Virus record (IMG/VR): IMGVR_UViG_3300043438_000055
Coordinates: 1 to 64,000 of that record
Reading direction: 5' to 3' (one strand)
Source: a virus
DNA: 64,000 nt
This document shows positions 1 through 64,000 of the stretch, piece after piece (position 1 is the stretch's first letter; the number at the start of each line of letters is the position of its first letter). The notes under the pieces are model-generated. The model saw only the letters and a list, made by a program, of their open reading frames with translations. It ran no database searches and was not told the origin of the DNA. The position numbers and the translations under genes were made by a program.

Positions 1-62
1 AAAAGCAAAGAATAAACATTACATAAACAAGATACTATCTGTATACAATTCATTAGTATCAT

Positions 63-97
63 AAAAAAAGCCTCCTTTTTTAAGGGAGGCTTTTTTA
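63..97 (-). terminator. Intrinsic terminator closing the left-end operon
   Basis: Perfect 6 bp GC-rich stem (70-75 with 85-90) with a 9-nt loop, flanked by a run of A on one side and T on the other, so it can work on both strands. On the minus strand it lies downstream of the last gene (207-413) of the small basic protein operon and ends in a U-run. This is a classic rho-independent terminator. Confidence 0.9.
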
Positions 98-206
98 GAC
101 CTATAATACTGAGACTATAGGGGGGAAAATTCTTCTTTAAGGGGCTCATTCTAGACTGAGTTACCACAACCTAAGCGTGCAGAGCGAGGGATGCAGGAGA
201 AGACAG
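98..206 (-). other. Non-coding 3' region, possibly structured RNA
   Basis: About 110 bases between the last gene and the terminator, with no ORF I can support. On the minus strand it holds a small stem (CCTATA pairing TATAGG, 10-nt loop, 99-120), a C-run, and a CTCA/TGAG stem around the palindrome TCTAGA (about 145-160). Two more small hairpins (206-219 and 219-236) sit at the end of the upstream gene. It is more GC-rich than its surroundings. It could be a trailing 3' UTR or a small RNA released from the operon end. A tRNA was considered and not supported. Confidence 0.3.
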
Positions 207-413
207 TTATTTTGATAACCTCTTTTGTTTAAGAGGCCACATCTTACTTTTTAATCTAGCAGGTGTATCAGCTTCTTTCATGTAATTACCATTGACTGGT
301 TTAGGAGGAGCCACCTTAGGAGCTGGTCTTGGTGTACCTGATCCTTTAGCTTTACCTGCAGTCATTGGTTTTACTGATTTTGCTGCTTTGGTAGTTACCT
401 TAGCTGATTTCAT
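207..413 (-). CDS. Small basic phage protein of unknown function
   Basis: A 68-residue protein rich in Lys, Ala and Pro, with no recognised domain. The N-terminal half is a low-complexity K/A/T/S stretch, then a proline-rich segment (APKVAPPKP), then a more ordered basic tail ending LKQKRLSK. It is the last gene of the left-end operon. Its ATG (411-413) overlaps the TAA stop of the upstream 50-residue gene as TAATG, so translation is probably coupled. Like its neighbours it may bind nucleic acid or act as a minor virion component; that is inference from composition only. Confidence 0.6.
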   Translation of the reverse strand: MKSAKVTTKAAKSVKPMTAGKAKGSGTPRPAPKVAPPKPVNGNYMKEADTPARLKSKMWPLKQKRLSK

Positions 414-565
414 TAAATACCTTTTTTACTTTTAGAAGCTTTTACTAAACCTACAGCTTTTGTAGCTTTACCTTTGGTGTTCTTACCAATTACATCTTTG
501 TAAGATCCTAATTGAGAAGAAGCTTTTCCAGAAGGAGCTTTGAGCATACCTGTTTTCTTTGCCAT
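413..565 (-). CDS. Small basic phage protein (50 aa), unknown function
   Basis: A 50-residue ORF starting at 565 with MAKKTGMLKAP and ending KASKSKKGI. It is lysine/serine-rich and has no known domain. Support comes from its position in a tight operon, its typical start (MAK) and the TAATG overlap with the next gene at 411-415. It is short enough that automatic callers may miss it. The composition (about one quarter lysine) matches the neighbouring basic proteins. Function unknown. Confidence 0.6.
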   Translation of the reverse strand: MAKKTGMLKAPSGKASSQLGSYKDVIGKNTKGKATKAVGLVKASKSKKGI

Positions 566-584
566 TTTATTTAAGTTTTAATTA

Positions 585-1133
585 TTAACAACCATTTTTA
601 CATTTACCACCCATTTTCATTTTGCCACCTTTCTTCATTGTAGGTACCATAGAAGCAGCGTCACCACCATATTGCATTTTCTTCTTAGGTGTTTTACCAG
701 CTTTCTTCATAGCAATTGCTATTGCAGCTTGTTTTTTAAGAGCAGCACCATTTTTAATAACACCACGTCCTTTAAGAATGTCAGCTTTAGTAATCTTACC
801 ATCTTTGTTTAAGTCAGGGAAAGAACCACCAGATTTAGCCTTTTTAATTTTACCACCAGCTTTCTTTTGTGCATATTTCTTTTCAAATTCTGCTTTACTC
901 ATGTAAGTGGTATCACCTTTGTTAACTACACCATACTTCTTAGTGCCTTCACCAACAGCAGGAGCTTTATCTACACGAGGTTTAATCTTACCTGCAGTTA
1001 TTGCATTGATTGTTTCTAACATCTCACCTCTGTTGTACATCTTAGTAGTATCTGAATCACGTCTTTTCTTTAAGAACGCAGCCACCTTAGGATCTACATT
1101 TCCACCACCTTGATATTTTTTAATCTTTGCCAT
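585..1133 (-). CDS. Lysine/glycine-rich phage protein with EF-hand-like segment
   Basis: A 182-residue basic protein starting MAKIKKYQGGG, sharing its N-terminal pattern with the genes at 2029, 2511 and 2824. Residues of the middle part read FPDLNKDGKITKADILKG, which resembles a dockerin/EF-hand calcium loop (D-x-N-x-D-G-x-I). The C-terminus is a run of K-G-G-K-M units ending in CKNGC. No enzyme motif is visible. Similar Gly/Lys-rich proteins are common in Bacteroidetes phages. A role as an internal or minor structural protein is possible but not shown. It is separated from the HNH gene by 34 bases of AT-rich sequence. Confidence 0.65.
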   Translation of the reverse strand: MAKIKKYQGGGNVDPKVAAFLKKRRDSDTTKMYNRGEMLETINAITAGKIKPRVDKAPAVGEGTKKYGVVNKGDTTYMSKAEFEKKYAQKKAGGKIKKAKSGGSFPDLNKDGKITKADILKGRGVIKNGAALKKQAAIAIAMKKAGKTPKKKMQYGGDAASMVPTMKKGGKMKMGGKCKNGC

Positions 1134-1167
1134 TTTGATTATTTTATTTTAAATTTAGCATTTCCAT

Positions 1168-1602
1168 TTAGTCAAATACATCAAACTCTTGGTTAACATA
1201 TTCATTATACTCTTTAATATCATCTGGCTCTAAACTATTAGCTAGAAGATATATCCTAGCAAACTCTAAAAGATCAGGGTCATCTCTAAAGTGACCAAGT
1301 CCTTTATTACAATGATTACAGAGCATTCCTCTTATTGTGTTTGTTTTATGACAGTGGTCTACAACTAAGTCTTCTTCTGAACCACAAATTACACATTCTT
1401 TTACAGTTTCTATAATTTCTTTTAAGTCTTTATCAGAAATCATTGATCTATATAATCCTCTTCTTGTTTCACTTCTATAAGAAGCTCTACATTCTTTACA
1501 CCAGCTATCAAAACCAGATTTAGTTTTGTTATGTAAAGGAAAATACTCTTTAGTTAAAGGCTTTTCTACTTTACACTTAGTGCATTTTTTTAGCAATTCC
1601 AT
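1168..1602 (-). CDS. HNH / recombination endonuclease VII family nuclease
   Basis: A 144-residue protein with an N-terminal zinc-finger-like part (C7, C10, C35, C38) followed by an Endo VII-type HNH core: C70-x2-C73, the DHCH motif at 82-85, then C95-x2-C98 and N100, and GLGHFRDDPDLL. Enzymes of this family cut DNA using a beta-beta-alpha-metal site; free-standing ones in phages often act as homing nucleases. It is sandwiched between small basic protein genes, and its first 13 bases overlap the 3' end of the DUF6321-like gene, as expected for a mobile gene that settled at a gene border. Whether it is still mobile cannot be told from sequence. Confidence 0.88.
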   Translation of the reverse strand: MELLKKCTKCKVEKPLTKEYFPLHNKTKSGFDSWCKECRASYRSETRRGLYRSMISDKDLKEIIETVKECVICGSEEDLVVDHCHKTNTIRGMLCNHCNKGLGHFRDDPDLLEFARIYLLANSLEPDDIKEYNEYVNQEFDVFD

Positions 1603-2027
1603 TTTCTTAAAGCTAATGCTTTTCTAGTAGGTTTACCATTAGGTTTCTTCATAGGTCCTTCAACTCCTGACATTCTTGCACAAAAGCTTTTTCTTCTCTT
1701 AGCAGGTTTGCTATCAGGATCTAGTTTAGAAGGCTTTGTTGTAACAGCTGTCTTTAGCTTAGATCCAGGATTAGCACGTCTATAACTTGCTACACCTTTT
1801 GCGTTGAGTCCTCCTGCAGGATTCTTACCTTCTTTACGTTGCCAAGCTGGTGTCTTACCACCATTCTTTAATGATGTACCATCTTTCTTTATAAGATGAC
1901 CATTAGGAACAGGAGTTATAGCACCTTTTATAGCTGTAAGAGTATCTCCATTTCTGAGAACTCCTTTACCTACATAGGCTTCTGCCTTCTGTGGGTTATA
2001 AACTTTTGTTTTAGGAATTCTAGCCAT
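1590..2027 (-). CDS. DUF6321-like small basic phage protein
   Basis: A 145-residue protein. The C-terminal part, from about residue 60 (PAWQRKEGKNPAGGLNAKG) through KRRKSFCARMSG to the end (RKALALRKWNC), matches what I know as the DUF6321 family, widespread in phages including cyanophages. The N-terminal 55 residues (MARIPKTKVYNPQKAEAYVG) are a separate beta-like segment. Function unknown. Highly conserved Cys/Arg/Trp positions suggest a structural or nucleic-acid-binding role. The last codons overlap the start of the HNH gene by 13 bases. Confidence 0.8.
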   Translation of the reverse strand: MARIPKTKVYNPQKAEAYVGKGVLRNGDTLTAIKGAITPVPNGHLIKKDGTSLKNGGKTPAWQRKEGKNPAGGLNAKGVASYRRANPGSKLKTAVTTKPSKLDPDSKPAKRRKSFCARMSGVEGPMKKPNGKPTRKALALRKWNC

Positions 2028-2028
2028 G

Positions 2029-2508
2029 TTATTTAGCTTTACGCTTTGCAGCTATACGTTTGAAAGTTTTAGCAAGAGCTTTGGCTCTGCCTGTACAACC
2101 AGGTTTAGTAATAGGAGTGCATTTACCTTCTGTACCTCTAGCCTTAATAGACTTAGATACTTTCTGAATCCACTTACCATCCTTGGCTTTAGATGTTTTA
2201 CCCACTACTTTATTTGCTCTCTCATTAGAATAAGACTTTTTTTCTTTTTCTTTAAGATACTTAGCAGTTTTTTCATTTATAATTTCCTGATTTCTTTTTG
2301 AAGCTTCATTATATCCTCTTACTTTAGCTCCAGATGGAGAAGGATATTGTTTAATAGTTTCACCTTTTAGTTTTGTATCAAAACCTTCTCTATAATCACT
2401 ACTATCTTTAGAAGTTGGAGTTTTTAAAGACTCCCAGCCCTTTCCTTTTATATTACTATAATTAGGCTTTAATGTTTTACCAGACTGAGCTTTTTTAATT
2501 GTAGCCAT
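2029..2508 (-). CDS. Small basic phage protein with WIQK...ALAKTF tail
   Basis: A 159-residue lysine-rich protein starting MATIKKAQSGKTLKP. The C-terminal 45 residues (KWIQKVSKSIKARGTEGKC, then CTGRAKALAKTFKRIA) form a conserved basic module that I recognise from many phage small proteins of unknown function. The middle is charged and probably disordered. Its first residues are nearly the same as those of the next gene upstream (MATIKKAQTG at 2822), which suggests duplication or a shared targeting segment. The start at 2508 lies only two bases past the upstream stop. Confidence 0.7.
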   Translation of the reverse strand: MATIKKAQSGKTLKPNYSNIKGKGWESLKTPTSKDSSDYREGFDTKLKGETIKQYPSPSGAKVRGYNEASKRNQEIINEKTAKYLKEKEKKSYSNERANKVVGKTSKAKDGKWIQKVSKSIKARGTEGKCTPITKPGCTGRAKALAKTFKRIAAKRKAK

Positions 2509-2510
2509 GA

Positions 2511-2822
2511 TTATTTCTTTTTAGCTGCTTTCTTAACTAATCCACCAGCTTTAGCTTTAGCTTTAGGAGCAGATTTTTTACCTTCAGTCTTTTTTATGTA
2601 CTTATCAAAAGAAGGTAGTTTATCAAAACTTTTCTTGTCAAAGATTAGACCTTTAGGTTTAGGAGCATACTTGCCCTTACCAGCTTGTTTATCTAAAGCA
2701 TCAGCCATGTCAATATCTCGTTTGTCTTGAACAGACTTCTTAATAAGCTTGCCTGTCATTTCACCACGAACCATTCCTTTAGGAACTCCAGCACCAGTTT
2801 GTGCTTTCTTAATTGTTGCCAT
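2511..2822 (-). CDS. Small basic phage protein, MATIKKAQTG start
   Basis: A 103-residue, strongly basic protein (Lys- and Ala-rich, C-terminus KAKAGGLVKKAAKKK). It shares the N-terminal decapeptide pattern MATIKKAQ[ST]G with the downstream gene. No known domain. The C-terminal histone-H1-like Lys/Ala tail would be compatible with DNA binding, but this is inferred from composition. It is one base away from the gene starting at 3180, in the same operon. Confidence 0.65.
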   Translation of the reverse strand: MATIKKAQTGAGVPKGMVRGEMTGKLIKKSVQDKRDIDMADALDKQAGKGKYAPKPKGLIFDKKSFDKLPSFDKYIKKTEGKKSAPKAKAKAGGLVKKAAKKK

Positions 2823-2823
2823 G

Positions 2824-3180
2824 TTATTTCTTTTTAGAAGATTTTAACTTAGGAGCCATCTCACCACTACGTTTTTCTATTAATTCAGACTCACGCTTTA
2901 AAGCAGCCTTTCTAAAACCTGCAGGGTTGATTTCTTTATGAGCAGGTGTCTTCTTATCAAGACCATAAGACTTCTCAGAACGTCCCATTTTACCACCATC
3001 TTTCATACTAGTGGCACCAAGTTCTTTATCTTTCTTTAATTTAGGAGTCATTCTAGCATTTGCTAAAGTGTTTTCTTGAACTTTAGTCCAAGCACCCTGA
3101 GGGTCAATAGGACCTACACGCTTATCAGAAGCTTTCAATCCTGACATGCTACCCATGCCAGCTTTTTTTACCTTTGCCAT
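2824..3180 (-). CDS. Small basic phage protein, unknown function
   Basis: A 118-residue protein starting MAKVKKAGMGSMSG. It contains a MKDGGKMGRSEKSYGLDKKTP segment and an alpha-helical Lys/Glu-rich C-terminal part ending KLKSSKKK. The pattern is familiar from Bacteroidetes phage genomes but has no assigned function. The ATG (3178-3180) overlaps the stop of the upstream 49-residue gene as TAATG, so the two are probably translationally coupled. Confidence 0.68.
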   Translation of the reverse strand: MAKVKKAGMGSMSGLKASDKRVGPIDPQGAWTKVQENTLANARMTPKLKKDKELGATSMKDGGKMGRSEKSYGLDKKTPAHKEINPAGFRKAALKRESELIEKRSGEMAPKLKSSKKK

Positions 3181-3329
3181 TATTTTTTAGTTTTAGCTTT
3201 TATTTTCTTTTCTTGTTTCAGCATAGCTGGAGTTGGTTTCTTCCCAGATCCTTTAGCAGCACGAATGTTATCCCACAATCCACGTTGAGATGTAGAACCA
3301 TCAGCACGTTTGATCATTTCTTTTGCCAT
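3180..3329 (-). CDS. Conserved 49-residue phage protein (RGLWDNIR motif)
   Basis: A 49-residue ORF from 3329: MAKEMIKRADGSTSQRGLWD, then NIRAAKGSGKKPTPAMLKQE and a lysine tail. The order RGLWDNIR...GSGKKPT..ML is a recurring pattern of tiny phage proteins whose function is not known. Both ends use TAATG overlaps: its start shares a base with the stop of the 91-residue gene and its stop with the start of the 118-residue gene. That chain of overlaps is strong support for a real gene despite its size. Confidence 0.75.
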   Translation of the reverse strand: MAKEMIKRADGSTSQRGLWDNIRAAKGSGKKPTPAMLKQEKKIKAKTKK

Positions 3330-3604
3330 TATAATGTACTTTTAGGGGTTTCTTCAACTTCTTTAACAATACCTGCTTCTACACCTCTAGCTAGAACAGA
3401 CTCAATAGCACCTGTTGCTCTATCTGCTAAGAAGATGGCATGTGCTTCTGGTGTATTTGTAATAGCACGTAAAGCGTTTAATATAACACCAAACTCTCCT
3501 CCAGAGATGGTAAAGTTATGTTCTGTTGACCATGTATATTTCTTACTAGGGTCATAACTTGGGGCTTCATTAGCCACGTCTACTTGGTTGATTTCTTCTG
3601 ACAT
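3329..3604 (-). CDS. Conserved hypothetical phage protein (91 aa)
   Basis: A 91-residue acidic to neutral protein, unlike its basic neighbours. It is predicted to be mixed alpha/beta: an N-terminal disordered part (MSEEINQVDVANEAP), a strand segment (KYTWSTEHNFTISGGEFG) and an amphipathic helix (VILNALRAITNTPEAHAIFLADRATGAIESVLARGVEAG). No motif is recognised. It is the first gene of the left-end operon, directly behind the promoter at 3627-3658. Confidence 0.7.
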   Translation of the reverse strand: MSEEINQVDVANEAPSYDPSKKYTWSTEHNFTISGGEFGVILNALRAITNTPEAHAIFLADRATGAIESVLARGVEAGIVKEVEETPKSTL

Positions 3605-3626
3605 AGTTATAATTTTTGTTTAACTA

Positions 3627-3658
3627 CAAAGTTATGTATAATTTAATTACTATCCAAA
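3627..3658 (-). promoter_or_regulatory. Bacteroidetes-type promoter for the left-end operon
   Basis: On the minus strand: TTTG (3655-3658), 20 bases, then TAACTTTG (3627-3634). This fits the Bacteroidetes primary sigma consensus TTTG-N19/20-TAnnTTTG. The start of transcription would fall about 3620, giving a 5' leader of about 15 bases before the ATG at 3604. The -33 box lies just at the end of the upstream gene. Confidence 0.8.
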
Positions 3659-3933
3659 TTTATTTCAAACGTGATGGTAGCAGAGCTTTTGATGCTCTTG
3701 CTTAGATCCAGTTTGATATGAAATAGATTGTGGAATTTTAATAGTTCTTCTAACAGCATATTATTATACTTGGGCACAGATGCAGCCAATCTAAAATGAT
3801 AAGAATGAGGATTTTTAACTATTTCTAGTGTAGAAAGCTCATCCACTGATGCAATAATTCCTTCAAGGTGAGCAAAATAAGCAAGTTCGTTATCTTGCAT
3901 CACCTCAGGAAAGAATTTCTTGTTAATCTGCAT
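3643..3933 (-). CDS. Hypothetical protein (96 aa)
   Basis: A 96-residue protein with no recognised motif. It reads as an alpha/beta fold: two helices (FFPEVMQDNELAYFAHLEGI; NNMLLEELLKFHNLF) and alternating strands (SYHFRLAASV; SSATITFEINL). Its ATG overlaps the stop of the Dps-like gene, so the two are probably made together. It could be a partner of that protein; this is only an inference from the arrangement. Confidence 0.6.
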   Translation of the reverse strand: MQINKKFFPEVMQDNELAYFAHLEGIIASVDELSTLEIVKNPHSYHFRLAASVPKYNNMLLEELLKFHNLFHIKLDLSKSIKSSATITFEINLDSN

Positions 3934-4337
3934 TAAGACAAGGTTAATAAATATTTAGTTTTTGCTGCTTCGCCACTCAATGCATCTGCTAAGTTAGCAA
4001 TATCATGATAGCTATTTACTTCACCATATTTTTTCAAGTTACTAGCAAAGTCCATAAGAGCTGTTACAACTGATGTAGCATCTACAGCACTAAGTGCTTC
4101 TATCTTATATACTCCAGGACGTTTACCACAATAACCCATTATTTTTTCTATCACACCATCTTTGAAATCATGTACATAATCATACAATCCCCCTAAAGCT
4201 TGGTGTTCTGCATAACTCTTTGTTTGCCAATGCAATAGATGCAATTGCTCATGGAAATACGTAAGCTTCCCAGCTATTGTTTCCAAGTTTAATTCTCCTG
4301 ATTTCATCATCTCATCAGGGAATAATGATTTTGCCAT
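3933..4337 (-). CDS. Dps/ferritin-like DUF5856 family protein
   Basis: A 134-residue all-helical protein. The segment LTYFHEQLHLLHWQTKSYAEH followed by LGGLYDYVHDFKDGVIEKIMG is the pattern of the DUF5856 family, related to Dps/ferritin-like four-helix bundles (H-x2-HW...H...D...E). Dps proteins store iron and protect DNA, but in phages this family has no proven role. Metal-binding-type residues (E, H, H, D, E) are present. The start at 4337 is preceded by an A/T-rich leader. Confidence 0.72.
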   Translation of the reverse strand: MAKSLFPDEMMKSGELNLETIAGKLTYFHEQLHLLHWQTKSYAEHQALGGLYDYVHDFKDGVIEKIMGYCGKRPGVYKIEALSAVDATSVVTALMDFASNLKKYGEVNSYHDIANLADALSGEAAKTKYLLTLS

Positions 4338-4348
4338 TGTTAGTTGGT

Positions 4349-4849
4349 TTAACGAGGTTCTGTAGTTGTTGTACTGGTGGTACTAGTAGACGTACTAGTA
4401 GACGTACTAGTAGAAGTAGTTGTTGTTGTAGGTGTTGCTGTAGTAGTGGTAGTAGTAGTTGTATTACTAAAACTTACTTCAGGATCAAAACTAGAACATG
4501 TACAACCAGCTCCTGCTGTAATAACTGTTGTAGTTCCTGCTGCATCTGCTGCAGATATAGAACCAGTTACAGCACATATAGTGGCTACTAATAAATTGCT
4601 ACCAACTAAGTTTACAGTTTGTGTGCTGTTGTCAACACCAGATCTGTAAGTGATAACTGTTGATACAGCACCTTCAGCAGTTGCTATAATTTGATAAGAG
4701 GTACCACCACTGTTACACTCGTACCCTTGTACTTGCTGCCAGTTACCCACTTTTGGTTTTGTTCGTCTAAGGATTAAGCTCCCTGCAACTACTCTGCCAC
4801 TACCATCGTAGCGGACATAAGCTTTAAGATCACGATTGTTACTTCCCAT
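4349..4849 (-). CDS. Putative virion decoration/fibre protein with poly-Thr C-tail
   Basis: A 166-residue protein. Residues 1-120 look like a beta-rich globular domain (AYVRYDGSGRVVAGSLILRR, STVITYRSGVDNS, TTTVITAGAGCTC). From about residue 130 it becomes an almost pure Thr/Ser tail ending TTTTEPR. The same kind of Thr/Ser stretch recurs in at least five other proteins of this window, most of them fibre or tail proteins, which supports a virion role. No signal peptide. The tail would be a good O-glycosylation substrate; the neighbouring gene (4866-5882) is a glycosyltransferase. The link is inference. Confidence 0.6.
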   Translation of the reverse strand: MGSNNRDLKAYVRYDGSGRVVAGSLILRRTKPKVGNWQQVQGYECNSGGTSYQIIATAEGAVSTVITYRSGVDNSTQTVNLVGSNLLVATICAVTGSISAADAAGTTTVITAGAGCTCSSFDPEVSFSNTTTTTTTTATPTTTTTSTSTSTSTSTSTTSTTTTEPR

Positions 4850-4865
4850 TGTTTAAATTTTATGG

Positions 4866-5882
4866 TTAATAGTTAAGGTTATATTTTTGTTTCAATTCTA
4901 ATAATTGTTGTACGTAATAATGATTAGCGTGTTTTTTAGAACCTTCATCATTTAATACTACGTCTAAGTGTGTATCTTTAAAAGGATCTTTACCAGCGTG
5001 ATATGCTCCTTTATAGAAGGCAGGATATCCCATACTGTTTTGTCCTGTAATTCCTGCATTGTGTAGAAGTGTTGTTCTATCCAGTTTCTCAATTGGATCT
5101 GAAGACCAACAAAATTCTAATTCAGGAATGTTCTTAGTCTCTTGTTCTCTAAGCCAAATGTTCCATAGCACAGCCCACATATCTGCACACCAGCTTTGAA
5201 ACCCTTTGTTCTCATCTTTAAAGAACTGTTTGTTTATGTTCTGAAGATATGTACGAATAAGTACAGAATCATTCATCACCTTCTTCCAGAAGTCAGAATC
5301 TATGTTCTTAAGGAAGTATTGAGCTCCTCCTGAATGTTCATTGTTAGCTTCAGCTATTTCTCTATTGATGCCCACCAAGCTTGTAATTTCAGCTAGAACA
5401 TCTCTAGTTTTGTATTCTTCAAGCTTCTCTGGAAGCACATCTCTCACTTTACTATCAAAATATGAAGCATTGATATAACTGTTTGTATCAGATAGATAGT
5501 TTATATCATCATCTTTAAACTCATCAATGTTAAATTTATCTGTAAATATGACATCACAATCACAGTAAAACACTGCTTTGGTGATCATATCAGGATTGTC
5601 CTGAAAATACCTCATTAAGCAATAGGGACGTAGAATAGGAATATACACTCCTAAATACTGACTAACGTCTCCTGTATCCTTGTAGAAAGCAAACTGTGCT
5701 TCTGGATACAGCTCCATTATCTTCTCCCATTTACCATTGTATTCTCTAAAACTAGGTGTGTACACTAAAACAATTGCCTTGTCTGAGTGCCCAAGCTTCT
5801 TCAAGCTTTCTAACCATAGATGTACCTGCCATGTGTAGTAGACATCATCTGGCTGGGCACAGATAAATTTAAGATCCTTCAT
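4866..5882 (-). CDS. GT-A type glycosyltransferase
   Basis: A 338-residue protein with a Rossmann-like N-terminal half and the metal-binding DxD-type motif YCDCDVIF (D108, D110) after a helix containing RPYCLMRYF, as in nucleotide-sugar-dependent GT-A enzymes. A second acidic/aromatic region (QSWCADMWAVLWNIW) and a C-terminal part with HNAG and GAYHAGKDPF resemble hydroxyproline/serine galactosyltransferase-like proteins. Cytoplasmic; no signal or membrane segment. It lies between two Thr-tailed proteins and a collagen-like fibre gene, so modification of those Ser/Thr-rich regions is a sensible guess. Sugar and acceptor are not known. Confidence 0.75.
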   Translation of the reverse strand: MKDLKFICAQPDDVYYTWQVHLWLESLKKLGHSDKAIVLVYTPSFREYNGKWEKIMELYPEAQFAFYKDTGDVSQYLGVYIPILRPYCLMRYFQDNPDMITKAVFYCDCDVIFTDKFNIDEFKDDDINYLSDTNSYINASYFDSKVRDVLPEKLEEYKTRDVLAEITSLVGINREIAEANNEHSGGAQYFLKNIDSDFWKKVMNDSVLIRTYLQNINKQFFKDENKGFQSWCADMWAVLWNIWLREQETKNIPELEFCWSSDPIEKLDRTTLLHNAGITGQNSMGYPAFYKGAYHAGKDPFKDTHLDVVLNDEGSKKHANHYYVQQLLELKQKYNLNY

Positions 5883-5908
5883 ATGTAGTTTTTGTTGGTT
5901 TCTCTTTA

Positions 5909-6058
5909 TTAAGGAGTAGCTGTTGTTGTTGTACTAGTTGTACTAGTTGTGGTAGTATTAGCAGCAGTCACTCTAATCAATTGTTCTAATTGCTTAGATA
6001 TTTGCCAAAGCAAATTATCTGTAGTACTCCAACCTATTTGTCTTGATGGTATTGCCAT
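5909..6058 (-). CDS. Small protein with poly-Thr C-tail (49 aa)
   Basis: A 49-residue ORF starting MAIPSRQIGWSTTDNLLWQI, an amphipathic helix (SKQLEQLIRV), then a C-terminal tail of Thr/Ser ending TTTTATP. It fills the gap between the glycosyltransferase and the collagen-like fibre gene, with 17 bases to the next start. The Thr tail matches those of the 4349 and 17165 genes, which makes it credible as a real gene. Probably a minor fibre-associated protein. Confidence 0.6.
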   Translation of the reverse strand: MAIPSRQIGWSTTDNLLWQISKQLEQLIRVTAANTTTTSTTSTTTTATP

Positions 6059-6075
6059 TATATTAATATTTTATA

Positions 6076-7164
6076 TTATCCTACTTGATTTACTGTTACA
6101 ATTAATCCAGGAATAGCAGGAATATCTCCTGAAGCTACAGCTGATGTAATTGCTATTGCATTATCTGCATTACTGTTTATTTCCCACTTAAGCTGTACAT
6201 ATTCATTAGCCACTGTTGTCTTAAAGAAAAAGTTCCATGCTGGTACAACATATATAGAGTTGGAAGGAAATCCTATTTGTGAAGCACTAATAGGTACACT
6301 TACACCATTTTGTGCTAACCAAATATGAATATGTGTAGCAGTGTTACCACTATTTTTTACCATCTGAGCACTAAACGCTATATTATATACACCAGGATTA
6401 GCTATTGTTATTTGAGAACCAGAAACAAGTGAAACTCCATTGTTCCATGGATCTGAATTATTAAGACCCATTGTAAGAACAGCTCCTGCAACACCTGTTT
6501 GAGTAGTAGTGTCATAGAAAGATCCTAAATAACCAAATCCTCCAGCAGCCCCACTTGTTCCTGATGTACCTGATGTGCCTTTTGTTCCTGAAGACCCTGA
6601 TGTTCCGCTTACTCCTGATGTACCAGAAGAACCTGTCGTACCACTTGTTCCGCTAGTACCAGCGGTTCCACTTGTTCCATTAACACCACTTGTTCCAGAA
6701 GAACCAGTTAGTCCTGATGTACCTGACGTACCATTAGAACCATTACCACCAGCAGCACCATTAAGGTTTACACCCCATGAGGTGTAAGTTCCTGATCCTA
6801 CCACTTCAGAAGGAGCATCAAACACCAAAACCCCTGTAGCAGGGTTGTAGGATATAATCATTGAAACCTGATGGTTACTAATGTTATAAGCTATCAATAT
6901 ATCTTGAGCAACTGTGTATGCCAGTCCTGTACCTACAGTGATGGTTCCACCAGTTCCTAATGTAAATGATGTAGAAGATGTAGTTTGATATCTGTCTCCA
7001 GATGCACCAGTTAACCCAGATGTACCAGATGTGCCTGAAGATCCATTTGTACCTGATGTGCCAGCTACGTTTTTGATCAGGGTATCTAAATTAAGCCACC
7101 CCTTGTAACCATTACAAGGTTCGCATCTCTGATCCCAAAAACCAGCTTTAATAAACGTAGGCAT
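6076..7164 (-). CDS. Collagen-like tail fibre protein with C1q/TNF-like head
   Basis: A 362-residue protein. It has a short N-terminal segment (MPTFIKAGFWDQRCEPCNGY), then GTSGTSG triplets, then a ~85-residue beta domain (about 58-140; RYQTTSSTSFTLG to TYTSWGVNL), a longer G-[TAVS]-[SG] collagen-like stretch, and a C-terminal ~150-residue jelly-roll-like domain (YLGSFYDTTTQTG...NPGVYNIAFSAQM...VYVVPAWNFFF...LKWEI) typical of C1q/TNF-like trimers such as BclA. The internal beta domain and collagen part are close copies of segments in the 3083-residue fibre. Likely a trimeric receptor-binding or decoration fibre. It has its own promoter at 7187-7217. Confidence 0.85.
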   Translation of the reverse strand: MPTFIKAGFWDQRCEPCNGYKGWLNLDTLIKNVAGTSGTNGSSGTSGTSGLTGASGDRYQTTSSTSFTLGTGGTITVGTGLAYTVAQDILIAYNISNHQVSMIISYNPATGVLVFDAPSEVVGSGTYTSWGVNLNGAAGGNGSNGTSGTSGLTGSSGTSGVNGTSGTAGTSGTSGTTGSSGTSGVSGTSGSSGTKGTSGTSGTSGAAGGFGYLGSFYDTTTQTGVAGAVLTMGLNNSDPWNNGVSLVSGSQITIANPGVYNIAFSAQMVKNSGNTATHIHIWLAQNGVSVPISASQIGFPSNSIYVVPAWNFFFKTTVANEYVQLKWEINSNADNAIAITSAVASGDIPAIPGLIVTVNQVG

Positions 7165-7186
7165 ACTAGTGCAATTAAATAATTTT

Positions 7187-7217
7187 CAAAGATATGTTAC
7201 TTTTTACTATTAACAAT
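7187..7217 (-). promoter_or_regulatory. Bacteroidetes-type promoter for the collagen-like fibre gene
   Basis: On the minus strand: ATTG (7214-7217), 19 bases, TATCTTTG (7187-7194). One mismatch to the TTTG -33 box. It lies in a 145-base AT-rich gap (7165-7309) that otherwise shows no gene. Transcription would start near 7180 and run through the fibre, the Thr-tailed small gene and the glycosyltransferase. I see only weak hairpins after the upstream gene ending at 7310. Confidence 0.75.
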
Positions 7218-7309
7218 GAGTATCAATAATTTACAATAACAAATTTAGTTATAAGTGTTTTAACTTTTTTAGTTAGAGGTTTAGAAATATCTACATATTG
7301 GTAGTAATA

Positions 7310-7438
7310 CTACTTACCTTGACCTTTATATTTCTTTACTGGTTTGTCTTTTGGACCTTTTGATTTAGCAGCTTTACCACCTTTGCGTTTTCCAAATGTA
7401 AGTTTTGTAGAGGCCACTCCTCCTTTTGCTTTTGCCAT
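7310..7438 (-). CDS. Small basic phage protein (42 aa), KKYKGQGK tail
   Basis: A 42-residue ORF starting MAKAKGGVASTKLTFGKRKG and ending KDKPVKKYKGQGK. The FGKRKGGKAAKSKGPKDK...YKGQG pattern is one I recognise from many Bacteroidetes phage genomes as a conserved tiny basic protein of unknown function. It is the last gene of the lysis operon, ten bases after the stop of the spanin-like gene. It resembles in composition the small basic proteins of the left-end cassette, though it is separated from them by about 4 kb. Confidence 0.7.
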   Translation of the reverse strand: MAKAKGGVASTKLTFGKRKGGKAAKSKGPKDKPVKKYKGQGK

Positions 7439-7448
7439 GTTGATTGTT

Positions 7449-7835
7449 TTATCTTTTTATAGTGAAGAATTGTAATACTATAACACCAACTAATACCAGT
7501 TTTTGAGCAAACTCCCATCCACTATTATCTTTAGCAACAGGAATACGCATATTTAACCTTTCATCATATCTCACTCTATACTGATTTGTAACTGTATACA
7601 AGCTATCATATGTTGTTTTTTTCTTATTTATAATGCTGTCTTTTATATAAACATATGTCTTCAACGAATCAATTGTATTTTGATTAGATTGAAAATTATC
7701 ATTTATAGTGGTTGCCTGCTTTAAGGTCATTATCACTACAGAATCATTTCCTATCTTCTTAACGATTGGATACTGGCAATAGGTTAAATTTGACACCAGT
7801 GTCAGCAAGATTGCTATCAAGTTTACTTTTAGCAT
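7449..7835 (-). CDS. Putative spanin-like membrane protein
   Basis: A 128-residue protein with an N-terminal signal-like hydrophobic segment (VNLIAILLTLVSNLTYC), a periplasmic charged region predicted to be coiled-coil (ATTINDNFQSNQNTIDSLKT), and a C-terminal transmembrane segment (FAQKLVLVGVIVLQFFTIKR). Its first 77 bases overlap the lipoprotein-like gene 7759-8088 in another frame, an arrangement like the embedded Rz/Rz1 spanin genes. Membrane segments at both ends would also fit a unimolecular spanin. The assignment rests on topology and the neighbouring endolysin. Confidence 0.5.
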   Translation of the reverse strand: MLKVNLIAILLTLVSNLTYCQYPIVKKIGNDSVVIMTLKQATTINDNFQSNQNTIDSLKTYVYIKDSIINKKKTTYDSLYTVTNQYRVRYDERLNMRIPVAKDNSGWEFAQKLVLVGVIVLQFFTIKR

Positions 7836-8088
7836 TAATTAATTCAGATTTTAATGAGCTAACCTCTGCCTTTAATGATACAATTTGGTTAACTGCTTGG
7901 TTTACTATTTTTGTTTGTGCTTTGGTAGCACCTTCTTGTACAGCTGCACTATTTTTATTATTTTCTGAAACTTTGCTAAGTAGAGATTCAAACTCTTTAT
8001 CTTCTTTAACTGTTTCATCAATGTGCTGAGCTGTGGTATATTGACATCCATATAGACTTATTAATATTAAAAATGTTAATGTTCTCAT
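7759..8088 (-). CDS. Putative outer-membrane lipoprotein (o-spanin-like)
   Basis: A 109-residue protein. The N-terminus MRTLTFLILISLYGC is a short signal with a lipobox-like LYGC, so Cys15 would be lipidated. The rest is charged with a long coiled-coil (IVSLKAEVSSLKSELINAKSKL). This is the profile of an outer spanin. It overlaps the next gene in another frame and follows a small N-in membrane protein (8088-8390), its possible inner-membrane partner. Start and stop are linked to the upstream gene by TAATG at 8088. Confidence 0.55.
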   Translation of the reverse strand: MRTLTFLILISLYGCQYTTAQHIDETVKEDKEFESLLSKVSENNKNSAAVQEGATKAQTKIVNQAVNQIVSLKAEVSSLKSELINAKSKLDSNLADTGVKFNLLPVSNR

Positions 8089-8390
8089 TAGTGTAACTTT
8101 TTTATGGCCCCTAATTGTTGTAATGTTTGTAACTGAGTGGTAGTCACAGCTTTAGTGCTATCACTAACTCTTAATGCTTCCTGTACCTTATCTAATCTAC
8201 CTTCCACCTTTTCAATACGTACATTCTGAGAAGTTGCCTGCTCTTTAAATGTTGTACGAACATCTACGTATAGATATGAAATTGCAATGAGCACCAGAAA
8301 AAGGGTGCCCACTATTGGGTTTTTAGCAAACTCCTTAAACGATATAGGTAAAGGGTTTGCTGATATGTTTGTTTCTTTTTTCGCTGCCAT
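8088..8390 (-). CDS. Single-pass membrane protein with coiled coil (i-spanin candidate)
   Basis: A 100-residue protein with a cytoplasmic N-terminus (MAAKKETNISANPLPISFKE), one membrane helix (VGTLFLVLIAISYLYV) and a periplasmic coiled coil (VRIEKVEGRLDKVQEALRV). Topology fits an inner spanin or a lysis accessory protein. It overlaps the next gene by one base at both ends (TAATG), within the lysis cluster. No motif gives a firm function. Confidence 0.55.
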   Translation of the reverse strand: MAAKKETNISANPLPISFKEFAKNPIVGTLFLVLIAISYLYVDVRTTFKEQATSQNVRIEKVEGRLDKVQEALRVSDSTKAVTTTQLQTLQQLGAIKKLH

Positions 8391-8782
8391 TATCTTAATT
8401 TGTTTTTGTATTCTAATACAGCTAAACGCTGTTTGATCTCTGCTCTTTCAGTTGCTGCAGCTTCTTTGATATCAGTCATTTTTTGTACGATTTCCATCTT
8501 CATATCAGCTCTGCTTTGTGCTGCTGCCGCTCTAATAGCCTCCATCTCAATAGTAGTTCCCTGTGGAGGAATAGCTTTATTTTCAGTAGTTACTACCACT
8601 GCTATCTTATTATTTAAAACAGTTATCTGGTTGTTTAAGGTACTCACTTGAGTCAATAACCATCCAATAGCTGATACACAAATAGGTAAAAGTGTGAAAA
8701 CTAACTTCTCTACCAACCCTGACTTACTTTTATCAGCTGCCAGTTGCTCAGATATCTTTTCATTCCTTTCTTCTTGTGTCAT
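8390..8782 (-). CDS. Membrane-anchored coiled-coil protein, lysis cluster
   Basis: A 130-residue protein with a charged N-terminus (MTQEERNEKISEQL), a membrane helix (LVFTLLPICVSAIGWLL), then coiled coil (VSTLNNQITVLNNKIAVV) and a long charged helix ending EYKNKLR. This is similar in layout to the next gene downstream; the pair may interact through coiled coils. It starts one base from the end of the endolysin gene. Possible holin-associated or spanin-like factor; unproven. Confidence 0.5.
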   Translation of the reverse strand: MTQEERNEKISEQLAADKSKSGLVEKLVFTLLPICVSAIGWLLTQVSTLNNQITVLNNKIAVVVTTENKAIPPQGTTIEMEAIRAAAAQSRADMKMEIVQKMTDIKEAAATERAEIKQRLAVLEYKNKLR

Positions 8783-9387
8783 TATATACTACCATTTAAA
8801 AGGTTATTGTATTCATTAAAATGTTTTATACGATCTGGTAGACCAATTGTTCCACCATTAACACGCTTAGTCACTTTGGTTACCACTGCATCTGTAGCCC
8901 CCTCGTCAGCAATCTTATGTAATCCATTCTTATGGAAGAACCAAGCTGCAGATAAAAGTGGGTACTTTGTAGCTACAAGATCAGGGTTAGCTAGGATATC
9001 CTCCTCTACAGTCTTGTCAAAAGCAGCGTAGTTATCCTTACCTGTTAATTGTATATAACCACGACCTCTAAACTTATAACCTTCACCAGAAGCCTGAGGA
9101 CCGTTACCCATACGATTAGCATAGACAACGTTAGCAATCTTTTCAGGCTTACGTTCGTACTCTTTAGCACTTATAGCTGTAAAGTATTTCTTAAAGATGC
9201 TCTGTAAACCAGCAGCACCATAGTTTAAGTTCTCTGTAACAGCTTTGAATCCACCTGATTCATGTCCTGTTTGTGCTAGAAAATGAGCTAAACGTAAAGG
9301 AGTATTAATCTCAAACTTCTCTACTACACCAGGGATTTGTGCAATCACTGTGTCAGGAATATTTCCTTTTAACTTTTCTATGTTCAT
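8782..9387 (-). CDS. Endolysin, glycoside hydrolase family 19 (chitinase-like)
   Basis: A 201-residue protein covering a complete GH19 catalytic domain. AHFLAQTGHESGGF gives the first catalytic acid (E43), with the second probably E52 in the following helix, and FRGRGYIQLTG (107-117) is the substrate-groove signature. Phage GH19 enzymes cut the glycan of peptidoglycan (muramidase-like) rather than chitin. There is no signal peptide, so release should need a holin; a candidate is at 9985-10236. It sits in the middle of the membrane-protein cluster. Confidence 0.9.
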   Translation of the reverse strand: MNIEKLKGNIPDTVIAQIPGVVEKFEINTPLRLAHFLAQTGHESGGFKAVTENLNYGAAGLQSIFKKYFTAISAKEYERKPEKIANVVYANRMGNGPQASGEGYKFRGRGYIQLTGKDNYAAFDKTVEEDILANPDLVATKYPLLSAAWFFHKNGLHKIADEGATDAVVTKVTKRVNGGTIGLPDRIKHFNEYNNLLNGSI

Positions 9388-9389
9388 AG

Positions 9390-9992
9390 TTATTTAATTT
9401 TCCAATAGCTACTCAACCCATATATAACTTGACTATTGTTGTTTAATCCAATATGTAAACCAAATATCTTATCTCTCTTACTCTTGTAAAGCACTCCCCC
9501 CTGTATAGTTTGAAGTTCTATTTGTTTATTACCAGTGACACCCCCACCCATAAATAAAGCTCCCTTAGAAGGAGCCTGCTTAGTAATAGTAGTGGTTGTA
9601 TGGATAGTAGGTATCTTATAGTTATAGTTATAAGATCTATTCTGTAAGTTGTTTTTATGTACTGTATCAGCTATAGCTACATATCCCAATGTGTCTAGCT
9701 TTAACGTATCAGTGTAGATGTTCTTTGCCAAGTAAGCAATCACCAAGGAATCATATTGTGCTTTGAGCTTAGGATAGGATGTATCAGCTATGTATTCTGA
9801 AGGAGTTGAAATAGTGTCATGTATTGTCTCTTTGATCTTTAACTTCTTGATAATCAATGAGTCATGAACCTGCCAAGCAGTGTCATGTACAGTTACTATT
9901 TCAGACTTTTTGTCTATGTAAGTGCACCCATCATTTTGAAAAAATATAAATGCTAGTAAAACAAAAATTATGACACTAAGTAGTTTATTCAT
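9390..9992 (-). CDS. Secreted or membrane-anchored hypothetical protein
   Basis: A 200-residue protein with an N-terminal hydrophobic segment (LLSVIIFVLLAFIFF) followed by NDGC, which could be a weak lipobox. The central region has several HDT-type repeats (VTVHDTAWQVHDS, ETIHDTIS) and the C-terminal third is Gly-rich and beta-like (LFMGGGVTGNKQIELQTIQGGVLYKSK...FGLHIGLNN). It lies between the endolysin and the holin-like gene, so a lysis or envelope role is plausible. Not otherwise recognised. Confidence 0.55.
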   Translation of the reverse strand: MNKLLSVIIFVLLAFIFFQNDGCTYIDKKSEIVTVHDTAWQVHDSLIIKKLKIKETIHDTISTPSEYIADTSYPKLKAQYDSLVIAYLAKNIYTDTLKLDTLGYVAIADTVHKNNLQNRSYNYNYKIPTIHTTTTITKQAPSKGALFMGGGVTGNKQIELQTIQGGVLYKSKRDKIFGLHIGLNNNSQVIYGLSSYWKIK

Positions 9993-10236
9993 TATCTTCA
10001 GTTTGGTTTCTCTTATTAATAAATTTATCTACAGAAGCAATACCAAAACAAGCTATAGTTAAGATTTTAAATGAGTCATATATGAATTCATTTACTAACA
10101 ATGGTTTATTCATAGCCCCTGTAACAATATCTGTCAAAGCAAATACTATCATGATTAAAAAAGAAGCAAAACCAATTACAGCTTTCTCATTAATTGAGTT
10201 GCTGTCATCAAATAGATCAGAAAAGAATTTCTTCAT
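9985..10236 (-). CDS. Putative holin (two membrane helices)
   Basis: With the start at the second Met (10236, MKKFFSDLFDD) this is an 83-residue protein with two membrane helices (AVIGFASFLIMIVFALTDIV; FKILTIACFGIASVDKFI) and a charged C-terminal tail ending KRNQTEDNE. That is the layout of a class II holin. I prefer 10236 over 10281 because the extra 15 residues do not look like a holin N-terminus and would lengthen the overlap with the upstream gene; the shorter form still overlaps it by 20 bases. The neighbouring GH19 endolysin supports the assignment. Confidence 0.6.
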   Translation of the reverse strand: MKKFFSDLFDDSNSINEKAVIGFASFLIMIVFALTDIVTGAMNKPLLVNEFIYDSFKILTIACFGIASVDKFINKRNQTEDNE

Positions 10237-10510
10237 GTTTTTCGTTTTTAGTTGTTTTTCTATTATTAGGTAGGATGGCATAGCTTGCTAATTCTAATTC
10301 TCTATTAGGAAGATCAAAAGGAATAGAAGCTGTTTTCTTATAGATAATTCTTTCTAGATTATCTATACGTGTTTTGTCTACATTAGACTGAGCCATTAGG
10401 GCTTTGACATCTGATTTGATTTCAGTAACATCGTTCCAAATCATCATTGCTAGTATTGATACTAAGCCAGGGAAAATCCAAACTTTGAAGGTTCCAACTT
10501 GTTCTTTCAT
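10217..10510 (-). CDS. Small membrane protein with coiled coil
   Basis: A 97-residue protein with an N-terminal membrane helix (VWIFPGLVSILAMMIW), a coiled coil (VTEIKSDVKALMAQSNVDKTRIDNLERII) and a polar tail. The layout is like the 8088 and 8390 genes, so the cluster contains at least three single-pass coiled-coil proteins. It is the first gene after the hairpin at 10529-10564. Possibly holin regulation or spanin function; nothing specific visible. Confidence 0.5.
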   Translation of the reverse strand: MKEQVGTFKVWIFPGLVSILAMMIWNDVTEIKSDVKALMAQSNVDKTRIDNLERIIYKKTASIPFDLPNRELELASYAILPNNRKTTKNEKHEEILF

Positions 10511-10528
10511 CTTGTTTCAAAAATGACA

Positions 10529-10564
10529 ATAGCATGCCCTTCCCTAACAGGGAGAGTATGCTAT
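10529..10564 (-). terminator. Terminator-like hairpin between membrane genes
   Basis: An imperfect inverted repeat: ATAGCAT/ATGCTAT outer stem and TCCCT/AGGGA inner stem with a 3-nt loop, followed on the minus strand by TTGTCATTTTTG. It lies between the DUF2061-like gene (10583-10789) and the lysis cluster (10510 and below). It may end or attenuate transcription from the promoter at 10799-10830, or separate the two units by RNA processing. Confidence 0.65.
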
Positions 10565-10582
10565 ATAGTTTAAAAATGGGGG

Positions 10583-10789
10583 TTATTTCTTCAGACCATA
10601 CTTAATCCATTTGTACCAAATACGTTCATGGATAAAGTATTGAATAGGTTTGTATATAAGTTCAGCCACCCCAAAGGCAGCTCCTATCTTAATGGATTTG
10701 CTAATCCACCACATAAGCAAGAAGCCTATTATGGTGCTAATAATCCTGTAACTTATAGTTTTTGCAATATGTCTCTTTAACAAGGGCAT
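10583..10789 (-). CDS. DUF2061-like small membrane protein
   Basis: A 68-residue protein (start at 10789, MPLLKRHIAKTISYRIIST) with two hydrophobic segments (IIGFLLMWWISKSI; GAAFGVAELIYKPIQYFI) and the ending HERIWYKWIKYG. The order RHIAKTISYRIIST...FHER-type W matches DUF2061 membrane proteins. Function unknown. An upstream TTG start (10801) would add four residues, but the ATG is preferred. The promoter at 10799-10830 is so close that the mRNA would be almost leaderless. Confidence 0.75.
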   Translation of the reverse strand: MPLLKRHIAKTISYRIISTIIGFLLMWWISKSIKIGAAFGVAELIYKPIQYFIHERIWYKWIKYGLKK

Positions 10790-10798
10790 AATTAGTGG

Positions 10799-10830
10799 CA
10801 AAGATATGTAAAATAAATGAATTGACCAAA
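10799..10830 (-). promoter_or_regulatory. Bacteroidetes-type promoter before the DUF2061 gene
   Basis: On the minus strand: TTTG (10827-10830), 20 bases, TATCTTTG (10799-10806), a full match to the Bacteroidetes consensus. The start of transcription is expected about 10790-10793, right at the ATG of the DUF2061-like gene (10789), so the message would have little or no 5' leader. Confidence 0.75.
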
Positions 10831-10838
10831 TCTTTTTT

Positions 10839-11207
10839 TTAGTAGGGCTGATAGGATTTCTCCTCTACAAAGTCAGACCCATACTTAATATTAATTTCTT
10901 TTTTAATATATGCTCGCTTGTCATTCAATCTATAAACAGATCTAGCTAGGTCAACAAACTCTTCTCCAAAACTACTAGATCTTTCAAAGTCTCTTAGAAG
11001 ATCTTCCACCTTCCAGAGAAACTGGTTCACCTTAAGAAGTTCATCAGTCATAGGATCATGTAATATCTCAGGATCTATCACTGTGTTTAGGTAGTTTTTT
11101 TCCTTGAAAACATTAACCAATTTGTCTTTGTCCTTTATGTTCAAAGCTTTGATAGATAATATTGTCCATTTATCTACCACTTCTCCTATAGAAACTTCTA
11201 TTTGCAT
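10839..11207 (-). CDS. DUF6165-like protein linked to glycosyltransferases
   Basis: A 122-residue protein when started at the Met at 11207 (MQIEVSIGEVVDKWTILSIK). The opening IGEVVDKWTILSIKALNIKDKDKL and the helical remainder (LLKVNQFLWKVEDLLRDFE, SVYRLNDKRAYIKKEINI) fit the DUF6165 family, which in bacterial genomes lies beside glycosyltransferase genes. Function unknown. The longer ORF from 11273 would run across the divergent promoter and is rejected. It is transcribed away from the large plus-strand glycosyltransferase gene. Confidence 0.75.
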   Translation of the reverse strand: MQIEVSIGEVVDKWTILSIKALNIKDKDKLVNVFKEKNYLNTVIDPEILHDPMTDELLKVNQFLWKVEDLLRDFERSSSFGEEFVDLARSVYRLNDKRAYIKKEINIKYGSDFVEEKSYQPY

Positions 11208-11217
11208 ACTAAAAATG

Positions 11218-11248
11218 TTTGATATTCCACGCAAATATACTAATTTTG
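11218..11248 (+). promoter_or_regulatory. Plus-strand promoter for the multidomain glycosyltransferase
   Basis: TTTG (11218-11221), 19 bases, TAATTTTG (11241-11248): a full match to the Bacteroidetes consensus. The start of transcription is expected near 11255, about 11 bases before the ATG at 11266. It is the only plus-strand promoter I can tie to a gene, and it overlaps the minus-strand promoter at 11232-11261. Confidence 0.85.
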
Positions 11249-11261
11249 TTGTAAATACAAT
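11232..11261 (-). promoter_or_regulatory. Minus-strand promoter for the DUF6165-like gene
   Basis: On the minus strand: ATTG (11258-11261), 18 bases, TATATTTG (11232-11239). One mismatch in the -33 box and a spacer one base short. It interleaves with the plus-strand promoter in the same 58-base gap, so the two directions should compete for RNA polymerase. Confidence 0.6.
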
Positions 11262-11265
11262 TAAT

Positions 11266-14200
11266 ATGCCCAACAGTTATACATATTTTAAGGAAGAAGT
11301 CAAGGAATGGTTCAAGAATAATGTTCCTGCTAGTACAAGAATATTAGATATAGGCCCTGGACAAGGTACATATGGTAAGCTTTTAAGTGATATTGGGTAT
11401 AGAGCTATAGATGCTGTTGAGGTGTGGGAACCCTACATTAGTGAGTATAAACTATGGGAGTATTATGGGATTATATACAACAATGATATACGTGAGTTTG
11501 ATTGGTCTGAGTATGATTTTATCATCCTAGGTGATGTGTTAGAACATTTAACAGCTGAAGAAGGACAAAAGCTTATCAATGATATTGCCATGGCTAGGAA
11601 GCAATGTTTGGTTGCTATTCCATATATGATGGAGCAAGATGGTGAGCAGTATGGTAATACATATGAAACCCACCTGCAGGCAGACCTTACAAAGGAAGTG
11701 ATGGCAGAGCGTTACCCTACACTAGACTTGCTCTATGCAAATGAGCATTATGGGTATTATGTAAGTAAGAAGGTGGTAGACAAAGCATTTGTACTCTATG
11801 CCACAGAAGCCTATTATGATATTGTGACAGCCTGTGTACATTCTCTTACAACATTTAGTCAGTATCCTGTATTTGTTTACATGCTTAACTCTGACAAAAA
11901 GGTACCCAGAGCTACAACCATTAAATGGAACTGTGATATAGATCCAATAGAATACAACACCAAAGACCAGTTCTACATCAACAGGACAGATGATAGAATA
12001 TATAACATCCTCATACAGCGTCCACTGATTGTTATAGACTGTCTAAAGTATGCTGACAGTGTGATGTATGTAGACAGTGACAGTGTTGCTACACCTTTTG
12101 TAGACAAAGTGTTTAATTATCCTGTCTCTGAGTATCCCCTGTTTACATCTAGTATCTATGACCAAATGTTTCTGAATGGAAAAGGAGATCTTGAGAAACA
12201 TATATGTGAACTTCTAGCTATAAAGAGAGGCAGGTATATACAAACAGGATACTTCCTAGCTAGTGTGAGCTGTCTGAAGTTCTTAAAGGAGTGGGCTAAC
12301 ATGTGTACTCATCCTACAATACTAAAAGACTTTAAGAAATACGCACCCTTCCATGAAGAAACTGTAGCCAATGCTGTACGCTGGAAGTATGAAATAGATC
12401 AGTCATTACCACTCATCTATACCAATGCTAGCTTGGATGTACTAGAGAACATAGATAAATATGAGTTTGGTAAAGAACATTGGGAATGGTTTAAGCTACC
12501 TGATAGTAAGCATGAGTTGTTCTTTTACCATGGAGAGAAACGACCAGATGTAATGTATAAGATGATTGATAGATTGAAAGGTAATAAAAGAGTGTTGTTC
12601 CTAGCTCCTCATCTATCTACAGGTGGTATGCCTGCGTTCCTATTAAAGAGAATACAAGAGATAAGCTACTGCACAGACATCTATGTAGTTGAGTACCAAT
12701 GCCATAGCTTAGACTTTGTTGTACAGCGTAATGCAATCAAAGAGATTGTAGGATCTAACTTCACTACACTGTATGAGAACAAGATGGAACTGTTTGATAT
12801 TATTGATAGCTGGAAGCCAGACATCATTCATCTGGATGAGCCTGCTGAGAGATATGACAGAGAGATGATTACTAAGTTGTATGATACAAACAGATCATAC
12901 AAGATTGTAGAGACATTCCATGATGTAGCATTTAAGCCTGAAGAAAAAATCTTTCAGTCAGAAGCATATGCATTCTGTACACCATATCACCTCAATAAGT
13001 TTACCAACCTACAAGGTTATACAAAGGTGATTGAGTTTCCTATAGAGGATAAAAGGCCAGATGCTGTAGGTAAAATAATAGCTAAGAATATACTAGAGTT
13101 TGCTCCATTCAAGACCAGTGTTGTAAACATAGGACTATGGACCCCAGGCAAGAATCAAGCAGAGGGAATAGAGATAGCTAAGAAGTACCCTCATATGGAT
13201 TTCCATTTTGTAGGTAATCAAGCTGGTAACTTCAAAGACTACTGGGAACCATTAATGAAAGACTTACCACCTAATGTAAAGATATGGGGAGAAAGAAATG
13301 ATACATGGAAGTTTATGAGAGCTGCAGATATATTCATGTTCAACAGCACATGGGAATGCAACCCTCTTGTACTTAGAGAAGCAATCAGCTATGGTCTTCC
13401 TATCATAGCTAGAAACCTTCCTCAATATGAAGACATGTTTACTAAGTATTTACAACCAATAGATACAGACTTAAACACTATACAAACTAACTATGAAGTA
13501 CCTACAGAGAATACATTCAGACAAGACTACATAGACTTCTACAACCACGTAGACTCTATTTCTTTACAGCCACAAGATGTAACCATCACACAACACTATG
13601 TTGTTAATCCATTCCTTGAGATAACAGGTGTGAGTGATAGTAATTTCAAGGTGGAATTCTATGATGAGCAGGGAGCGTGTCACTACAGTAGTGTGATCAA
13701 AACCAACCAGTGGGTAAAGCTAGATAGAAGCTATTACACTAAATGGAGAAGTAAGATATGGCAGGATGATGTTCTTATACATGACTACACATTAGACTAT
13801 ACAGACAAGACTGTCTTCATCTACTTTGATAGTGAGAGTCTTGGAGATACAATTGCATGGATACCATACTGTTTAGAGTTTAAGAAGAAGCACAACTGTC
13901 ATGTTGTTGTTAGCACATATAAAAACTTCTTGTTTGAGAAAGCATATCCAGAGCTTGAGTTTGTTGCACCTGGAACACCTGTCAATGCTTATGGAGAATA
14001 CATAATAGGTTGGAGATATAATAAAGACCAAGAGCCTGAGTTGTGTAACACTATACCTCTACAGAAAGCAGCTGCTAATATACTTGGACTACCATATAGA
14101 GAAATAAGACCTAGGTTTGCTTATACACCTGTGGAGTTTGAAGACAAGAGTAAGTATGTAACTATTGCTACAAACAGTACAACAGGATGTAAGTTTTGGA

Positions 14201-14643
14201 CTAGAGAAGAGTGGCAGGAGTTAATTAACTATCTAGTGGAGAAAGGATACAAGGTGTATAATGTATCTAAAGAAAGAAATCCATTTGACAGATGTGTACA
14301 GATAGAAGATACATCAATGGATAACACCATTAATATGATTTGGAACAGTAAGTTCTTTATAGGACTATCTAGTGGATTAAGCTGGTTAGCTTGGATGATG
14401 GGTAAGCAAGTGGTGATGATATCTAACTTCACCAAAGCAGACCATGAGTTTCAATCCAACTGTATAAGAATTACAGATGAAACTGTATGTCATGGCTGTT
14501 GGAACAATAAAAACTTCAAGTTTGATAGAGGAGACTGGAACTGGTGCCCAATCTGGAAGGGTTATGACAGACAGTTTGAATGCCATAAAACCATCACAGC
14601 AGGTAAAGTTATAGCTTCCCTTCAGTCTTTAATTGCTCTCTAA
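11266..14643 (+). CDS. Methyltransferase plus three-glycosyltransferase fusion enzyme
   Basis: The only plus-strand gene; 1125 residues from the ATG at 11266 (earlier in-frame starts lie before the promoter). Domains: (1) about 1-165, SAM-dependent methyltransferase, ILDIGPGQG at 26-34 and GDVLEH at 89-94; (2) about 172-430, GT-A domain with the DxD-type motif MYVDSDS (D270, D272); (3) about 440-770, GT-B group 4 domain, LAPHLSTGGMPAF and an E-x7-E motif (E697, E705); (4) about 845-1125, GT9-like domain ending in a four-cysteine finger (C1075, C1078, C1094, C1106), as in the iron-finger autotransporter heptosyltransferases TibC/BAHT. Such a protein could build a short, possibly methylated glycan on one substrate. 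No membrane segments. Its 3' end overlaps the convergent nucleotidyltransferase gene by 35 bases. Confidence 0.85.
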   Translation: MPNSYTYFKEEVKEWFKNNVPASTRILDIGPGQGTYGKLLSDIGYRAIDAVEVWEPYISEYKLWEYYGIIYNNDIREFDWSEYDFIILGDVLEHLTAEEGQKLINDIAMARKQCLVAIPYMMEQDGEQYGNTYETHLQADLTKEVMAERYPTLDLLYANEHYGYYVSKKVVDKAFVLYATEAYYDIVTACVHSLTTFSQYPVFVYMLNSDKKVPRATTIKWNCDIDPIEYNTKDQFYINRTDDRIYNILIQRPLIVIDCLKYADSVMYVDSDSVATPFVDKVFNYPVSEYPLFTSSIYDQMFLNGKGDLEKHICELLAIKRGRYIQTGYFLASVSCLKFLKEWANMCTHPTILKDFKKYAPFHEETVANAVRWKYEIDQSLPLIYTNASLDVLENIDKYEFGKEHWEWFKLPDSKHELFFYHGEKRPDVMYKMIDRLKGNKRVLFLAPHLSTGGMPAFLLKRIQEISYCTDIYVVEYQCHSLDFVVQRNAIKEIVGSNFTTLYENKMELFDIIDSWKPDIIHLDEPAERYDREMITKLYDTNRSYKIVETFHDVAFKPEEKIFQSEAYAFCTPYHLNKFTNLQGYTKVIEFPIEDKRPDAVGKIIAKNILEFAPFKTSVVNIGLWTPGKNQAEGIEIAKKYPHMDFHFVGNQAGNFKDYWEPLMKDLPPNVKIWGERNDTWKFMRAADIFMFNSTWECNPLVLREAISYGLPIIARNLPQYEDMFTKYLQPIDTDLNTIQTNYEVPTENTFRQDYIDFYNHVDSISLQPQDVTITQHYVVNPFLEITGVSDSNFKVEFYDEQGACHYSSVIKTNQWVKLDRSYYTKWRSKIWQDDVLIHDYTLDYTDKTVFIYFDSESLGDTIAWIPYCLEFKKKHNCHVVVSTYKNFLFEKAYPELEFVAPGTPVNAYGEYIIGWRYNKDQEPELCNTIPLQKAAANILGLPYREIRPRFAYTPVEFEDKSKYVTIATNSTTGCKFWTREEWQELINYLVEKGYKVYNVSKERNPFDRCVQIEDTSMDNTINMIWNSKFFIGLSSGLSWLAWMMGKQVVMISNFTKADHEFQSNCIRITDETVCHGCWNNKNFKFDRGDWNWCPIWKGYDRQFECHKTITAGKVIASLQSLIAL

Positions 14644-14995
14644 TCTTTGTAGCAGAGATGTCACTTATTTCTTGAGGAGGAACATGTTCAACAACATCAT
14701 ATCCTACACCTCTACCAAAGTTAATAGACTCAATGTCAGGAATGATTATTAGTCTCACTTTGTTTTCTTCAATAAGATCTATTAGTTCTTCTGATAGATT
14801 CATCATTATTTGATATGCTGACCAAGGGTTCTTTTCATCTTGCTTAACATCTCGTACACATAGCAAGACCTTCTTTCCCTGGTTTAACTGTTGATCAATT
14901 AACCATCTGTGACCTTCGTGCCATGGTTGCCATCTTCCAATGAACATAGCGTAGCCATCTGTCTTTCTATTTCCTTCAGCTAAAATATTCTGCAT
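14609..14995 (-). CDS. Cytidylyltransferase-like nucleotidyltransferase
   Basis: A 128-residue protein with the HxGH-type nucleotidyltransferase motif (GRWQPWHEGHRWLI, H26-E-G-H29) and the C-terminal signature ISATKIRE (113-120). Enzymes of this fold transfer a nucleotide to a phosphorylated small molecule and release pyrophosphate. The substrate is unknown. It partners with the APS-kinase-like gene just upstream (16-base overlap) and the sulfotransferase, so activation of sulfate or of a sugar/alditol phosphate are both open. It is the 3' end of the operon and converges with the plus-strand gene. Confidence 0.82.
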   Translation of the reverse strand: MQNILAEGNRKTDGYAMFIGRWQPWHEGHRWLIDQQLNQGKKVLLCVRDVKQDEKNPWSAYQIMMNLSEELIDLIEENKVRLIIIPDIESINFGRGVGYDVVEHVPPQEISDISATKIREQLKTEGKL

Positions 14996-15414
14996 ATACG
15001 TTTGATTTGATCCACACTCTTCTCTATAGAAGTGTTAGATGTATTAATAATTGAATCTATATTATCTCTATTTGGAACTTCAAAGTCTTCCACTTTAAAT
15101 TGATCTCTACCTCTATCTTCTTCATATATAAGATAGATCCACTTAACATCTCTAGTTAGACTGCTTAGATACTGTCTAGCTTCTTCATAAGGATACACTA
15201 GTGATAGAACAACATTGTGTCCTTTGTAGCTTAAATACTTTGCTATGTCACTAGCTCTGTTTAAGTTTTTAATCCTACCTTCTCTACTGTAGTCTTTGTT
15301 ATTAAACATGTCTCTTAAGTCATCACCATCTATGTGGTGGAATCCCTCTGCCATAAACTTTTTAGCTAGGGTTGTCTTGCCTGATGCAGGCTGTCCAAAA
15401 ATAACTATTATCAT
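14980..15414 (-). CDS. APS-kinase-like P-loop kinase
   Basis: A 144-residue protein with a Walker A motif GQPASGKT (7-14), the IDGDDLR segment (28-34) and a stretch aligning with adenylylsulfate kinases (SREGRIKNLNRASDIAKYLS, then VVLSLVYPYEEAR). APS kinase makes PAPS, the sulfate donor of sulfotransferases. A PAPS-dependent sulfotransferase is encoded directly next to it (4-base overlap), which strengthens the reading. It is shorter than typical CysC (about 200 residues), and other small-molecule kinases share the fold, so the substrate is inferred. Confidence 0.75.
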   Translation of the reverse strand: MIIVIFGQPASGKTTLAKKFMAEGFHHIDGDDLRDMFNNKDYSREGRIKNLNRASDIAKYLSYKGHNVVLSLVYPYEEARQYLSSLTRDVKWIYLIYEEDRGRDQFKVEDFEVPNRDNIDSIINTSNTSIEKSVDQIKRICRIF

Positions 15415-16229
15415 TTTGTATATCTAAATTGTTGAAAAAACCATTGATAATTATCAAAGATCCAATTACTAACATCCTTACCTAATAAAGCTTTTGCTTT
15501 AGAGGGTACAGGTTCTAATCTAGTACGAATAGTATGGTCACCAAAGCTTCCATACACTTCATCATCTTCTTTAGTTACTTGCTCTATGTTGTCCCAATCA
15601 TGTTGGTAATATGGAATGCCTAAGTATTGATATATCCTTGTCATCTCTGTATCAGGATATAAACACAAGTCTTCAAATCTAACAAATAACATGTTCTTAT
15701 CTGTACCCATTCTAAATATCTCTTGTAATCTTTCAATAGCAAGACCAACAGGTTGACTCTGTGCCCATATGTCTATACGTTTTGGAACTGTTGTTCCTTG
15801 CATCTGTGCCCAATTGAGAATAGCATTAGCCTTATCAGGATTCTTTCTATAGTTGTTTTCCATAGAAGCAAAGATATCTCTAAGGTCCCTGACCATGCAT
15901 ATAATCTTTGGCTCTGGATGAATGAAGTTTAGGAAGTCATAATGTATTCCCCATCCTCTACTCTTATCTACAACATATTTCTTATCTGTAATAGCATTGT
16001 AATAAGCAATCATTCCTTCTTTACAGAATGCTTGGAATGCAGCTTTCATCACCTGTGAGTCTTGAGCTTGAAACTCTGGACTGTCTGTGTAATTACCTCT
16101 AGCAGCAAACACCAATTCAAGAACACCACTAGTTGGTGTAGCATATACGTCTGGGTTTTGTGCTAATATGTTTTGTAACAATGTTGAACCTGCTCTTGGT
16201 AATGAGCTTTGATAGAATATATTTTCCAT
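15411..16229 (-). CDS. Sulfotransferase (PAPS-dependent)
   Basis: A 272-residue protein with the 5'-phosphosulfate-binding loop SLPRAGSTLLQ (9-19), the 3'-phosphate-binding segment VRDLRDIFAS (113-122), and RFEDL (184-188) followed by PDTEMTRIYQYLGIPY, all typical of the Sulfotransfer_1/3 superfamily. These enzymes transfer sulfate from PAPS to hydroxyls of glycans or peptides. Cytoplasmic, no signal peptide. With the kinase and nucleotidyltransferase downstream and a GT9-like enzyme upstream it forms one operon from the promoter at 17123-17154. The acceptor is not known; phage fibre glycans or host surface glycans are the candidates. Confidence 0.85.
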   Translation of the reverse strand: MENIFYQSSLPRAGSTLLQNILAQNPDVYATPTSGVLELVFAARGNYTDSPEFQAQDSQVMKAAFQAFCKEGMIAYYNAITDKKYVVDKSRGWGIHYDFLNFIHPEPKIICMVRDLRDIFASMENNYRKNPDKANAILNWAQMQGTTVPKRIDIWAQSQPVGLAIERLQEIFRMGTDKNMLFVRFEDLCLYPDTEMTRIYQYLGIPYYQHDWDNIEQVTKEDDEVYGSFGDHTIRTRLEPVPSKAKALLGKDVSNWIFDNYQWFFQQFRYTK

Positions 16230-16230
16230 A

Positions 16231-17106
16231 TTAAGATTTTAAAGATGCAATAACTTGATCTACATTAAATATTTCTGTTTCATTGTTATATGGAAACTCT
16301 AATAGGTTTCCTGATATATCAAACTTCTGCAAGTATGCATTACGTAACTCAGGCTTCTTGGTGAATGGATTACATACAATGTTATCATGTACATGATGTC
16401 CAAACACTTTAGGTTTGTTACACACCCAAAGGACTGTAGAAGGTTTATTCATAGCAGCAGCTGCGTGATGGCCAAAGCTATCCATAAACAATCTCTTACT
16501 ACTAAGTTCTATAAGAACAGCTAGTGCTCTGAAGTTGTCTGTAACAGGAGTGGTGAAGTCATAACCAATCTGATCTTCTCTTCTTATGTGTACAATGTTA
16601 TATTCATTTTTAAACTCCTCAATAACAGGACCTATAACACATGTAGGGATGTCTCTAGCCCATGAGTATTTCAACTCTTGTCCTGGAGCACCACCATTTG
16701 TTTGTAATAATAAAATAGGTTTGTCAGATGTAAACTTCTGACCAAAGAATTTACGTTCTCTATCTGTAAGATAGAGCTTAGGTATGCTACTCTCAGGAGC
16801 GTCAATGCCAAACATCTTTGTCCATGTGAGACTCAAATGTTCATTCTGCATAAGATGTTCTGTCTGTATATATGGATCATGTCCAAACACTTTAAACTCT
16901 TTATCCTCTATAAAATCTTCATAGAAGTATTGTGTCATACCAAAAGAAAATGAGCGATACACAAAGGGGTTGTTTATAAACACCTCTGGGTAACCGCTCA
17001 TTACAATTAATTGACTATCAGGATATTGTGTATGAATTGCTTCACATACAGATGTGGCAAGTATACACTTACCTATACCACCATTGATTTGAAAAATGAT
17101 ATTCAT
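16231..17106 (-). CDS. GT9-like (heptosyltransferase fold) glycosyltransferase
   Basis: A 291-residue protein with a GGIGKCILATSVCEAI opening (9-24) of the GT9/ADP-heptose transferase fold, a middle segment PILLLQTNGG where nucleotide-sugar binding starts, and the C-terminal DSFGHHAAAAMNKPSTVLWV, equivalent to the conserved SG.sHlaaalg.P.v.l pattern of GT9 enzymes. Donor and acceptor cannot be read from sequence. First gene of the sulfotransferase operon. It resembles in fold domain 4 of the plus-strand fusion enzyme but lacks the cysteine finger. Confidence 0.78.
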   Translation of the reverse strand: MNIIFQINGGIGKCILATSVCEAIHTQYPDSQLIVMSGYPEVFINNPFVYRSFSFGMTQYFYEDFIEDKEFKVFGHDPYIQTEHLMQNEHLSLTWTKMFGIDAPESSIPKLYLTDRERKFFGQKFTSDKPILLLQTNGGAPGQELKYSWARDIPTCVIGPVIEEFKNEYNIVHIRREDQIGYDFTTPVTDNFRALAVLIELSSKRLFMDSFGHHAAAAMNKPSTVLWVCNKPKVFGHHVHDNIVCNPFTKKPELRNAYLQKFDISGNLLEFPYNNETEIFNVDQVIASLKS

Positions 17107-17122
17107 AATTTAGCTTTATAAG

Positions 17123-17154
17123 CAAAGGTATACATTGCTTATAATAAAACCAAA
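17123..17154 (-). promoter_or_regulatory. Bacteroidetes-type promoter for the sulfotransferase operon
   Basis: On the minus strand: TTTG (17151-17154), 20 bases, TACCTTTG (17123-17130), full consensus. The start of transcription is expected about 17116, ten bases before the ATG at 17106. It should drive the GT9-like, sulfotransferase, APS-kinase-like and nucleotidyltransferase genes. Confidence 0.85.
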
Positions 17155-17164
17155 TTATTTAATA

Positions 17165-17542
17165 TTATTTTGCTGTAGTGGTAGTAGTGGTAGTTGTAGC
17201 AGGAGCACTAGTAGTTGTACTAGTTGTAGTTGTTGAATCTACAAACACTGCTGCAGCTAATGCGTCTAATAAAGCTTGATCAAGATTAGCAGCTTCCACT
17301 CTAAATGATTGTGCATCTGGGCTATTAGGTAACCAGTCACTAAACAAAGTGTTGAAGTTATTAATAGCATGATATGTCTTTGGACCTGTGTAGCCTACTG
17401 GCTTACCTGCCCATACGTTGTCTATCACTGCTTGTGCTTCTGCTTGTACATCTGCAATAGCTACCTGTACGTTTTGTGTGTCAGAAATTACCTGCACTGT
17501 ACCAAAACCAAAAATGTGGATTGTATTCCATGCGTTTGCCAT
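17165..17542 (-). CDS. Fibre-associated protein with poly-Thr C-tail
   Basis: A 125-residue protein. The first 100 residues (MANAWNTIHIFGFGTVQVIS, then ADVQAEAQAVIDNVWAGKP, YHAINNFNTLFSDWLP) form a small alpha/beta domain that I recognise as a recurring Bacteroidetes phage protein without known function. The C-terminal ~25 residues are Thr/Ser/Ala (STTTTSTTTSAPATT...). It follows the giant fibre gene by 20 bases in the same direction and is probably co-transcribed with it, so a fibre accessory or decoration role is likely. Confidence 0.65.
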   Translation of the reverse strand: MANAWNTIHIFGFGTVQVISDTQNVQVAIADVQAEAQAVIDNVWAGKPVGYTGPKTYHAINNFNTLFSDWLPNSPDAQSFRVEAANLDQALLDALAAAVFVDSTTTTSTTTSAPATTTTTTTTAK

Positions 17543-17562
17543 AGTTGTTATTTTTTGTAAAG

Positions 17563-20500
17563 TTAAATTAAATTATTGTTTTTAAGTATATTTTCTATTA
17601 TTTTTATTCTATCTTTTAAGCTATCATTCTCAGCTTTAAGTTCTTTGAAAGCGTTTACATAAGAAGCATATATGGCATCCTTCTCAAATTGTAGGATTGG
17701 ACTACCACCTTGTTCAACTATCACCTCAAGACCATTCTCATCCACTCTAGATAGTGGGTTTGTTTCCACTACACAAGACATTACTTGTTGTACTTCCTGT
17801 GCTATGAAACCATATTTCTTATGACATGATGTATCACCATTCCAGCAATAGCTTACAGGCCTCAACTTAACAATATCATCTAGACCAAAGCAAGTATCTT
17901 GAATAGTATTCTTTCTTCTACAATCAGAAATACCACCACCCCATTGACACAAGTTATTTACAAATGTGTAGTTATTAGCTACACCTGGAATACAAGAACC
18001 AATAATGTGAGAGTTAGTTGTGCTATTACTACAGTTATATGTACCACCTAAAATTGTTGACCAAGGAGAAGAAACATTTATTAAATTGCAACATCCACCC
18101 CCCATAAACGAACAATCAGCATATGTAAGATTACCATATCCGCCAACTACAACAGAGCGACAACCATTTGCTATATTATATAAACCACCACCTATTGTTG
18201 ATTCATATCCTGATGCTGTGTTTCCTACACCACCCCCTACAAAAGAAACATATCCTGATGCAGTATTTGAAGTGCCTCCTGTTATAGCACTTCTTGTATT
18301 TGAAGCAACGTTGTTTGTTCCGCCTGCAATTACTGACATAGCACCACCTATGGTATTGTTACTACCTCCTCCACCTATTGTAGAACAGTTAGCACTTGCA
18401 AAGTTAGAACTACCACCACCTACTGTTGAATTTATTCCTAATGCACAGTTACTTGTACCTCCACCAACAAATGAACGACCACCTGTTGCTCTATTTACAT
18501 AGCCACCTGAAACTGTTGAATAAGCTCCTGATGAACTATTATTATAACCTCCTCCAACAAAAGCTCTTGGGCTTGTGGCACAGTTATCGCTACCACCTGC
18601 TGTTGTAGACCAAACACCTGATGAAATGTTTGCTTGACCACCTCCAACAAATGAACAAGCTCCTGTAGCTGTGTTTGAAATACCACCTCCTACTGTTGAG
18701 CGATAAGCTGATGCTGTATTAGAACTACCTCCTCCAACAACACTTGAATAACTACTTGATATATTAGAATTGCCTCCTCCAATAAAAGCAAAATAACAAG
18801 AAGCTGTATTATTACTACCGCCTACTACAGAACTTCTATAGAAATTGGCAGTATTTGTGAAACCTCCTCCTACAAATGACCAACCTCCTGATGCAATGTT
18901 ATATCTTCCACTAAATGTTCCTGAACAACCTCCTGATGCAGTGTTTTGTAATGCACCACCTACAACAGAATGTCCTGATGATGCTATATTTAATTGTCCA
19001 CCACTAACAGTAGCGTGTCCTGCTGATGCTATATTAGTATTACCGCCTCCAATAGTTGAACAAGCCCCTGAAGCTGTATTTACAGCACCTCCTGCAATAG
19101 CAGATGTATCTCCTGAAGAAGTGTTTGAATTACCACTACCAATAAAACTTCTATATCCTGATGCTGTATGGTTACGACCACCAACTATTGTTGCCCAAGT
19201 AGTAGAAGCTGTATTTAAATAACCACCAACAACTATTGCATATTCACCCCCACACGCTTTGTTACCATAACCACTACCAACAAATGAGAACGTAGTTGCA
19301 GCTAAATTACTTTGACCTCCTGCTACCACTGAAGCAACTCCTGATGATGTATTACCTTGACCTGAAGCATATGCAAACCCACCATTTGCAAGGTTGCCAC
19401 ACCCTCCTGATATTATGGAACAAGCTCCTGAAGCTATGTTATATAAACCACTTCCTATAAATGAGTTACAACCACTTGCTGTACCTGAATCACCACCTGC
19501 AATTGCTGCGTATATTGCACTAGCTGTGTTACCATTACCACTTCCAATAAATGCTCTAGCTCCAGAGGCAGTATTTACATTACCACCTGCTACTGTTGCG
19601 TGAGCTCCTGTTGCTCTATTCTGAAATCCTCCTCCAATAAAACTATACGCACCTGCTGCACTAAATGTTGGTGCCACTGTAAATGCACAAGCAGCAAGAC
19701 TCCAAGTACCTCCTGATGTATTATTACCTACACCTCCACCTACTACAGCACCATAAGCTAAACAACCTGATGTTGCATTATATACATTATTGCAGTTACC
19801 ACCACCAATAAATCCACCAAAAGCTGCAGCATAGTTTCTGCATCCTCCGCTAATAGCAGAACTTAAACCTAATGCTTGGTTTCCATAACCGCCGCTTACT
19901 GTAGAACCACCATTACCTGCTGCTTCATTACTTAATCCACCTCCTATAGATGAATACGCACCTGATGCAGTATTTACTCTACCGCCTGCAATAGCAGCAT
20001 TACTACAAGATGCAGTGTTGCAACAACCACCGCCTATTGCTGAATGTGCTCCTGAAGCTGTATTATTTCTTCCTCCTGCTACAGTAGAAAACCCTCCTGA
20101 AGCAGAATTATAATAACCGCCTCCAACAGAAGAGCAACCACCACCTGCTGAAATACCATATCCACCACTAACTGTTGCATAAGCAGTTGTAGCTGAGTTT
20201 AGTCTACCACCACCAACAGTTGTCCAATATGAAGATGATGTATTACCACACCCACCACCTAAAAATGAACAAGCTCCTGAAGCTGTGTTACCTTGACCAC
20301 CTGCTACTACTGATTTAGCTCCACTTGCTATATTAGAAAGTCCTGAACCAACAAATGAATTAGTTCCACTTGCTGTGTTTGTATCACCTCCTGCTATGGT
20401 ACCATAACCTGCACTTACAGTGTTATTTGCACCACCACCAATTGTTCCATGTATTACTGCTGAATTGTTTCTTCCACCTGATACTGTTGAATAAGTACCT

Positions 20501-23500
20501 GATGCAGTATTATTACATCCTCCTCCTGAAAATGAATAATCTCCTGTAGCTTTTACAACTCTACCACCAACTACAGTGCTATGACTTCCTGTTGCACAGT
20601 TAAAAAGACCTCCTCCTACAAATGCTCTTGTATTTACTGCTTGGTTCAATTCTCCTCCTACCACTACAGTATAATTATTTGATGAAGTGTTAGAACATCC
20701 TCCTCCTACAAATGCACAATTACCATTAGCAGTGTTTGCTCTTCCTCCTGATACTGTTGAATGGGCTGCTGAAGCAAGATTGGCTTGACCTCCTCCTACT
20801 GTAGAAAAACCACCACTTGATGTATTACTAAATCCACCTGCTATTGTTGAATAGCACGCAGATACTGTATTTAAATAACCACCTGCTATTGTAGCCAAGT
20901 AACCACTAGCTGAGTTTCCTCTACCACCACCTACTGTCGATTGTCCATTAGAAGATGTGTTACTAGCTCCCCCACCTACTACTGAACAGTTTCCTGATGC
21001 AGTATTACCAAATCCTCCTCCTATAAAACCACGATACCCTGATGCTGTATTACTAGCTCCACCTGCAACTATAGAATCTGCACCATTTGATACATTGCTT
21101 CTACCTCCTCCTATAAATGACCAAGTACCTGATGCTGTGTTAAGACAACCACCAACTATTGTAGCAAAAGTATTAGTAGCCCTATTCTGAAATCCTCCTC
21201 CTATAAAACTAAAATCACCTGCCGCACATATTGTAGGTGCAACATTAAATCTTTGACCATTCCAAGTACCACCTGTTGTATTACCACCTACACCACCTGC
21301 TATTGTTACAGCACAAACTTTTGCACCACAAATATAGTTTGAACTACCCCCACCAATAGCTGCAAACCCATTACCAAATGCAGTAGATACACTACAAATA
21401 AAATTTTGATAGCCTCCTGATATTGTAGAATAACTTGCAGAGTTAGTATTAAAATACCCACTCAATATAGATGCATAAGGTTTAGGGGCACTATTACCAA
21501 ATCCACCACCAATTATCGATAAGTCACCTGATGCTATATTGCATCCGCCTCCTAAAACAACAGAACAAGCATTTGAGGCTGTGTTATTTGCACCACCTCC
21601 AACAATTGAATGTCCACCTGATGCTGTGTTTGAGTTTCCACTGCCAACAAAAGAACGACTTCCTGAAGATATATTTCCTAAACCACCTCCTATTGTTCCT
21701 TCATATCCACTTGATGTATTTGCTCTACCACTTCCTACAAAAGAATATCCTGATGAAGCTGTATTACCACAACCTCCTGCTACTGCTGCTCTATAAGATG
21801 ACGCTGTATTATTTTGACCTCCTCCTATAAATGAATGTGCACCACTAGCATTATTGCTTTGACCTCCACCAATAGCAGCACAAGCTCCTGAAGAACTATT
21901 TAATTTACCACTACCTATAAAGGAATGACTTCCTAATGAAACGTTATTACACCCACTAGCAATACCTGACATATCTCCTGTAGCACAGTTTTGCAATCCT
22001 GCACCAACAAAAGCTCTTGCATTTGTTGCAAGGTTTAATTCACCTCCTGCTACAACTGAATATATACCACTAGCTGTATTTGCACATCCTCCACTTACAG
22101 TAGAACAAGCCCCTGAAGATGTGTTAGCTCTACCTCCTGCTACACTTGCAAAAGCACCTGAAGCAACGTTTTGCTGTCCACCTGATACAATTGCTCTTCC
22201 TCCTGTGGCTGTATTTAAAATACCTCCTCCTACAGTTGAAAAATCTCCTCCTGCTGTATTTCCATATCCACCACTGACTGTTGTATTACAAGATGATGCA
22301 TTATTACACGCACCACCACCCACTGTAGAACTTGAATATGCGTTAGCACAATTTTTATAACCACCTGATACAGTTGAATAACTTCCTGTTGCTCTATTCT
22401 GAAATCCTCCTCCTATAAAAGAGTATTGACCTGCAACACATTTAGTTGGAGCAACTGTAAAATCACAAGCTGCTAAAGACCAAGTACCCCCTGTAGTGTT
22501 GTTTCCAATACCACCTGCTATGGTAGCACCAAGAACTAAACAAGATGATGTAGGGCTGCAAATTATATTACATAATCCTGCTCCAACAAATGAATAAATA
22601 CCACCTGCATAGTTTACACCACCACCAACTATTGTTGATTCTATGGCTGATGCTACGTTTGCATATCCTCCACCTATAAACGAATAACATCCTGATACAG
22701 TATGACCTCTACCGCCACCAAGGAATGACATACAGTTGCTCACTGTATTAGAAAATCCACCTACCGCTGAAGAATATCTTGAACTTACAGTATTTCCATA
22801 TCCACTTCCTATAAATGAACTAGTTGCTGTAACTGTGTTCCTATCTCCACCTGCTATTGTTGCAAAATTTCCACAAGCTACGTTCGTACATCCACCTCCT
22901 ACAGCAGCATATACTGCTGAAGCTATGTTACTTTGACCTCCTCCTACTGTAGAACAAGCTCCTGAAGCTGAGTTTAGATAACCTCCTGCAACCACAGAGT
23001 GAGAACCTGATGCAGTGTTTGCCTGACCGCCTAATATAGCTGCTCTATATCCACTTGCAGTGTTAGCCCATCCTCCTGCTACAACAGTTTGATAATAACT
23101 TGCTGTGTTAGCACATCCATTTCCAACAAATGAACCAACTCCTGAAGCTGTGTTACCTTTTCCACCAACCACTGCTGACTCTCCTGACGTTGCAGCATTA
23201 GCACATCCTCCACCTACAAAACTACAAGCCCCTGATGCAGTGTTTGATATACCACCTGCAACTGTTGAGTTTGCTCCTGAAGCACAGTTACTTGTTCCTC
23301 CTCCTATAGTGGAACGATTACCTGATGCTCTATTTATGTAACCACCTGATATTGTAGAATATGTATTTGAAGCACTATTATTATAACCTCCACCTACAAA
23401 CGCTCTTGGACTTATAGCACAGTTATCACTACCTCCTACAACTGCAGACCAAGCACCTGTTGCAGTATTTGCTTGACCACCTCCAACTGTTGAACAGTTA

Positions 23501-26500
23501 CCTGATGCAGTGTTACCTTGACCACCTCCAATAAATGACATATTTGCTGAAGCTGAATTACCACTACCCCCTCCAATAAAAGAATTTGAATTTTGTGTTG
23601 TATTAGAAAGACCTCCTGCTATAGCAGAATATGTACCCACTGAAGCATTAGCTGAACCACTTAAAGAACCACTATATGCTCCTGAAGAAGTATTTGTTAC
23701 ACCACATCTTACTGAAGAACATAATCCTGCTCCAAGCACAATAACAGCACTAGAACCAACATTTATACCTGAGCTACCAGAGCTACCACTTGTACCTGAC
23801 GTACCACTGGTGCCAGAAGTTCCACTTGTTCCTGAGCTACCACTAGTTCCTGTTGTACCACTAGACCCACTAGAGCCTGTTGTACCAGAGGTTCCTGTTG
23901 TACCAGACGTACCACTTATAGCTGATGTACCACTAGAGCCTGAAGTACCTGTGGTACCTGACGTACCACCTGTACCATTGGTTCCACTTGTACCACTTGT
24001 ACCTGTAGTTCCAGCTGTACCTGAGGTGCCATTAGATCCATTAAGACCTGATGTTCCTGAGGTACCTGTAGAACCTGAGGTTCCTGATGTGCCATTGACA
24101 CCACTACTGCCTGAGGAACCAGATGTTCCTGAAGATCCAGAAGTACCTGTGGTTCCAGAGGTTCCACTTGTACCACCTGTTCCATTAGTGCCAGACGTGC
24201 CACTAGAACCTGCTGAGCCACTAGAGCCAGAAGTTCCTGTTGTGCCACTTGTTCCACTTGTTGCAGACGTACCACTAGATCCACTTGTACCTGTAGTACC
24301 ACTAGTTCCAGAAGAGCCAGTCGTACCACTAGTACCACTTGTTCCTCCTGTTCCATTAGTTCCACTTGTACCTGATGTTCCTGTGGTACCAGATGTACCA
24401 TCTATTCCTGAAGACCCTGAAGATCCTGATGTTCCTGTTGTTCCTGAAGTACCTGAGGTTCCTCCAGATCCATTGGTGCCTGACGTACCACTAGTTCCTG
24501 TAGTTCCACTTGTTCCTGTTGTACCGCTACTACCACTGCTGCCAGAAGTGCCAGAAGTACCTGAAGAACCATCACCTCCTGATGCACCATCAAGATTTAC
24601 TATCCATGATGTATAAGTACCACTACCTACTGTTCTAGTAGGTGCTGCGAATGATAAAGATCCTGTTGCTGGGTTATATGAAATTACCTCACACTCTTGG
24701 AAGTTGTTTGCATCATAAACCACAATGATTGATTGGGCCACTGTATAAGCCAATCCTAATCCTACAATGATTGTCCCAGCATTGCCTAATGTAAAAGTAG
24801 AAGATGATGTTGTTGCATATCTATCTCCTTGTAATCCTGAGGTACCACTCGTACCACTTGTCCCAGTTGTTCCTGATGTACCAGCTGTACCACTAGAGCC
24901 TGCACTACCACTAGAACCACTTGTTCCTGTTGTTCCACTTGTTCCAGAAGTTCCTGTAGTTCCAGAAGTTCCTGTAGTACCACTAGATCCTGAGGTGCCT
25001 GTAGTGCCACTTGTTCCACTAGTACCTCCAGTACCATCTGTTGCAGATGTTCCTGAACTTCCTGATGTTCCAGAAGTACCACTAGTACCTGTAGTGCCTG
25101 ATGTACCAGCACTACCACTTGTTCCACTAGTTCCACTTGTTCCTGTTGTACCTGAAGAGCCAGAAGACCCTGTTGTTCCTGAGGTGCCAGAAGTACCTCC
25201 TGTACCATCAGTGCCACTTGTTCCACTGGTTCCTGCAGTACCAGATGTTCCAGATGTTCCAGAAGTTCCACTTGTTCCTCCTGTACCATCAGTACCTGAA
25301 GTTCCACTTGTACCACTTGAACCTGCTGTTCCACTAGATCCTGCTGTTCCACTAGTACCACTAGTACCAGTTGTACCAGAGGTTCCCCCTGTTCCATCTG
25401 TACCACTAGTTCCTGACGTTCCTGTTGTACCTGCTGTACCACTTGATCCTGAGGTTCCTGAACTGCCACTAGTACCTGTAGTACCTGAAGTGCCACTGGT
25501 ACCTGCTGTACCTGATGTACCTGTAGTACCAGCAGTTCCTGAAGAACCTGATGTACCAGAGCTACCTGAAGTTCCTGTGGTTCCACTTGTACCAGATGTG
25601 CCATCTGTACCTGAAGTACCTGATGTAGCACTTGTACCTGATGAACCTGAGCTTCCAGAAGTACCTGTTGTACCACTTGTGCCAGTTGTACCACTAGTCC
25701 CTGATGTACCATCAGTACCACTTGTTGCAGAAGTACCATCTGTTCCACTTGTACCAGACGTACCAGTAGTTCCAGAAGTGCCAGAGGTTCCTGACGTACC
25801 ATCAATACCTGAAGTACCAGAGGTACCACCTGTAGCTGTGAAGTTTGCAATAGTACCATCACCTCGTATATATTGAGCTGCTGATCCTGTTGCTACAACG
25901 TTTATAGTTCCTGAAGAAGTTATAGGGGGTGTTGTAATGCTGAATGCTGGAGGCATGGCAAGTTGTACACTTGTCACTGTTCCTACAGACCAACTTCTAT
26001 TTGCTGATAAGTTTTGTGTTAAACCATTGATGCTCAACGTTCTAGTTGTAGGCACTGGTGTATATCCTAATGCAGATATAATATCTCCTTGTGTAACAGG
26101 AGTGGCAGACGTCACAAGACCTTTGCCATTCACAGCCACCTTTAAAAAGGTGTTGCTTCCATAGACATTAGGATTGACTGTCTGTAATGTAAGAGTTGTA
26201 GGAGAACCTGTCATACCAGTTCCTGTCACGTCACCAACAATGATGATGACACCAGAAGGAACAGCAATATTTATAGGAGTGATGTTAGTCACTAATCCTT
26301 TTGTGTTCACTGTTACTACTGGAACCTGTGTAGTGGAACCATATGTTCCTGGGTTAGGATTAACACTAGCCAATGTAAGGACAGCAGAGCCTGGGCCACT
26401 AGCTGTACCATCTCCTGTTAGTGCTGTGATATAAGGACCTGATGGTTGGTATGATGTATTATCTAAGCTACCATCCCCTTTGACAAAGTCAGAAGAGGTT

Positions 26501-26814
26501 CCACCTGTTGTTATTAATGCTGCAGACTCAATTGAATCTGTAATCTTGAATGTATAACCATTACTAAGAATGACTGTATTCTGGGTTAAGCTACCGCCTA
26601 GCTTCACTGGTTGACCAGGAGCTGACTGTATAATTCCATTTTGGAATATATACCCAAGACCAGCATCTCCAAACTTTGCGTCTATTTTTTGTAGAGCTGT
26701 CTGAAGATTATCATTAGTGTTGATGCCAGTGTATATTAAATTCTCACCTTCATAGAATACGCAGGTGGCATTTAGTATGACTGGACATGGTTCTGCTGAA
26801 CAAGATACATCCAT
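17563..26814 (-). CDS. Giant tail fibre: collagen-like, YadA-like head, S74 chaperone
   Basis: A 3083-residue protein. Residues 1-~325: N-terminal attachment part, opening with a Cys-rich YTGINTNDNLQTALQKID module and followed by beta-repeat sequence. About 328-1008: GTSGTSG collagen-like triplets, interrupted at about 660-746 by a beta domain (RYATTSSSTFTLG to TYTSWIVNL) that is also found in the 362-residue fibre. About 1015-2938: a long run of 15-residue repeats of the NTASGxxSxxxGG type, the left-handed beta-roll of YadA-like adhesin heads, unusually rich in Cys. 2963-3083: Peptidase_S74 intramolecular chaperone, with the Ser-Asp cleavage site S2963-D2964 (ISDCRRK) and a C-terminal coiled coil. 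It should trimerise, fold and then self-cleave. Own promoter at 26894-26924. Receptor binding is inferred from the class of protein. Confidence 0.92.
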   Translation of the reverse strand: MDVSCSAEPCPVILNATCVFYEGENLIYTGINTNDNLQTALQKIDAKFGDAGLGYIFQNGIIQSAPGQPVKLGGSLTQNTVILSNGYTFKITDSIESAALITTGGTSSDFVKGDGSLDNTSYQPSGPYITALTGDGTASGPGSAVLTLASVNPNPGTYGSTTQVPVVTVNTKGLVTNITPINIAVPSGVIIIVGDVTGTGMTGSPTTLTLQTVNPNVYGSNTFLKVAVNGKGLVTSATPVTQGDIISALGYTPVPTTRTLSINGLTQNLSANRSWSVGTVTSVQLAMPPAFSITTPPITSSGTINVVATGSAAQYIRGDGTIANFTATGGTSGTSGIDGTSGTSGTSGTTGTSGTSGTDGTSATSGTDGTSGTSGTTGTSGTTGTSGSSGSSGTSATSGTSGTDGTSGTSGTTGTSGSSGTSGSSGTAGTTGTSGTAGTSGTSGTTGTSGSSGTSGSSGTAGTTGTSGTSGTDGTGGTSGTTGTSGTSGTAGSSGTAGSSGTSGTSGTDGTGGTSGTSGTSGTSGTAGTSGTSGTDGTGGTSGTSGTTGSSGSSGTTGTSGTSGTSGSAGTSGTTGTSGTSGTSGSSGTSATDGTGGTSGTSGTTGTSGSSGTTGTSGTTGTSGTSGTTGTSGSSGSAGSSGTAGTSGTTGTSGTSGTSGLQGDRYATTSSSTFTLGNAGTIIVGLGLAYTVAQSIIVVYDANNFQECEVISYNPATGSLSFAAPTRTVGSGTYTSWIVNLDGASGGDGSSGTSGTSGSSGSSGTTGTSGTTGTSGTSGTNGSGGTSGTSGTTGTSGSSGSSGIDGTSGTTGTSGTSGTNGTGGTSGTSGTTGSSGTSGTTGTSGSSGTSATSGTSGTTGTSGSSGSAGSSGTSGTNGTGGTSGTSGTTGTSGSSGTSGSSGSSGVNGTSGTSGSTGTSGTSGLNGSNGTSGTAGTTGTSGTSGTNGTGGTSGTTGTSGSSGTSAISGTSGTTGTSGTTGSSGSSGTTGTSGSSGTSGTSGTSGTSGTSGSSGSSGINVGSSAVIVLGAGLCSSVRCGVTNTSSGAYSGSLSGSANASVGTYSAIAGGLSNTTQNSNSFIGGGSGNSASANMSFIGGGQGNTASGNCSTVGGGQANTATGAWSAVVGGSDNCAISPRAFVGGGYNNSASNTYSTISGGYINRASGNRSTIGGGTSNCASGANSTVAGGISNTASGACSFVGGGCANAATSGESAVVGGKGNTASGVGSFVGNGCANTASYYQTVVAGGWANTASGYRAAILGGQANTASGSHSVVAGGYLNSASGACSTVGGGQSNIASAVYAAVGGGCTNVACGNFATIAGGDRNTVTATSSFIGSGYGNTVSSRYSSAVGGFSNTVSNCMSFLGGGRGHTVSGCYSFIGGGYANVASAIESTIVGGGVNYAGGIYSFVGAGLCNIICSPTSSCLVLGATIAGGIGNNTTGGTWSLAACDFTVAPTKCVAGQYSFIGGGFQNRATGSYSTVSGGYKNCANAYSSSTVGGGACNNASSCNTTVSGGYGNTAGGDFSTVGGGILNTATGGRAIVSGGQQNVASGAFASVAGGRANTSSGACSTVSGGCANTASGIYSVVAGGELNLATNARAFVGAGLQNCATGDMSGIASGCNNVSLGSHSFIGSGKLNSSSGACAAIGGGQSNNASGAHSFIGGGQNNTASSYRAAVAGGCGNTASSGYSFVGSGRANTSSGYEGTIGGGLGNISSGSRSFVGSGNSNTASGGHSIVGGGANNTASNACSVVLGGGCNIASGDLSIIGGGFGNSAPKPYASILSGYFNTNSASYSTISGGYQNFICSVSTAFGNGFAAIGGGSSNYICGAKVCAVTIAGGVGGNTTGGTWNGQRFNVAPTICAAGDFSFIGGGFQNRATNTFATIVGGCLNTASGTWSFIGGGRSNVSNGADSIVAGGASNTASGYRGFIGGGFGNTASGNCSVVGGGASNTSSNGQSTVGGGRGNSASGYLATIAGGYLNTVSACYSTIAGGFSNTSSGGFSTVGGGQANLASAAHSTVSGGRANTANGNCAFVGGGCSNTSSNNYTVVVGGELNQAVNTRAFVGGGLFNCATGSHSTVVGGRVVKATGDYSFSGGGCNNTASGTYSTVSGGRNNSAVIHGTIGGGANNTVSAGYGTIAGGDTNTASGTNSFVGSGLSNIASGAKSVVAGGQGNTASGACSFLGGGCGNTSSSYWTTVGGGRLNSATTAYATVSGGYGISAGGGCSSVGGGYYNSASGGFSTVAGGRNNTASGAHSAIGGGCCNTASCSNAAIAGGRVNTASGAYSSIGGGLSNEAAGNGGSTVSGGYGNQALGLSSAISGGCRNYAAAFGGFIGGGNCNNVYNATSGCLAYGAVVGGGVGNNTSGGTWSLAACAFTVAPTFSAAGAYSFIGGGFQNRATGAHATVAGGNVNTASGARAFIGSGNGNTASAIYAAIAGGDSGTASGCNSFIGSGLYNIASGACSIISGGCGNLANGGFAYASGQGNTSSGVASVVAGGQSNLAATTFSFVGSGYGNKACGGEYAIVVGGYLNTASTTWATIVGGRNHTASGYRSFIGSGNSNTSSGDTSAIAGGAVNTASGACSTIGGGNTNIASAGHATVSGGQLNIASSGHSVVGGALQNTASGGCSGTFSGRYNIASGGWSFVGGGFTNTANFYRSSVVGGSNNTASCYFAFIGGGNSNISSSYSSVVGGGSSNTASAYRSTVGGGISNTATGACSFVGGGQANISSGVWSTTAGGSDNCATSPRAFVGGGYNNSSSGAYSTVSGGYVNRATGGRSFVGGGTSNCALGINSTVGGGSSNFASANCSTIGGGGSNNTIGGAMSVIAGGTNNVASNTRSAITGGTSNTASGYVSFVGGGVGNTASGYESTIGGGLYNIANGCRSVVVGGYGNLTYADCSFMGGGCCNLINVSSPWSTILGGTYNCSNSTTNSHIIGSCIPGVANNYTFVNNLCQWGGGISDCRRKNTIQDTCFGLDDIVKLRPVSYCWNGDTSCHKKYGFIAQEVQQVMSCVVETNPLSRVDENGLEVIVEQGGSPILQFEKDAIYASYVNAFKELKAENDSLKDRIKIIENILKNNNLI
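18000..23770 (-). repeat. YadA-head-like 45-bp coding repeats
   Basis: The DNA encoding residues ~1015-2938 of the giant fibre is an array of 45-bp units (15 residues, e.g. NTASGYRAAILGGQA, NTASGSHSVVAGGYL). Units vary in sequence but keep N-x-A-S/T and G-G. Three longer blocks (about 22385-22600, 21180-21370, 19615-19790) share a distinct insert (GGxWSLAAC..TVAPT then AYSFIGGGFQNRAT), showing higher-order duplication. Such DNA can expand, shrink or recombine. Confidence 0.9.
23790..25830 (-). repeat. Collagen-like GTS triplet coding repeats
   Basis: About 2 kb of 9-bp-based repeats encoding G-T-S and G-T-T/G-S-S/G-T-D/G-T-A triplets, split by one globular domain (24575-24835). Codon choice varies between units (synonymous drift), so the reading frame and amino-acid pattern are kept by selection rather than by recent slippage alone. 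Homologous to the shorter array at about 6540-6770 and 7010-7060. Confidence 0.9.
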
Positions 26815-26856
26815 AATATATTAATAATAAAAATGTGTAAGTAAATGATACGCAAA

Positions 26857-26887
26857 TAGGTGTACCTCTTTTTGTAAAGTACACCTA
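26857..26887 (-). promoter_or_regulatory. 5'-end hairpin of the giant fibre mRNA
   Basis: Perfect 9-bp inverted repeat TAGGTGTAC/GTACACCTA with a 13-nt loop. Its first base coincides with the transcription start predicted from the promoter at 26894-26924, so the message would begin with this stem-loop, about 40 bases before the AUG. 5' hairpins stabilise mRNAs against RNase; there is no U-run directly after it, which argues against a terminator. Confidence 0.6.
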
Positions 26888-26893
26888 TATACG

Positions 26894-26924
26894 CAAAAGT
26901 AGTTGAAATTAGTTTATTTTCAAT
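26894..26924 (-). promoter_or_regulatory. Bacteroidetes-type promoter for the giant fibre gene
   Basis: On the minus strand: ATTG (26921-26924), 19 bases, TACTTTTG (26894-26901). One mismatch to consensus in the -33 box. It lies in the 147-base gap between the 1704-residue gene and the fibre gene, between a terminator-like hairpin and the 5' hairpin, and should drive the fibre and the 17165 gene independently of the large virion-protein operon. Confidence 0.75.
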
Positions 26925-26931
26925 GAGTTAG

Positions 26932-26966
26932 GATAAAGAATGCCACATAATATAGCATTCCTTATC
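26932..26966 (-). terminator. Terminator-like hairpin after the 1704-residue gene
   Basis: A 12-bp stem (26955-26966 with 26932-26943, one G-U pair) with an 11-nt loop, overlapping the TAA stop of the 1704-residue gene. It is followed on the minus strand by CTAACTCATTG rather than a U-run, so it may be a weak terminator or a 3'-end stabiliser. Confidence 0.55.
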
Positions 26967-29900
26967 TATTTTCTTTCTGTATAGTAACGTCATATTCTTT
27001 AGCAAAGTCAGCATCTAAAATAGCTAGGTATGTAACTAGTGATTTTGTGAAAGGGAACATCTTCATAGCGTTCTTTACAGGCTGTGCTTTCTTCCTTACA
27101 TCTTCTGCTGTTGTTTCTGATTTCATATCAAGCCCTGTTGTTTCCATCCACACATGATCCATGAATCTACCAAAGTCTTTAATGATACCAGTTGCTGGGA
27201 ATATACCTTGATCTAATAAGGATTGATAGTTAACTGGATTATAGAAGAACGAAAGCTCACCTACAAACTTATCTATCACTCTTGTTGTATATCTGTGGAA
27301 GTTCTTAGCTGCTTTGTCTTCGTCATCATCAGGTGCTATGAATCCTAGAGAGAACATCATTCCTATCAACGAACCTAAGATGGCTAATTCCTTAATCTGA
27401 TTCTGTAAGTTGTTTCTTACCATATCAATGAACTGCTCCTTGGTCATATATAGTTCTTGACCTGTAGTTCTTTTATACTCCTGTCCATACTGTTCGTACA
27501 TCTCATTAAGCTTCTTGATACCTTCATCATTCATATTCATGATGTTGAGAAGGTTGGTTTGCTTATCTTTAAATGAAGAACCAATTACAGCAGCTAGTAG
27601 ACGAATACGTCCAATGTCATATTTCTCACCAATAGGTATTCCATCTTCTCCAATCTCTACAGAGAAGTCATCACTCACTCTTCTGAACTCAGAGAAACGA
27701 GTATCTGTTAATTTTGGAATCCAGTTCTTAAACAACATCATACTCTTGGTCCAGATAGACATAGACATCCTGTTGATGTCACCATCTGATAAGTTACCTG
27801 TTGCGTTTCTAGATATACGTCTAGTCAGTGTAGTGAGTCTTTGTATCTCTTCTCTATTGTTTAGATCCAAGCCAGGGATGACTAACTTACCATCTTCTAT
27901 CTTTCTAGTATTAGCAATAGACCTTGTCTTCTTTAGCTCTTCAATCTCTGCATCTATCTTAGATTTACTTTCTGCAAACTTAGCAGCACTGTCATATCTA
28001 TCTTTATACTTACTATTTACAAACTCTCTGATACTAACTATTCTACCATTCTCCACCATCATGTTTTCAAGTAGGGTGAGGAATGTAGCTTTCTCTAATA
28101 GTTGTTCTGGTTTTCTCATAAAGACCATCAGAGTATCAGAAAGACTACCTCTAGTTAACTTACTCAAACCAGCTCTCTTAAATTCTTCATAAGAAAGATC
28201 ATCTTTCAATGGCATGAATGTATTAACAAGTTCAATAAACGTTTCCTTATCTTCCTCATTAGCAAAGCTTTGTCCTATAAGTTTAGCTTCATTCTTTGCA
28301 AACTCTCTAGCCTTGAAGTAGTTTCCTGCTTGGGTAGCAATCTGAATATTACCACCAAACATGTTGGCAGCACCAGAAATGAATTCAAATCCAAGTGTCT
28401 TTAACTGGAATGCTCTGTTAGCAGCATCCATTGTTTTAATCAATGATGTAGGTGTAGGATTTTCTTCAGGTGAGAAGATTTCTTTACCAGCTACTTTGTT
28501 GATACCATTCTTAATAAAGTTTGTCACCTTATCCATGTTCAATGGTAAGTCTGCATCATCTATAGTGTATTTTTGATCATACAATAAAGATCTTAAAAAC
28601 TCATCATATATCTTTGTATTCTCCTCATTACCAGGAAGTTCTTGCACATTACCATCCTTTCTAACTACATCACTGTATCTAGTGGTATTAAGATGTCCCT
28701 TGAATGATTCAATAGTTCTTACTAAGTTTAACTGACCTTCCACCTCAGATAGATATTTGTATTTCTCTACTTGTTGGATGTATAGGATGAGGTTTTTAAA
28801 TAAGTCTTCACTCACCTCAGAGTAGTCATTAACTCCTGTATCAGTTTGTGTGAAGTCATATGTATAGTATTTAGGAATACCATTCTGTAATTCTCCTGTG
28901 ATTTCATTGATGCTACCATAACCAGTGTCATCAGCTCTAGCTTGAAGACTGTTATAGAAGTTGTTCATAACAGATAACTTATTATCCCATATAAGCTGTT
29001 CAGCCATGCTCTTTCTAATGAATGGTAAGAAGTTCTTAGCCACCATATTGTTGATGTAACCAATATCCTTTGCCTTCTCATTATACTTAGTAATGAAATT
29101 GTACAACTCAAGTAGGTCAGAGTCTTTTTGAATCTCTAAATATTCATCAGATAACCATTCACTCTTAGGGTGTCTTTTAACAACATAGTTATTAAAGCCA
29201 TTAAAGTCTTCTCTATCTATATCCCATAAGCGTTGTGTCTCAAGTATATATTTTTCTCTTTGTTCATTTTGTTCTTCTGCTGAACCAGGATAAGAACTCT
29301 TGTTGATTCTAGCAATCTGGTTTTCTAATAAAGGAGCAGCTTCTTTTTTATAAGCTTCTACATCAATGTTATTTAATAACCATTCTTTATCTCCACCTTC
29401 ACTAGCTTTTTTATCTATTTGCTCAAAGAAATCTTTATTATATTTATAGATTAGTTTGTTTACTAATCCACCTTCTGTAGTCTTTTGATAAAGCTTTTGT
29501 ATAAGTTTTCTTGTATCACCACCTCTAGCAACAAGCTTATCTCTAAGACTCATTAAGACTTCCACTTCTTTAAATGCATCAGCTGAAGCATTGTTCTTTG
29601 CTGTAGATGTAAGCTTATATAACACTTGTAATGCACGTGAAGGTAGCTCTGATACACCTCTAAACCTAGCAGCCAATCCTTTGATTACTGCTTCAGCTTT
29701 GGTCAATCCTGCTACAAGGTTTCTTTGTCCTATGTGTTTATCAGCAAACTCTTCAGATGCTTTAATAATTTGCTTGATAGAAAGTCTGATAGATTTAGAT
29801 TCTGAATCTAAGTCTTCTAATATCTCCTTTCTAAGGTCTATGTTTTCTTTCTCTGCTTCTGTAGTAGCTCCCTCTTCCATGTCTGTTGTATAGATTAAAT

Positions 29901-32076
29901 AACCTATATCATCACCAATGCTTGAAAACACCTCAGAGAATCTGATGTAATTATTCATGTCATCAGCAAAGTCAGACAACTCTTCATTAGTAGAGTCTGT
30001 ATCTCTAGCAGGTCTATCCTTATAGATAGTGTTATAATCATTTAAGATTCTATCACCATCTCTTCTCATCACCTGGATTACATCTACAAGAGGTTGTAAG
30101 TTTCCAGTTCCTTGTACTAAACGAATAGCTCTTCTCAGAGTGTTCATACGTTCAATCTTGAATATACGCTCTCCCTCATCACCTACTTGCTCTTTAGCAT
30201 ATTCACGCATTAATGCATTCAACTTACCTAATACACCATCAAGTGCTTCACTACCAGTGGTTTCTGATTCCTCAGATAGAGGAATAAGTTTCATCTCTGT
30301 CAATGGATCTATCTTAGATTTATCTACAGAGCCTATTGCTATGCCATCTAGTTTGAATCCTTTCTTAGCATCCATCTTATCCACTCTTCCAAACTCTAAA
30401 GAGATGGGAATAGCACGTAACATACCAAATTCTTTGATACCATAGTTTTCACGTAGGATGTTTTTGTATGTACCAATCTGAATATTGAAAGCTCCTTGCT
30501 TAAACCAAGCAACATCATTGCCTGCAATATGCATAAACTTCCAATCCAAGATGTGTGTTTTACCTTCTGGCTCTACAGCTAAGAAGTCAATTGTTCCAGC
30601 CTCTTTGTTCTTCCTATCATATATAACAACCTCAGAGAATATAAGTGTATCCTTTGGGAATGTTTCAATTAATTCTGTGTAATAGTTTTCTAGAGTTTCA
30701 TACATAGCTCTACTCTCTAGATTATACTTAGTAGGTCTAGGCTCAGGATACTCACGTTTAGTTCCATCCTCATTGTAGTATCTACTATGTATTTCTTCTA
30801 AGTCTCTGTGTCCAGCTACTCCTAGAGTTCTTTTAAGTTCATTGAACTTCTTCTCTTGTTCACTAAACACCTTATTGCCAAACCTTTCTTTATACCAAGC
30901 TTTGACCCTATCAGTTACCCTCTTTGTTATCTTTGTCCAAGTGCCATCATCATTCTTAATCTCATAGCCATTGTTAGCTTCTTCAGAATCCAATAACAAA
31001 GGATCAGCATTCTTCTCAGCATATTCAACCTTTCTAATATTGTTAGGATCTTGTGTCTTAGCTATGTTTTCCTGTATTACTTTTTGTTGAGGACTAATAA
31101 TTTGATAGTAAGGACCTTGCCCATTAATAATTGGAATACCTTCTATCTTACCACCAAGGATTTCACTAGCTGCTTCTCTAAATATATCTATACTAGCTTT
31201 ACTGTATAGTCCATGAATAAAGTCTTTAATCATACTCCACCACTTCTGAACTAATGATATGTTATCTTCATTAGCTAACTCAGGGAAGTATTCATTACCA
31301 GTGCCTTCGTTTACAATCACTTCAGCAATTAACTTATCTACAGCTTCCTTCTTAATCTTGCGAATATCAGGCTTGCCATTAGGAAGTTGGTAATCTTTAT
31401 TGTCCTTGTATAATTTGTATGTTTGATTATAGATGGCAAACTTATCTATTCTAGATATCATTTGCGTAACTAGTTGAGGATTAGTCTGTTCTATCATAGC
31501 TGTAGCTATGTGAACAAGCTCTTCTGTTAATGCTACATCTTCTTGACCCTCAGCAATAGCAATAACACCTCTAGCCAAGTCAGCTACACCATTAATGTTT
31601 GTAGTGTCTAAGCCAGTGTTTTTAGCATATGTTGCTAAGTCCTCAATAGATATACCCATCTTAGTAGCAGCTTCCTTAACCTTTTCTATAATAGCAGGGG
31701 TAGCCACTGTGCTTGGGAATCCAGTTACTTGTAAGAAGTTAGTTGGTTCGTCATTAGTATAATCATTATCCTCTCCTTCTGTTGTTGGTTTGTTTTCTTC
31801 TACAGCCAACTCACTATTGTAATAATCTAAATACTTCTGAGCAAGCTCATTAGATGGACTGATGAAGTAGGTTGTTCTATCTCCATAGCTTGGAGTGAGT
31901 AACATTTCTCCAAAGGCATCATTAACCTTCTTAGCAGAAAGCTCAGCTAACGTATTATCAGTTATTCTTAATGAATCTCTTTCTCCATGAATATAGGTAA
32001 ATCCACCATTATCCATAGCAAGGTCTCTTGCTGTGTCTGTAATATCAAACTTAATATCTAATATACATTTGCTCAT
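26962..32076 (-). CDS. Large phage protein with PD-(D/E)xK nuclease-like motif
   Basis: A 1704-residue protein. Around 130-330 is a helical region with TEELVHIATAMI (E185, E186, H189) then LIAEVIV, laid out like a degenerate zincin domain. At about 440-560 is a PD-(D/E)xK-type core: TIDFLAV with D497 and HILDWKFM with D511 and K513, as in Cas4/RecB-like nucleases. The central 900 residues are long charged helices; the C-terminus has hydrophobic segments (IKELAILGSLIGMMFSLGFI) and many turns. Its start overlaps the stop of the 3906-residue gene (TAATG), so the two are made together. Probably carried in the virion and ejected with it; this is inferred from crAss-like gene order. Confidence 0.6.
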   Translation of the reverse strand: MSKCILDIKFDITDTARDLAMDNGGFTYIHGERDSLRITDNTLAELSAKKVNDAFGEMLLTPSYGDRTTYFISPSNELAQKYLDYYNSELAVEENKPTTEGEDNDYTNDEPTNFLQVTGFPSTVATPAIIEKVKEAATKMGISIEDLATYAKNTGLDTTNINGVADLARGVIAIAEGQEDVALTEELVHIATAMIEQTNPQLVTQMISRIDKFAIYNQTYKLYKDNKDYQLPNGKPDIRKIKKEAVDKLIAEVIVNEGTGNEYFPELANEDNISLVQKWWSMIKDFIHGLYSKASIDIFREAASEILGGKIEGIPIINGQGPYYQIISPQQKVIQENIAKTQDPNNIRKVEYAEKNADPLLLDSEEANNGYEIKNDDGTWTKITKRVTDRVKAWYKERFGNKVFSEQEKKFNELKRTLGVAGHRDLEEIHSRYYNEDGTKREYPEPRPTKYNLESRAMYETLENYYTELIETFPKDTLIFSEVVIYDRKNKEAGTIDFLAVEPEGKTHILDWKFMHIAGNDVAWFKQGAFNIQIGTYKNILRENYGIKEFGMLRAIPISLEFGRVDKMDAKKGFKLDGIAIGSVDKSKIDPLTEMKLIPLSEESETTGSEALDGVLGKLNALMREYAKEQVGDEGERIFKIERMNTLRRAIRLVQGTGNLQPLVDVIQVMRRDGDRILNDYNTIYKDRPARDTDSTNEELSDFADDMNNYIRFSEVFSSIGDDIGYLIYTTDMEEGATTEAEKENIDLRKEILEDLDSESKSIRLSIKQIIKASEEFADKHIGQRNLVAGLTKAEAVIKGLAARFRGVSELPSRALQVLYKLTSTAKNNASADAFKEVEVLMSLRDKLVARGGDTRKLIQKLYQKTTEGGLVNKLIYKYNKDFFEQIDKKASEGGDKEWLLNNIDVEAYKKEAAPLLENQIARINKSSYPGSAEEQNEQREKYILETQRLWDIDREDFNGFNNYVVKRHPKSEWLSDEYLEIQKDSDLLELYNFITKYNEKAKDIGYINNMVAKNFLPFIRKSMAEQLIWDNKLSVMNNFYNSLQARADDTGYGSINEITGELQNGIPKYYTYDFTQTDTGVNDYSEVSEDLFKNLILYIQQVEKYKYLSEVEGQLNLVRTIESFKGHLNTTRYSDVVRKDGNVQELPGNEENTKIYDEFLRSLLYDQKYTIDDADLPLNMDKVTNFIKNGINKVAGKEIFSPEENPTPTSLIKTMDAANRAFQLKTLGFEFISGAANMFGGNIQIATQAGNYFKAREFAKNEAKLIGQSFANEEDKETFIELVNTFMPLKDDLSYEEFKRAGLSKLTRGSLSDTLMVFMRKPEQLLEKATFLTLLENMMVENGRIVSIREFVNSKYKDRYDSAAKFAESKSKIDAEIEELKKTRSIANTRKIEDGKLVIPGLDLNNREEIQRLTTLTRRISRNATGNLSDGDINRMSMSIWTKSMMLFKNWIPKLTDTRFSEFRRVSDDFSVEIGEDGIPIGEKYDIGRIRLLAAVIGSSFKDKQTNLLNIMNMNDEGIKKLNEMYEQYGQEYKRTTGQELYMTKEQFIDMVRNNLQNQIKELAILGSLIGMMFSLGFIAPDDDEDKAAKNFHRYTTRVIDKFVGELSFFYNPVNYQSLLDQGIFPATGIIKDFGRFMDHVWMETTGLDMKSETTAEDVRKKAQPVKNAMKMFPFTKSLVTYLAILDADFAKEYDVTIQKENR

Positions 32077-35000
32077 TAGCAGTTGTTTACATTGTTATTT
32101 TCTATCTCTGGAAGACCAGGAACTTTGATTTTCTTAACCTTTTTAGATACAGCCTTAGGAGCATTATCTTTCTTCACCTCAAAATACTTTCTAATATCAT
32201 CATCTTCTTTCTCAATGGTTTGAATAAAGCCATTAGGAATTACAGATTCTCTAGCATTTTCATAGAACTCATTAGCTCTATAACTATCTCCCCATGCGTT
32301 GATCATCTTGTAGATGAATGTATCAGCACCATAGAAGTTCTTGATGGCAAATGGTGTATCACCATTATATACCTTCTTGAACAATCCTTTCTTGATGTAA
32401 GAGAAGTCACCATCTTTTCTCATCTTAATCTTCTCTGACTTAGTTCCTTCTTCCCATGTATACACAATGTAGTCACTCTTAGACTCACGTGCCATGTGAT
32501 GTATCTTTACTAACTGAGGAGTTTTACCTGCTTGGATATCAAGATTTAATGCTTCATTCTTCTTGAACTGTATGCCATTGCTGTAATACCAGTTACCTTG
32601 ATTGTCCTGTTTGAATGTAGCTTTCTTGTAAGGAACAACATCATCATCAGCCCAGTTGTTTCTTTGGAATACACCTAGTTTATAAAATTGATCTAAGTTA
32701 GGCATTTTGTCTAACTTGGACAAAGTTTTGTTATATATTTTTGCAAAGTCTTCGTAAGGAAGTAAGTTAGTAAATGATATAGGACTGTTAGCAATACCAG
32801 ATTGTAATACAGAAAGTCTAACTAACTTATCATATATAGGGTCTTTGCCAAGATAAGACTTAAGTTCTTTAAAGCCATATATCATTTGGTTTTGATCATA
32901 TGTCTTATTGTTCTTATTCTTAATCTTAATGTTATTAACTCCATCCTCTGTAGGAGCTGGTAGGTTTTCTAATAGATTAACTATAATGTTGTCAAACAAC
33001 TTATGATTAGGATCTGCTTTAACTTTATTTACAAAGTCTGTAATTTCACCAGCAGCATTGTCTTCACCCAACAACATACCAGCAATTTCTTGGTTAAGCT
33101 TTTGATCCACCTGTACAGCCCAATCAAATAAATTAGTTACAGCCTTTCTAGACACATTAACAAATTCATCATCTGACATATCTGTGTATGGTAGAAGCAC
33201 ATTCTCAAGAACACGTCTAGTGTTGTTTTTATCAGAGGTAAGAATCTCAGCATAAGCATTTCTGATGTTGCCAATTCTTTCAGCTAACTTACCTAAGAAG
33301 GAATTTTTTAATATATCATCTACAGAAGAGATGATTGTATTCTGTGCTTTGAGCAACTGTTGTTGTTTCTTGAACACTAAGAATGGATCATTAAATGTAG
33401 ATGTATCAAAGTTAGATCCTTGAGTGACAAGGAACATTTGATTAGCCATCCTAGCATATTTTAAGAACTCATCCAACATAAACTGTTGTTCAGCTTTCTG
33501 ATCTTGGTTCAAGTTGTTATTACCCACTAAACTAGACAACTTAGATGCAGAAGGTATAGTTGTAATCTTACTAAAGTTATAGTTATCAGCCACCTTATAC
33601 TTAGGACTTTGTTTCATTTCTTTAACAAAGTCATCAATAAATAACCAAGAGTATCCAGAGTTTTCAATCTTACGTAAGTAATCACGTATGATTGGTTGGT
33701 TCATAAAATAGGAAACATCCTCAATAGGCACACCAAGCTTAGTTAAGAATAACCAAGTGGAAGCTGTATTAGGAGTGGCACCTAGTTCCATGATCCATGG
33801 ACCCTTAGAGATATCCACGTAGCCATCAATAAACTGACCAATGATATCAGAGATGTTATCTCCTTTAGCATTCTTAACCATAGACAATGTAGCAACAGGT
33901 TTGTTGTTTATCATTATCTTATTGTAGTCTTTGAAGTTTATCTTAGCATCACGTATCCAAGCTCTATCAGCATCATCTAACATAGCTAGTTTGTCTGTGT
34001 CAACATATATGGGTTGTCTTTGGTTAAGAGAGTGGTTTGTTTGGTTAACAGCAGCAATACCAATTGCATACTTACCAGATACAAACGCTTGTCTTAATCT
34101 AGACATAAAGTTTCTATCTAACATATTGCCTGGAGTGTCATAGTTAAATGATTCAAATCCAAGCTTTCTTGTAATCTTTTTAGCCAACCCTTTCATTTGG
34201 TCTGCAGAGTTAGGCTTAGTTAATGACGCAAAGTTTTCTTCTCTTGTAATTAAGTTTTCCATTGACTGGATATACTCATTCTCAAGACTCTTCTTATACA
34301 TTCTATCTACAAACTTTTCCATTAGAACTGCCTGTAAATCAAGGTCATATAAGTCTTCAAGTTTTTTACCTGTCTCTTCCAACTTAGTCATCAATGCATC
34401 TTCAATCTCAATAACAGATAAACTATCTCCAAACATATTCTGAAGTATAGGAATCCATTTCTCAGCAGTCTTGCTAGAAGCTTCGCCAAGAGCAATATCA
34501 CTTAACAGGTTTTGTAAGTTGCCAAGTTTTACTTTGCTTTCTTGTGTAATCTTAATCTTGTTTTCAGATATATCAGCATACAAGTCTTCAAACTTTTCTT
34601 TAGCAGCATCACCAATACCATAGTAAGGAACTAGTTTGATGTTGCCAAGACCATCCTTATAAGTATTCTTCAAGTAGATGAATAACTTATCAATGTCAAA
34701 GTCAGAACCAGCTTTCTTAACTAGGGCAGAAGGAATCACAACACTGTCACCAAACTCTCTAGGAAGGAATTGCTTAATCACAATTGCATCAATAGAGTTT
34801 TGTTTCTGTGTAGGGATACGATATGCCACACCTTTTAATATCTTTTGTCCTTCTTCTGTATTGTTTAAATAATCAAGAAGTTCTGCGTCAGTCTTATTAC
34901 TGTCAAACCATCTACCTATCATCACCTCAGCTACACGCTCACCTTCTTTATTTGTATAAAACTTAAGAACGTCAGATGTATATCCTTTACCATCCTTAGA

Positions 35001-38000
35001 CTTAATTCTATTCTCTTCTAAGAATGTAGAAGGAATCTGTACCTTTTGACCACCAGACATCTTTGGTGTAATCACCTCTCTGTCTGCAATAGAATATAGG
35101 ATGTTTCTGATTTGTTGGTAAGCAGGAGTTGCTTCAATAACAACTTTGCCTTCTAAGAAACCAGCTAACGCATCAGCCACATTATCATTAACTTCTCTCT
35201 TTAATATTTCTCTACGTAATAAGTTAGCAGCTTTAGAGAAGTCTGCAATCTTAAACTTACCATTCTTTAACTCCTTGATTCCCATTTGTTTAAGAAGGCT
35301 TTGATAACCATTATCAATCATTGCTTCCAATAACTCTTGGTTATGCTTAATCTCATTATATAAGTTTTTACCATCATTATAGGTAGACTTATTCTTAAGA
35401 GCGTTCCATTTATCAAGACGTTGATTAAAGTTATCACCTGGTTCAAAGTCAACAGGTACACCAGCTTCCATGTAGTCAAGAGTGACTAACTTAGTAATCT
35501 GACTACCTCTAGTTACAACAGACTCATCTTTAGATGGAACCTCAGATTGTATAGACATGATACCAAATGGTACATTAACAATACCTACATAAGGAGCTTC
35601 ATTGAATTGATCGTTCTCATTGTAGGGTTCGTTAAGCTCTTCAGCTCCCACCTTTCTACCAGACTTAAACACTGTGTAATCAATGTTCTCAGCTTGCATT
35701 TTATTGTAAAACTTAATACTATTTGATTCTGGATTAAGTTGATGTAACACTCTGAAACTCAATGGATAAAGAGCAAACTTATCTAATACAATATCATTAT
35801 AAGATCTACCATTAGCTTTGTTACCAGACACAATAGGTTTAAGAGGAGTGTATGCACTCTTTACACTTGGGTTCTTTTTATTAAACTCAGCAATCTCTTC
35901 CTTATTTGCACCAGACTTAACAAGCTTCTCATAAGCAATATCAAATTTGTATTGTAATTCCTCATTATCATTCCACTCACCTGCACGTATTCTAAAGTTG
36001 CGATAGCCCTTCATAGTGATAATACCACTACCATCTGTTTCTTCCCAAGCCTCTTCTTCATAGCCAGGAAGATCACCAGTTGCTAAGACATCAGCATATG
36101 TTGCTGTTCTAAAATAGTCTTGAGTAAAGTCTGTACGTCCTATGTCACCTTCATCAAATCCTTCATTCCAAATATTATTCAACGCAGCATTCATGCTTGC
36201 TGAATTAGAAATAATAGATTGACGTGGAGATAGGAAACTCTTGATACGCTTTAACTCATCTTTATATTGATATGGATCTGAGTATAATAATTTATGTAAC
36301 TCAATGTTGTTAATCATGAAATTGATTTGCAACATTTCAAGTTCTCTATTTAAGTTTTCTGTTGTAGTGGTGCCAGATTGAGCAAACGCTAAGTTTTCAA
36401 CAAACCAAGTTTCTTTCTCTTCTCCTTTGGTAATGATACCATAGTTGCTAAGACTTCTTTTGAATGCTGCTGTCTTTTCAACAATATACTTAGTGATGGC
36501 TTCATCTATTGCATTTACATTTGTATCCTCATCAGTGAATGCATCATACACTTCTTGTGGTGTAAGCACTTCACCATTTTCACTCATAACTTGATCATGT
36601 AACTCTTCACCAAGGATATCCTTGAAGAAGCGTAACTCATTAGTGTTTCTAGTGAATGGGCGAGTCTCTCTAGCTAATTCAATCTCAGAGAATAAATATC
36701 CTCTGAATGTATCTAGTACACCACCTGGTTGACTATAACCTGCTCTGATTGATTCCTTAGAAATAAAGTTGCCCATGTTTACCATGTGCTCAAGAGAAGC
36801 ATCACCAGGTACAAGGTTGTAATAGTAACCAGCAAGGTTCATATTAATCTCTTGTACTAAACGTTGTTTATATGTAAGCTTAGAAGATTGTTTCTTTTTA
36901 CCATTACCTTGGTCTAATGTACCATCAGCCCAAGAAGCTTCCATTAACTTTTCTGTACCTTTTATACGATTACCTCCTTCAGCAATATTAAACATCTGTC
37001 CTAGGATAACTGAGTTCTTAGCAAAGTTATCTGTAAGTAAATATGAATATGGAGTATCACGTAAGTCATTGATATTCTGTGCTTTAGAAAGAACATCTGA
37101 TAATTTACTTAAAGCATTGACACCAATGAATGATTGTGTAGCATCTCCATTTACATTGTAGAACACACTATCAAATTCAGGGTTATCTATCTTAGCTTTG
37201 ATATTAGCTAGTTTTAATAATCTACCATTGATAGATAATACACTACCAGAGAAGGTAGCCACCTTATTTAACTCAGTAAAGCTTTTCTTAATACCCTTTA
37301 CTGATTCTGAGAAGTCATCTTGATCCTCACCTGACATTTCTAATAAGTCAGCTTTGTTAAATATAATACCAAACTTCTTTAAGAAATTAAGTTGCTCATC
37401 AAGTGTATCTACAGCAAACTTAGAAATAACAGCTTTACCATTAGCATCTACAACAGGCATATAAGCTTTCTGTAAACTACTATATTGGAAATATCCATTT
37501 TGTTTCTTTACAGAAACAACAATAGCATTTAAGAAATCTTGATTAAGTTGTCTTGCAGCAGTGGCAAAATTAGAATCACCCACTTGTACTTCTCCATTAG
37601 GTAATATATATAAGTTCTTTACAATAGGACTTTGCTTATTGAAAGTTCTCCATAGAGCTGAAACTAATTGAAGGTCATGTCTGTTCTTCAAATCAGTGAA
37701 CTCAAATGTATCCATGTTATATGAACTCTTTGATATGCGTTCATATAGAGTGCGATAGTTTTCATCATCTTCAGCTAGCTTGCGAAGACCCTCAATCATT
37801 TCATCAGGGCTATTAGAATCATGTGTTTGGTTCATAATAGCCATAAACACCTGACTAGTAGGAAGTAAGGTGGCACCATTAATAGATGAATGCACAATTT
37901 TACCTTCTCTTACAATAGGTATTGTAGATAGTAATAGCTTCACAGCAGCGTTTGCTCTCTTGAAGTTATCTATCTGAGTGGCTTCACCATATGGATCTTC

Positions 38001-41000
38001 TTTAGCTTTATCAGTTATGTAAGCTGCTTCATTGTTGTTATCAAACTCAATGTTATAAGCAGATAAGTATTCTTTATGTTTTTCAGCTAACTCCTCCCAG
38101 TTGTCTGTAATCTTTTGCCATAAAGCTCTAGACTTCTCTTTAGTAGAAGCTGCTTGCTCTTCAGTGATTACACCTTGATCTATTAAATCTTCAGCAGCCT
38201 TCATTGTTTTAAGGGCTGTCTTTTGTAAGTCTTCTTTAAGCTCTTGATATAATTCTACTTTGTTTACGCTTGGAATAGTGAAGAGACTCTTGTTATTCTT
38301 TGTAAACTTACCTAATGTTACATAGGTCATTTGTTGCATGATGTCATGCACAGTTTGACCAGGTAGATCCTTAATACGATACTCACTATTAGCTCCACCA
38401 TAAGCATCTGAAATATCTATAATGCCATTCTTAGCATATGATAACTGAGAACCTAAAGGAGAATATTCTTTATAAAAACCACCAGTCATTCTCTTGAATA
38501 ATTCTTCTGTGTTTCTTGCAGCTTGAGGACCATAGAAGAATGACTTAATGAAGTTAACTAAGTCATTAAATAACTTAACAATAAATGGTTGTCCTTTAGC
38601 TGGTTTAGCTGGAACCTTTCCATATTGTACAAAGTCTCTGAATTCCTCAGCTAATTGTTCTTTGATTTGAAATGCAGTGGCATTAGAGTATTTAATATCT
38701 TGTCCTGTAATTCTATCTACAAAACTACCACTTCTATCTTTGAACTCATTTACAATGTTATCTCTTTCCTCAGGGCTAGAGAACATCTTCCATACAGCTT
38801 CAAACACTTCATGGTATGCTGTACCAACTTCTGCGTTGGCATATACATACACACCACCATTCTTTAACATGCCCCAAGCTTCTAATCCATTAGTTCCTCT
38901 GATTATATTCTTAACTCTGTATAAAGGAATGTTAGGGAAGTTTGCTTTAAAGAAAGCTTCTATCTTAGGCCAGTCTTCTTTTTCAAACTTAGTGATTTGA
39001 TCCTTAGTCTTAATACGAAAAGGAGCATCATCACCCATGCTATTCAATTGTCTTCTGATTAACTCTTCTGCATCAGGAGTAGTTGTAACAATCTGTGCAG
39101 CTTGTTTCTCTTCAGCTTTAGTAGTAGGTTGCTTTTCTAAAGCAGCTAGTTCTGCATTATATTTAGCATTAATAGCTTTAACTCCAGCTACTGTAATGTC
39201 TCCTGATTTATATTTATCTAACTCTTCTTTTCTTCTTTTTTCTATATCAGCTTCTTCAGCAGAAACAGGAGCAATAGATTGTGCTGCTTGTTGAGGAGCA
39301 ACCTTCTGATATATAGATGCTACTAAAAGATCTGTAGCTTTCTTCTTGTCAATATTTCTACTCTTAGCTAATGCTTCAATAGCTTTGGTATTACCTAAAT
39401 CATCTTGAACTAAACTAATACCTTTCTTACCACCACTAGTCTCAAGTTCTTTAGCATCAGCTACAAATGTAATCTTTCCTAATTGAGGATTGTCAATTAC
39501 ATTAGGTGTTTGATTATCAAGGATATATCTAGCTGTAGCTGTCTCAGCTAACTCACCTGTTCTAACAGCACCAGGAGTTAATAATATTGGTTTTTCTTTA
39601 CCAACCTTCTCCACCACACCTGCATATTTATCAGCAGTGTCTGTAACTACAAAGTAGATACCTTCTCTGTTTGTATCACCCACACCTTTAGTTGGTCTGA
39701 TAGGTACAGTGAGAGGAGTCTCTTGTCCAGTTCTACCTTCTGTAGATAATAAGTATGATTGATAGTTCTTCCAAGTCTTAGATTTAATTTTACCATCAGC
39801 AGTTACAGATGTAATTTGCTCATATGGTTTATTCCAATTAGACAAATCTTTAGCAACATAAGCAGATCTTATATTACCATACATCTTTTGTATTTGCTCA
39901 ACTATCTTATCTTTATTTGATTCAACACCAATAGGACTAAATGGTACGTTCATACCTTCATTAGAAATGTTTAATTTCAATCCTATCAATCCTGCTTTGT
40001 CAAACCATATACTATTAACACCAGCTTGGTTCTTTGGATTACCCCAGTATACAACACTTCTTAACCATTCTAATAAACGAGTGGCTTCAGCAGAACTAAG
40101 ATCACCATCTGTATATTTAATCTCTGATAGTCTGTAGATAGCATCATAAATTAATGTAGCTTCTTGTAAGCTATGTTGTTTGTTTTGTAAAGCAACATAA
40201 CCATTAGCTCCAATTAAGAATGGTTTTCCTAACGCTTTGGTATAACGTGTTGATCCTCTTGATATTACACCATCCCCTAATGTTGGAACATAGATTACAG
40301 GCTTCTCAGCTAAGTCAGATTGTTTGATTAATCCAGCTTCTGTTACACCTGTTCTAGCATTCTCTACAAGTTTACCTTCAGTGTCTACCACTGGTTGAGG
40401 TATACCAAAAGATGCTTCTATCTTATGAGGTTCAAGTTCTTTACTTTCTAATGTATCTTCTACAAACTTTGTATACTCTTTAGTAATGGCTTTTATTACA
40501 TTGTCAGGAGTTCCCTCTCTGAACATGCTCTTTCCACCATACTTCTCACTCCATTGGAGTTTAGGGTCAGGCATTACTTGGAACACAATCTTATCAAAGT
40601 TGCTTCCTATTATTGGTTGACCATCAACACCTACAAGTTTTACACCATTGCCTGATTGCTCAACCATTACTAATGCAATAGTTTTACCAGGCTCTACATC
40701 ACTAGTTCCTTTGATGTGATTCATTAATCCACCAAGTCCTAATGCTTCTTCATTAGCTAATGTAACATATACACCACGTATCTTCTCCCTGTTAGGAAAG
40801 TTGTATAGGTTTGCACCAAATGCAACAGAGTTCTTATAACCAGGAAGTTGCTGTGTAGCAACTGTAGCTCTAGGAACTACGTTGGTATCTTTTCTATTGT
40901 CTGTATCAGTTACATATATTGTTGGAACAGGAACATCTGTTGGAACTGATTCAGTATCTGATGTAGAAAGGACTTGAGCGTTACCTTTTTGATTCTTTAT

Positions 41001-43796
41001 TTCAGCCTCTCTATTCTTTAAAAAGTCTGCTGATTGTTCATCAAACTCTTTAACTATATCATTAACTAATTCAGGATCATTTAAAGAGTTTACATAGTCC
41101 ATCTTGCTTTGTCCTTCCTCAGGCTTAGCAATGTCACTATACTTCTTTTTATTTAATACCTTATCAATTGCCTTATCTAATATATATCCTAACTCTTCAG
41201 CTGTCTCATCTTCGCTAATGTTGTAGTCTCTAAACTGTTGTGGAGTCATAAATGCTATATCACCTGTAGGAAGTTGAACTTCTAGTTCTCCTCCTAAGGT
41301 TTGTGATAATACACTTAGTGTTGGCTTAAATATTAATTTACCATCTTGTACCAAGACAGGCTCTTTAAGAGAATACACTTTACCAATCTCTAACTTCTTC
41401 TCAACAATCTTAGCTTTTCCTTTCTTCTTTGCTGCTGCAACTTTTTGTTCAACAGTAACTGGTACCTCTTCCTCCGCACCAAACTCTTCGTCCATCTCCT
41501 CATACCCCTTGGGATCTTGTTTGATAGCATCATATTCTTGAATGTATTTTCTTCTGTTTAATGAAAGGTCAACAACATCAGCTAGTGCAGTTTTAAGATC
41601 TTCTTTAACATCAGATATAACATCCATGCTATTGATTTGATCTAATACATCCTGTGTAGCTTGTTTGTTAGGTTCATTACCTGCAATAATACTTTGTAGT
41701 ATTTGACCAGTGTTAATACCTGCCTCATTTAAAATAGAATTCACTTGTGGAATACGCACATCATAGTTACCCACCTTAGCTGTGCTATATACAAGTTTGT
41801 CTATCACCTTATCACTATACAACTTGTTACCTTCCTTATCAACAAGATTAGAATATCTTTCTCTAACCATAGAATAAGTATCTTCTACCTGCTTGGCTAA
41901 AGCTGATAAGTTGTCAAGTCTTTGAACAAATTGTTCTTTGGTTTCATTAGCATTAACTATTCCATCAGCTATCAATTCCTCAAAGCCTACGTTATCCATA
42001 GCTTGAGATTTGTAGTAGGATAGTTCTTGGTTAACTGCTTCTATTCTACCATATTTAACTCTAGGCATTAGATATGATAGAGTGAAGTCATGCTCCATAT
42101 CTTTCTCAGTTACTTTATCATTAGCTACGATAGCAGCTTGTCTTGCTTTCTGAGAACCAATACCAATACCAATATAGTTAGCTAGATCTTTTAGAACAGC
42201 TGAAGATTTTGTTTTATTTAACGCTTCTATTGCTATGTCTGTATTTCTACCTCTCTCACCACCATATCCAAAGAATCCTCTTTCACCTAATTCACCAGAT
42301 TTACCAAATCCAAATTTAGTTTTACCTTGCTCATCTTGATAAGACCCTGCGTATCCAGCTTGTTGTAAACCACCAGACAATGCACCTATAAGTATGTTTG
42401 ACATACCTTCCTTAGTATACAATGCTTGATCTATACCATAGCTAGTTATGTTTCCCATAACATCATTCATGTTATTTAGGAAACTAGAAACATCTTTTCT
42501 GTTTCTGTATGCTCTATTGAAATAATCATTAACACCAGTTTGAATAGCAAATTGTGAACCCTCTTCAAATCCTTCTGAAGGAGATACAATAAGACCACCA
42601 ACATTTCTAATACCACTACCTATTTTACCAATTCTTGTTTTTGGTAAATACTTAGACCATTCTCCACCAACTACTGACTGTTCAATATCATTTATTAATG
42701 CAGCATCTGCTTTTCTAGAAGATCCCAATATTTTTGGAAGTTGAATATAGTTTGTTGCTGTGAGAAGCAATGAGTTCATTCCCCATGTAAAGTTACCCAC
42801 TTTGTCTGTATACTCATTAATAGAATCTAAATCTTTGCCTGTAGGAGTTTCACCATATTTATTTCTATATTCTTCAATAGCGTTTTCTCTAAAGACATTC
42901 ATATTATGAAGACCTTCTAATCCTGCTTCACCAAATGTACCTGTAGCAGATGTAATAATTCTGTCTGAGTTTCTTAATACAGAAGCTGCTGGTGACTTCA
43001 AATACTTCTGTGCTACAGAGTTAAGTGCACCATCAAAAGCAGCAAACTTTTGTAGTCTAGGAACTGCAGACATAGATTCTTCTACAGCTGTCATTGCTTC
43101 TAGACCTTGACCTGCTTTGACTAACTTACTTGTTATGCCTAATGCTTTAATGGCTTTACTCCATGCAAAACCACCTCCTATTGTACCTAATGAATATCCT
43201 AAGTTTTTAAGGATACCATCAGAAAAGAAGTTAGCTGTTAATAAATAATCAGGGGAATACCAGTTAGCATCAGTTTGCTTCTGGGTCATATAGTTAGGAA
43301 GTGCATCTTCTAATGCCTTGTATGAATCATCTAACTTCCTATTAATCTCATTATCAAATAATGAAGCAAATCTACCATCACGTACCATAGCACCTAATCC
43401 ATAAACAGTACCAGCTGTACCAGAAATAAAACTATTGGTAGCTGTACCTACAAACTTTAAAGCACCATTCTTCCATTGATCTAATGCACTTTGTTGTTGT
43501 GCATATTTTTCTTCTAGATCAGTTTCATATGGTCTACTGCTTTTATATCTATTGCCAATATATATTGAAGAAGTGGGAAGTTGAGGAACTTTACTTTTCT
43601 CTGGAGTAAGATTATTCCATATATCTTCAGCAGACATATTACCGCCTGCAATTCCTGTCTTGCTATCAATTGAAGGAACATCAAAACTAACGTCTTGAAA
43701 CTTTGCCTGACCACCTAAGTTAACAACTTTTGGTTCAGATTCAGGTTGTGTAGCGTTAACACCTGCTCCTAAATTAATTACTTTTTCTTCTGGCAT
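32076..43796 (-). CDS. Giant protein with virion RNA polymerase signature
   Basis: A 3906-residue protein. The N-terminal ~550 residues contain hydrophobic stretches (FVGTATNSFISGTAGTVYG; NLGYSLGTIGGGFAWSKAI) seen in other crAss-like large proteins and possibly membrane-active. Near 1655-1700 is a zincin-like AYHEVFEAVW (H1662, E1663), then QLAEEFRDFV. At 3031-3037 is SDFDIDK (D3032, D3034, D3036), the metal-binding loop of the crAss-like virion RNA polymerase (phage phi14:2 gp66 type), preceded by YRIPTQKQNSIDAIVIKQFL and a GDSVVIPSA segment. It would be ejected into the host to transcribe early genes. It is much longer than gp66 (about 2200 residues), so it looks like a polymerase fused to the neighbouring cargo proteins. 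Confidence 0.75.
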   Translation of the reverse strand: MPEEKVINLGAGVNATQPESEPKVVNLGGQAKFQDVSFDVPSIDSKTGIAGGNMSAEDIWNNLTPEKSKVPQLPTSSIYIGNRYKSSRPYETDLEEKYAQQQSALDQWKNGALKFVGTATNSFISGTAGTVYGLGAMVRDGRFASLFDNEINRKLDDSYKALEDALPNYMTQKQTDANWYSPDYLLTANFFSDGILKNLGYSLGTIGGGFAWSKAIKALGITSKLVKAGQGLEAMTAVEESMSAVPRLQKFAAFDGALNSVAQKYLKSPAASVLRNSDRIITSATGTFGEAGLEGLHNMNVFRENAIEEYRNKYGETPTGKDLDSINEYTDKVGNFTWGMNSLLLTATNYIQLPKILGSSRKADAALINDIEQSVVGGEWSKYLPKTRIGKIGSGIRNVGGLIVSPSEGFEEGSQFAIQTGVNDYFNRAYRNRKDVSSFLNNMNDVMGNITSYGIDQALYTKEGMSNILIGALSGGLQQAGYAGSYQDEQGKTKFGFGKSGELGERGFFGYGGERGRNTDIAIEALNKTKSSAVLKDLANYIGIGIGSQKARQAAIVANDKVTEKDMEHDFTLSYLMPRVKYGRIEAVNQELSYYKSQAMDNVGFEELIADGIVNANETKEQFVQRLDNLSALAKQVEDTYSMVRERYSNLVDKEGNKLYSDKVIDKLVYSTAKVGNYDVRIPQVNSILNEAGINTGQILQSIIAGNEPNKQATQDVLDQINSMDVISDVKEDLKTALADVVDLSLNRRKYIQEYDAIKQDPKGYEEMDEEFGAEEEVPVTVEQKVAAAKKKGKAKIVEKKLEIGKVYSLKEPVLVQDGKLIFKPTLSVLSQTLGGELEVQLPTGDIAFMTPQQFRDYNISEDETAEELGYILDKAIDKVLNKKKYSDIAKPEEGQSKMDYVNSLNDPELVNDIVKEFDEQSADFLKNREAEIKNQKGNAQVLSTSDTESVPTDVPVPTIYVTDTDNRKDTNVVPRATVATQQLPGYKNSVAFGANLYNFPNREKIRGVYVTLANEEALGLGGLMNHIKGTSDVEPGKTIALVMVEQSGNGVKLVGVDGQPIIGSNFDKIVFQVMPDPKLQWSEKYGGKSMFREGTPDNVIKAITKEYTKFVEDTLESKELEPHKIEASFGIPQPVVDTEGKLVENARTGVTEAGLIKQSDLAEKPVIYVPTLGDGVISRGSTRYTKALGKPFLIGANGYVALQNKQHSLQEATLIYDAIYRLSEIKYTDGDLSSAEATRLLEWLRSVVYWGNPKNQAGVNSIWFDKAGLIGLKLNISNEGMNVPFSPIGVESNKDKIVEQIQKMYGNIRSAYVAKDLSNWNKPYEQITSVTADGKIKSKTWKNYQSYLLSTEGRTGQETPLTVPIRPTKGVGDTNREGIYFVVTDTADKYAGVVEKVGKEKPILLTPGAVRTGELAETATARYILDNQTPNVIDNPQLGKITFVADAKELETSGGKKGISLVQDDLGNTKAIEALAKSRNIDKKKATDLLVASIYQKVAPQQAAQSIAPVSAEEADIEKRRKEELDKYKSGDITVAGVKAINAKYNAELAALEKQPTTKAEEKQAAQIVTTTPDAEELIRRQLNSMGDDAPFRIKTKDQITKFEKEDWPKIEAFFKANFPNIPLYRVKNIIRGTNGLEAWGMLKNGGVYVYANAEVGTAYHEVFEAVWKMFSSPEERDNIVNEFKDRSGSFVDRITGQDIKYSNATAFQIKEQLAEEFRDFVQYGKVPAKPAKGQPFIVKLFNDLVNFIKSFFYGPQAARNTEELFKRMTGGFYKEYSPLGSQLSYAKNGIIDISDAYGGANSEYRIKDLPGQTVHDIMQQMTYVTLGKFTKNNKSLFTIPSVNKVELYQELKEDLQKTALKTMKAAEDLIDQGVITEEQAASTKEKSRALWQKITDNWEELAEKHKEYLSAYNIEFDNNNEAAYITDKAKEDPYGEATQIDNFKRANAAVKLLLSTIPIVREGKIVHSSINGATLLPTSQVFMAIMNQTHDSNSPDEMIEGLRKLAEDDENYRTLYERISKSSYNMDTFEFTDLKNRHDLQLVSALWRTFNKQSPIVKNLYILPNGEVQVGDSNFATAARQLNQDFLNAIVVSVKKQNGYFQYSSLQKAYMPVVDANGKAVISKFAVDTLDEQLNFLKKFGIIFNKADLLEMSGEDQDDFSESVKGIKKSFTELNKVATFSGSVLSINGRLLKLANIKAKIDNPEFDSVFYNVNGDATQSFIGVNALSKLSDVLSKAQNINDLRDTPYSYLLTDNFAKNSVILGQMFNIAEGGNRIKGTEKLMEASWADGTLDQGNGKKKQSSKLTYKQRLVQEINMNLAGYYYNLVPGDASLEHMVNMGNFISKESIRAGYSQPGGVLDTFRGYLFSEIELARETRPFTRNTNELRFFKDILGEELHDQVMSENGEVLTPQEVYDAFTDEDTNVNAIDEAITKYIVEKTAAFKRSLSNYGIITKGEEKETWFVENLAFAQSGTTTTENLNRELEMLQINFMINNIELHKLLYSDPYQYKDELKRIKSFLSPRQSIISNSASMNAALNNIWNEGFDEGDIGRTDFTQDYFRTATYADVLATGDLPGYEEEAWEETDGSGIITMKGYRNFRIRAGEWNDNEELQYKFDIAYEKLVKSGANKEEIAEFNKKNPSVKSAYTPLKPIVSGNKANGRSYNDIVLDKFALYPLSFRVLHQLNPESNSIKFYNKMQAENIDYTVFKSGRKVGAEELNEPYNENDQFNEAPYVGIVNVPFGIMSIQSEVPSKDESVVTRGSQITKLVTLDYMEAGVPVDFEPGDNFNQRLDKWNALKNKSTYNDGKNLYNEIKHNQELLEAMIDNGYQSLLKQMGIKELKNGKFKIADFSKAANLLRREILKREVNDNVADALAGFLEGKVVIEATPAYQQIRNILYSIADREVITPKMSGGQKVQIPSTFLEENRIKSKDGKGYTSDVLKFYTNKEGERVAEVMIGRWFDSNKTDAELLDYLNNTEEGQKILKGVAYRIPTQKQNSIDAIVIKQFLPREFGDSVVIPSALVKKAGSDFDIDKLFIYLKNTYKDGLGNIKLVPYYGIGDAAKEKFEDLYADISENKIKITQESKVKLGNLQNLLSDIALGEASSKTAEKWIPILQNMFGDSLSVIEIEDALMTKLEETGKKLEDLYDLDLQAVLMEKFVDRMYKKSLENEYIQSMENLITREENFASLTKPNSADQMKGLAKKITRKLGFESFNYDTPGNMLDRNFMSRLRQAFVSGKYAIGIAAVNQTNHSLNQRQPIYVDTDKLAMLDDADRAWIRDAKINFKDYNKIMINNKPVATLSMVKNAKGDNISDIIGQFIDGYVDISKGPWIMELGATPNTASTWLFLTKLGVPIEDVSYFMNQPIIRDYLRKIENSGYSWLFIDDFVKEMKQSPKYKVADNYNFSKITTIPSASKLSSLVGNNNLNQDQKAEQQFMLDEFLKYARMANQMFLVTQGSNFDTSTFNDPFLVFKKQQQLLKAQNTIISSVDDILKNSFLGKLAERIGNIRNAYAEILTSDKNNTRRVLENVLLPYTDMSDDEFVNVSRKAVTNLFDWAVQVDQKLNQEIAGMLLGEDNAAGEITDFVNKVKADPNHKLFDNIIVNLLENLPAPTEDGVNNIKIKNKNNKTYDQNQMIYGFKELKSYLGKDPIYDKLVRLSVLQSGIANSPISFTNLLPYEDFAKIYNKTLSKLDKMPNLDQFYKLGVFQRNNWADDDVVPYKKATFKQDNQGNWYYSNGIQFKKNEALNLDIQAGKTPQLVKIHHMARESKSDYIVYTWEEGTKSEKIKMRKDGDFSYIKKGLFKKVYNGDTPFAIKNFYGADTFIYKMINAWGDSYRANEFYENARESVIPNGFIQTIEKEDDDIRKYFEVKKDNAPKAVSKKVKKIKVPGLPEIENNNVNNC

Positions 43797-43802
43797 TCTT
43801 TA

Positions 43803-46643
43803 TTATTTTAATGCAGCTTGTGCAAATTCTGGACCTAGTGATTTCAATTTATTTATAACAACCTCTAAATTTGGATCTCCTGGTAATGATTTTACAGTTC
43901 TCTTACCACCATCTGCTGTAGATGTATAAACATATGCATAATATAAATCATTGGCTTTCACCACGTTAGCCTGCATGTCATAGTTATTATTACCTACCAT
44001 TCTTGGGAATTCAAACTTTTCAAAGTATGAATCTGCTTTGGTATATGTAGAAACATCTCCTGGATCTAATTTAGATGTAGAACCTATTGGGCTTCTTCTT
44101 AGAGTGCGTCTTACATTAGTAACTTCATCTGATTCATATAATCCACTTACATCAATACCAAGACCTCTTGCTTCATCATCTGCAATTACAATAGATCCAG
44201 ACTTGTTAGTCTTTAAATCAGTTCCTAATATTTGTATAACTTTCTTTCCATCAGGACCTGTCATTGTTTTTGCTTCTAATGAAATATCTGATAGATCTCC
44301 TTTAATAGCTTCTAACATTCCATCTAGTTCACCTGAGACTGCTAAATTCTTTCCAGACCTTCCATAGTCAAGTGTCCATCTTCTAATATCATTAAGAGTT
44401 TGTCTATCTGTTTCATTATCACCTGTAAGAACAGGCATCTTAACATCAGGTTTGAAGAAACTCTTACTTTGAAGAAGTTCAGCTTTTCTAGTCAATGCTT
44501 TTGCTGAAGCTTCAGTATCTATTATCTTATATACCTTTTTTAAATTGTTTTCAAAGTCACCTCTAGTATCTACGTTTACTTGCCATCCTTTAGGATTTCT
44601 TAAATACACCTCATCTGTAAATGGTAGTAGTTCTACAGCTTGTCTTGCTGTAGTTTTGAAGTCTCTTATAAGTCCTGAAGGACTAAGGTAACCAGTGGCA
44701 AACTTATCTAACACAGTAGGAATCAAAAAGGCTTTACCTCTACTACTTAATCTAGCCTCAGCAGCTTTAGCATTTTCTTTATGAATTTTATCATCTAGAT
44801 AACCACCTACAGTTACATTACCTTTAGCATATAAAGCTAAGTCATAGAAATCTTGTTTGGTAACCATAACATCTTTACCTTGAAACTTCATTGGTGTATC
44901 TTTAACATCTACACCATTTATAACATTTGCTAAATCAACTCCAAGTTCTTTAGCCACTTGTTCATTAACATCTGCTGTTTCTTGTGATATGGATTGGAAA
45001 GTCTTTTGTTTCTTTTTGAATAAGTTATACGCATCACCCAAAGCAGGAGGTACTCCCCCTGGTTTTGTTTTTAATTGGTTTACCACTTTATCAGACCATC
45101 TTGTTATGAAATCTGTAAGTGGTTCTTTATTATCATCAGCAGCATTCTTTAAGAGAGTTTCAATACCTTGTTCTCTTGTTTTACCTAATGCTATTTGTTT
45201 ACTTAATGCTTGTATATTTTTTGGATTGTTAGCAAAGAAACCACTCCATACAAGTTCATTTCCTGAAGTTAACATATCAGTGGCAGCATTTGTTTTTGTT
45301 TGTTCAGCATTTACAACCACATCCATATTAGATAGATTCTCAGCAAACTCAAGTCCTCTTTCATCATCAGGACCAGTACCAGGTTTCTTTGGACCACCTG
45401 GACCTTTCATAGATGCTATTCTAAGAGCACTCTCACGATCTAATTCTTTTTGTCTAGATTGTTCTTTTAGATTAGCATATTTAAAAGCAAGTTCAGCAGC
45501 TGCTTCTTTCATATCATTAGCCTCTTGAAACTCCTTAAAGTTAGCTTGATAAAGAGGACTTTCCATAGCTTGCTTAGTTACCTTTACTGAACCATACATT
45601 CCTTGTAAGTTATCTAGAGAGTTTTCTTTATAAACAAATCCTCTTACGTAGTCTGGGTTCTTATAAGCTGCTTGTGCTATTTGGTCATATGAAGACTTAA
45701 CACCATCAGCTTTGCTTTGAAGCTGATCTATTTCTCCTTGGATGGCTTTTTTAGCCTCATCAGTTTTTTCTAATGTTTTCTTTAATGTAAGCTCACCTAT
45801 CTTATCATTATATATTGCTGTCTTTTCATCTCTCTGAGCATACACCATATCTACAAGACCTCTTTCATCTATGTTTGCATAGTTGTACTCTCCTGTAATA
45901 TTAAGTTGTTTAGCCACTCTAGGATCAGAAAAGATCTGACCAAGTGTAGCTCTAACCTCTGCAGGTAGTCTACCCTCTTGTTCCATTCTCACCATGTAAG
46001 GAGAAACAACAGGAGTTTGTTTTATAATGTTACCCTTCTTATCTTTTACAATATCAAACTTATAATTGCCTTGAGCATCTGTTTCATATAATTGATCAAA
46101 TGACCACTTGCCTGGTTTAATAGCATCAAATTGTTCTTTAGCAAACTTCATGATATCAAAGTGAGGAGAGTATGAACCATTAAATGATTCTCCTGGCTTT
46201 GTAGAAGTTAACCAAGGTTGAGCTTGTTTATTGAAGTTATATATATTAGCTGGATTAGATTTACCCTCTTCTGTGTCTTTTTGAATTTTAGTTAATCCAC
46301 TTCTATAAGAAGCTGTAGATGATATAGCATTTGTAATCAATTTATCCTTAGATATTTGTGCTGTCATACCAGCAACAGAATTAACCAACTGTTGGTTAGA
46401 GAAATCACCAGCTGCCACTGTCTTTAAGTTATTACCTAATTCACCTAGCTTTGACTGAAGATATTGTTTATCTACATCTCTATACACGTCTACCCCAGCT
46501 ACTCTATCAATGTAGTTCTGGATTTTTTGCACACCTTGGTTGTATTGAGCCTGTTTGGCCATACCAACCTGGTACATCTCCTGAACTGGCAGTTCCTGGA
46601 TGTATGGGTTAAATTGTGATAGTTTGTCAGTAAAAGATGCCAT
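43803..46643 (-). CDS. crAss-like internal virion (cargo) protein
   Basis: A 946-residue protein starting MASFTDKLSQFNPYIQELPV, with VGMAKQAQYNQGVQKIQNYI, a DVDKQYLQSKLGELGNNLK segment and AAGDFSNQQLVNSV. I recognise this N-terminal pattern from crAss-like and other Bacteroidetes phage virion proteins. The rest is mainly helical and polar, without an enzymatic motif; a Gly/Pro-rich hinge (MKGPGGPKKPGTGPDDE) lies near residue 410-425. It is directly upstream of the giant polymerase protein and six bases from it, fitting a cargo protein stored in capsid or tail. Confidence 0.7.
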   Translation of the reverse strand: MASFTDKLSQFNPYIQELPVQEMYQVGMAKQAQYNQGVQKIQNYIDRVAGVDVYRDVDKQYLQSKLGELGNNLKTVAAGDFSNQQLVNSVAGMTAQISKDKLITNAISSTASYRSGLTKIQKDTEEGKSNPANIYNFNKQAQPWLTSTKPGESFNGSYSPHFDIMKFAKEQFDAIKPGKWSFDQLYETDAQGNYKFDIVKDKKGNIIKQTPVVSPYMVRMEQEGRLPAEVRATLGQIFSDPRVAKQLNITGEYNYANIDERGLVDMVYAQRDEKTAIYNDKIGELTLKKTLEKTDEAKKAIQGEIDQLQSKADGVKSSYDQIAQAAYKNPDYVRGFVYKENSLDNLQGMYGSVKVTKQAMESPLYQANFKEFQEANDMKEAAAELAFKYANLKEQSRQKELDRESALRIASMKGPGGPKKPGTGPDDERGLEFAENLSNMDVVVNAEQTKTNAATDMLTSGNELVWSGFFANNPKNIQALSKQIALGKTREQGIETLLKNAADDNKEPLTDFITRWSDKVVNQLKTKPGGVPPALGDAYNLFKKKQKTFQSISQETADVNEQVAKELGVDLANVINGVDVKDTPMKFQGKDVMVTKQDFYDLALYAKGNVTVGGYLDDKIHKENAKAAEARLSSRGKAFLIPTVLDKFATGYLSPSGLIRDFKTTARQAVELLPFTDEVYLRNPKGWQVNVDTRGDFENNLKKVYKIIDTEASAKALTRKAELLQSKSFFKPDVKMPVLTGDNETDRQTLNDIRRWTLDYGRSGKNLAVSGELDGMLEAIKGDLSDISLEAKTMTGPDGKKVIQILGTDLKTNKSGSIVIADDEARGLGIDVSGLYESDEVTNVRRTLRRSPIGSTSKLDPGDVSTYTKADSYFEKFEFPRMVGNNNYDMQANVVKANDLYYAYVYTSTADGGKRTVKSLPGDPNLEVVINKLKSLGPEFAQAALK

Positions 46644-46647
46644 AATA

Positions 46648-46679
46648 CAAAATTAATTTAAAATATTAGAATTACCAAG
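46648..46679 (-). promoter_or_regulatory. Possible promoter before the 946-residue gene
   Basis: On the minus strand: CTTG (46676-46679), 20 bases, TAATTTTG (46648-46655), in the 76-base AT-rich gap. One mismatch in -33. The -7 box ends only five bases before the ATG (46643), so the message would be leaderless, which lowers confidence. Confidence 0.35.
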
Positions 46680-46719
46680 AGCTATAACAAATTTTAGTAA
46701 TTCACTATAACTGAATTAG

Positions 46720-49506
46720 TTAGAGATTCTTTAGAGCCTTAACAACTGAGCTATTTCTAGCCTTTGTTTTTCCACCATTCTTCTGCATATAATTGTCTAG
46801 TTCACTTAATGATGGAGGGGTAGTACTACTGTCTTTAGTCTTTCTAGTTCCAATAATACGTCCTAATTCATCATATGTAAATGCTGTATCAGGAGCTAAT
46901 CCTCCACTTCCTTTAGTTGATGTAGCAAATGGATTACCTGAAGTATTGAAAGATTGTAATGCGTTAGCATTAATTGCTCTGCCTTTAGGATCAAATCTGA
47001 AATTATACAGATTCTCCATAACAGCCAACTTTCTATTAGCAGCTCTTTGTTGTGCAGTCTTAGCAGCAATAGAACTTAAAGCAGCTTGGGTTTGTTCTTT
47101 AGTATTAGATTTAGCTCCTGCTTGTCTAACGTATTGTTGATCAAGGATTTGTAAGTTTCTAAGTTGAGCATCATTTAATGCAGCTCTGTTCTTATCATAA
47201 ACCTGCATTCTATTTGCTTGATTGATTCTAGTTTGCTCTCCTAAGATTTGATTCTTAGCCTGTAATGTCTGAGACATAATCATTGCCTGTGCAGCAGGAT
47301 TAGAACCAGCAGCTCTAATAGCAGCTCTAGACTGAGAATCAACAGCAGCAAGTTGATCATTTAAAGAAATGTCTACAGGACTGTCTAACATTGGTTGGAA
47401 CGTTTGGGCCTGTACAGGTTCTAACTGATTGGTAGCCAATGCATAAAACTCAGGATACAACTGATCTGCAGGTAAGTCTTCGTCAGCGTTAGTTGGTCTT
47501 AAGAATGATTCTAAATTAGATAAAGCAGTAGGGCCATATTTTTCAATTCCTTTTCCTAAAAACTTACCTGTTGATTTCAATGCATTCATTAATCTACCAC
47601 TCTTCTTTGATGTAGGATCACCTGGCATATCTTCAATGCTAGGAGGATAAAATTTAGGACTAGATGAAACTGTTACTTCTGGTAAATTACTGTTTGAATA
47701 TCCTGCTTGATATGGAATTGTTATAGCATCTTGCTTTGGTCCAAACTGTGGAACTATGCTGTTTATATCAAACTTATATTTTGAACTGGTTATACCTTTT
47801 TGAGCAACCATACTTGGATTTGTTTCTCTTTCTAATTTACCTTCAGCTAATTTGTCATTCTTAACACCTAACTCCTTGGCTGTCTGATGAATAGAGTCTT
47901 GTACAATACCTGCTTCTTTAATCTTATCAGCATTAATCTTTTGCCAAGCTTTAGCTCCTTGCATCATAACATTTCCTGTATTTAAAGACAGGTGATCAAA
48001 TGCACTATTCTCATCAGCGTTTTCAATTAGCTTAAGACCTTTATTTATTCTCTTTAATTGTTTAGCATCATTCTTAGCAATATCAGCTACATATGTTTTA
48101 AACTTCATTCCTTTTGCTTTTGGATCTCCCATAAGATCTGCTACTTCTTTATTAATTTTCATGTTACCAAATACAACAAGGTTATCACTAGATCCACCAT
48201 CTTGTAGTTTAACAGCTGGTTCACCACCTTCTACTTCCACTTCATTCTCACCATACTTAGTTTGAATGCCACCATTGTCATGAGATGCACCTCTAAACAT
48301 TCCTATCTCACCACCAGGTAAATTAGGATTGTATGACATTGTTTCAAAGCGACCCCCATCTCCCACTTCTAATTCACCACCCATAGCCATTTGTGTTCCA
48401 TATTGAGCTCTAGGCATACCTGGTCTACCAGTGTATAATGCTTCTGCACTAGGAGGAGTATAATCAACCTGAGCAAGATGACCACCACTTCTTAACATAT
48501 CTGCATCATGTGGAGGTTTTAAAAGATCTTTAATATTATATTCTCCAAACTTAGTAATTGTTTGTGGTTGCCAATCATGACTTACCCATCCACCATTTTC
48601 CATGTATGCATTAAGAGGACCTTGTGATCTAGCTTGTTGGAAGGCTAATTGGTTTTGGCTCAAAGCAGTTTTATCTTTCTGTGCTTGTAATGCTCTAGCA
48701 TCTTTAGCACCACCTAATGCATTACCTGCCACCTTACCTAAGAACTTACCTACAGCAGCTCCTGCAGGACCAAAGGCAGAACCAATAGATTCTCCTACAG
48801 CACTACCAACTTGAGCTTGACCTGAGTCTTGGAAGTACTCACCAAACTCTGCTTTGGGCATATGACCACCATGTCTGAATTGTTTGTATGTTTCTTGTAA
48901 TGGTTCAAATCCAAGATCATCATATATGTCATTTGTAGGAGCATATGTATTCTGAATCTCAGTGGGATTACCACCAATCATTCTACCATTCTGAGCTAGG
49001 TAGTTTGTACCTGAACCATAAGGATTACTTAATTGTCCTGGTTGAGTAGGATTATCTTCTGGTCTAACATAATTACGTTGAGGATCTTGCATAGTTTGAT
49101 TAGCCTGTAAAGCAAGTCCTGATAACTGAGCAGTTTGATCTGCTTTCTTAATGTTTTTCTTTTGCTCAGCAATAGCACTAATTCCACCAGCAATCTTATC
49201 TAAGTTTTGAAGAGCACTCATACCAGCAGCTGCAGCTCCACCACCAAAACTTCCTTCAGGATTTTTTGCAGTGGCACCAAATTTAGTAAATCCAAACTCA
49301 GGTGGTGTAGTAGCTCCAGTTTGAGCAATAGGAGGATTACCAAAGTCAGTTAACTGATGTAATTGGTCATTGACCATCTTACTACCCATAGCAGCTTTCT
49401 TAAACTCTTTCTTATGAGCTTTCATAAATGCTTCTTCTGTTGGGTACTTTTTGTAAAATTCCTTTTCAGACTTAACTCCTGCAATCTTTAAGATTTGATC
49501 TTTCAT
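46720..49506 (-). CDS. crAss-like large structural protein, Gly/Gln-rich
   Basis: A 928-residue protein. N-terminal helical part (FYKKYPTEEAFMKAHKKEFKKA), a Gly/Ala helix at about 225-260 (VGSAVGESIGSAFGPAGAAVGKFLGKVAGNALGG) that could enter membranes, several repeats of a [MR]xxGG pattern (RHGGHMPKAEFG, RSGGHLAQVDY, MGGELEVGDGG), and a Gln-rich helical C-terminus. No catalytic motif. Part of the virion-protein operon between the Zn-ribbon protein and the cargo protein; probably a virion internal or tail component. Similar proteins exist in crAss-like phages but I cannot name a structural role. Confidence 0.6.
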   Translation of the reverse strand: MKDQILKIAGVKSEKEFYKKYPTEEAFMKAHKKEFKKAAMGSKMVNDQLHQLTDFGNPPIAQTGATTPPEFGFTKFGATAKNPEGSFGGGAAAAGMSALQNLDKIAGGISAIAEQKKNIKKADQTAQLSGLALQANQTMQDPQRNYVRPEDNPTQPGQLSNPYGSGTNYLAQNGRMIGGNPTEIQNTYAPTNDIYDDLGFEPLQETYKQFRHGGHMPKAEFGEYFQDSGQAQVGSAVGESIGSAFGPAGAAVGKFLGKVAGNALGGAKDARALQAQKDKTALSQNQLAFQQARSQGPLNAYMENGGWVSHDWQPQTITKFGEYNIKDLLKPPHDADMLRSGGHLAQVDYTPPSAEALYTGRPGMPRAQYGTQMAMGGELEVGDGGRFETMSYNPNLPGGEIGMFRGASHDNGGIQTKYGENEVEVEGGEPAVKLQDGGSSDNLVVFGNMKINKEVADLMGDPKAKGMKFKTYVADIAKNDAKQLKRINKGLKLIENADENSAFDHLSLNTGNVMMQGAKAWQKINADKIKEAGIVQDSIHQTAKELGVKNDKLAEGKLERETNPSMVAQKGITSSKYKFDINSIVPQFGPKQDAITIPYQAGYSNSNLPEVTVSSSPKFYPPSIEDMPGDPTSKKSGRLMNALKSTGKFLGKGIEKYGPTALSNLESFLRPTNADEDLPADQLYPEFYALATNQLEPVQAQTFQPMLDSPVDISLNDQLAAVDSQSRAAIRAAGSNPAAQAMIMSQTLQAKNQILGEQTRINQANRMQVYDKNRAALNDAQLRNLQILDQQYVRQAGAKSNTKEQTQAALSSIAAKTAQQRAANRKLAVMENLYNFRFDPKGRAINANALQSFNTSGNPFATSTKGSGGLAPDTAFTYDELGRIIGTRKTKDSSTTPPSLSELDNYMQKNGGKTKARNSSVVKALKNL

Positions 49507-49526
49507 ATCAAACGTTTATATGTGGT

Positions 49527-51959
49527 TTATTTATATTTATTTAGCCAGCCACCTTTTGGATATTCAGTGACATAATCTCCATCAAATTTATAATTCTTTC
49601 CTGGTTTCATCAACTTTTTGTCACCAGTATTACTTACACCTAGTACATCATAGTTAACACCTTTCATAGTAATATCATTACCTGGAATAGTAGTTGTTTT
49701 TCCTGGGTGTGCCCATTGTCCCATTGAGTCTACAATCTGTCCACCATTCTTCCAGTTTTTAATTGTCTTGTATTTATTAACCATTACATCTGCATCTCCT
49801 AAAAGTGAAGGGTTGTTTTCAACAAGTCTTCTAAATTCAGGTGTATTAAATTCTTCAAATGGTAACTTTTGTCCTTGAAACTTTATATAAGGCATTTGTA
49901 AATTTGATCCTGTATATTTATTAAGAGTCTCATACGTTCTTTCAAGTTTTGGAAATTGCTCAATTGTTTCATCATACCAAGCAAGAGGACTAAATCCTTC
50001 AGCACGAGTAATCTTATTTAAAGTACCCATGTACTCATTTGGCTCAAGTTGTATTCTACCTGGTTGACCACTAGTTAATTTAGCAATACGTGTATTTAAC
50101 AATGGCTGAGAGTGAACGCTTGTGCTTATTGGTGATATACGTGCTTGTTTAGGCAAATGACTAAATACTATATTCATTTGCTTAGAGCTACTATTAGGGT
50201 CTCTATTAAAGAAACTTATATCATTTACATCAACATATGGATCTCCTGCGTCTTGTGAAGTTTTAACTTCTACATAATTCATAGACTTATCTTTGTCTAC
50301 TATTTTATATCTTCTGTCTATTGAATTATTTATAGGTGATATATCTATATCTTCATATATATTATGTCCTTCAGGATGTGCTGTTCTAAACTTACCTGCA
50401 TCACTACCTTCACCAATGCGAAAGTTTTCAGGACTCCATTGTTTTTCAGTGGGTCCAGTTCTTGCTTCTGGAGGACGTGGCACAGAACCTGGTCCTCCTC
50501 TTAGTTGAGATAAAGATCTCATAGGACGTCCCTCACGAAGATATTGTGCATCTTGTGCAATAATGTCATCTGAAATACCAGAAGTTCTTAATGCCTCCAT
50601 TCTTCTATTTAACCTTTCATAAGTTAACGTTGGGTTATTAGGATGTACTATAGATCTTGGATTAGTAGCGTCAACAGGAAAATTAGTTTCTCTTCTTATA
50701 TCATTCATTGCTGCTTGCTGTGCTGATTCTGCTTGAGAATCAACTCTTCTAGCTGATGGATATTCCATTAATTCAGCATATGATGGACCAGGGTCTACTT
50801 GTTGTATTCTCTCAAATCTATCTAACGCAGTCATATCCTCAGGGGTTCCTGTAGACTGACGACTAACTCTAGGGGCATATCTTTCAGCCTCACGTGCATT
50901 CATCATAGCAAGTTCTTCATCTGTAGGAAACTGATAAGGAGCTCTTGTGCTTTGACTTCCTCGTGACACTGCTTCTGAAAGTCTTTGTTGACGTATGAGA
51001 TCTAATTGTTGTTGAGATCTTTCTGCAGCAGTTGCTGATTCAAGACTTCTTGTAGAACTACCTAATCTTGGACCTGCAGTTTGTACATTATAACCAAGAC
51101 GATCTACTGCTCCTTGAGACCAACGCTGAGCTTTCATAACATCTCCTAATGGATCAACTCCTAACGCACCTAATCCTGCAGTCATAGCTAATGTTGCAGC
51201 AGCACCACCAATATCTCTTCTAGCTACAGATTCTCCAAGTTGATCTGTTAAAGATCCAACTACGTAAGCTGGGTTTACATACTCATCAAACATTTCTCCC
51301 ACTCCACCAACACTGCTAGGAAATAGTCTAAGTTTATCTGCTGTATGCCAGCTACCAGGAGTGCTTAGATCCCCCTTTGTATTTTTATTAGCTTGTCTTT
51401 CAGCTACTATCTTCTTATCACGTTCTTCTGTCTTTTTCTGGTTTTCTTTGTTTATCCTAGCATTTTCTTCTTGTTCTTTCTTTGTAAGAGGTCTTACAGC
51501 AGGAGCCACTCGTGTAGCATCTGAACGCATCTTCTCTGGCTCAAAGTTTATTAACAAACCATCTTGTGCAGAAGCTTTTGTCTTCTTAGCATATTTACCA
51601 TTACTAGGAGCAGGACTTTGTGTACGTGCGTATGTGAATCCTACAGCACCTGGTAAAGCACCACCCATTGCAAACTGTCCTCCCCATGCAGGAGAATAGT
51701 TTCTACCTGTTATATCATAACCAAGACCTACAAAGTCAGGACCTACAGATGCTTGGACATCATTAGGATTGGGTTTCTTACCATAGTTGTCATCAGGCTG
51801 TTGGTCTAAAACCATTCCTCCTTGCTCATACTTATTTAACCATCCTCCATTTTTCATGGTGTTATCCTTTCCACATATGTGACACACATTCATATCTTTT
51901 CCACTAGAGCTTGCTTTACTCCAGGAATGTCCACATGTGCATTTAATATTATTATTCAT
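49527..51959 (-). CDS. Large phage protein with N-terminal zinc ribbon
   Basis: An 810-residue protein. Residues 1-35 are a zinc ribbon (KCTCGHSWSKASSSGKDMNV, then CHICG; four Cys plus two His). Next come NGGWLNKYEQGG and a GRNYSPAWGGQFAMGG segment, a pattern I know from many Bacteroidetes phage proteins. The middle is charged and Arg-rich; the C-terminus has GQWAHPGKTTTIPGNDITMK and VLGVSNTGDKK and ends with a second GGWLNKYK. A region around residues 540-640 (DPYVDVNDISFFNRD, QARISPIST) could be a beta domain. Start overlaps the previous gene by one base (TAATG). A structural or assembly role is inferred from position. Confidence 0.6.
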   Translation of the reverse strand: MNNNIKCTCGHSWSKASSSGKDMNVCHICGKDNTMKNGGWLNKYEQGGMVLDQQPDDNYGKKPNPNDVQASVGPDFVGLGYDITGRNYSPAWGGQFAMGGALPGAVGFTYARTQSPAPSNGKYAKKTKASAQDGLLINFEPEKMRSDATRVAPAVRPLTKKEQEENARINKENQKKTEERDKKIVAERQANKNTKGDLSTPGSWHTADKLRLFPSSVGGVGEMFDEYVNPAYVVGSLTDQLGESVARRDIGGAAATLAMTAGLGALGVDPLGDVMKAQRWSQGAVDRLGYNVQTAGPRLGSSTRSLESATAAERSQQQLDLIRQQRLSEAVSRGSQSTRAPYQFPTDEELAMMNAREAERYAPRVSRQSTGTPEDMTALDRFERIQQVDPGPSYAELMEYPSARRVDSQAESAQQAAMNDIRRETNFPVDATNPRSIVHPNNPTLTYERLNRRMEALRTSGISDDIIAQDAQYLREGRPMRSLSQLRGGPGSVPRPPEARTGPTEKQWSPENFRIGEGSDAGKFRTAHPEGHNIYEDIDISPINNSIDRRYKIVDKDKSMNYVEVKTSQDAGDPYVDVNDISFFNRDPNSSSKQMNIVFSHLPKQARISPISTSVHSQPLLNTRIAKLTSGQPGRIQLEPNEYMGTLNKITRAEGFSPLAWYDETIEQFPKLERTYETLNKYTGSNLQMPYIKFQGQKLPFEEFNTPEFRRLVENNPSLLGDADVMVNKYKTIKNWKNGGQIVDSMGQWAHPGKTTTIPGNDITMKGVNYDVLGVSNTGDKKLMKPGKNYKFDGDYVTEYPKGGWLNKYK

Positions 51960-52828
51960 TATTTATAAGAGATTTGAGCAGGTGCAACAATGAATTGAGA
52001 AACTATATGAGCTTCAGAGCTGTTATCAAGTATATGTCTCACTTTGAGATCTTTAGCTCTCAATGGTTCTTTTTTAAATGATCTTTTTCCATAATCCATA
52101 TTTGTTTGATTTACAAGCTTATCAACTGATAATGATTCACAACTTGTAATAAACAAAGGTATGGATTTGTTTTTAACAAGACTCCAAAATGTATTGTATT
52201 GATAGAAGTTATCACTCTTTGTATACATAATGGTTTTACTATTAGTATTGTATATAGGGTATGTTAAATATGCACTTAGGTTGTTAATAGGCTTTGGTAC
52301 CAATTCTAATACACCTGTGGACTGTTGCCCATTGTATAAAACAGCTTTGTTAAACCATTGATTATCAACTTGTATCTGAGCATTGTCATTAAATACACCA
52401 TCTACAAGAGGTAGATAGTTATACACTTTACTGTAGTCTTTTATGTTTTGAAGAATCTCATCATAGCTTTGGTAGCTAAAAGGATATTCAATTATGTATG
52501 GTTCTATATTACCATAGAACTTATTATAATTTAATGTGTCTGTTAAGTGTCTCCAAATAGAGCCTGTGTTACATGTTGTATATGTCAAAGCTGCAAGTTC
52601 TTCTATAGTAGCAGTACCAATTAAAACTTCTATAAAGATACCATTGCATTTGCCTGCAGATGTTATAATAACACTATCAATAGCATCATCAACGCTAACA
52701 GTATAACCATCAATTAAGTTTTGCTTGGTTATATTAGTGCCTAGAACATTACCTTCATTATCAGTGATATTGAAGGGTCCAGTTCTACCACCTGAGCACG
52801 TTAATCTTATTATTACTATTTTAGACAT
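51959..52828 (-). CDS. Tail-associated protein with TGPF module
   Basis: A 289-residue protein. Residues 1-75 (RLTCSGGRTGPFNIT...GYTVSVDDAIDSVIITSAGKC) form a beta module that is also present at the N-terminus of the 182-residue protein at 61508. The remaining ~210 residues (ALTYTTCNTGSIWRHLTDTL onward) contain strands and aromatic residues, ending FIVAPAQISYK, without a known motif. It lies downstream of the stabilization protein, so a tail or appendage role is probable. Confidence 0.6.
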   Translation of the reverse strand: MSKIVIIRLTCSGGRTGPFNITDNEGNVLGTNITKQNLIDGYTVSVDDAIDSVIITSAGKCNGIFIEVLIGTATIEELAALTYTTCNTGSIWRHLTDTLNYNKFYGNIEPYIIEYPFSYQSYDEILQNIKDYSKVYNYLPLVDGVFNDNAQIQVDNQWFNKAVLYNGQQSTGVLELVPKPINNLSAYLTYPIYNTNSKTIMYTKSDNFYQYNTFWSLVKNKSIPLFITSCESLSVDKLVNQTNMDYGKRSFKKEPLRAKDLKVRHILDNSSEAHIVSQFIVAPAQISYK

Positions 52829-52839
52829 ATATTAATCAA

Positions 52840-55800
52840 TTACGATGTTGCTGCAGCTGTACCAGCTAAATTACATTGTGGTGCTGCAGTAGTTGTTGTT
52901 GTAGTTGTACTTGTGCTTGTGCTAGTAGTAGTAGTGGTTGTAGGGGTACAAGATTCTATACTTAATATTACACCAGATGGATCAATTGTATATGGATTAC
53001 CATTAATACTAGTATAGTATGTACCTGGAGGATCTCCAAATGTAAACTCTGTAGTTAAACATTGATCATTATATAATTGTGTTCCCACAGTAATAGGTAA
53101 CGAAGTTACATATAGTGGAGCAAAAAAAGTACCCTCACAAGTACCAAAAGGACCAAAAAGAGTTAAACTAATACCATTACATTCAACTTCAATACCAACG
53201 CAACCAACATTAACTGCTGTTCCTTCTAATATACATAGGTTTACTGCTGTTCCTTCTAATGCACATATATTTACTGCTGTACCAGACAAGTTACAATAAT
53301 AAATTACTGTTGTTGTAGTGGTAGTGGTAGGAGAAGGAATCTCTGTAACAGCTATTGCTGAGATATCACAACTTTCATTTAATCCAGAATAGAAGAAGTT
53401 GTTTTCCCCTATGTAGAAGTTAGGCAGGTATGTATGGAAACTCACCCAGCTTTTAGTATTGAAGTTAAATGAAGCAGTCCATGATTTATTACAGAAGTAT
53501 TCTAAGTCTGTTACAGCTACAAATCTTTTTACTGATGTATTACCAGCAGTTGGTTGATTTACATAAAACTCTTTAGCCACCTCATCATAGAATATTTCCT
53601 TACCTGGTTGAGGTATATAGTCTAACTTAGTAATAATTACTCTATCAAACTTGCTATCAAACACACCATGTAAACCAATATTCTTGAAGTTGTTATCTAT
53701 ATCAACATTTGGGAAGTATCTTAATATTTCAAATGATAAATGGTCTGTAAAGAATCTGTTTAGACCAGAGCCAAAGCCTGATATATCTGTTGCTTGGGTA
53801 CCAGTAATTAAGAATATCTGTCCTCTCTTAGCATCTACAGTTACTTGACCTTGTGGTATTCTAAGCAACATTTTGTTTTGACATCCTACATAACCAAGAT
53901 CTGTTTCAGCAAAGTCAATAGGGGGTGCATTACCAAATAACTCACCACCTCCTAAATATGCAGATTGAGGATTGCTTGTATCTATTGTTAACAAGTTATT
54001 GTATAACAATGTCTTATTCTCAAATCTAGCTAATGTTGCTCTGTTCTGTATACCATCTAATGATACTAAGTTACCATAGTTTTGAGGGAAGTCAAAGAAG
54101 CTTGCTGGACGATATATCAACCAGCTATTTATTCTATTATCAGAATAGCTTTCTTGTCTGTCAGAGTATATTGCTCTAAATGGAAAATATGTGTAACATA
54201 ATTGTTGCACCCAATCTGTAGGCAAATGAGAGAAGAAGTTCTCTACGTTTTGCTTAGTAAATGTTGTATTGTAGTAGTACGTATTGTCAAATGCAATAGG
54301 TACTCTGTTCTCTTGGAACCATTGGTCAGGAATACCTGAACTCACGTGTGGATAGTAATCACCTTCTAAGTTATTAAATGCTTGACGTAAGTCTACATTA
54401 ATAGAAGACTCTACATAATAATAAGGAACTCCATAAGCAAATAGATACATCTTACCATCATAAACATAATTAAATGTTCCTGGTGCAGTGGTACCAATAG
54501 GAGGAGTTGTAGATGTAGTGGTTGTACTAGTTGATGTATTATCTACAATGTCATCATTAGGACAGTCAAGGTAATGAGCTTTCACTGATATGATGTTCTT
54601 CATTAATGTAGATCCTACATAATAGTCATACAATACAGATCTTGCTGAGTACCAGTATTCTGGATAGGCTATATTACCTATCTCATCATAATAGATATCA
54701 CTATCATCAGGAGCCTTAACTCTATTATCAATAAAGAATGGAAGCTTAGTTTTGAAACCAAACTTACTAATAAATGTGTCACCACCAAATACCACCTCAA
54801 CACCACTTGCTGGTAGAGAATTAAATATTCTTTGGAATCCTGTATCAATTGTTTGATAGGAATATATCTGTCCCCACTGTCCATTGTTGATTGTCTTGAT
54901 TGAACCATAATATGAAACAACCTTTATATCTTGTTGAAATTCAGGGGTTCCACAGTTCCCTGATTCTCCAAGTGTAAATCTAGAATTATCAGAGATTTGA
55001 CTCACACCTGCTACAACAAGGTTTGGTGTTTTATTAGGATATGGTAAAGCTGGTACAGATCCCACTCCAGTTCTTGTTTCAATACTTTTGGTATATACTG
55101 ATGATTCTCTGTTCCAGTTATTAAGATCATAATCATCTCCCACAGATTGAACACCTGGGAATACATATTGAGATCTATCAAGTTGTCTTTGTTTAATACC
55201 TAGCGTACCAGTTAGAGGATTAGTAGCAGAATTCTGTATAGCTTCACTATAGTCATAGCTAGATATAGAATTAAAAGAATATGCAAAGTTTCTTCTACTA
55301 ACTCCATTCACATATATCTGTAAGTAAGATTGATATGCTGTGAACATGGCAGTGGCATTGAACCCACCTAGATCAGCAATTGCTCTACTAGAATTCAAGG
55401 CATCTATCTGTGCTTGTTTAGTAAGAAGCTTGTACATTGCGTGCTCCTTCACTTGTACAAAGTGAGCTCTACCAGCTCCAAATAACACACTCTCCAACTT
55501 AAGAACATTACCTAATGTAGGTTGTCCAAAAGAAGTTTCTGGTGAATTAAATACTTGTCTGTATGGTGACTCATTATTATTAAATCCATCTAACTGAGCA
55601 GGATAACATTCAGTATTTTTATTGTTATTATTAGCAACTATTGTGTATCCTGTGCAACCACTAACACGTACAGGAACAGTAGAAGAATTTACTGTAATTG
55701 ACGTACCTTTTTGTACAGTGATATTTGTCAAAGATTGAGTGATAGGGTCTGTATAGCTAAATGCAGGTGGACCACCAGCACAAGCAAGTGGAACAGTAAT

Positions 55801-57933
55801 TGTGTAAGCTGTAGCTGTAACATTTGTAAATGTAGCAGCTCCACTATTTACAACAGGAAGTGTAATAGAACATATCTGAGTTGTTGCTGTTGTAAAAGCA
55901 AAAATTGCTGTCTGTCCAGTGTTGCAATCTGTATATTGTAAATTACCATTAATAGTTGCTGTCACTTTGAATGTATCACATTGAGAATTGTATGCGTTGC
56001 TTTTCTCAAGTAAGAAAGGATCTTCGTTAAGATCATTATAAGGATAGTTTGGATAGTAGTAAGGAGTTCCTTCTCTATCATATTTACCCACGTTTCTAAG
56101 GATGCCCTTAGCAATAATAGATTTATTTGTACTTCTATTACCTCTCACTATCTTAAATCCAACAATAGAGGCTTTCTCTGCAGCTGTTAAACTAGATGCT
56201 TGGATGAGAAATATTACTTGTTGTACATCTATCTTTACACCAATTGGATATACAGCACTAGCTGATTGCATTGTTGGTTGTATCTGTCCACCAGAATATA
56301 TAATAGGAGCACTCTCAAAGTGAGGACTTACAAGTACATCAGGAAATTTATGATGTCTAATTGGTTCATTAGCAAGGTCTCCCCATACATCCACATTACA
56401 TGGATACAGATCTGTAGATTCCCAATATGCAAAGTCTCCAGATTGATATGGGTATGCATCTCCTATCTTTTCAGCATCTGTTGTAGGAACAGGATATGTA
56501 GCTGTTACACTAGCTGTATTATATATTTTCCAATAAGGAGCACTAGTTCCTTCTCCAATAAAGTCATTGTTAGTATTTGGTACAACAATTAAATCATTAG
56601 ATGTTGATGCTCTACCAGGAATATGGAAACCATCTGTTTGTTTACCATTGTCTAATAAAAAGACTATCTCAAATGCATATACCTCATCTCTTAAATAACC
56701 TCTAAGATTGGCAGTGTAGAAGCCATCAGCATACGTATTGTTAGCTGGTAGCTTATATGTCTCCCATTGAAGTTGAATTTGATTAGCAATACCTTGATAG
56801 TTAATTCTATCAATAGATGTGAGGTTATCCCATACAATAACATCCTGTACGTTTGTAACATCTTGAGCAATATCATAATAAGCAAACTTCTCAAGTATGT
56901 CATTAAGACTCAAAGGAATTTGAGTTATGTTCTGACCTGTATAAGTGATTGTTCTAGACTTATCTTGTATATTGTAAGTTCCTACAAGTTCTACAGTTGT
57001 GCCATTATTTATTGTTTTAATGACAGCCAAGTTAAAGTATTGGAAGTATCCTGTAATATCTATGTCACTGATACTCAACACAATAGAGTTTCCTACAGAG
57101 TATTGAAAGTCAGGTGTTGTTATCTCTGTGTTTGCAATAGATACAGGATTAGTAATTGAGTAGTATGATGTATATGCATCTCCTGATGCATTACAATATT
57201 GAATAGCAAATTGATAAGCTCCTGCTTTTAAATCTCCACCTACAACAATATCAGTAACATCTAAGTTAGGAATTGTGAAGTTAGGTTGCACCTTTAACTT
57301 ATTACAGTCTAACGTTGCTTCAATATCTGGATCACAATTTTGATCACCTGTAAATATGGTGATATATGGAATTGAATCAATATTAATATATCTTCTTGGA
57401 TTAAGACCATCTGTCCAATAGACCTCAGTGGTACAGTTGGTAATCTTATGTACAGCTTTATGAATAGGATAGTTGATGTCAAAGTTCAAACATGGAGAAT
57501 TTGCACAAACTGTTAATTCTGTATCAGGGATTGGAGTACATAATAAATGATATACACAGTCATTGTTATTCATATACCCTATCTCACTTCCTCCTGTTTC
57601 AGGATTAGCTAAGAAGAAGATGTGTTTATTTTTCTCTTGAATGAAGTGTGTACCAATAAGTTGGTAGCCTTCAGGAAAATCTAAACAAGCTTCATTTGAA
57701 GGTTCATTCTGATAGTTTACAGAATTAGAGTCAAAGTTCTCTAATGCTGCGTTTAGGGCATAAGAAAGTTTCCCCTTCTGTATTTGATTTACAGAAGAGT
57801 CCATGTCTAGTCCCACTCTACCAAGATTAAATTCTTGTCTTACACTAGAGGTGCCTTGATTATCTGTTCCATCCATGTCCATATCTTGAGCTTCTGTTTG
57901 GTAATTCATATTGTGCAAAACGTTGTAAGTCAT
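52840..57933 (-). CDS. crAss-like tail stabilization protein
   Basis: A 1697-residue protein whose N-terminus (QEFNLGRVGLDMDSSVNQIQ, KLSYALNAALENFD, YQNEPSNEACLDFPEGYQLI, EKNKHIFFLANP, SEIGYMNNNDCVYHLL) is the pattern of crAss-like stabilization proteins, followed by HKITNCTTEVYWTDGLNPRRY. The long middle is beta-rich. It contains three Thr/Ser linkers at about residues 1137, 1540 and 1675, and between the last two a tandem CxLxGTAVN repeat. It should sit at the tail or collar and hold appendages. A start at M9 (57909) would cut the 74-base overlap with the tail tubular gene and is equally possible. Confidence 0.82.
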   Translation of the reverse strand: MTYNVLHNMNYQTEAQDMDMDGTDNQGTSSVRQEFNLGRVGLDMDSSVNQIQKGKLSYALNAALENFDSNSVNYQNEPSNEACLDFPEGYQLIGTHFIQEKNKHIFFLANPETGGSEIGYMNNNDCVYHLLCTPIPDTELTVCANSPCLNFDINYPIHKAVHKITNCTTEVYWTDGLNPRRYINIDSIPYITIFTGDQNCDPDIEATLDCNKLKVQPNFTIPNLDVTDIVVGGDLKAGAYQFAIQYCNASGDAYTSYYSITNPVSIANTEITTPDFQYSVGNSIVLSISDIDITGYFQYFNLAVIKTINNGTTVELVGTYNIQDKSRTITYTGQNITQIPLSLNDILEKFAYYDIAQDVTNVQDVIVWDNLTSIDRINYQGIANQIQLQWETYKLPANNTYADGFYTANLRGYLRDEVYAFEIVFLLDNGKQTDGFHIPGRASTSNDLIVVPNTNNDFIGEGTSAPYWKIYNTASVTATYPVPTTDAEKIGDAYPYQSGDFAYWESTDLYPCNVDVWGDLANEPIRHHKFPDVLVSPHFESAPIIYSGGQIQPTMQSASAVYPIGVKIDVQQVIFLIQASSLTAAEKASIVGFKIVRGNRSTNKSIIAKGILRNVGKYDREGTPYYYPNYPYNDLNEDPFLLEKSNAYNSQCDTFKVTATINGNLQYTDCNTGQTAIFAFTTATTQICSITLPVVNSGAATFTNVTATAYTITVPLACAGGPPAFSYTDPITQSLTNITVQKGTSITVNSSTVPVRVSGCTGYTIVANNNNKNTECYPAQLDGFNNNESPYRQVFNSPETSFGQPTLGNVLKLESVLFGAGRAHFVQVKEHAMYKLLTKQAQIDALNSSRAIADLGGFNATAMFTAYQSYLQIYVNGVSRRNFAYSFNSISSYDYSEAIQNSATNPLTGTLGIKQRQLDRSQYVFPGVQSVGDDYDLNNWNRESSVYTKSIETRTGVGSVPALPYPNKTPNLVVAGVSQISDNSRFTLGESGNCGTPEFQQDIKVVSYYGSIKTINNGQWGQIYSYQTIDTGFQRIFNSLPASGVEVVFGGDTFISKFGFKTKLPFFIDNRVKAPDDSDIYYDEIGNIAYPEYWYSARSVLYDYYVGSTLMKNIISVKAHYLDCPNDDIVDNTSTSTTTTSTTPPIGTTAPGTFNYVYDGKMYLFAYGVPYYYVESSINVDLRQAFNNLEGDYYPHVSSGIPDQWFQENRVPIAFDNTYYYNTTFTKQNVENFFSHLPTDWVQQLCYTYFPFRAIYSDRQESYSDNRINSWLIYRPASFFDFPQNYGNLVSLDGIQNRATLARFENKTLLYNNLLTIDTSNPQSAYLGGGELFGNAPPIDFAETDLGYVGCQNKMLLRIPQGQVTVDAKRGQIFLITGTQATDISGFGSGLNRFFTDHLSFEILRYFPNVDIDNNFKNIGLHGVFDSKFDRVIITKLDYIPQPGKEIFYDEVAKEFYVNQPTAGNTSVKRFVAVTDLEYFCNKSWTASFNFNTKSWVSFHTYLPNFYIGENNFFYSGLNESCDISAIAVTEIPSPTTTTTTTVIYYCNLSGTAVNICALEGTAVNLCILEGTAVNVGCVGIEVECNGISLTLFGPFGTCEGTFFAPLYVTSLPITVGTQLYNDQCLTTEFTFGDPPGTYYTSINGNPYTIDPSGVILSIESCTPTTTTTTSTSTSTTTTTTTAAPQCNLAGTAAATS
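53210..53297 (-). repeat. Tandem 30-bp coding repeat (CxLxGTAVN)
   Basis: Two near-exact 30-bp units and one shorter diverged unit within the stabilization gene, encoding CNLSGTAVNI, CALEGTAVNL and CILEGTAVNV. A fourth copy (CNLAGTAA) is at the C-terminus near 52850. Recent duplication is likely because the DNA units are nearly alike. Confidence 0.8.
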
Positions 57934-58846
57934 TTCTTACACGTCTTTGCTTAGTCCATGCATCCTGTTTCTTAATCTCAATCATTGCCATTATAAAAGC
58001 CTCATCATGTAATGCTTTATAGTAAATTAACTTCTGTTGTATTTGTTGGAATGTTTCATCAGTTAGCTGATTAGACAATGTTTCAAACACTTTATATTTA
58101 AGGAATGCCTCAACAAACTCTCTAATACGATAGTTGTCTGGAATCATTTGATTACCAACACAATCATACTCTGTAGCATAGAATATTAAATGCACCACTC
58201 CATTTCTGAAGTTGGTAACAAACTTATTATCTCTAATATCAAAGCTATCATAACCAGCAGATCCTGGAGTAAATTCTCTAATAGGAGGAGCAGTTTGATA
58301 AAACTCCCAAGCATTTGTATAAGTTACATCACAGTTTTGTCTTGCAGAAATGTTACCTGGTTTTAATAAGTATTCATGTGTGAAAGCTCTTGTTCCTTGT
58401 TGATTAGTTTTATATACAGCAGGAATGATTACAGGTAGACAACTACCATCACATTGAGGATTGATACAACCATGATCATGTTGACAATCTACACAAGGAG
58501 TACCACCCACTGTTACAGGAGTTACCTGTATTGTGGTTTGTGAAACTGCTTGAGAGTAGAATGAATTGGCTGTTTGATATGGATAGCCAGCTGTTGATGT
58601 ACACATCCAAGCTTCTCTTACAGCGTAAAAGTTATCTGGGAGTCTAGCTTCAAAGTCTTCTACATATAACACCTCTTCACTAATAACATAAGTTGCCCTA
58701 CCTAACTTCTTAAGACATTTGTCTAAGTAGGTGGGAAACAATAAATCATCCACTGCTCCTGTGTCAAAATAAGACTTTAACTCTTCCTTAACAGTTGAAT
58801 AAACTGGATCAGGAGAGACAAAGTTATACTTGTAATAATATGACAT
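57860..58846 (-). CDS. crAss-like tail tubular / neck protein
   Basis: A 328-residue protein starting MSYYYKYNFVSPDPVYSTVK, then ELKSYFDTGAVDDLLFPTYLDKCLKKLG, EEVLYVEDFEARLPDNFYAV and REAWMC; this is the N-terminal region of crAss-like proteins related to P22 gp4-type tail adaptors. A Cys/His cluster (CVDCQHDHGCINPQCDGSC) in the middle may bind zinc. The C-terminus is helical (FVEAFLKYKVFETLSNQL). Its position between neck proteins and the stabilization protein is as in crAss-like phages. Confidence 0.75.
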   Translation of the reverse strand: MSYYYKYNFVSPDPVYSTVKEELKSYFDTGAVDDLLFPTYLDKCLKKLGRATYVISEEVLYVEDFEARLPDNFYAVREAWMCTSTAGYPYQTANSFYSQAVSQTTIQVTPVTVGGTPCVDCQHDHGCINPQCDGSCLPVIIPAVYKTNQQGTRAFTHEYLLKPGNISARQNCDVTYTNAWEFYQTAPPIREFTPGSAGYDSFDIRDNKFVTNFRNGVVHLIFYATEYDCVGNQMIPDNYRIREFVEAFLKYKVFETLSNQLTDETFQQIQQKLIYYKALHDEAFIMAMIEIKKQDAWTKQRRVRNDLQRFAQYELPNRSSRYGHGWNR

Positions 58847-58852
58847 GTTATT

Positions 58853-59329
58853 TTATTTTTTCCACTCACAGTAAATGTTTTGGTATTTACTGTCAGTTTT
58901 TATGTAATGGGATAGTAATCTAGATGTTGTACGAGAGGGCTTGAAATACCAGAGGTCTATGTTTCTTATTCTTGTAGATTCTTTGAACCACATCCAACCA
59001 AAGAAAAACCCTTCTGTATGATAGTTGAAATTGTATATGCGTTTACCTTTCTCCTTAGTCTTTTTCCAATCTATAGGTAAGTTAACTACTTCTTTACCAT
59101 CAACAGTTTTTAGTTTTCTCCTTTTCTTTTTGTTGATGGAAAACTCTCCAAAGCCAAAAGGAAGTCTTGCTTTCTCTCCTGTTTCTAGAATGTAGTTTTT
59201 AAAATACTCATTGTATGAGTATATGATATTCTTCCACTGATCAAATGTAATTTTTAAAGTGGGATTCTTATTGCAAAAATTATTGTAGTTTTCTTTACTA
59301 GAACTTCTCCAATCTATCTTTGTACGCAT
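58853..59329 (-). CDS. crAss-like conserved virion protein (158 aa)
   Basis: A 158-residue basic protein: IDWRSSSKENYNNFCNKNP, LTFDQ-type IDQWKNIIYSYNE segment, then EKARLPFGFGEFSINKKKRR and a C-terminal part rich in Trp/Phe (GWMWFKESTRIRNIDLWYF). It is conserved next to the tail tubular gene in crAss-like phages; I take it as a neck or ring component, the exact role unknown. Its start overlaps the stop of the next upstream gene (TAATG at 59329). Confidence 0.65.
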   Translation of the reverse strand: MRTKIDWRSSSKENYNNFCNKNPTLKITFDQWKNIIYSYNEYFKNYILETGEKARLPFGFGEFSINKKKRRKLKTVDGKEVVNLPIDWKKTKEKGKRIYNFNYHTEGFFFGWMWFKESTRIRNIDLWYFKPSRTTSRLLSHYIKTDSKYQNIYCEWKK

Positions 59330-60063
59330 TAGTTGCTTGGTTTTACAGCATTTGGTGCCTGCCCATCTGCACCATCGTCAGATATATCTGTTTTAAGTCT
59401 AAAGTAAGTAGATAACAACTTTTGAGAAGTGAGCTCTAACACTTGCTTCTCTAAATATCCAGGACATCCATATTCCTTATCTAAAGGATTCATACAGACT
59501 TCTTCTATAGGATATACTATACTACCACAGCCACACTCAGGGAACATTATTTCATTAGGTACATCTTCTTCAAAGAAAGCAGATATTCTTGTTGCCTTTA
59601 ATAATGGATTGTTAATATATAAATAGCCACCATTAGCTATCCAATAGTATTGTTCATTCTTTATAATAGGAAGTTTCAATAAGTTTAAATACCTATTGAT
59701 TGTAATCTCTTTAAATCTTTTACCTTGACCACCCATAGCGTTGATAGAATATACACCCTGAATTACATATTGATAGTTTCCTTCAGATATGCGAGGAAGT
59801 TTATATCTGCTTCTTGCTACATTGCATGGATCTACAAATTCACAACATTCAGAAATAGGAACCTCTACCATCTCTAAACAAGGGATGGTAGTAAATAAAG
59901 TATCAGTGGCCCAAAGCTTTCTAAGATTTGTTTCACGCTTAACCAATAACTGTGTGTTGTTCTTAATCTCAGATGCCACCACCCTATCAGTGATAAGGTT
60001 ATCTGTGGATAGCAACTTGTGCATTCCACGTACATCTGAAACTAATTTCCTTAATGTTGCCAT
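59329..60063 (-). CDS. crAss-like neck/connector protein (244 aa)
   Basis: A 244-residue protein: MATLRKLVSDVRGMHKLLST, ITDRVVASEIKNNTQLLVKR, then VPISECCEFVDPCNVARSRY and ITINRYLNLLKLPIIKNEQY. Cysteines cluster at CCEF..PC and PECGCGS. This pattern occurs in crAss-like genomes between the metallophosphoesterase and the tail tubular protein, and likely forms part of the neck. No enzymatic motif. Coupled to genes on both sides by one-base overlaps. Confidence 0.65.
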   Translation of the reverse strand: MATLRKLVSDVRGMHKLLSTDNLITDRVVASEIKNNTQLLVKRETNLRKLWATDTLFTTIPCLEMVEVPISECCEFVDPCNVARSRYKLPRISEGNYQYVIQGVYSINAMGGQGKRFKEITINRYLNLLKLPIIKNEQYYWIANGGYLYINNPLLKATRISAFFEEDVPNEIMFPECGCGSIVYPIEEVCMNPLDKEYGCPGYLEKQVLELTSQKLLSTYFRLKTDISDDGADGQAPNAVKPSN

Positions 60064-61313
60064 TATAAATACTGTTTGAATATATTTGTCATTCCATCAG
60101 TCTCATCTATCAAGAATGCTGTCACTTCTGCTTTAGACATTACGTGACCATTCTTATCATCCCAAAGACTCTTTGCATTTGAGAATGCTGGAATTTGGTA
60201 AAATTTAATACCATTAAAATCATGACTCACCTCGTGGTGTTTGTCTCCTGTAAATATATAGAAGTTATCATAATCAGACCAGTTGTTCTTAAACTCAATT
60301 GGAAATATACCAGCAAGCTTTACAGGCTTAATAGCATCTCCATGGTTAAACATCATTGCTGTATTACCATATCCTATGTATTTTCTATATTTAGGGCTGA
60401 TGTTAAAGTCAGCTCTTTCTTCTTTTCTAAAATACGTTTGTAACCAATTAACCATATGCCATCCTACAAACTCATCATGATTACCAGCTACATACACTAC
60501 GTTAACATTTTTAGCATATTGTAATAACATTGTAATTACAAATATTTCATGATTACATATCTTAAGAAATCCTTCATGATATGTACCTATGTTAGTTTGA
60601 GGAGTTCCTTTTGTAGTGTTGTTAGTATGCTCACTGTTAAACTCATCTGAACCAATTATGTAAGTGATGTGATCTAGATTGTTAGATAGTTGAGCTTGAG
60701 TTAAAATAAGTTCTGTTTTAAACATCATTCTAGCAAACCTTTCTTCTATATCATTATTTCCATCTATGTCAAACTTATTCAAATGTGAGTCTTGTTTATT
60801 AATAACTAAACAAGCATGTTGCTTAGTTGGAACAAACTTAGGACTTATAACTGCTTGACTTACAGGCTCATATGAAGCTAAAAAGTCTACAAAACTATCT
60901 TGAAAAACTTGCTCTGTAGACTTCTTTCCTAACCATGCTTTGACTTGCCAATGAGGATTTCCACCATTCCCCCAGAAGTTCTGTACATATTTAGTTATTT
61001 CCCATTTCTCTGTATCTATCTTACACTTATTAATTAACTCATCTAAGCTCTTTACTTCTTCGCTAAAATTAGCTACCACCTCTCCTGTACCCTTTACAAG
61101 GTCTTCTGTAAACTTAACAACCCTATCTTCTAAGTCTGTTATATAGTTTCCAATCTCTGCATTTTCTTGAGCCACCTCTTCATTTCTTAGTTCTTTTAGT
61201 AAATCATCAACCTCTAATTCTGTAATTCCAAGCTTATCAGCGTAGAACTTCTTGCTCTTTTTCCAATGTAGAATGTCTTCTAACTGTTGTAGTAAGGGTT
61301 GGTTTTCAGGCAT
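60063..61313 (-). CDS. Metallophosphoesterase (calcineurin-like)
   Basis: A 416-residue protein. The N-terminus (FYADKLGITELEVDDLLKEL) is a helix-turn-helix-like segment and a coiled coil follows (ITDLEDRVVKFTEDLVKG). The catalytic domain has the DxH motif (D175, H177), GSDEFN (D223), GNHDE (278-281), NHGD near 330 and GDKHHE, i.e. the set of two-metal calcineurin-like phosphoesterases. Substrate may be DNA/RNA ends or phosphoproteins; not decidable. First gene of the neck/tail operon behind the promoter at 61342-61373. Confidence 0.85.
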   Translation of the reverse strand: MPENQPLLQQLEDILHWKKSKKFYADKLGITELEVDDLLKELRNEEVAQENAEIGNYITDLEDRVVKFTEDLVKGTGEVVANFSEEVKSLDELINKCKIDTEKWEITKYVQNFWGNGGNPHWQVKAWLGKKSTEQVFQDSFVDFLASYEPVSQAVISPKFVPTKQHACLVINKQDSHLNKFDIDGNNDIEERFARMMFKTELILTQAQLSNNLDHITYIIGSDEFNSEHTNNTTKGTPQTNIGTYHEGFLKICNHEIFVITMLLQYAKNVNVVYVAGNHDEFVGWHMVNWLQTYFRKEERADFNISPKYRKYIGYGNTAMMFNHGDAIKPVKLAGIFPIEFKNNWSDYDNFYIFTGDKHHEVSHDFNGIKFYQIPAFSNAKSLWDDKNGHVMSKAEVTAFLIDETDGMTNIFKQYL

Positions 61314-61341
61314 ATGTAGCTAAGTTTAATTAAAATTAGCG

Positions 61342-61373
61342 TAAAGATAGGAACTATTTCTGATATACCCAAA
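61342..61373 (-). promoter_or_regulatory. Bacteroidetes-type promoter for the neck/tail operon
   Basis: On the minus strand: TTTG (61370-61373), 20 bases, TATCTTTA (61342-61349), one mismatch at the last base of -7. Predicted start near 61335, about 22 bases before the ATG at 61313. It follows the terminator at 61427-61458, so this is the likely start of a long late operon. Confidence 0.7.
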
Positions 61374-61426
61374 AATTTACTAACTAATTTAATTATATAG
61401 AATAACTTTTTTTGTTAGAGTTAAAA

Positions 61427-61458
61427 CAAAAACCCCCAGCCTAGAAAGGCCAGGGGGT
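61427..61458 (-). terminator. Intrinsic terminator after the fibre genes
   Basis: On the minus strand ACCCCC/GGGGGT and GGCC/GGC arms form a strong hairpin (61432-61458), then TTTTTGTTTT. It closes the right-hand gene group (61508 and above). The surrounding gap 61314-61507 (194 bases) contains this terminator and the promoter at 61342 and no gene. Confidence 0.9.
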
Positions 61459-61507
61459 ACTCTGTAAACCAACAAACAGGGTTTTTGATATATTAAGTGT
61501 TAATCTA

Positions 61508-62056
61508 TTAACAGCTTACATAGTTTGTAAGTTCTCCATTAACATCTACTTCCACTGCATAATCAGTACCACTTCTGGTTAATTTTCTCCATCCCACTGA
61601 ACCAACAAATGGTGTTGTCAAACTTGGACTATCATAGAAAATCATTGTTACAATAGGAACAGTATATCCAGGTAAAGCATAAACAAGACTTGTTGTAGTT
61701 GAACCACTACAAGCACTAGCAGAACTACCTGTAGCTGAGTTATCAATTGTATATTCCACAGGTCCTGCTACAGTAGTTGTTGTAGTTGTTGTACTAGTAC
61801 TAGTAGATGTGGTAGATGTAGTTGTTGTGGTGGTTCCTCCAGAAATAAGCATGTCAAGAGAGTTGGTACATGTTGCCAAAGAGGTCACTCTAATAATAGT
61901 AGCTCCATCAGGTACACCTGTTAGGGTGTATCCTGCTTGTAAGGCTGCTTTTGATATACCAGAAGCTAAGGGTGTAGTGTATCCATCTGCATCTGAATAG
62001 ATGTCAAATGGGCCTGTATCTGCCCCAGCTAGGGTTAATGTTACTAAGACTGTCAT
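61508..62056 (-). CDS. Fibre/appendage protein with TGPF module and poly-Thr linker
   Basis: A 182-residue protein. Residues 1-73 (LTLAGADTGPFDIYSDADGY, GISKAALQAGYTL, TSLATCTNSLDMLISG) match the N-terminal module of the 51959-52828 protein. Then a ~25-residue Thr/Ser linker (GGTTTTTTSTTSTSTSTTTT), and a C-terminal ~80-residue beta domain (GPVEYTIDNSATGSSASACS; GWRKLTRSGTDYAVEVD). A two-domain appendage joined by a flexible, potentially glycosylated linker. Function inferred from the neighbouring fibre genes. Confidence 0.65.
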   Translation of the reverse strand: MTVLVTLTLAGADTGPFDIYSDADGYTTPLASGISKAALQAGYTLTGVPDGATIIRVTSLATCTNSLDMLISGGTTTTTTSTTSTSTSTTTTTTTVAGPVEYTIDNSATGSSASACSGSTTTSLVYALPGYTVPIVTMIFYDSPSLTTPFVGSVGWRKLTRSGTDYAVEVDVNGELTNYVSC

Positions 62057-62078
62057 TTTTTAAATTGATTTTGATTGG

Positions 62079-62342
62079 TTATGGACATTGATTCAATAAA
62101 TTACAAAGAGCAGTTTGTAATTGTACACTATTTCCAATAGCAGTTAAGATTGTTTGGGCTAATAGTGTTGGATCTAAATCAGCGTCTATCTTTTGGAGAG
62201 CCACTGTTAAGTTATCATTTGTTTCTATACCTGTATTAGGAAGATTAGGGCCTGTGTATTTTATATTGTTTGTACCAATACAATAGACAGGACCTGCAGT
62301 TTGTCCTTCTGGGGTATAACATGGATTATAAATATTAACCAT
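62079..62342 (-). CDS. Small fibre-base protein with TNDNL..ALQKID module
   Basis: An 87-residue protein: NPCYTPEGQTAGPVYCIGTN, then IKYTGPNLPNTGIETNDNLT, VALQKIDADLD and a helical C-terminus. The N-terminal ~55 residues align with the N-termini of the giant fibre (YTGINTNDNLQTALQKID) and, more loosely, the collar protein at 62352. It looks like an isolated attachment module. Unknown exact role. Confidence 0.6.
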   Translation of the reverse strand: MVNIYNPCYTPEGQTAGPVYCIGTNNIKYTGPNLPNTGIETNDNLTVALQKIDADLDPTLLAQTILTAIGNSVQLQTALCNLLNQCP

Positions 62343-62351
62343 TTTTTTCTA

Positions 62352-63530
62352 TTAAGGGATGTACATTATATAATATGCAGCAATTACAGGTTGTATGTTT
62401 AAATGAGCTCCATCATTACCTGTAGGGTCAACTGTTATAGCCACATTATTAGGAGCATTGGAAGTCACTGTAATTCCAGTGGTAGCTGTTGTTGTTTGAA
62501 CATTAAAAGGGCTTCTGTTTACAATACCAATATTACCAGCACTATCCCAACCTTCTGGTGAATTGCCAAGATAATGACTATGACCAGGGTCGTTCAATGT
62601 AACAGTTGCTGTACCTAAAGCATTATGTGAGTGGGCTGGCAATTGTGAAGGAATAAGCACTATTGTGTTTGCTCCTGCTGTACCAGATAAAGCATAGTTA
62701 GGGTTGCCAGCAAAAACAGGATTAACAGCAGCATCAAGACCAATTCCTACAGGAGGTACACTAGCAATAGCTCCTACAGCAACACGTCCTCTTTTATCAG
62801 GAGTGCCATTTAAGCCATTGCATAGATACACCTTATTGAAACCATTTGCTGGAATACCAGCACCTGTTCCATCAAAGTCAGTCAATGACCCATAATATTC
62901 ATATGCTACAAAAGGAACCATCTTTGAAGACTGCTGGGTAGAACCACCTGCTTGACTAGCTAAATAAGCAGCAATTAAAGCATCTAGGTCTGCAAGCTTA
63001 ACATAGTTTGTATCTAAGTCTAAAGTAAGAGCAGCTAAGTTAGCTTCAACTATACAAAGCTTTGTTATAACAGCTTGTAATACAGCATGTGTATCACTAG
63101 AGTCTGTTACACCACTTAGACAGTCTACATCATAATCAGCATTCAATATAGCAATTTCAGCTTCTACAGCATCAACTTGTACTTGTAAATCACAAGCAGC
63201 TCTTACTAAAGCAGACAACACCTCAACTAAGTTAGGTGTTCCTACTGGTAAGTATTGATCTACTAGTTCACAATAATAAGCAGGATTGATAGTTATGTCA
63301 ATACCTGTTCCATCTAAGAAGGAAACAACAGTATCAATTAATATATTCTCTACAGTGAGCAATGAGTCTCCTGTTGTAATACCCAATGCTTCAGAGCCAA
63401 TACCTGTATATCTAACACATTGATCAGATACAATCTCTACACAGCCATTATAACAGGCATCACAAGGTCTTATTGTTGTAATGGTAGAAGTGGTACTTGT
63501 AGTAGTAGTAGTAGTGGTATCTTCTGGCAT
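62352..63530 (-). CDS. Tail collar / short fibre protein
   Basis: A 392-residue protein with an N-terminal Thr/Ser run (PEDTTTTTTTSTTSTITT), a Cys-rich module (CDACYNGCVEIVSDQCVRYTG...GITTGDSLLTVENILI), a helical coiled-coil part (~130-210) and a C-terminal phage tail-collar domain: NGFNKVYLCNG, PDKRGRVAVGA, LPAHSH, GHSHYLG and the end LNIQPVIAAYYIMYIP. The His pairs are probable metal ligands of the trimeric tip as in T4 gp12-type fibres. Likely receptor-binding. Confidence 0.85.
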   Translation of the reverse strand: MPEDTTTTTTTSTTSTITTIRPCDACYNGCVEIVSDQCVRYTGIGSEALGITTGDSLLTVENILIDTVVSFLDGTGIDITINPAYYCELVDQYLPVGTPNLVEVLSALVRAACDLQVQVDAVEAEIAILNADYDVDCLSGVTDSSDTHAVLQAVITKLCIVEANLAALTLDLDTNYVKLADLDALIAAYLASQAGGSTQQSSKMVPFVAYEYYGSLTDFDGTGAGIPANGFNKVYLCNGLNGTPDKRGRVAVGAIASVPPVGIGLDAAVNPVFAGNPNYALSGTAGANTIVLIPSQLPAHSHNALGTATVTLNDPGHSHYLGNSPEGWDSAGNIGIVNRSPFNVQTTTATTGITVTSNAPNNVAITVDPTGNDGAHLNIQPVIAAYYIMYIP

Positions 63531-63538
63531 TTTATAAT

Positions 63539-63805
63539 TTATTTATGAATTAAAATTTTAACTCTACTAGCTATTCTTTGTACAGAGAAATGGTTGGCAT
63601 AGTCTGGATTACAATACTTGTATGTTAGTATTCTTTTGTAATTCAACAACTCACCAATTGGACTACACGCAAGGCTATAGTTCATAGAGAATATGATATT
63701 GTTATATTGAATCTTAGCTAACTCAGTTAGCTTATAGTCAATATCTTGAAGCAAGACAGGGATGCTTGCACATTCTATACAGTTAGTTAATCTTGGCTGC
63801 AACAT
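63539..63805 (-). CDS. Conserved hypothetical phage protein (88 aa)
   Basis: Started at the Met at 63805 (MLQPRLTNCIECASIPVLLQ): 88 residues, mostly helical, with IDYKLTELAKIQYNNIIFSM and the C-terminal LLNYKRILTYKYCNPDYAN and FSVQRIASRVKILI. I recognise the C-terminal pattern from Bacteroidetes phage proteins of unknown function located before fibre genes. A start at 63862 would overlap the next gene by 80 bases; with 63805 the overlap is 23 bases, in a different frame. Confidence 0.6.
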   Translation of the reverse strand: MLQPRLTNCIECASIPVLLQDIDYKLTELAKIQYNNIIFSMNYSLACSPIGELLNYKRILTYKYCNPDYANHFSVQRIASRVKILIHK

Positions 63806-63917
63806 ATTTAATAAGGTTTGTAGCTTGTTTAACAGCAGCATTGCATGCTGAACATAAGCCATTAATCAATTGACATCCACAACCAAATTTAGCTCCACAG
63901 TTTCTACAGTTTGCCAT
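63783..63917 (-). CDS. Cysteine-rich mini protein, zinc-ribbon-like (44 aa)
   Basis: A 44-residue ORF, MANCRNCGAKFGCGCQLING, LCSACNAAVKQ, then a helix. Cys spacing C4-x2-C7, C13-x-C15, C22-x2-C25 suggests one zinc ribbon. Similar mini proteins (NCG...LGCGCQ) precede tail-fibre genes in Bacteroidetes phages. The ORF is framed by an AT-rich leader and ends inside the start of the next gene. Confidence 0.7.
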   Translation of the reverse strand: MANCRNCGAKFGCGCQLINGLCSACNAAVKQATNLIKYVAAKIN

Positions 63918-63918
63918 A

Positions 63919-64000
63919 TTAATAAAAGTTAATGATGTAATTATTTCCAGAACAACCACAGTTGCTCCTAATAAAATTGTTTAACATATTATTTGCTTGC
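63919..64000 (-). CDS. C-terminal end of a gene cut by the window edge
   Basis: An open minus-strand frame from the right edge to a TAA at 63919-63921, encoding at least 26 residues including LNNFIRSNCGCSGNNYIINFY. It lies one base from the start of the Cys-rich mini gene and has a similar CxC. The gene start is outside the window, so nothing more can be said. Confidence 0.5.
   Translation of the reverse strand, partial: QANNMLNNFIRSNCGCSGNNYIINFY

Follow-up and report, generated by a model that had tools for sequence, protein, structure and literature searches.

A TibC-like glycosyltransferase and a Ser/Thr-triplet tail fibre as a putative glycosylation system of a crAss-like phage

We analysed the first 64 kb (hereafter the window) of an IMG/VR record totalling 67,587 bases, and propose that the phage probably builds its own glycan coat on a giant tail fibre rich in Ser/Thr triplets. 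The proposal is based on the homology of the last domain of a four-domain fusion enzyme to the protein O-glycosyltransferase TibC, and on the co-occurrence of this domain with such triplets in other viruses. An earlier note on the same DNA had described the enzyme and the fibre, an observation that was confirmed, and had read them as a self-glycosylation system in which the fibre is O-heptosylated. This interpretation is partly supported: the pairing of enzyme and substrate is strongly supported by comparative genomics of a kind capable of refuting it, while heptose as the sugar is unproven.

Identity of the phage and layout of the locus

The source of the window is a crAss-like phage, because the window encodes the muzzle and ring proteins (Table 1). 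Its relatives point to an aquatic (lake) origin of the record. The GH19 protein probably has a role in lysis. The enzyme and its likely substrate lie 2.9 kb apart, in line with the few kb given earlier, and a cassette of nucleotidyltransferase, APS-kinase-like, sulfotransferase and GT9-like genes sits between them.

Table 1. Features of the window, with amino acid ranges referring to the respective protein.
Feature	Position	Strand	Evidence
GH19 chitinase/lysozyme-like protein	8782-9387		PF00182
DUF6165 protein, upstream of the enzyme	10839..11234	-	
Fusion enzyme, 1125 aa: methyltransferase, GT-A, GT4, TibC-like glycosyltransferase	11266..14643	+	ORF, profiles, model
Class I methyltransferase-like domain, N-terminal, aa ~1-165	11266..11760	+	
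GT-A-fold glycosyltransferase domain, aa ~166-450	11761..12615	+	DSDS motif
GT4-type domain, aa ~451-765	12616..13560	+	PF00534, 39.7 bits (cut-off 26.4)
TibC-like domain, aa 790-1121	13633..14628	+	TIGR04414, 4rap match, model
Iron-finger cysteines C1075, C1078, C1094, C1106	14488..14583	+	Aligned to TibC
Nucleotidyltransferase, HxGH type	14609..14995	-	PF01467, 23.7 bits (cut-off 21)
APS-kinase-like protein	14980..15414	-	PF01583, 42.9 bits (cut-off 21.1)
Sulfotransferase	15411..16229	-	PF13469, 2.5e-20, 74.1 bits (cut-off 27)
GT9-like glycosyltransferase	16231..17106	-	PF01075 in 2/14 aligned homologues
Small protein with Thr-rich tail	17165..17542	-	
Giant fibre, 3083 aa, likely substrate	17563..26814	-	
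Peptidase_S74 intramolecular chaperone, C-terminal, aa 2963-3016	17767..17928	-	
Roll with 15-residue period, mostly aa 1115-2930	18026..23472	-	
Ser/Thr collagen-like triplets, aa 330-1018	23761..25827	-	
Muzzle, ring proteins, tail fibre protein	52840-63530		Profile matches (muzzle PF25731, 3.6e-30; CrAss_Ring_1, Ring_2)

A fusion enzyme with a TibC-like domain

The enzyme ORF opens with the ATG at 11266, and an alternative TTG start is possible at 11104. Its methyltransferase-like domain scored below the PF13489 cut-off in the window and was matched by this family in 16 of 26 aligned homologues. For the modelled GT-A domain, the top Foldseek matches were retaining enzymes of the GT6/GT8/GT24 type, at a TM of about 0.5; sequence profiles run against solved structures gave no identification for this domain or for the GT9-like protein.

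The last domain reached 241.6 bits against TIGR04414, above the curated cut-off of 200, and matched PDB 4rap (E 4e-44); its model superposes on TibC with a TM of 0.84 of the target. The four cysteines lie in the C-terminal domain exactly as the earlier note had claimed, and its recognition of a TibC/BAHT-type iron finger holds as well: their spacing (3/16/12) is that of Cys339/342/358/370, the iron-finger cysteines of TibC (PMC4358343). Homology over the full domain, together with the fold, rules out a chance spacing. The alignment also shows conservation of the catalytic Asp and of three residues at the sugar site, D861, T972, K976 and W1040 corresponding to D110, T226, K230 and W305 of TibC, in which Asp-110 is the base of catalysis (PMC4358343). 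Since the Asp, Lys and Trp are also invariant across 24 TibC representatives, catalysis of the TibC kind is likely for the phage domain. One representative of the 24 (L526, from G020) lacks the iron finger and has the catalytic residues. In another record (G558:48664-49659) the TibC frame is interrupted by one in-frame TAA, which points to either a disrupted gene or the use of an alternative genetic code.

The position of TibC Arg-286 is occupied by T1021 in the phage enzyme, and Arg-286 is retained by only 7 of the 24 representatives. In TibC this residue contacts the adenine of the ADP-heptose donor, and its loss abolishes or largely diminishes activity (PMC4358343). Given this replacement, we do not file the enzyme as an ADP-heptosyltransferase; its donor, and perhaps its acceptor, may differ from those of TibC.

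The fibre as the likely substrate

The abundance of Ser/Thr triplets reported earlier for the 3083-residue fibre was borne out. The fibre contains 928 Ser and Thr residues and 155 G[ST][ST]G motifs, as compared to a mean of 14 in shuffled sequences. The Gly-X-Y triplets form seven runs between residues 330 and 1018, G-[ST]-[ST] triplets totalling about 600 residues, and Pfam Collagen matched seven stretches of the fibre (E 2.8e-65). Ser or Thr occupies 92% of the X and 78% of the Y positions, and no Pro occurs in the triplet runs of the window. Across TibC loci the corresponding values were 85% and 82%, with Pro below 1%, whereas control fibres with G[DE]K repeats had Ser/Thr at 5% of X and 18% of Y positions, and Pro at 18% of X.

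The YadA-like repeats described earlier show a 15-residue period, with 90 roll motifs in the whole fibre against a mean of 8 in shuffles; no Pfam match to the YadA family was obtained in the fibre at E 0.001, and the name is thus descriptive. A second collagen-like fibre, at 6076-7164, matches Pfam Collagen and carries 19 GSTG motifs, making it a candidate additional substrate.

Co-occurrence of the enzyme and the triplets across viruses

The earlier note had proposed comparing other phages for co-occurrence of the enzyme with GTS fibres. We selected 44 viral records of at least 30 kb solely by a GTSGTSGTS DNA pattern. TIGR04414 was found in 22 of them, 21 above the cut-off, as compared to 1/30 records of at least 30 kb (1/50 of all lengths) in a random 14-mer sample and 0/42 records with Ser/Thr-poor G[DE]K collagen-like fibres (Fisher, 9e-6 and 1.5e-8, respectively), the control records differing in habitat and host from the GTS-motif records. 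In the sole TibC-positive random record, the TibC gene lies 4.4 kb from a GSTG-rich ORF of 1361 aa. The TibC gene is absent from the other half of the GTS-motif records, many of which are fragments; among records of at least 60 kb, it was present in 19/24 with the motif and in 0/18 controls. The generic GT2 glycosyltransferase family showed a mild, non-significant difference (13/44 GTS records versus 4/30 random records, p 0.16), on which grounds a general enrichment in glycosyltransferases was rejected; an association with collagen-like fibres at large was likewise rejected, given the absence of TIGR04414 from the G[DE]K records.

The TibC domain matched more than 550 viral contigs. When we started from the enzyme, 27 of 50 long TibC records had the strict GTS pattern, versus 0/72 controls (1e-13). 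Equal frequency of the enzyme in phages without Ser/Thr-repeat fibres, named in the earlier note as evidence against the pairing, is not what we found: 43 of the 50 records had either the strict pattern or an ORF with at least ten G[ST][ST]G motifs.

Lineage control and independent lineages

For a lineage control, we took 40 relatives identified by their muzzle protein; 8 of them have TibC and 32 lack it. G[TS]S triplets were present in all 8 TibC-positive relatives and in 5 of the 32 TibC-negative ones, or 1 of 26 once shorter copies of the positives were set aside. Four records (G570, G581, G582 and G589) were rejected as counter-examples; they are shorter, and their muzzle regions are essentially identical to those of the TibC-positive G557 and G574. 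Two more TibC-negative relatives are shorter copies of TibC-positive records. Because the enzyme and the fibre lie close together and can be lost jointly, truncation inflates the larger count; the honest count is the smaller one, from relatives of at least 86 kb, with triplets in 4/4 with TibC and 1/8 without (p 0.01).

At 55% identity the TibC domains fall into 24 groups, some drawn from the fibre-first sample, and in 19 of these the retrieved locus includes an ORF with triplets or a roll. TibC and triplets occur together in unrelated phages, including a 735-kb megaphage (L002), a further lineage (L147) and the isolated Microcystis phage Mel-JY01 (L003, PP395634), whose host is Microcystis elabens and whose TibC fusion at 4750-8430 lies beside a GTS ORF at 2-3049. 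In PP395634, hypothetical CDSs annotated at 1-651 and 739-2298, on the strand opposite to that (+) ORF, seem to be misannotated. A fibre with the roll alone was considered as an alternative partner and rejected for several loci (L094 and L117 among them) that were cut before the GTS part, which is present further along the record; L092, with a roll fibre and no such explanation, remains an exception.

A pattern-based scan, which distant members can escape, covered 84,980 genomes of bacteria and archaea and found three TibC matches. GTS/GSS proteins were encoded near all three, within 0.8 kb in two. A survey of Gammaproteobacteria found 2/369 above the TIGR04414 cut-off, both of them already known. 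In two bacterial MAGs, lipoprotein-like GTS/GSS proteins lie 90 (L516) and 742 (L517) bases from stand-alone TibC genes. These small proteins (L516 3593-3931; L517 7851-8471 and 8594-9019) have GTS/GSS tails and acidic stretches and are possibly glycosylated surface proteins.

A putative sulfation cassette at TibC loci

The full set of four cassette genes was present at 30 of the 184 TibC loci examined, whereas none of the 240 control loci had it; gene order and strand are permuted from one TibC locus to the next (L009, L066 and L535). The presence of the cassette suggests a sulfated glycan. The closest solved structures to the nucleotidyltransferase are NMN adenylyltransferases, and its identification as a true ATP sulfurylase is unsupported (score 14.5, cut-off 24.3); given this resemblance, PAPS synthesis is only a possibility. 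Relatives of the sulfotransferase occur in Synechococcus phages. The DUF6165 protein was found at 50/184 TibC loci and at no control loci.

Alternative explanations

Alternatively, the enzyme and its neighbours could alter a glycan of the host surface, either LPS or capsule, so as to mask receptors or exclude superinfecting phages; they would then lie beside the fibre only since both concern adsorption. Surface-polysaccharide loci commonly hold GT4, GT9-like and methyltransferase domains, and phage enzymes that alter the host serotype are known (PMC12619734). However, the targets of the TibC family are proteins (PMC4358343), and host-glycan remodelling would leave unaccounted for both the tracking of Ser/Thr triplets, down to the 0/42 in Ser/Thr-poor collagen records, and the GTS/GSS proteins near the same enzyme in three bacterial genomes. 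We therefore consider it unlikely. That the two genes merely mark the lineage or habitat of certain large freshwater phages, with no functional link, appears quite unlikely: the controls do differ in host and habitat, and large genomes hold more accessory genes, but the association persists at 60 kb and above, among the crAss-like relatives and across the 24 TibC groups, that of GT2 is non-significant, and the three bacterial genomes show the pairing too.

A very unlikely reading is that the enzyme modifies other virion or secreted proteins, one candidate being the small protein with the Thr-rich tail, or that within the fibre it modifies only the roll. The small protein adjoins the fibre at 11 TibC loci and is a possible further substrate. 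The substrates of the TibC family, TibA and AIDA-I, are repetitive β-structured adhesins, which the roll may resemble. In most TibC groups, however, triplet fibres occur in the absence of both the small protein and the roll.

Proposed mechanism

Glycosylation of the triplet fibre by the phage itself is thus the reading we prefer. As suggested by its homology and by the linkage of the genes, the TibC-like domain would place the first sugar, taken from a nucleotide donor, on Ser/Thr of the fibre inside the infected cell. Judging from domain type, extension of the glycan would fall to the GT4 and GT-A domains of the fusion enzyme and to the stand-alone GT9-like protein, and capping to the methyltransferase domain. 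Where the cassette is present, the sulfotransferase, fed by the APS-kinase-like protein, may sulfate the glycan. Sugars on the Pro-free triplets could make the fibre stiffer or more stable and alter its surface, as Thr glycosylation does in some collagens; the latter is a known route to collagen stabilisation (Bann 2000, as cited in PMC3368898).

A wider reading, which we hold tentatively and regard as rather doubtful, is that hundreds of environmental phages share a modular, exchangeable assembly line. In it, a TibC-type initiating domain, fused to methyltransferases and to glycosyltransferases for extension and often joined by the sulfation cassette, would give Pro-free Gly-Ser/Thr-Ser/Thr fibres a coat of oligosaccharide that is both methylated and sulfated. 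The donor would be other than ADP-heptose, and the coat would take the place of hydroxyproline as a stabiliser of viral collagen.

GTS repeats recur in the fibres of environmental phage genomes, and their role has so far lacked an explanation. That they are accompanied in unrelated phages by a dedicated protein glycosyltransferase suggests a role as glycosylation scaffolds, which would bear on adsorption, surface properties of the virion, evasion of defences and stability. As the isolate Mel-JY01 carries the enzyme/fibre pair, the question is directly testable.

Comparison with known systems

The earlier note had regarded a system of this kind as new. Glycosylation of phage virions and of viral collagen has precedents, and any novelty would be confined to the TibC-type enzyme, its triplet fibre and the sulfation link. 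In the literature searched, which covered few subscription papers, we found neither a phage enzyme of the O-heptosyltransferase (TibC) type, nor Ser/Thr-triplet fibres as glycosylation targets, nor linked sulfation genes.

The mycobacteriophages Che8, Corndog and Myrna are known to use glycosyltransferases of their own to modify proteins of the capsid and tail tube (Freeman 2023, as cited in PMC12363180). The gene is likewise phage-encoded there, and modification of the phage's own virion proteins is known, whereas here it is predicted; the targets are the capsid and tail tube, with no TibC-type enzyme described in the citing passage, in place of the putative triplet-fibre targets proposed here. 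Mimivirus glycosylates its own collagen (PMC8968730), and the bacterial BclA is another glycosylated protein with collagen-like triplets. The likeness drawn earlier to the GPT triplets of BclA is loose: it holds for the collagen-like triplets, with glycosylation predicted in our case, but the window runs differ in that Ser/Thr occur at X as well as at Y, and in their lack of Pro. Both the fibre and the host of these collagens are unrelated to those of the crAss-like phage. The cyanophages S-SKS1, S-SCSM1 and S-SRM01 encode a homologous sulfotransferase, with 27-29% identity in an alignment spanning more than 90% of the protein. The copy described here differs in being part of a cassette that is tied to TibC loci and also holds the genes for the APS-kinase-like protein, the nucleotidyltransferase and the GT9-like protein.

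The closest known enzymes are TibC and AAH (BAHT; TIGR04414; PDB 4rap/4rb4), which the phage domain resembles in fold, in the catalytic Asp, in the Thr, Lys and Trp of the donor site, and in the identically spaced iron-finger cysteines; at the position of Pro-300 it has Ser, as AAH does. It differs from them in its fusion to three other enzyme domains and in the replacement of Arg-286 by Thr, and whereas the partner of TibC and AAH is an autotransporter, that of the phage enzyme would be a collagen-like triplet fibre.
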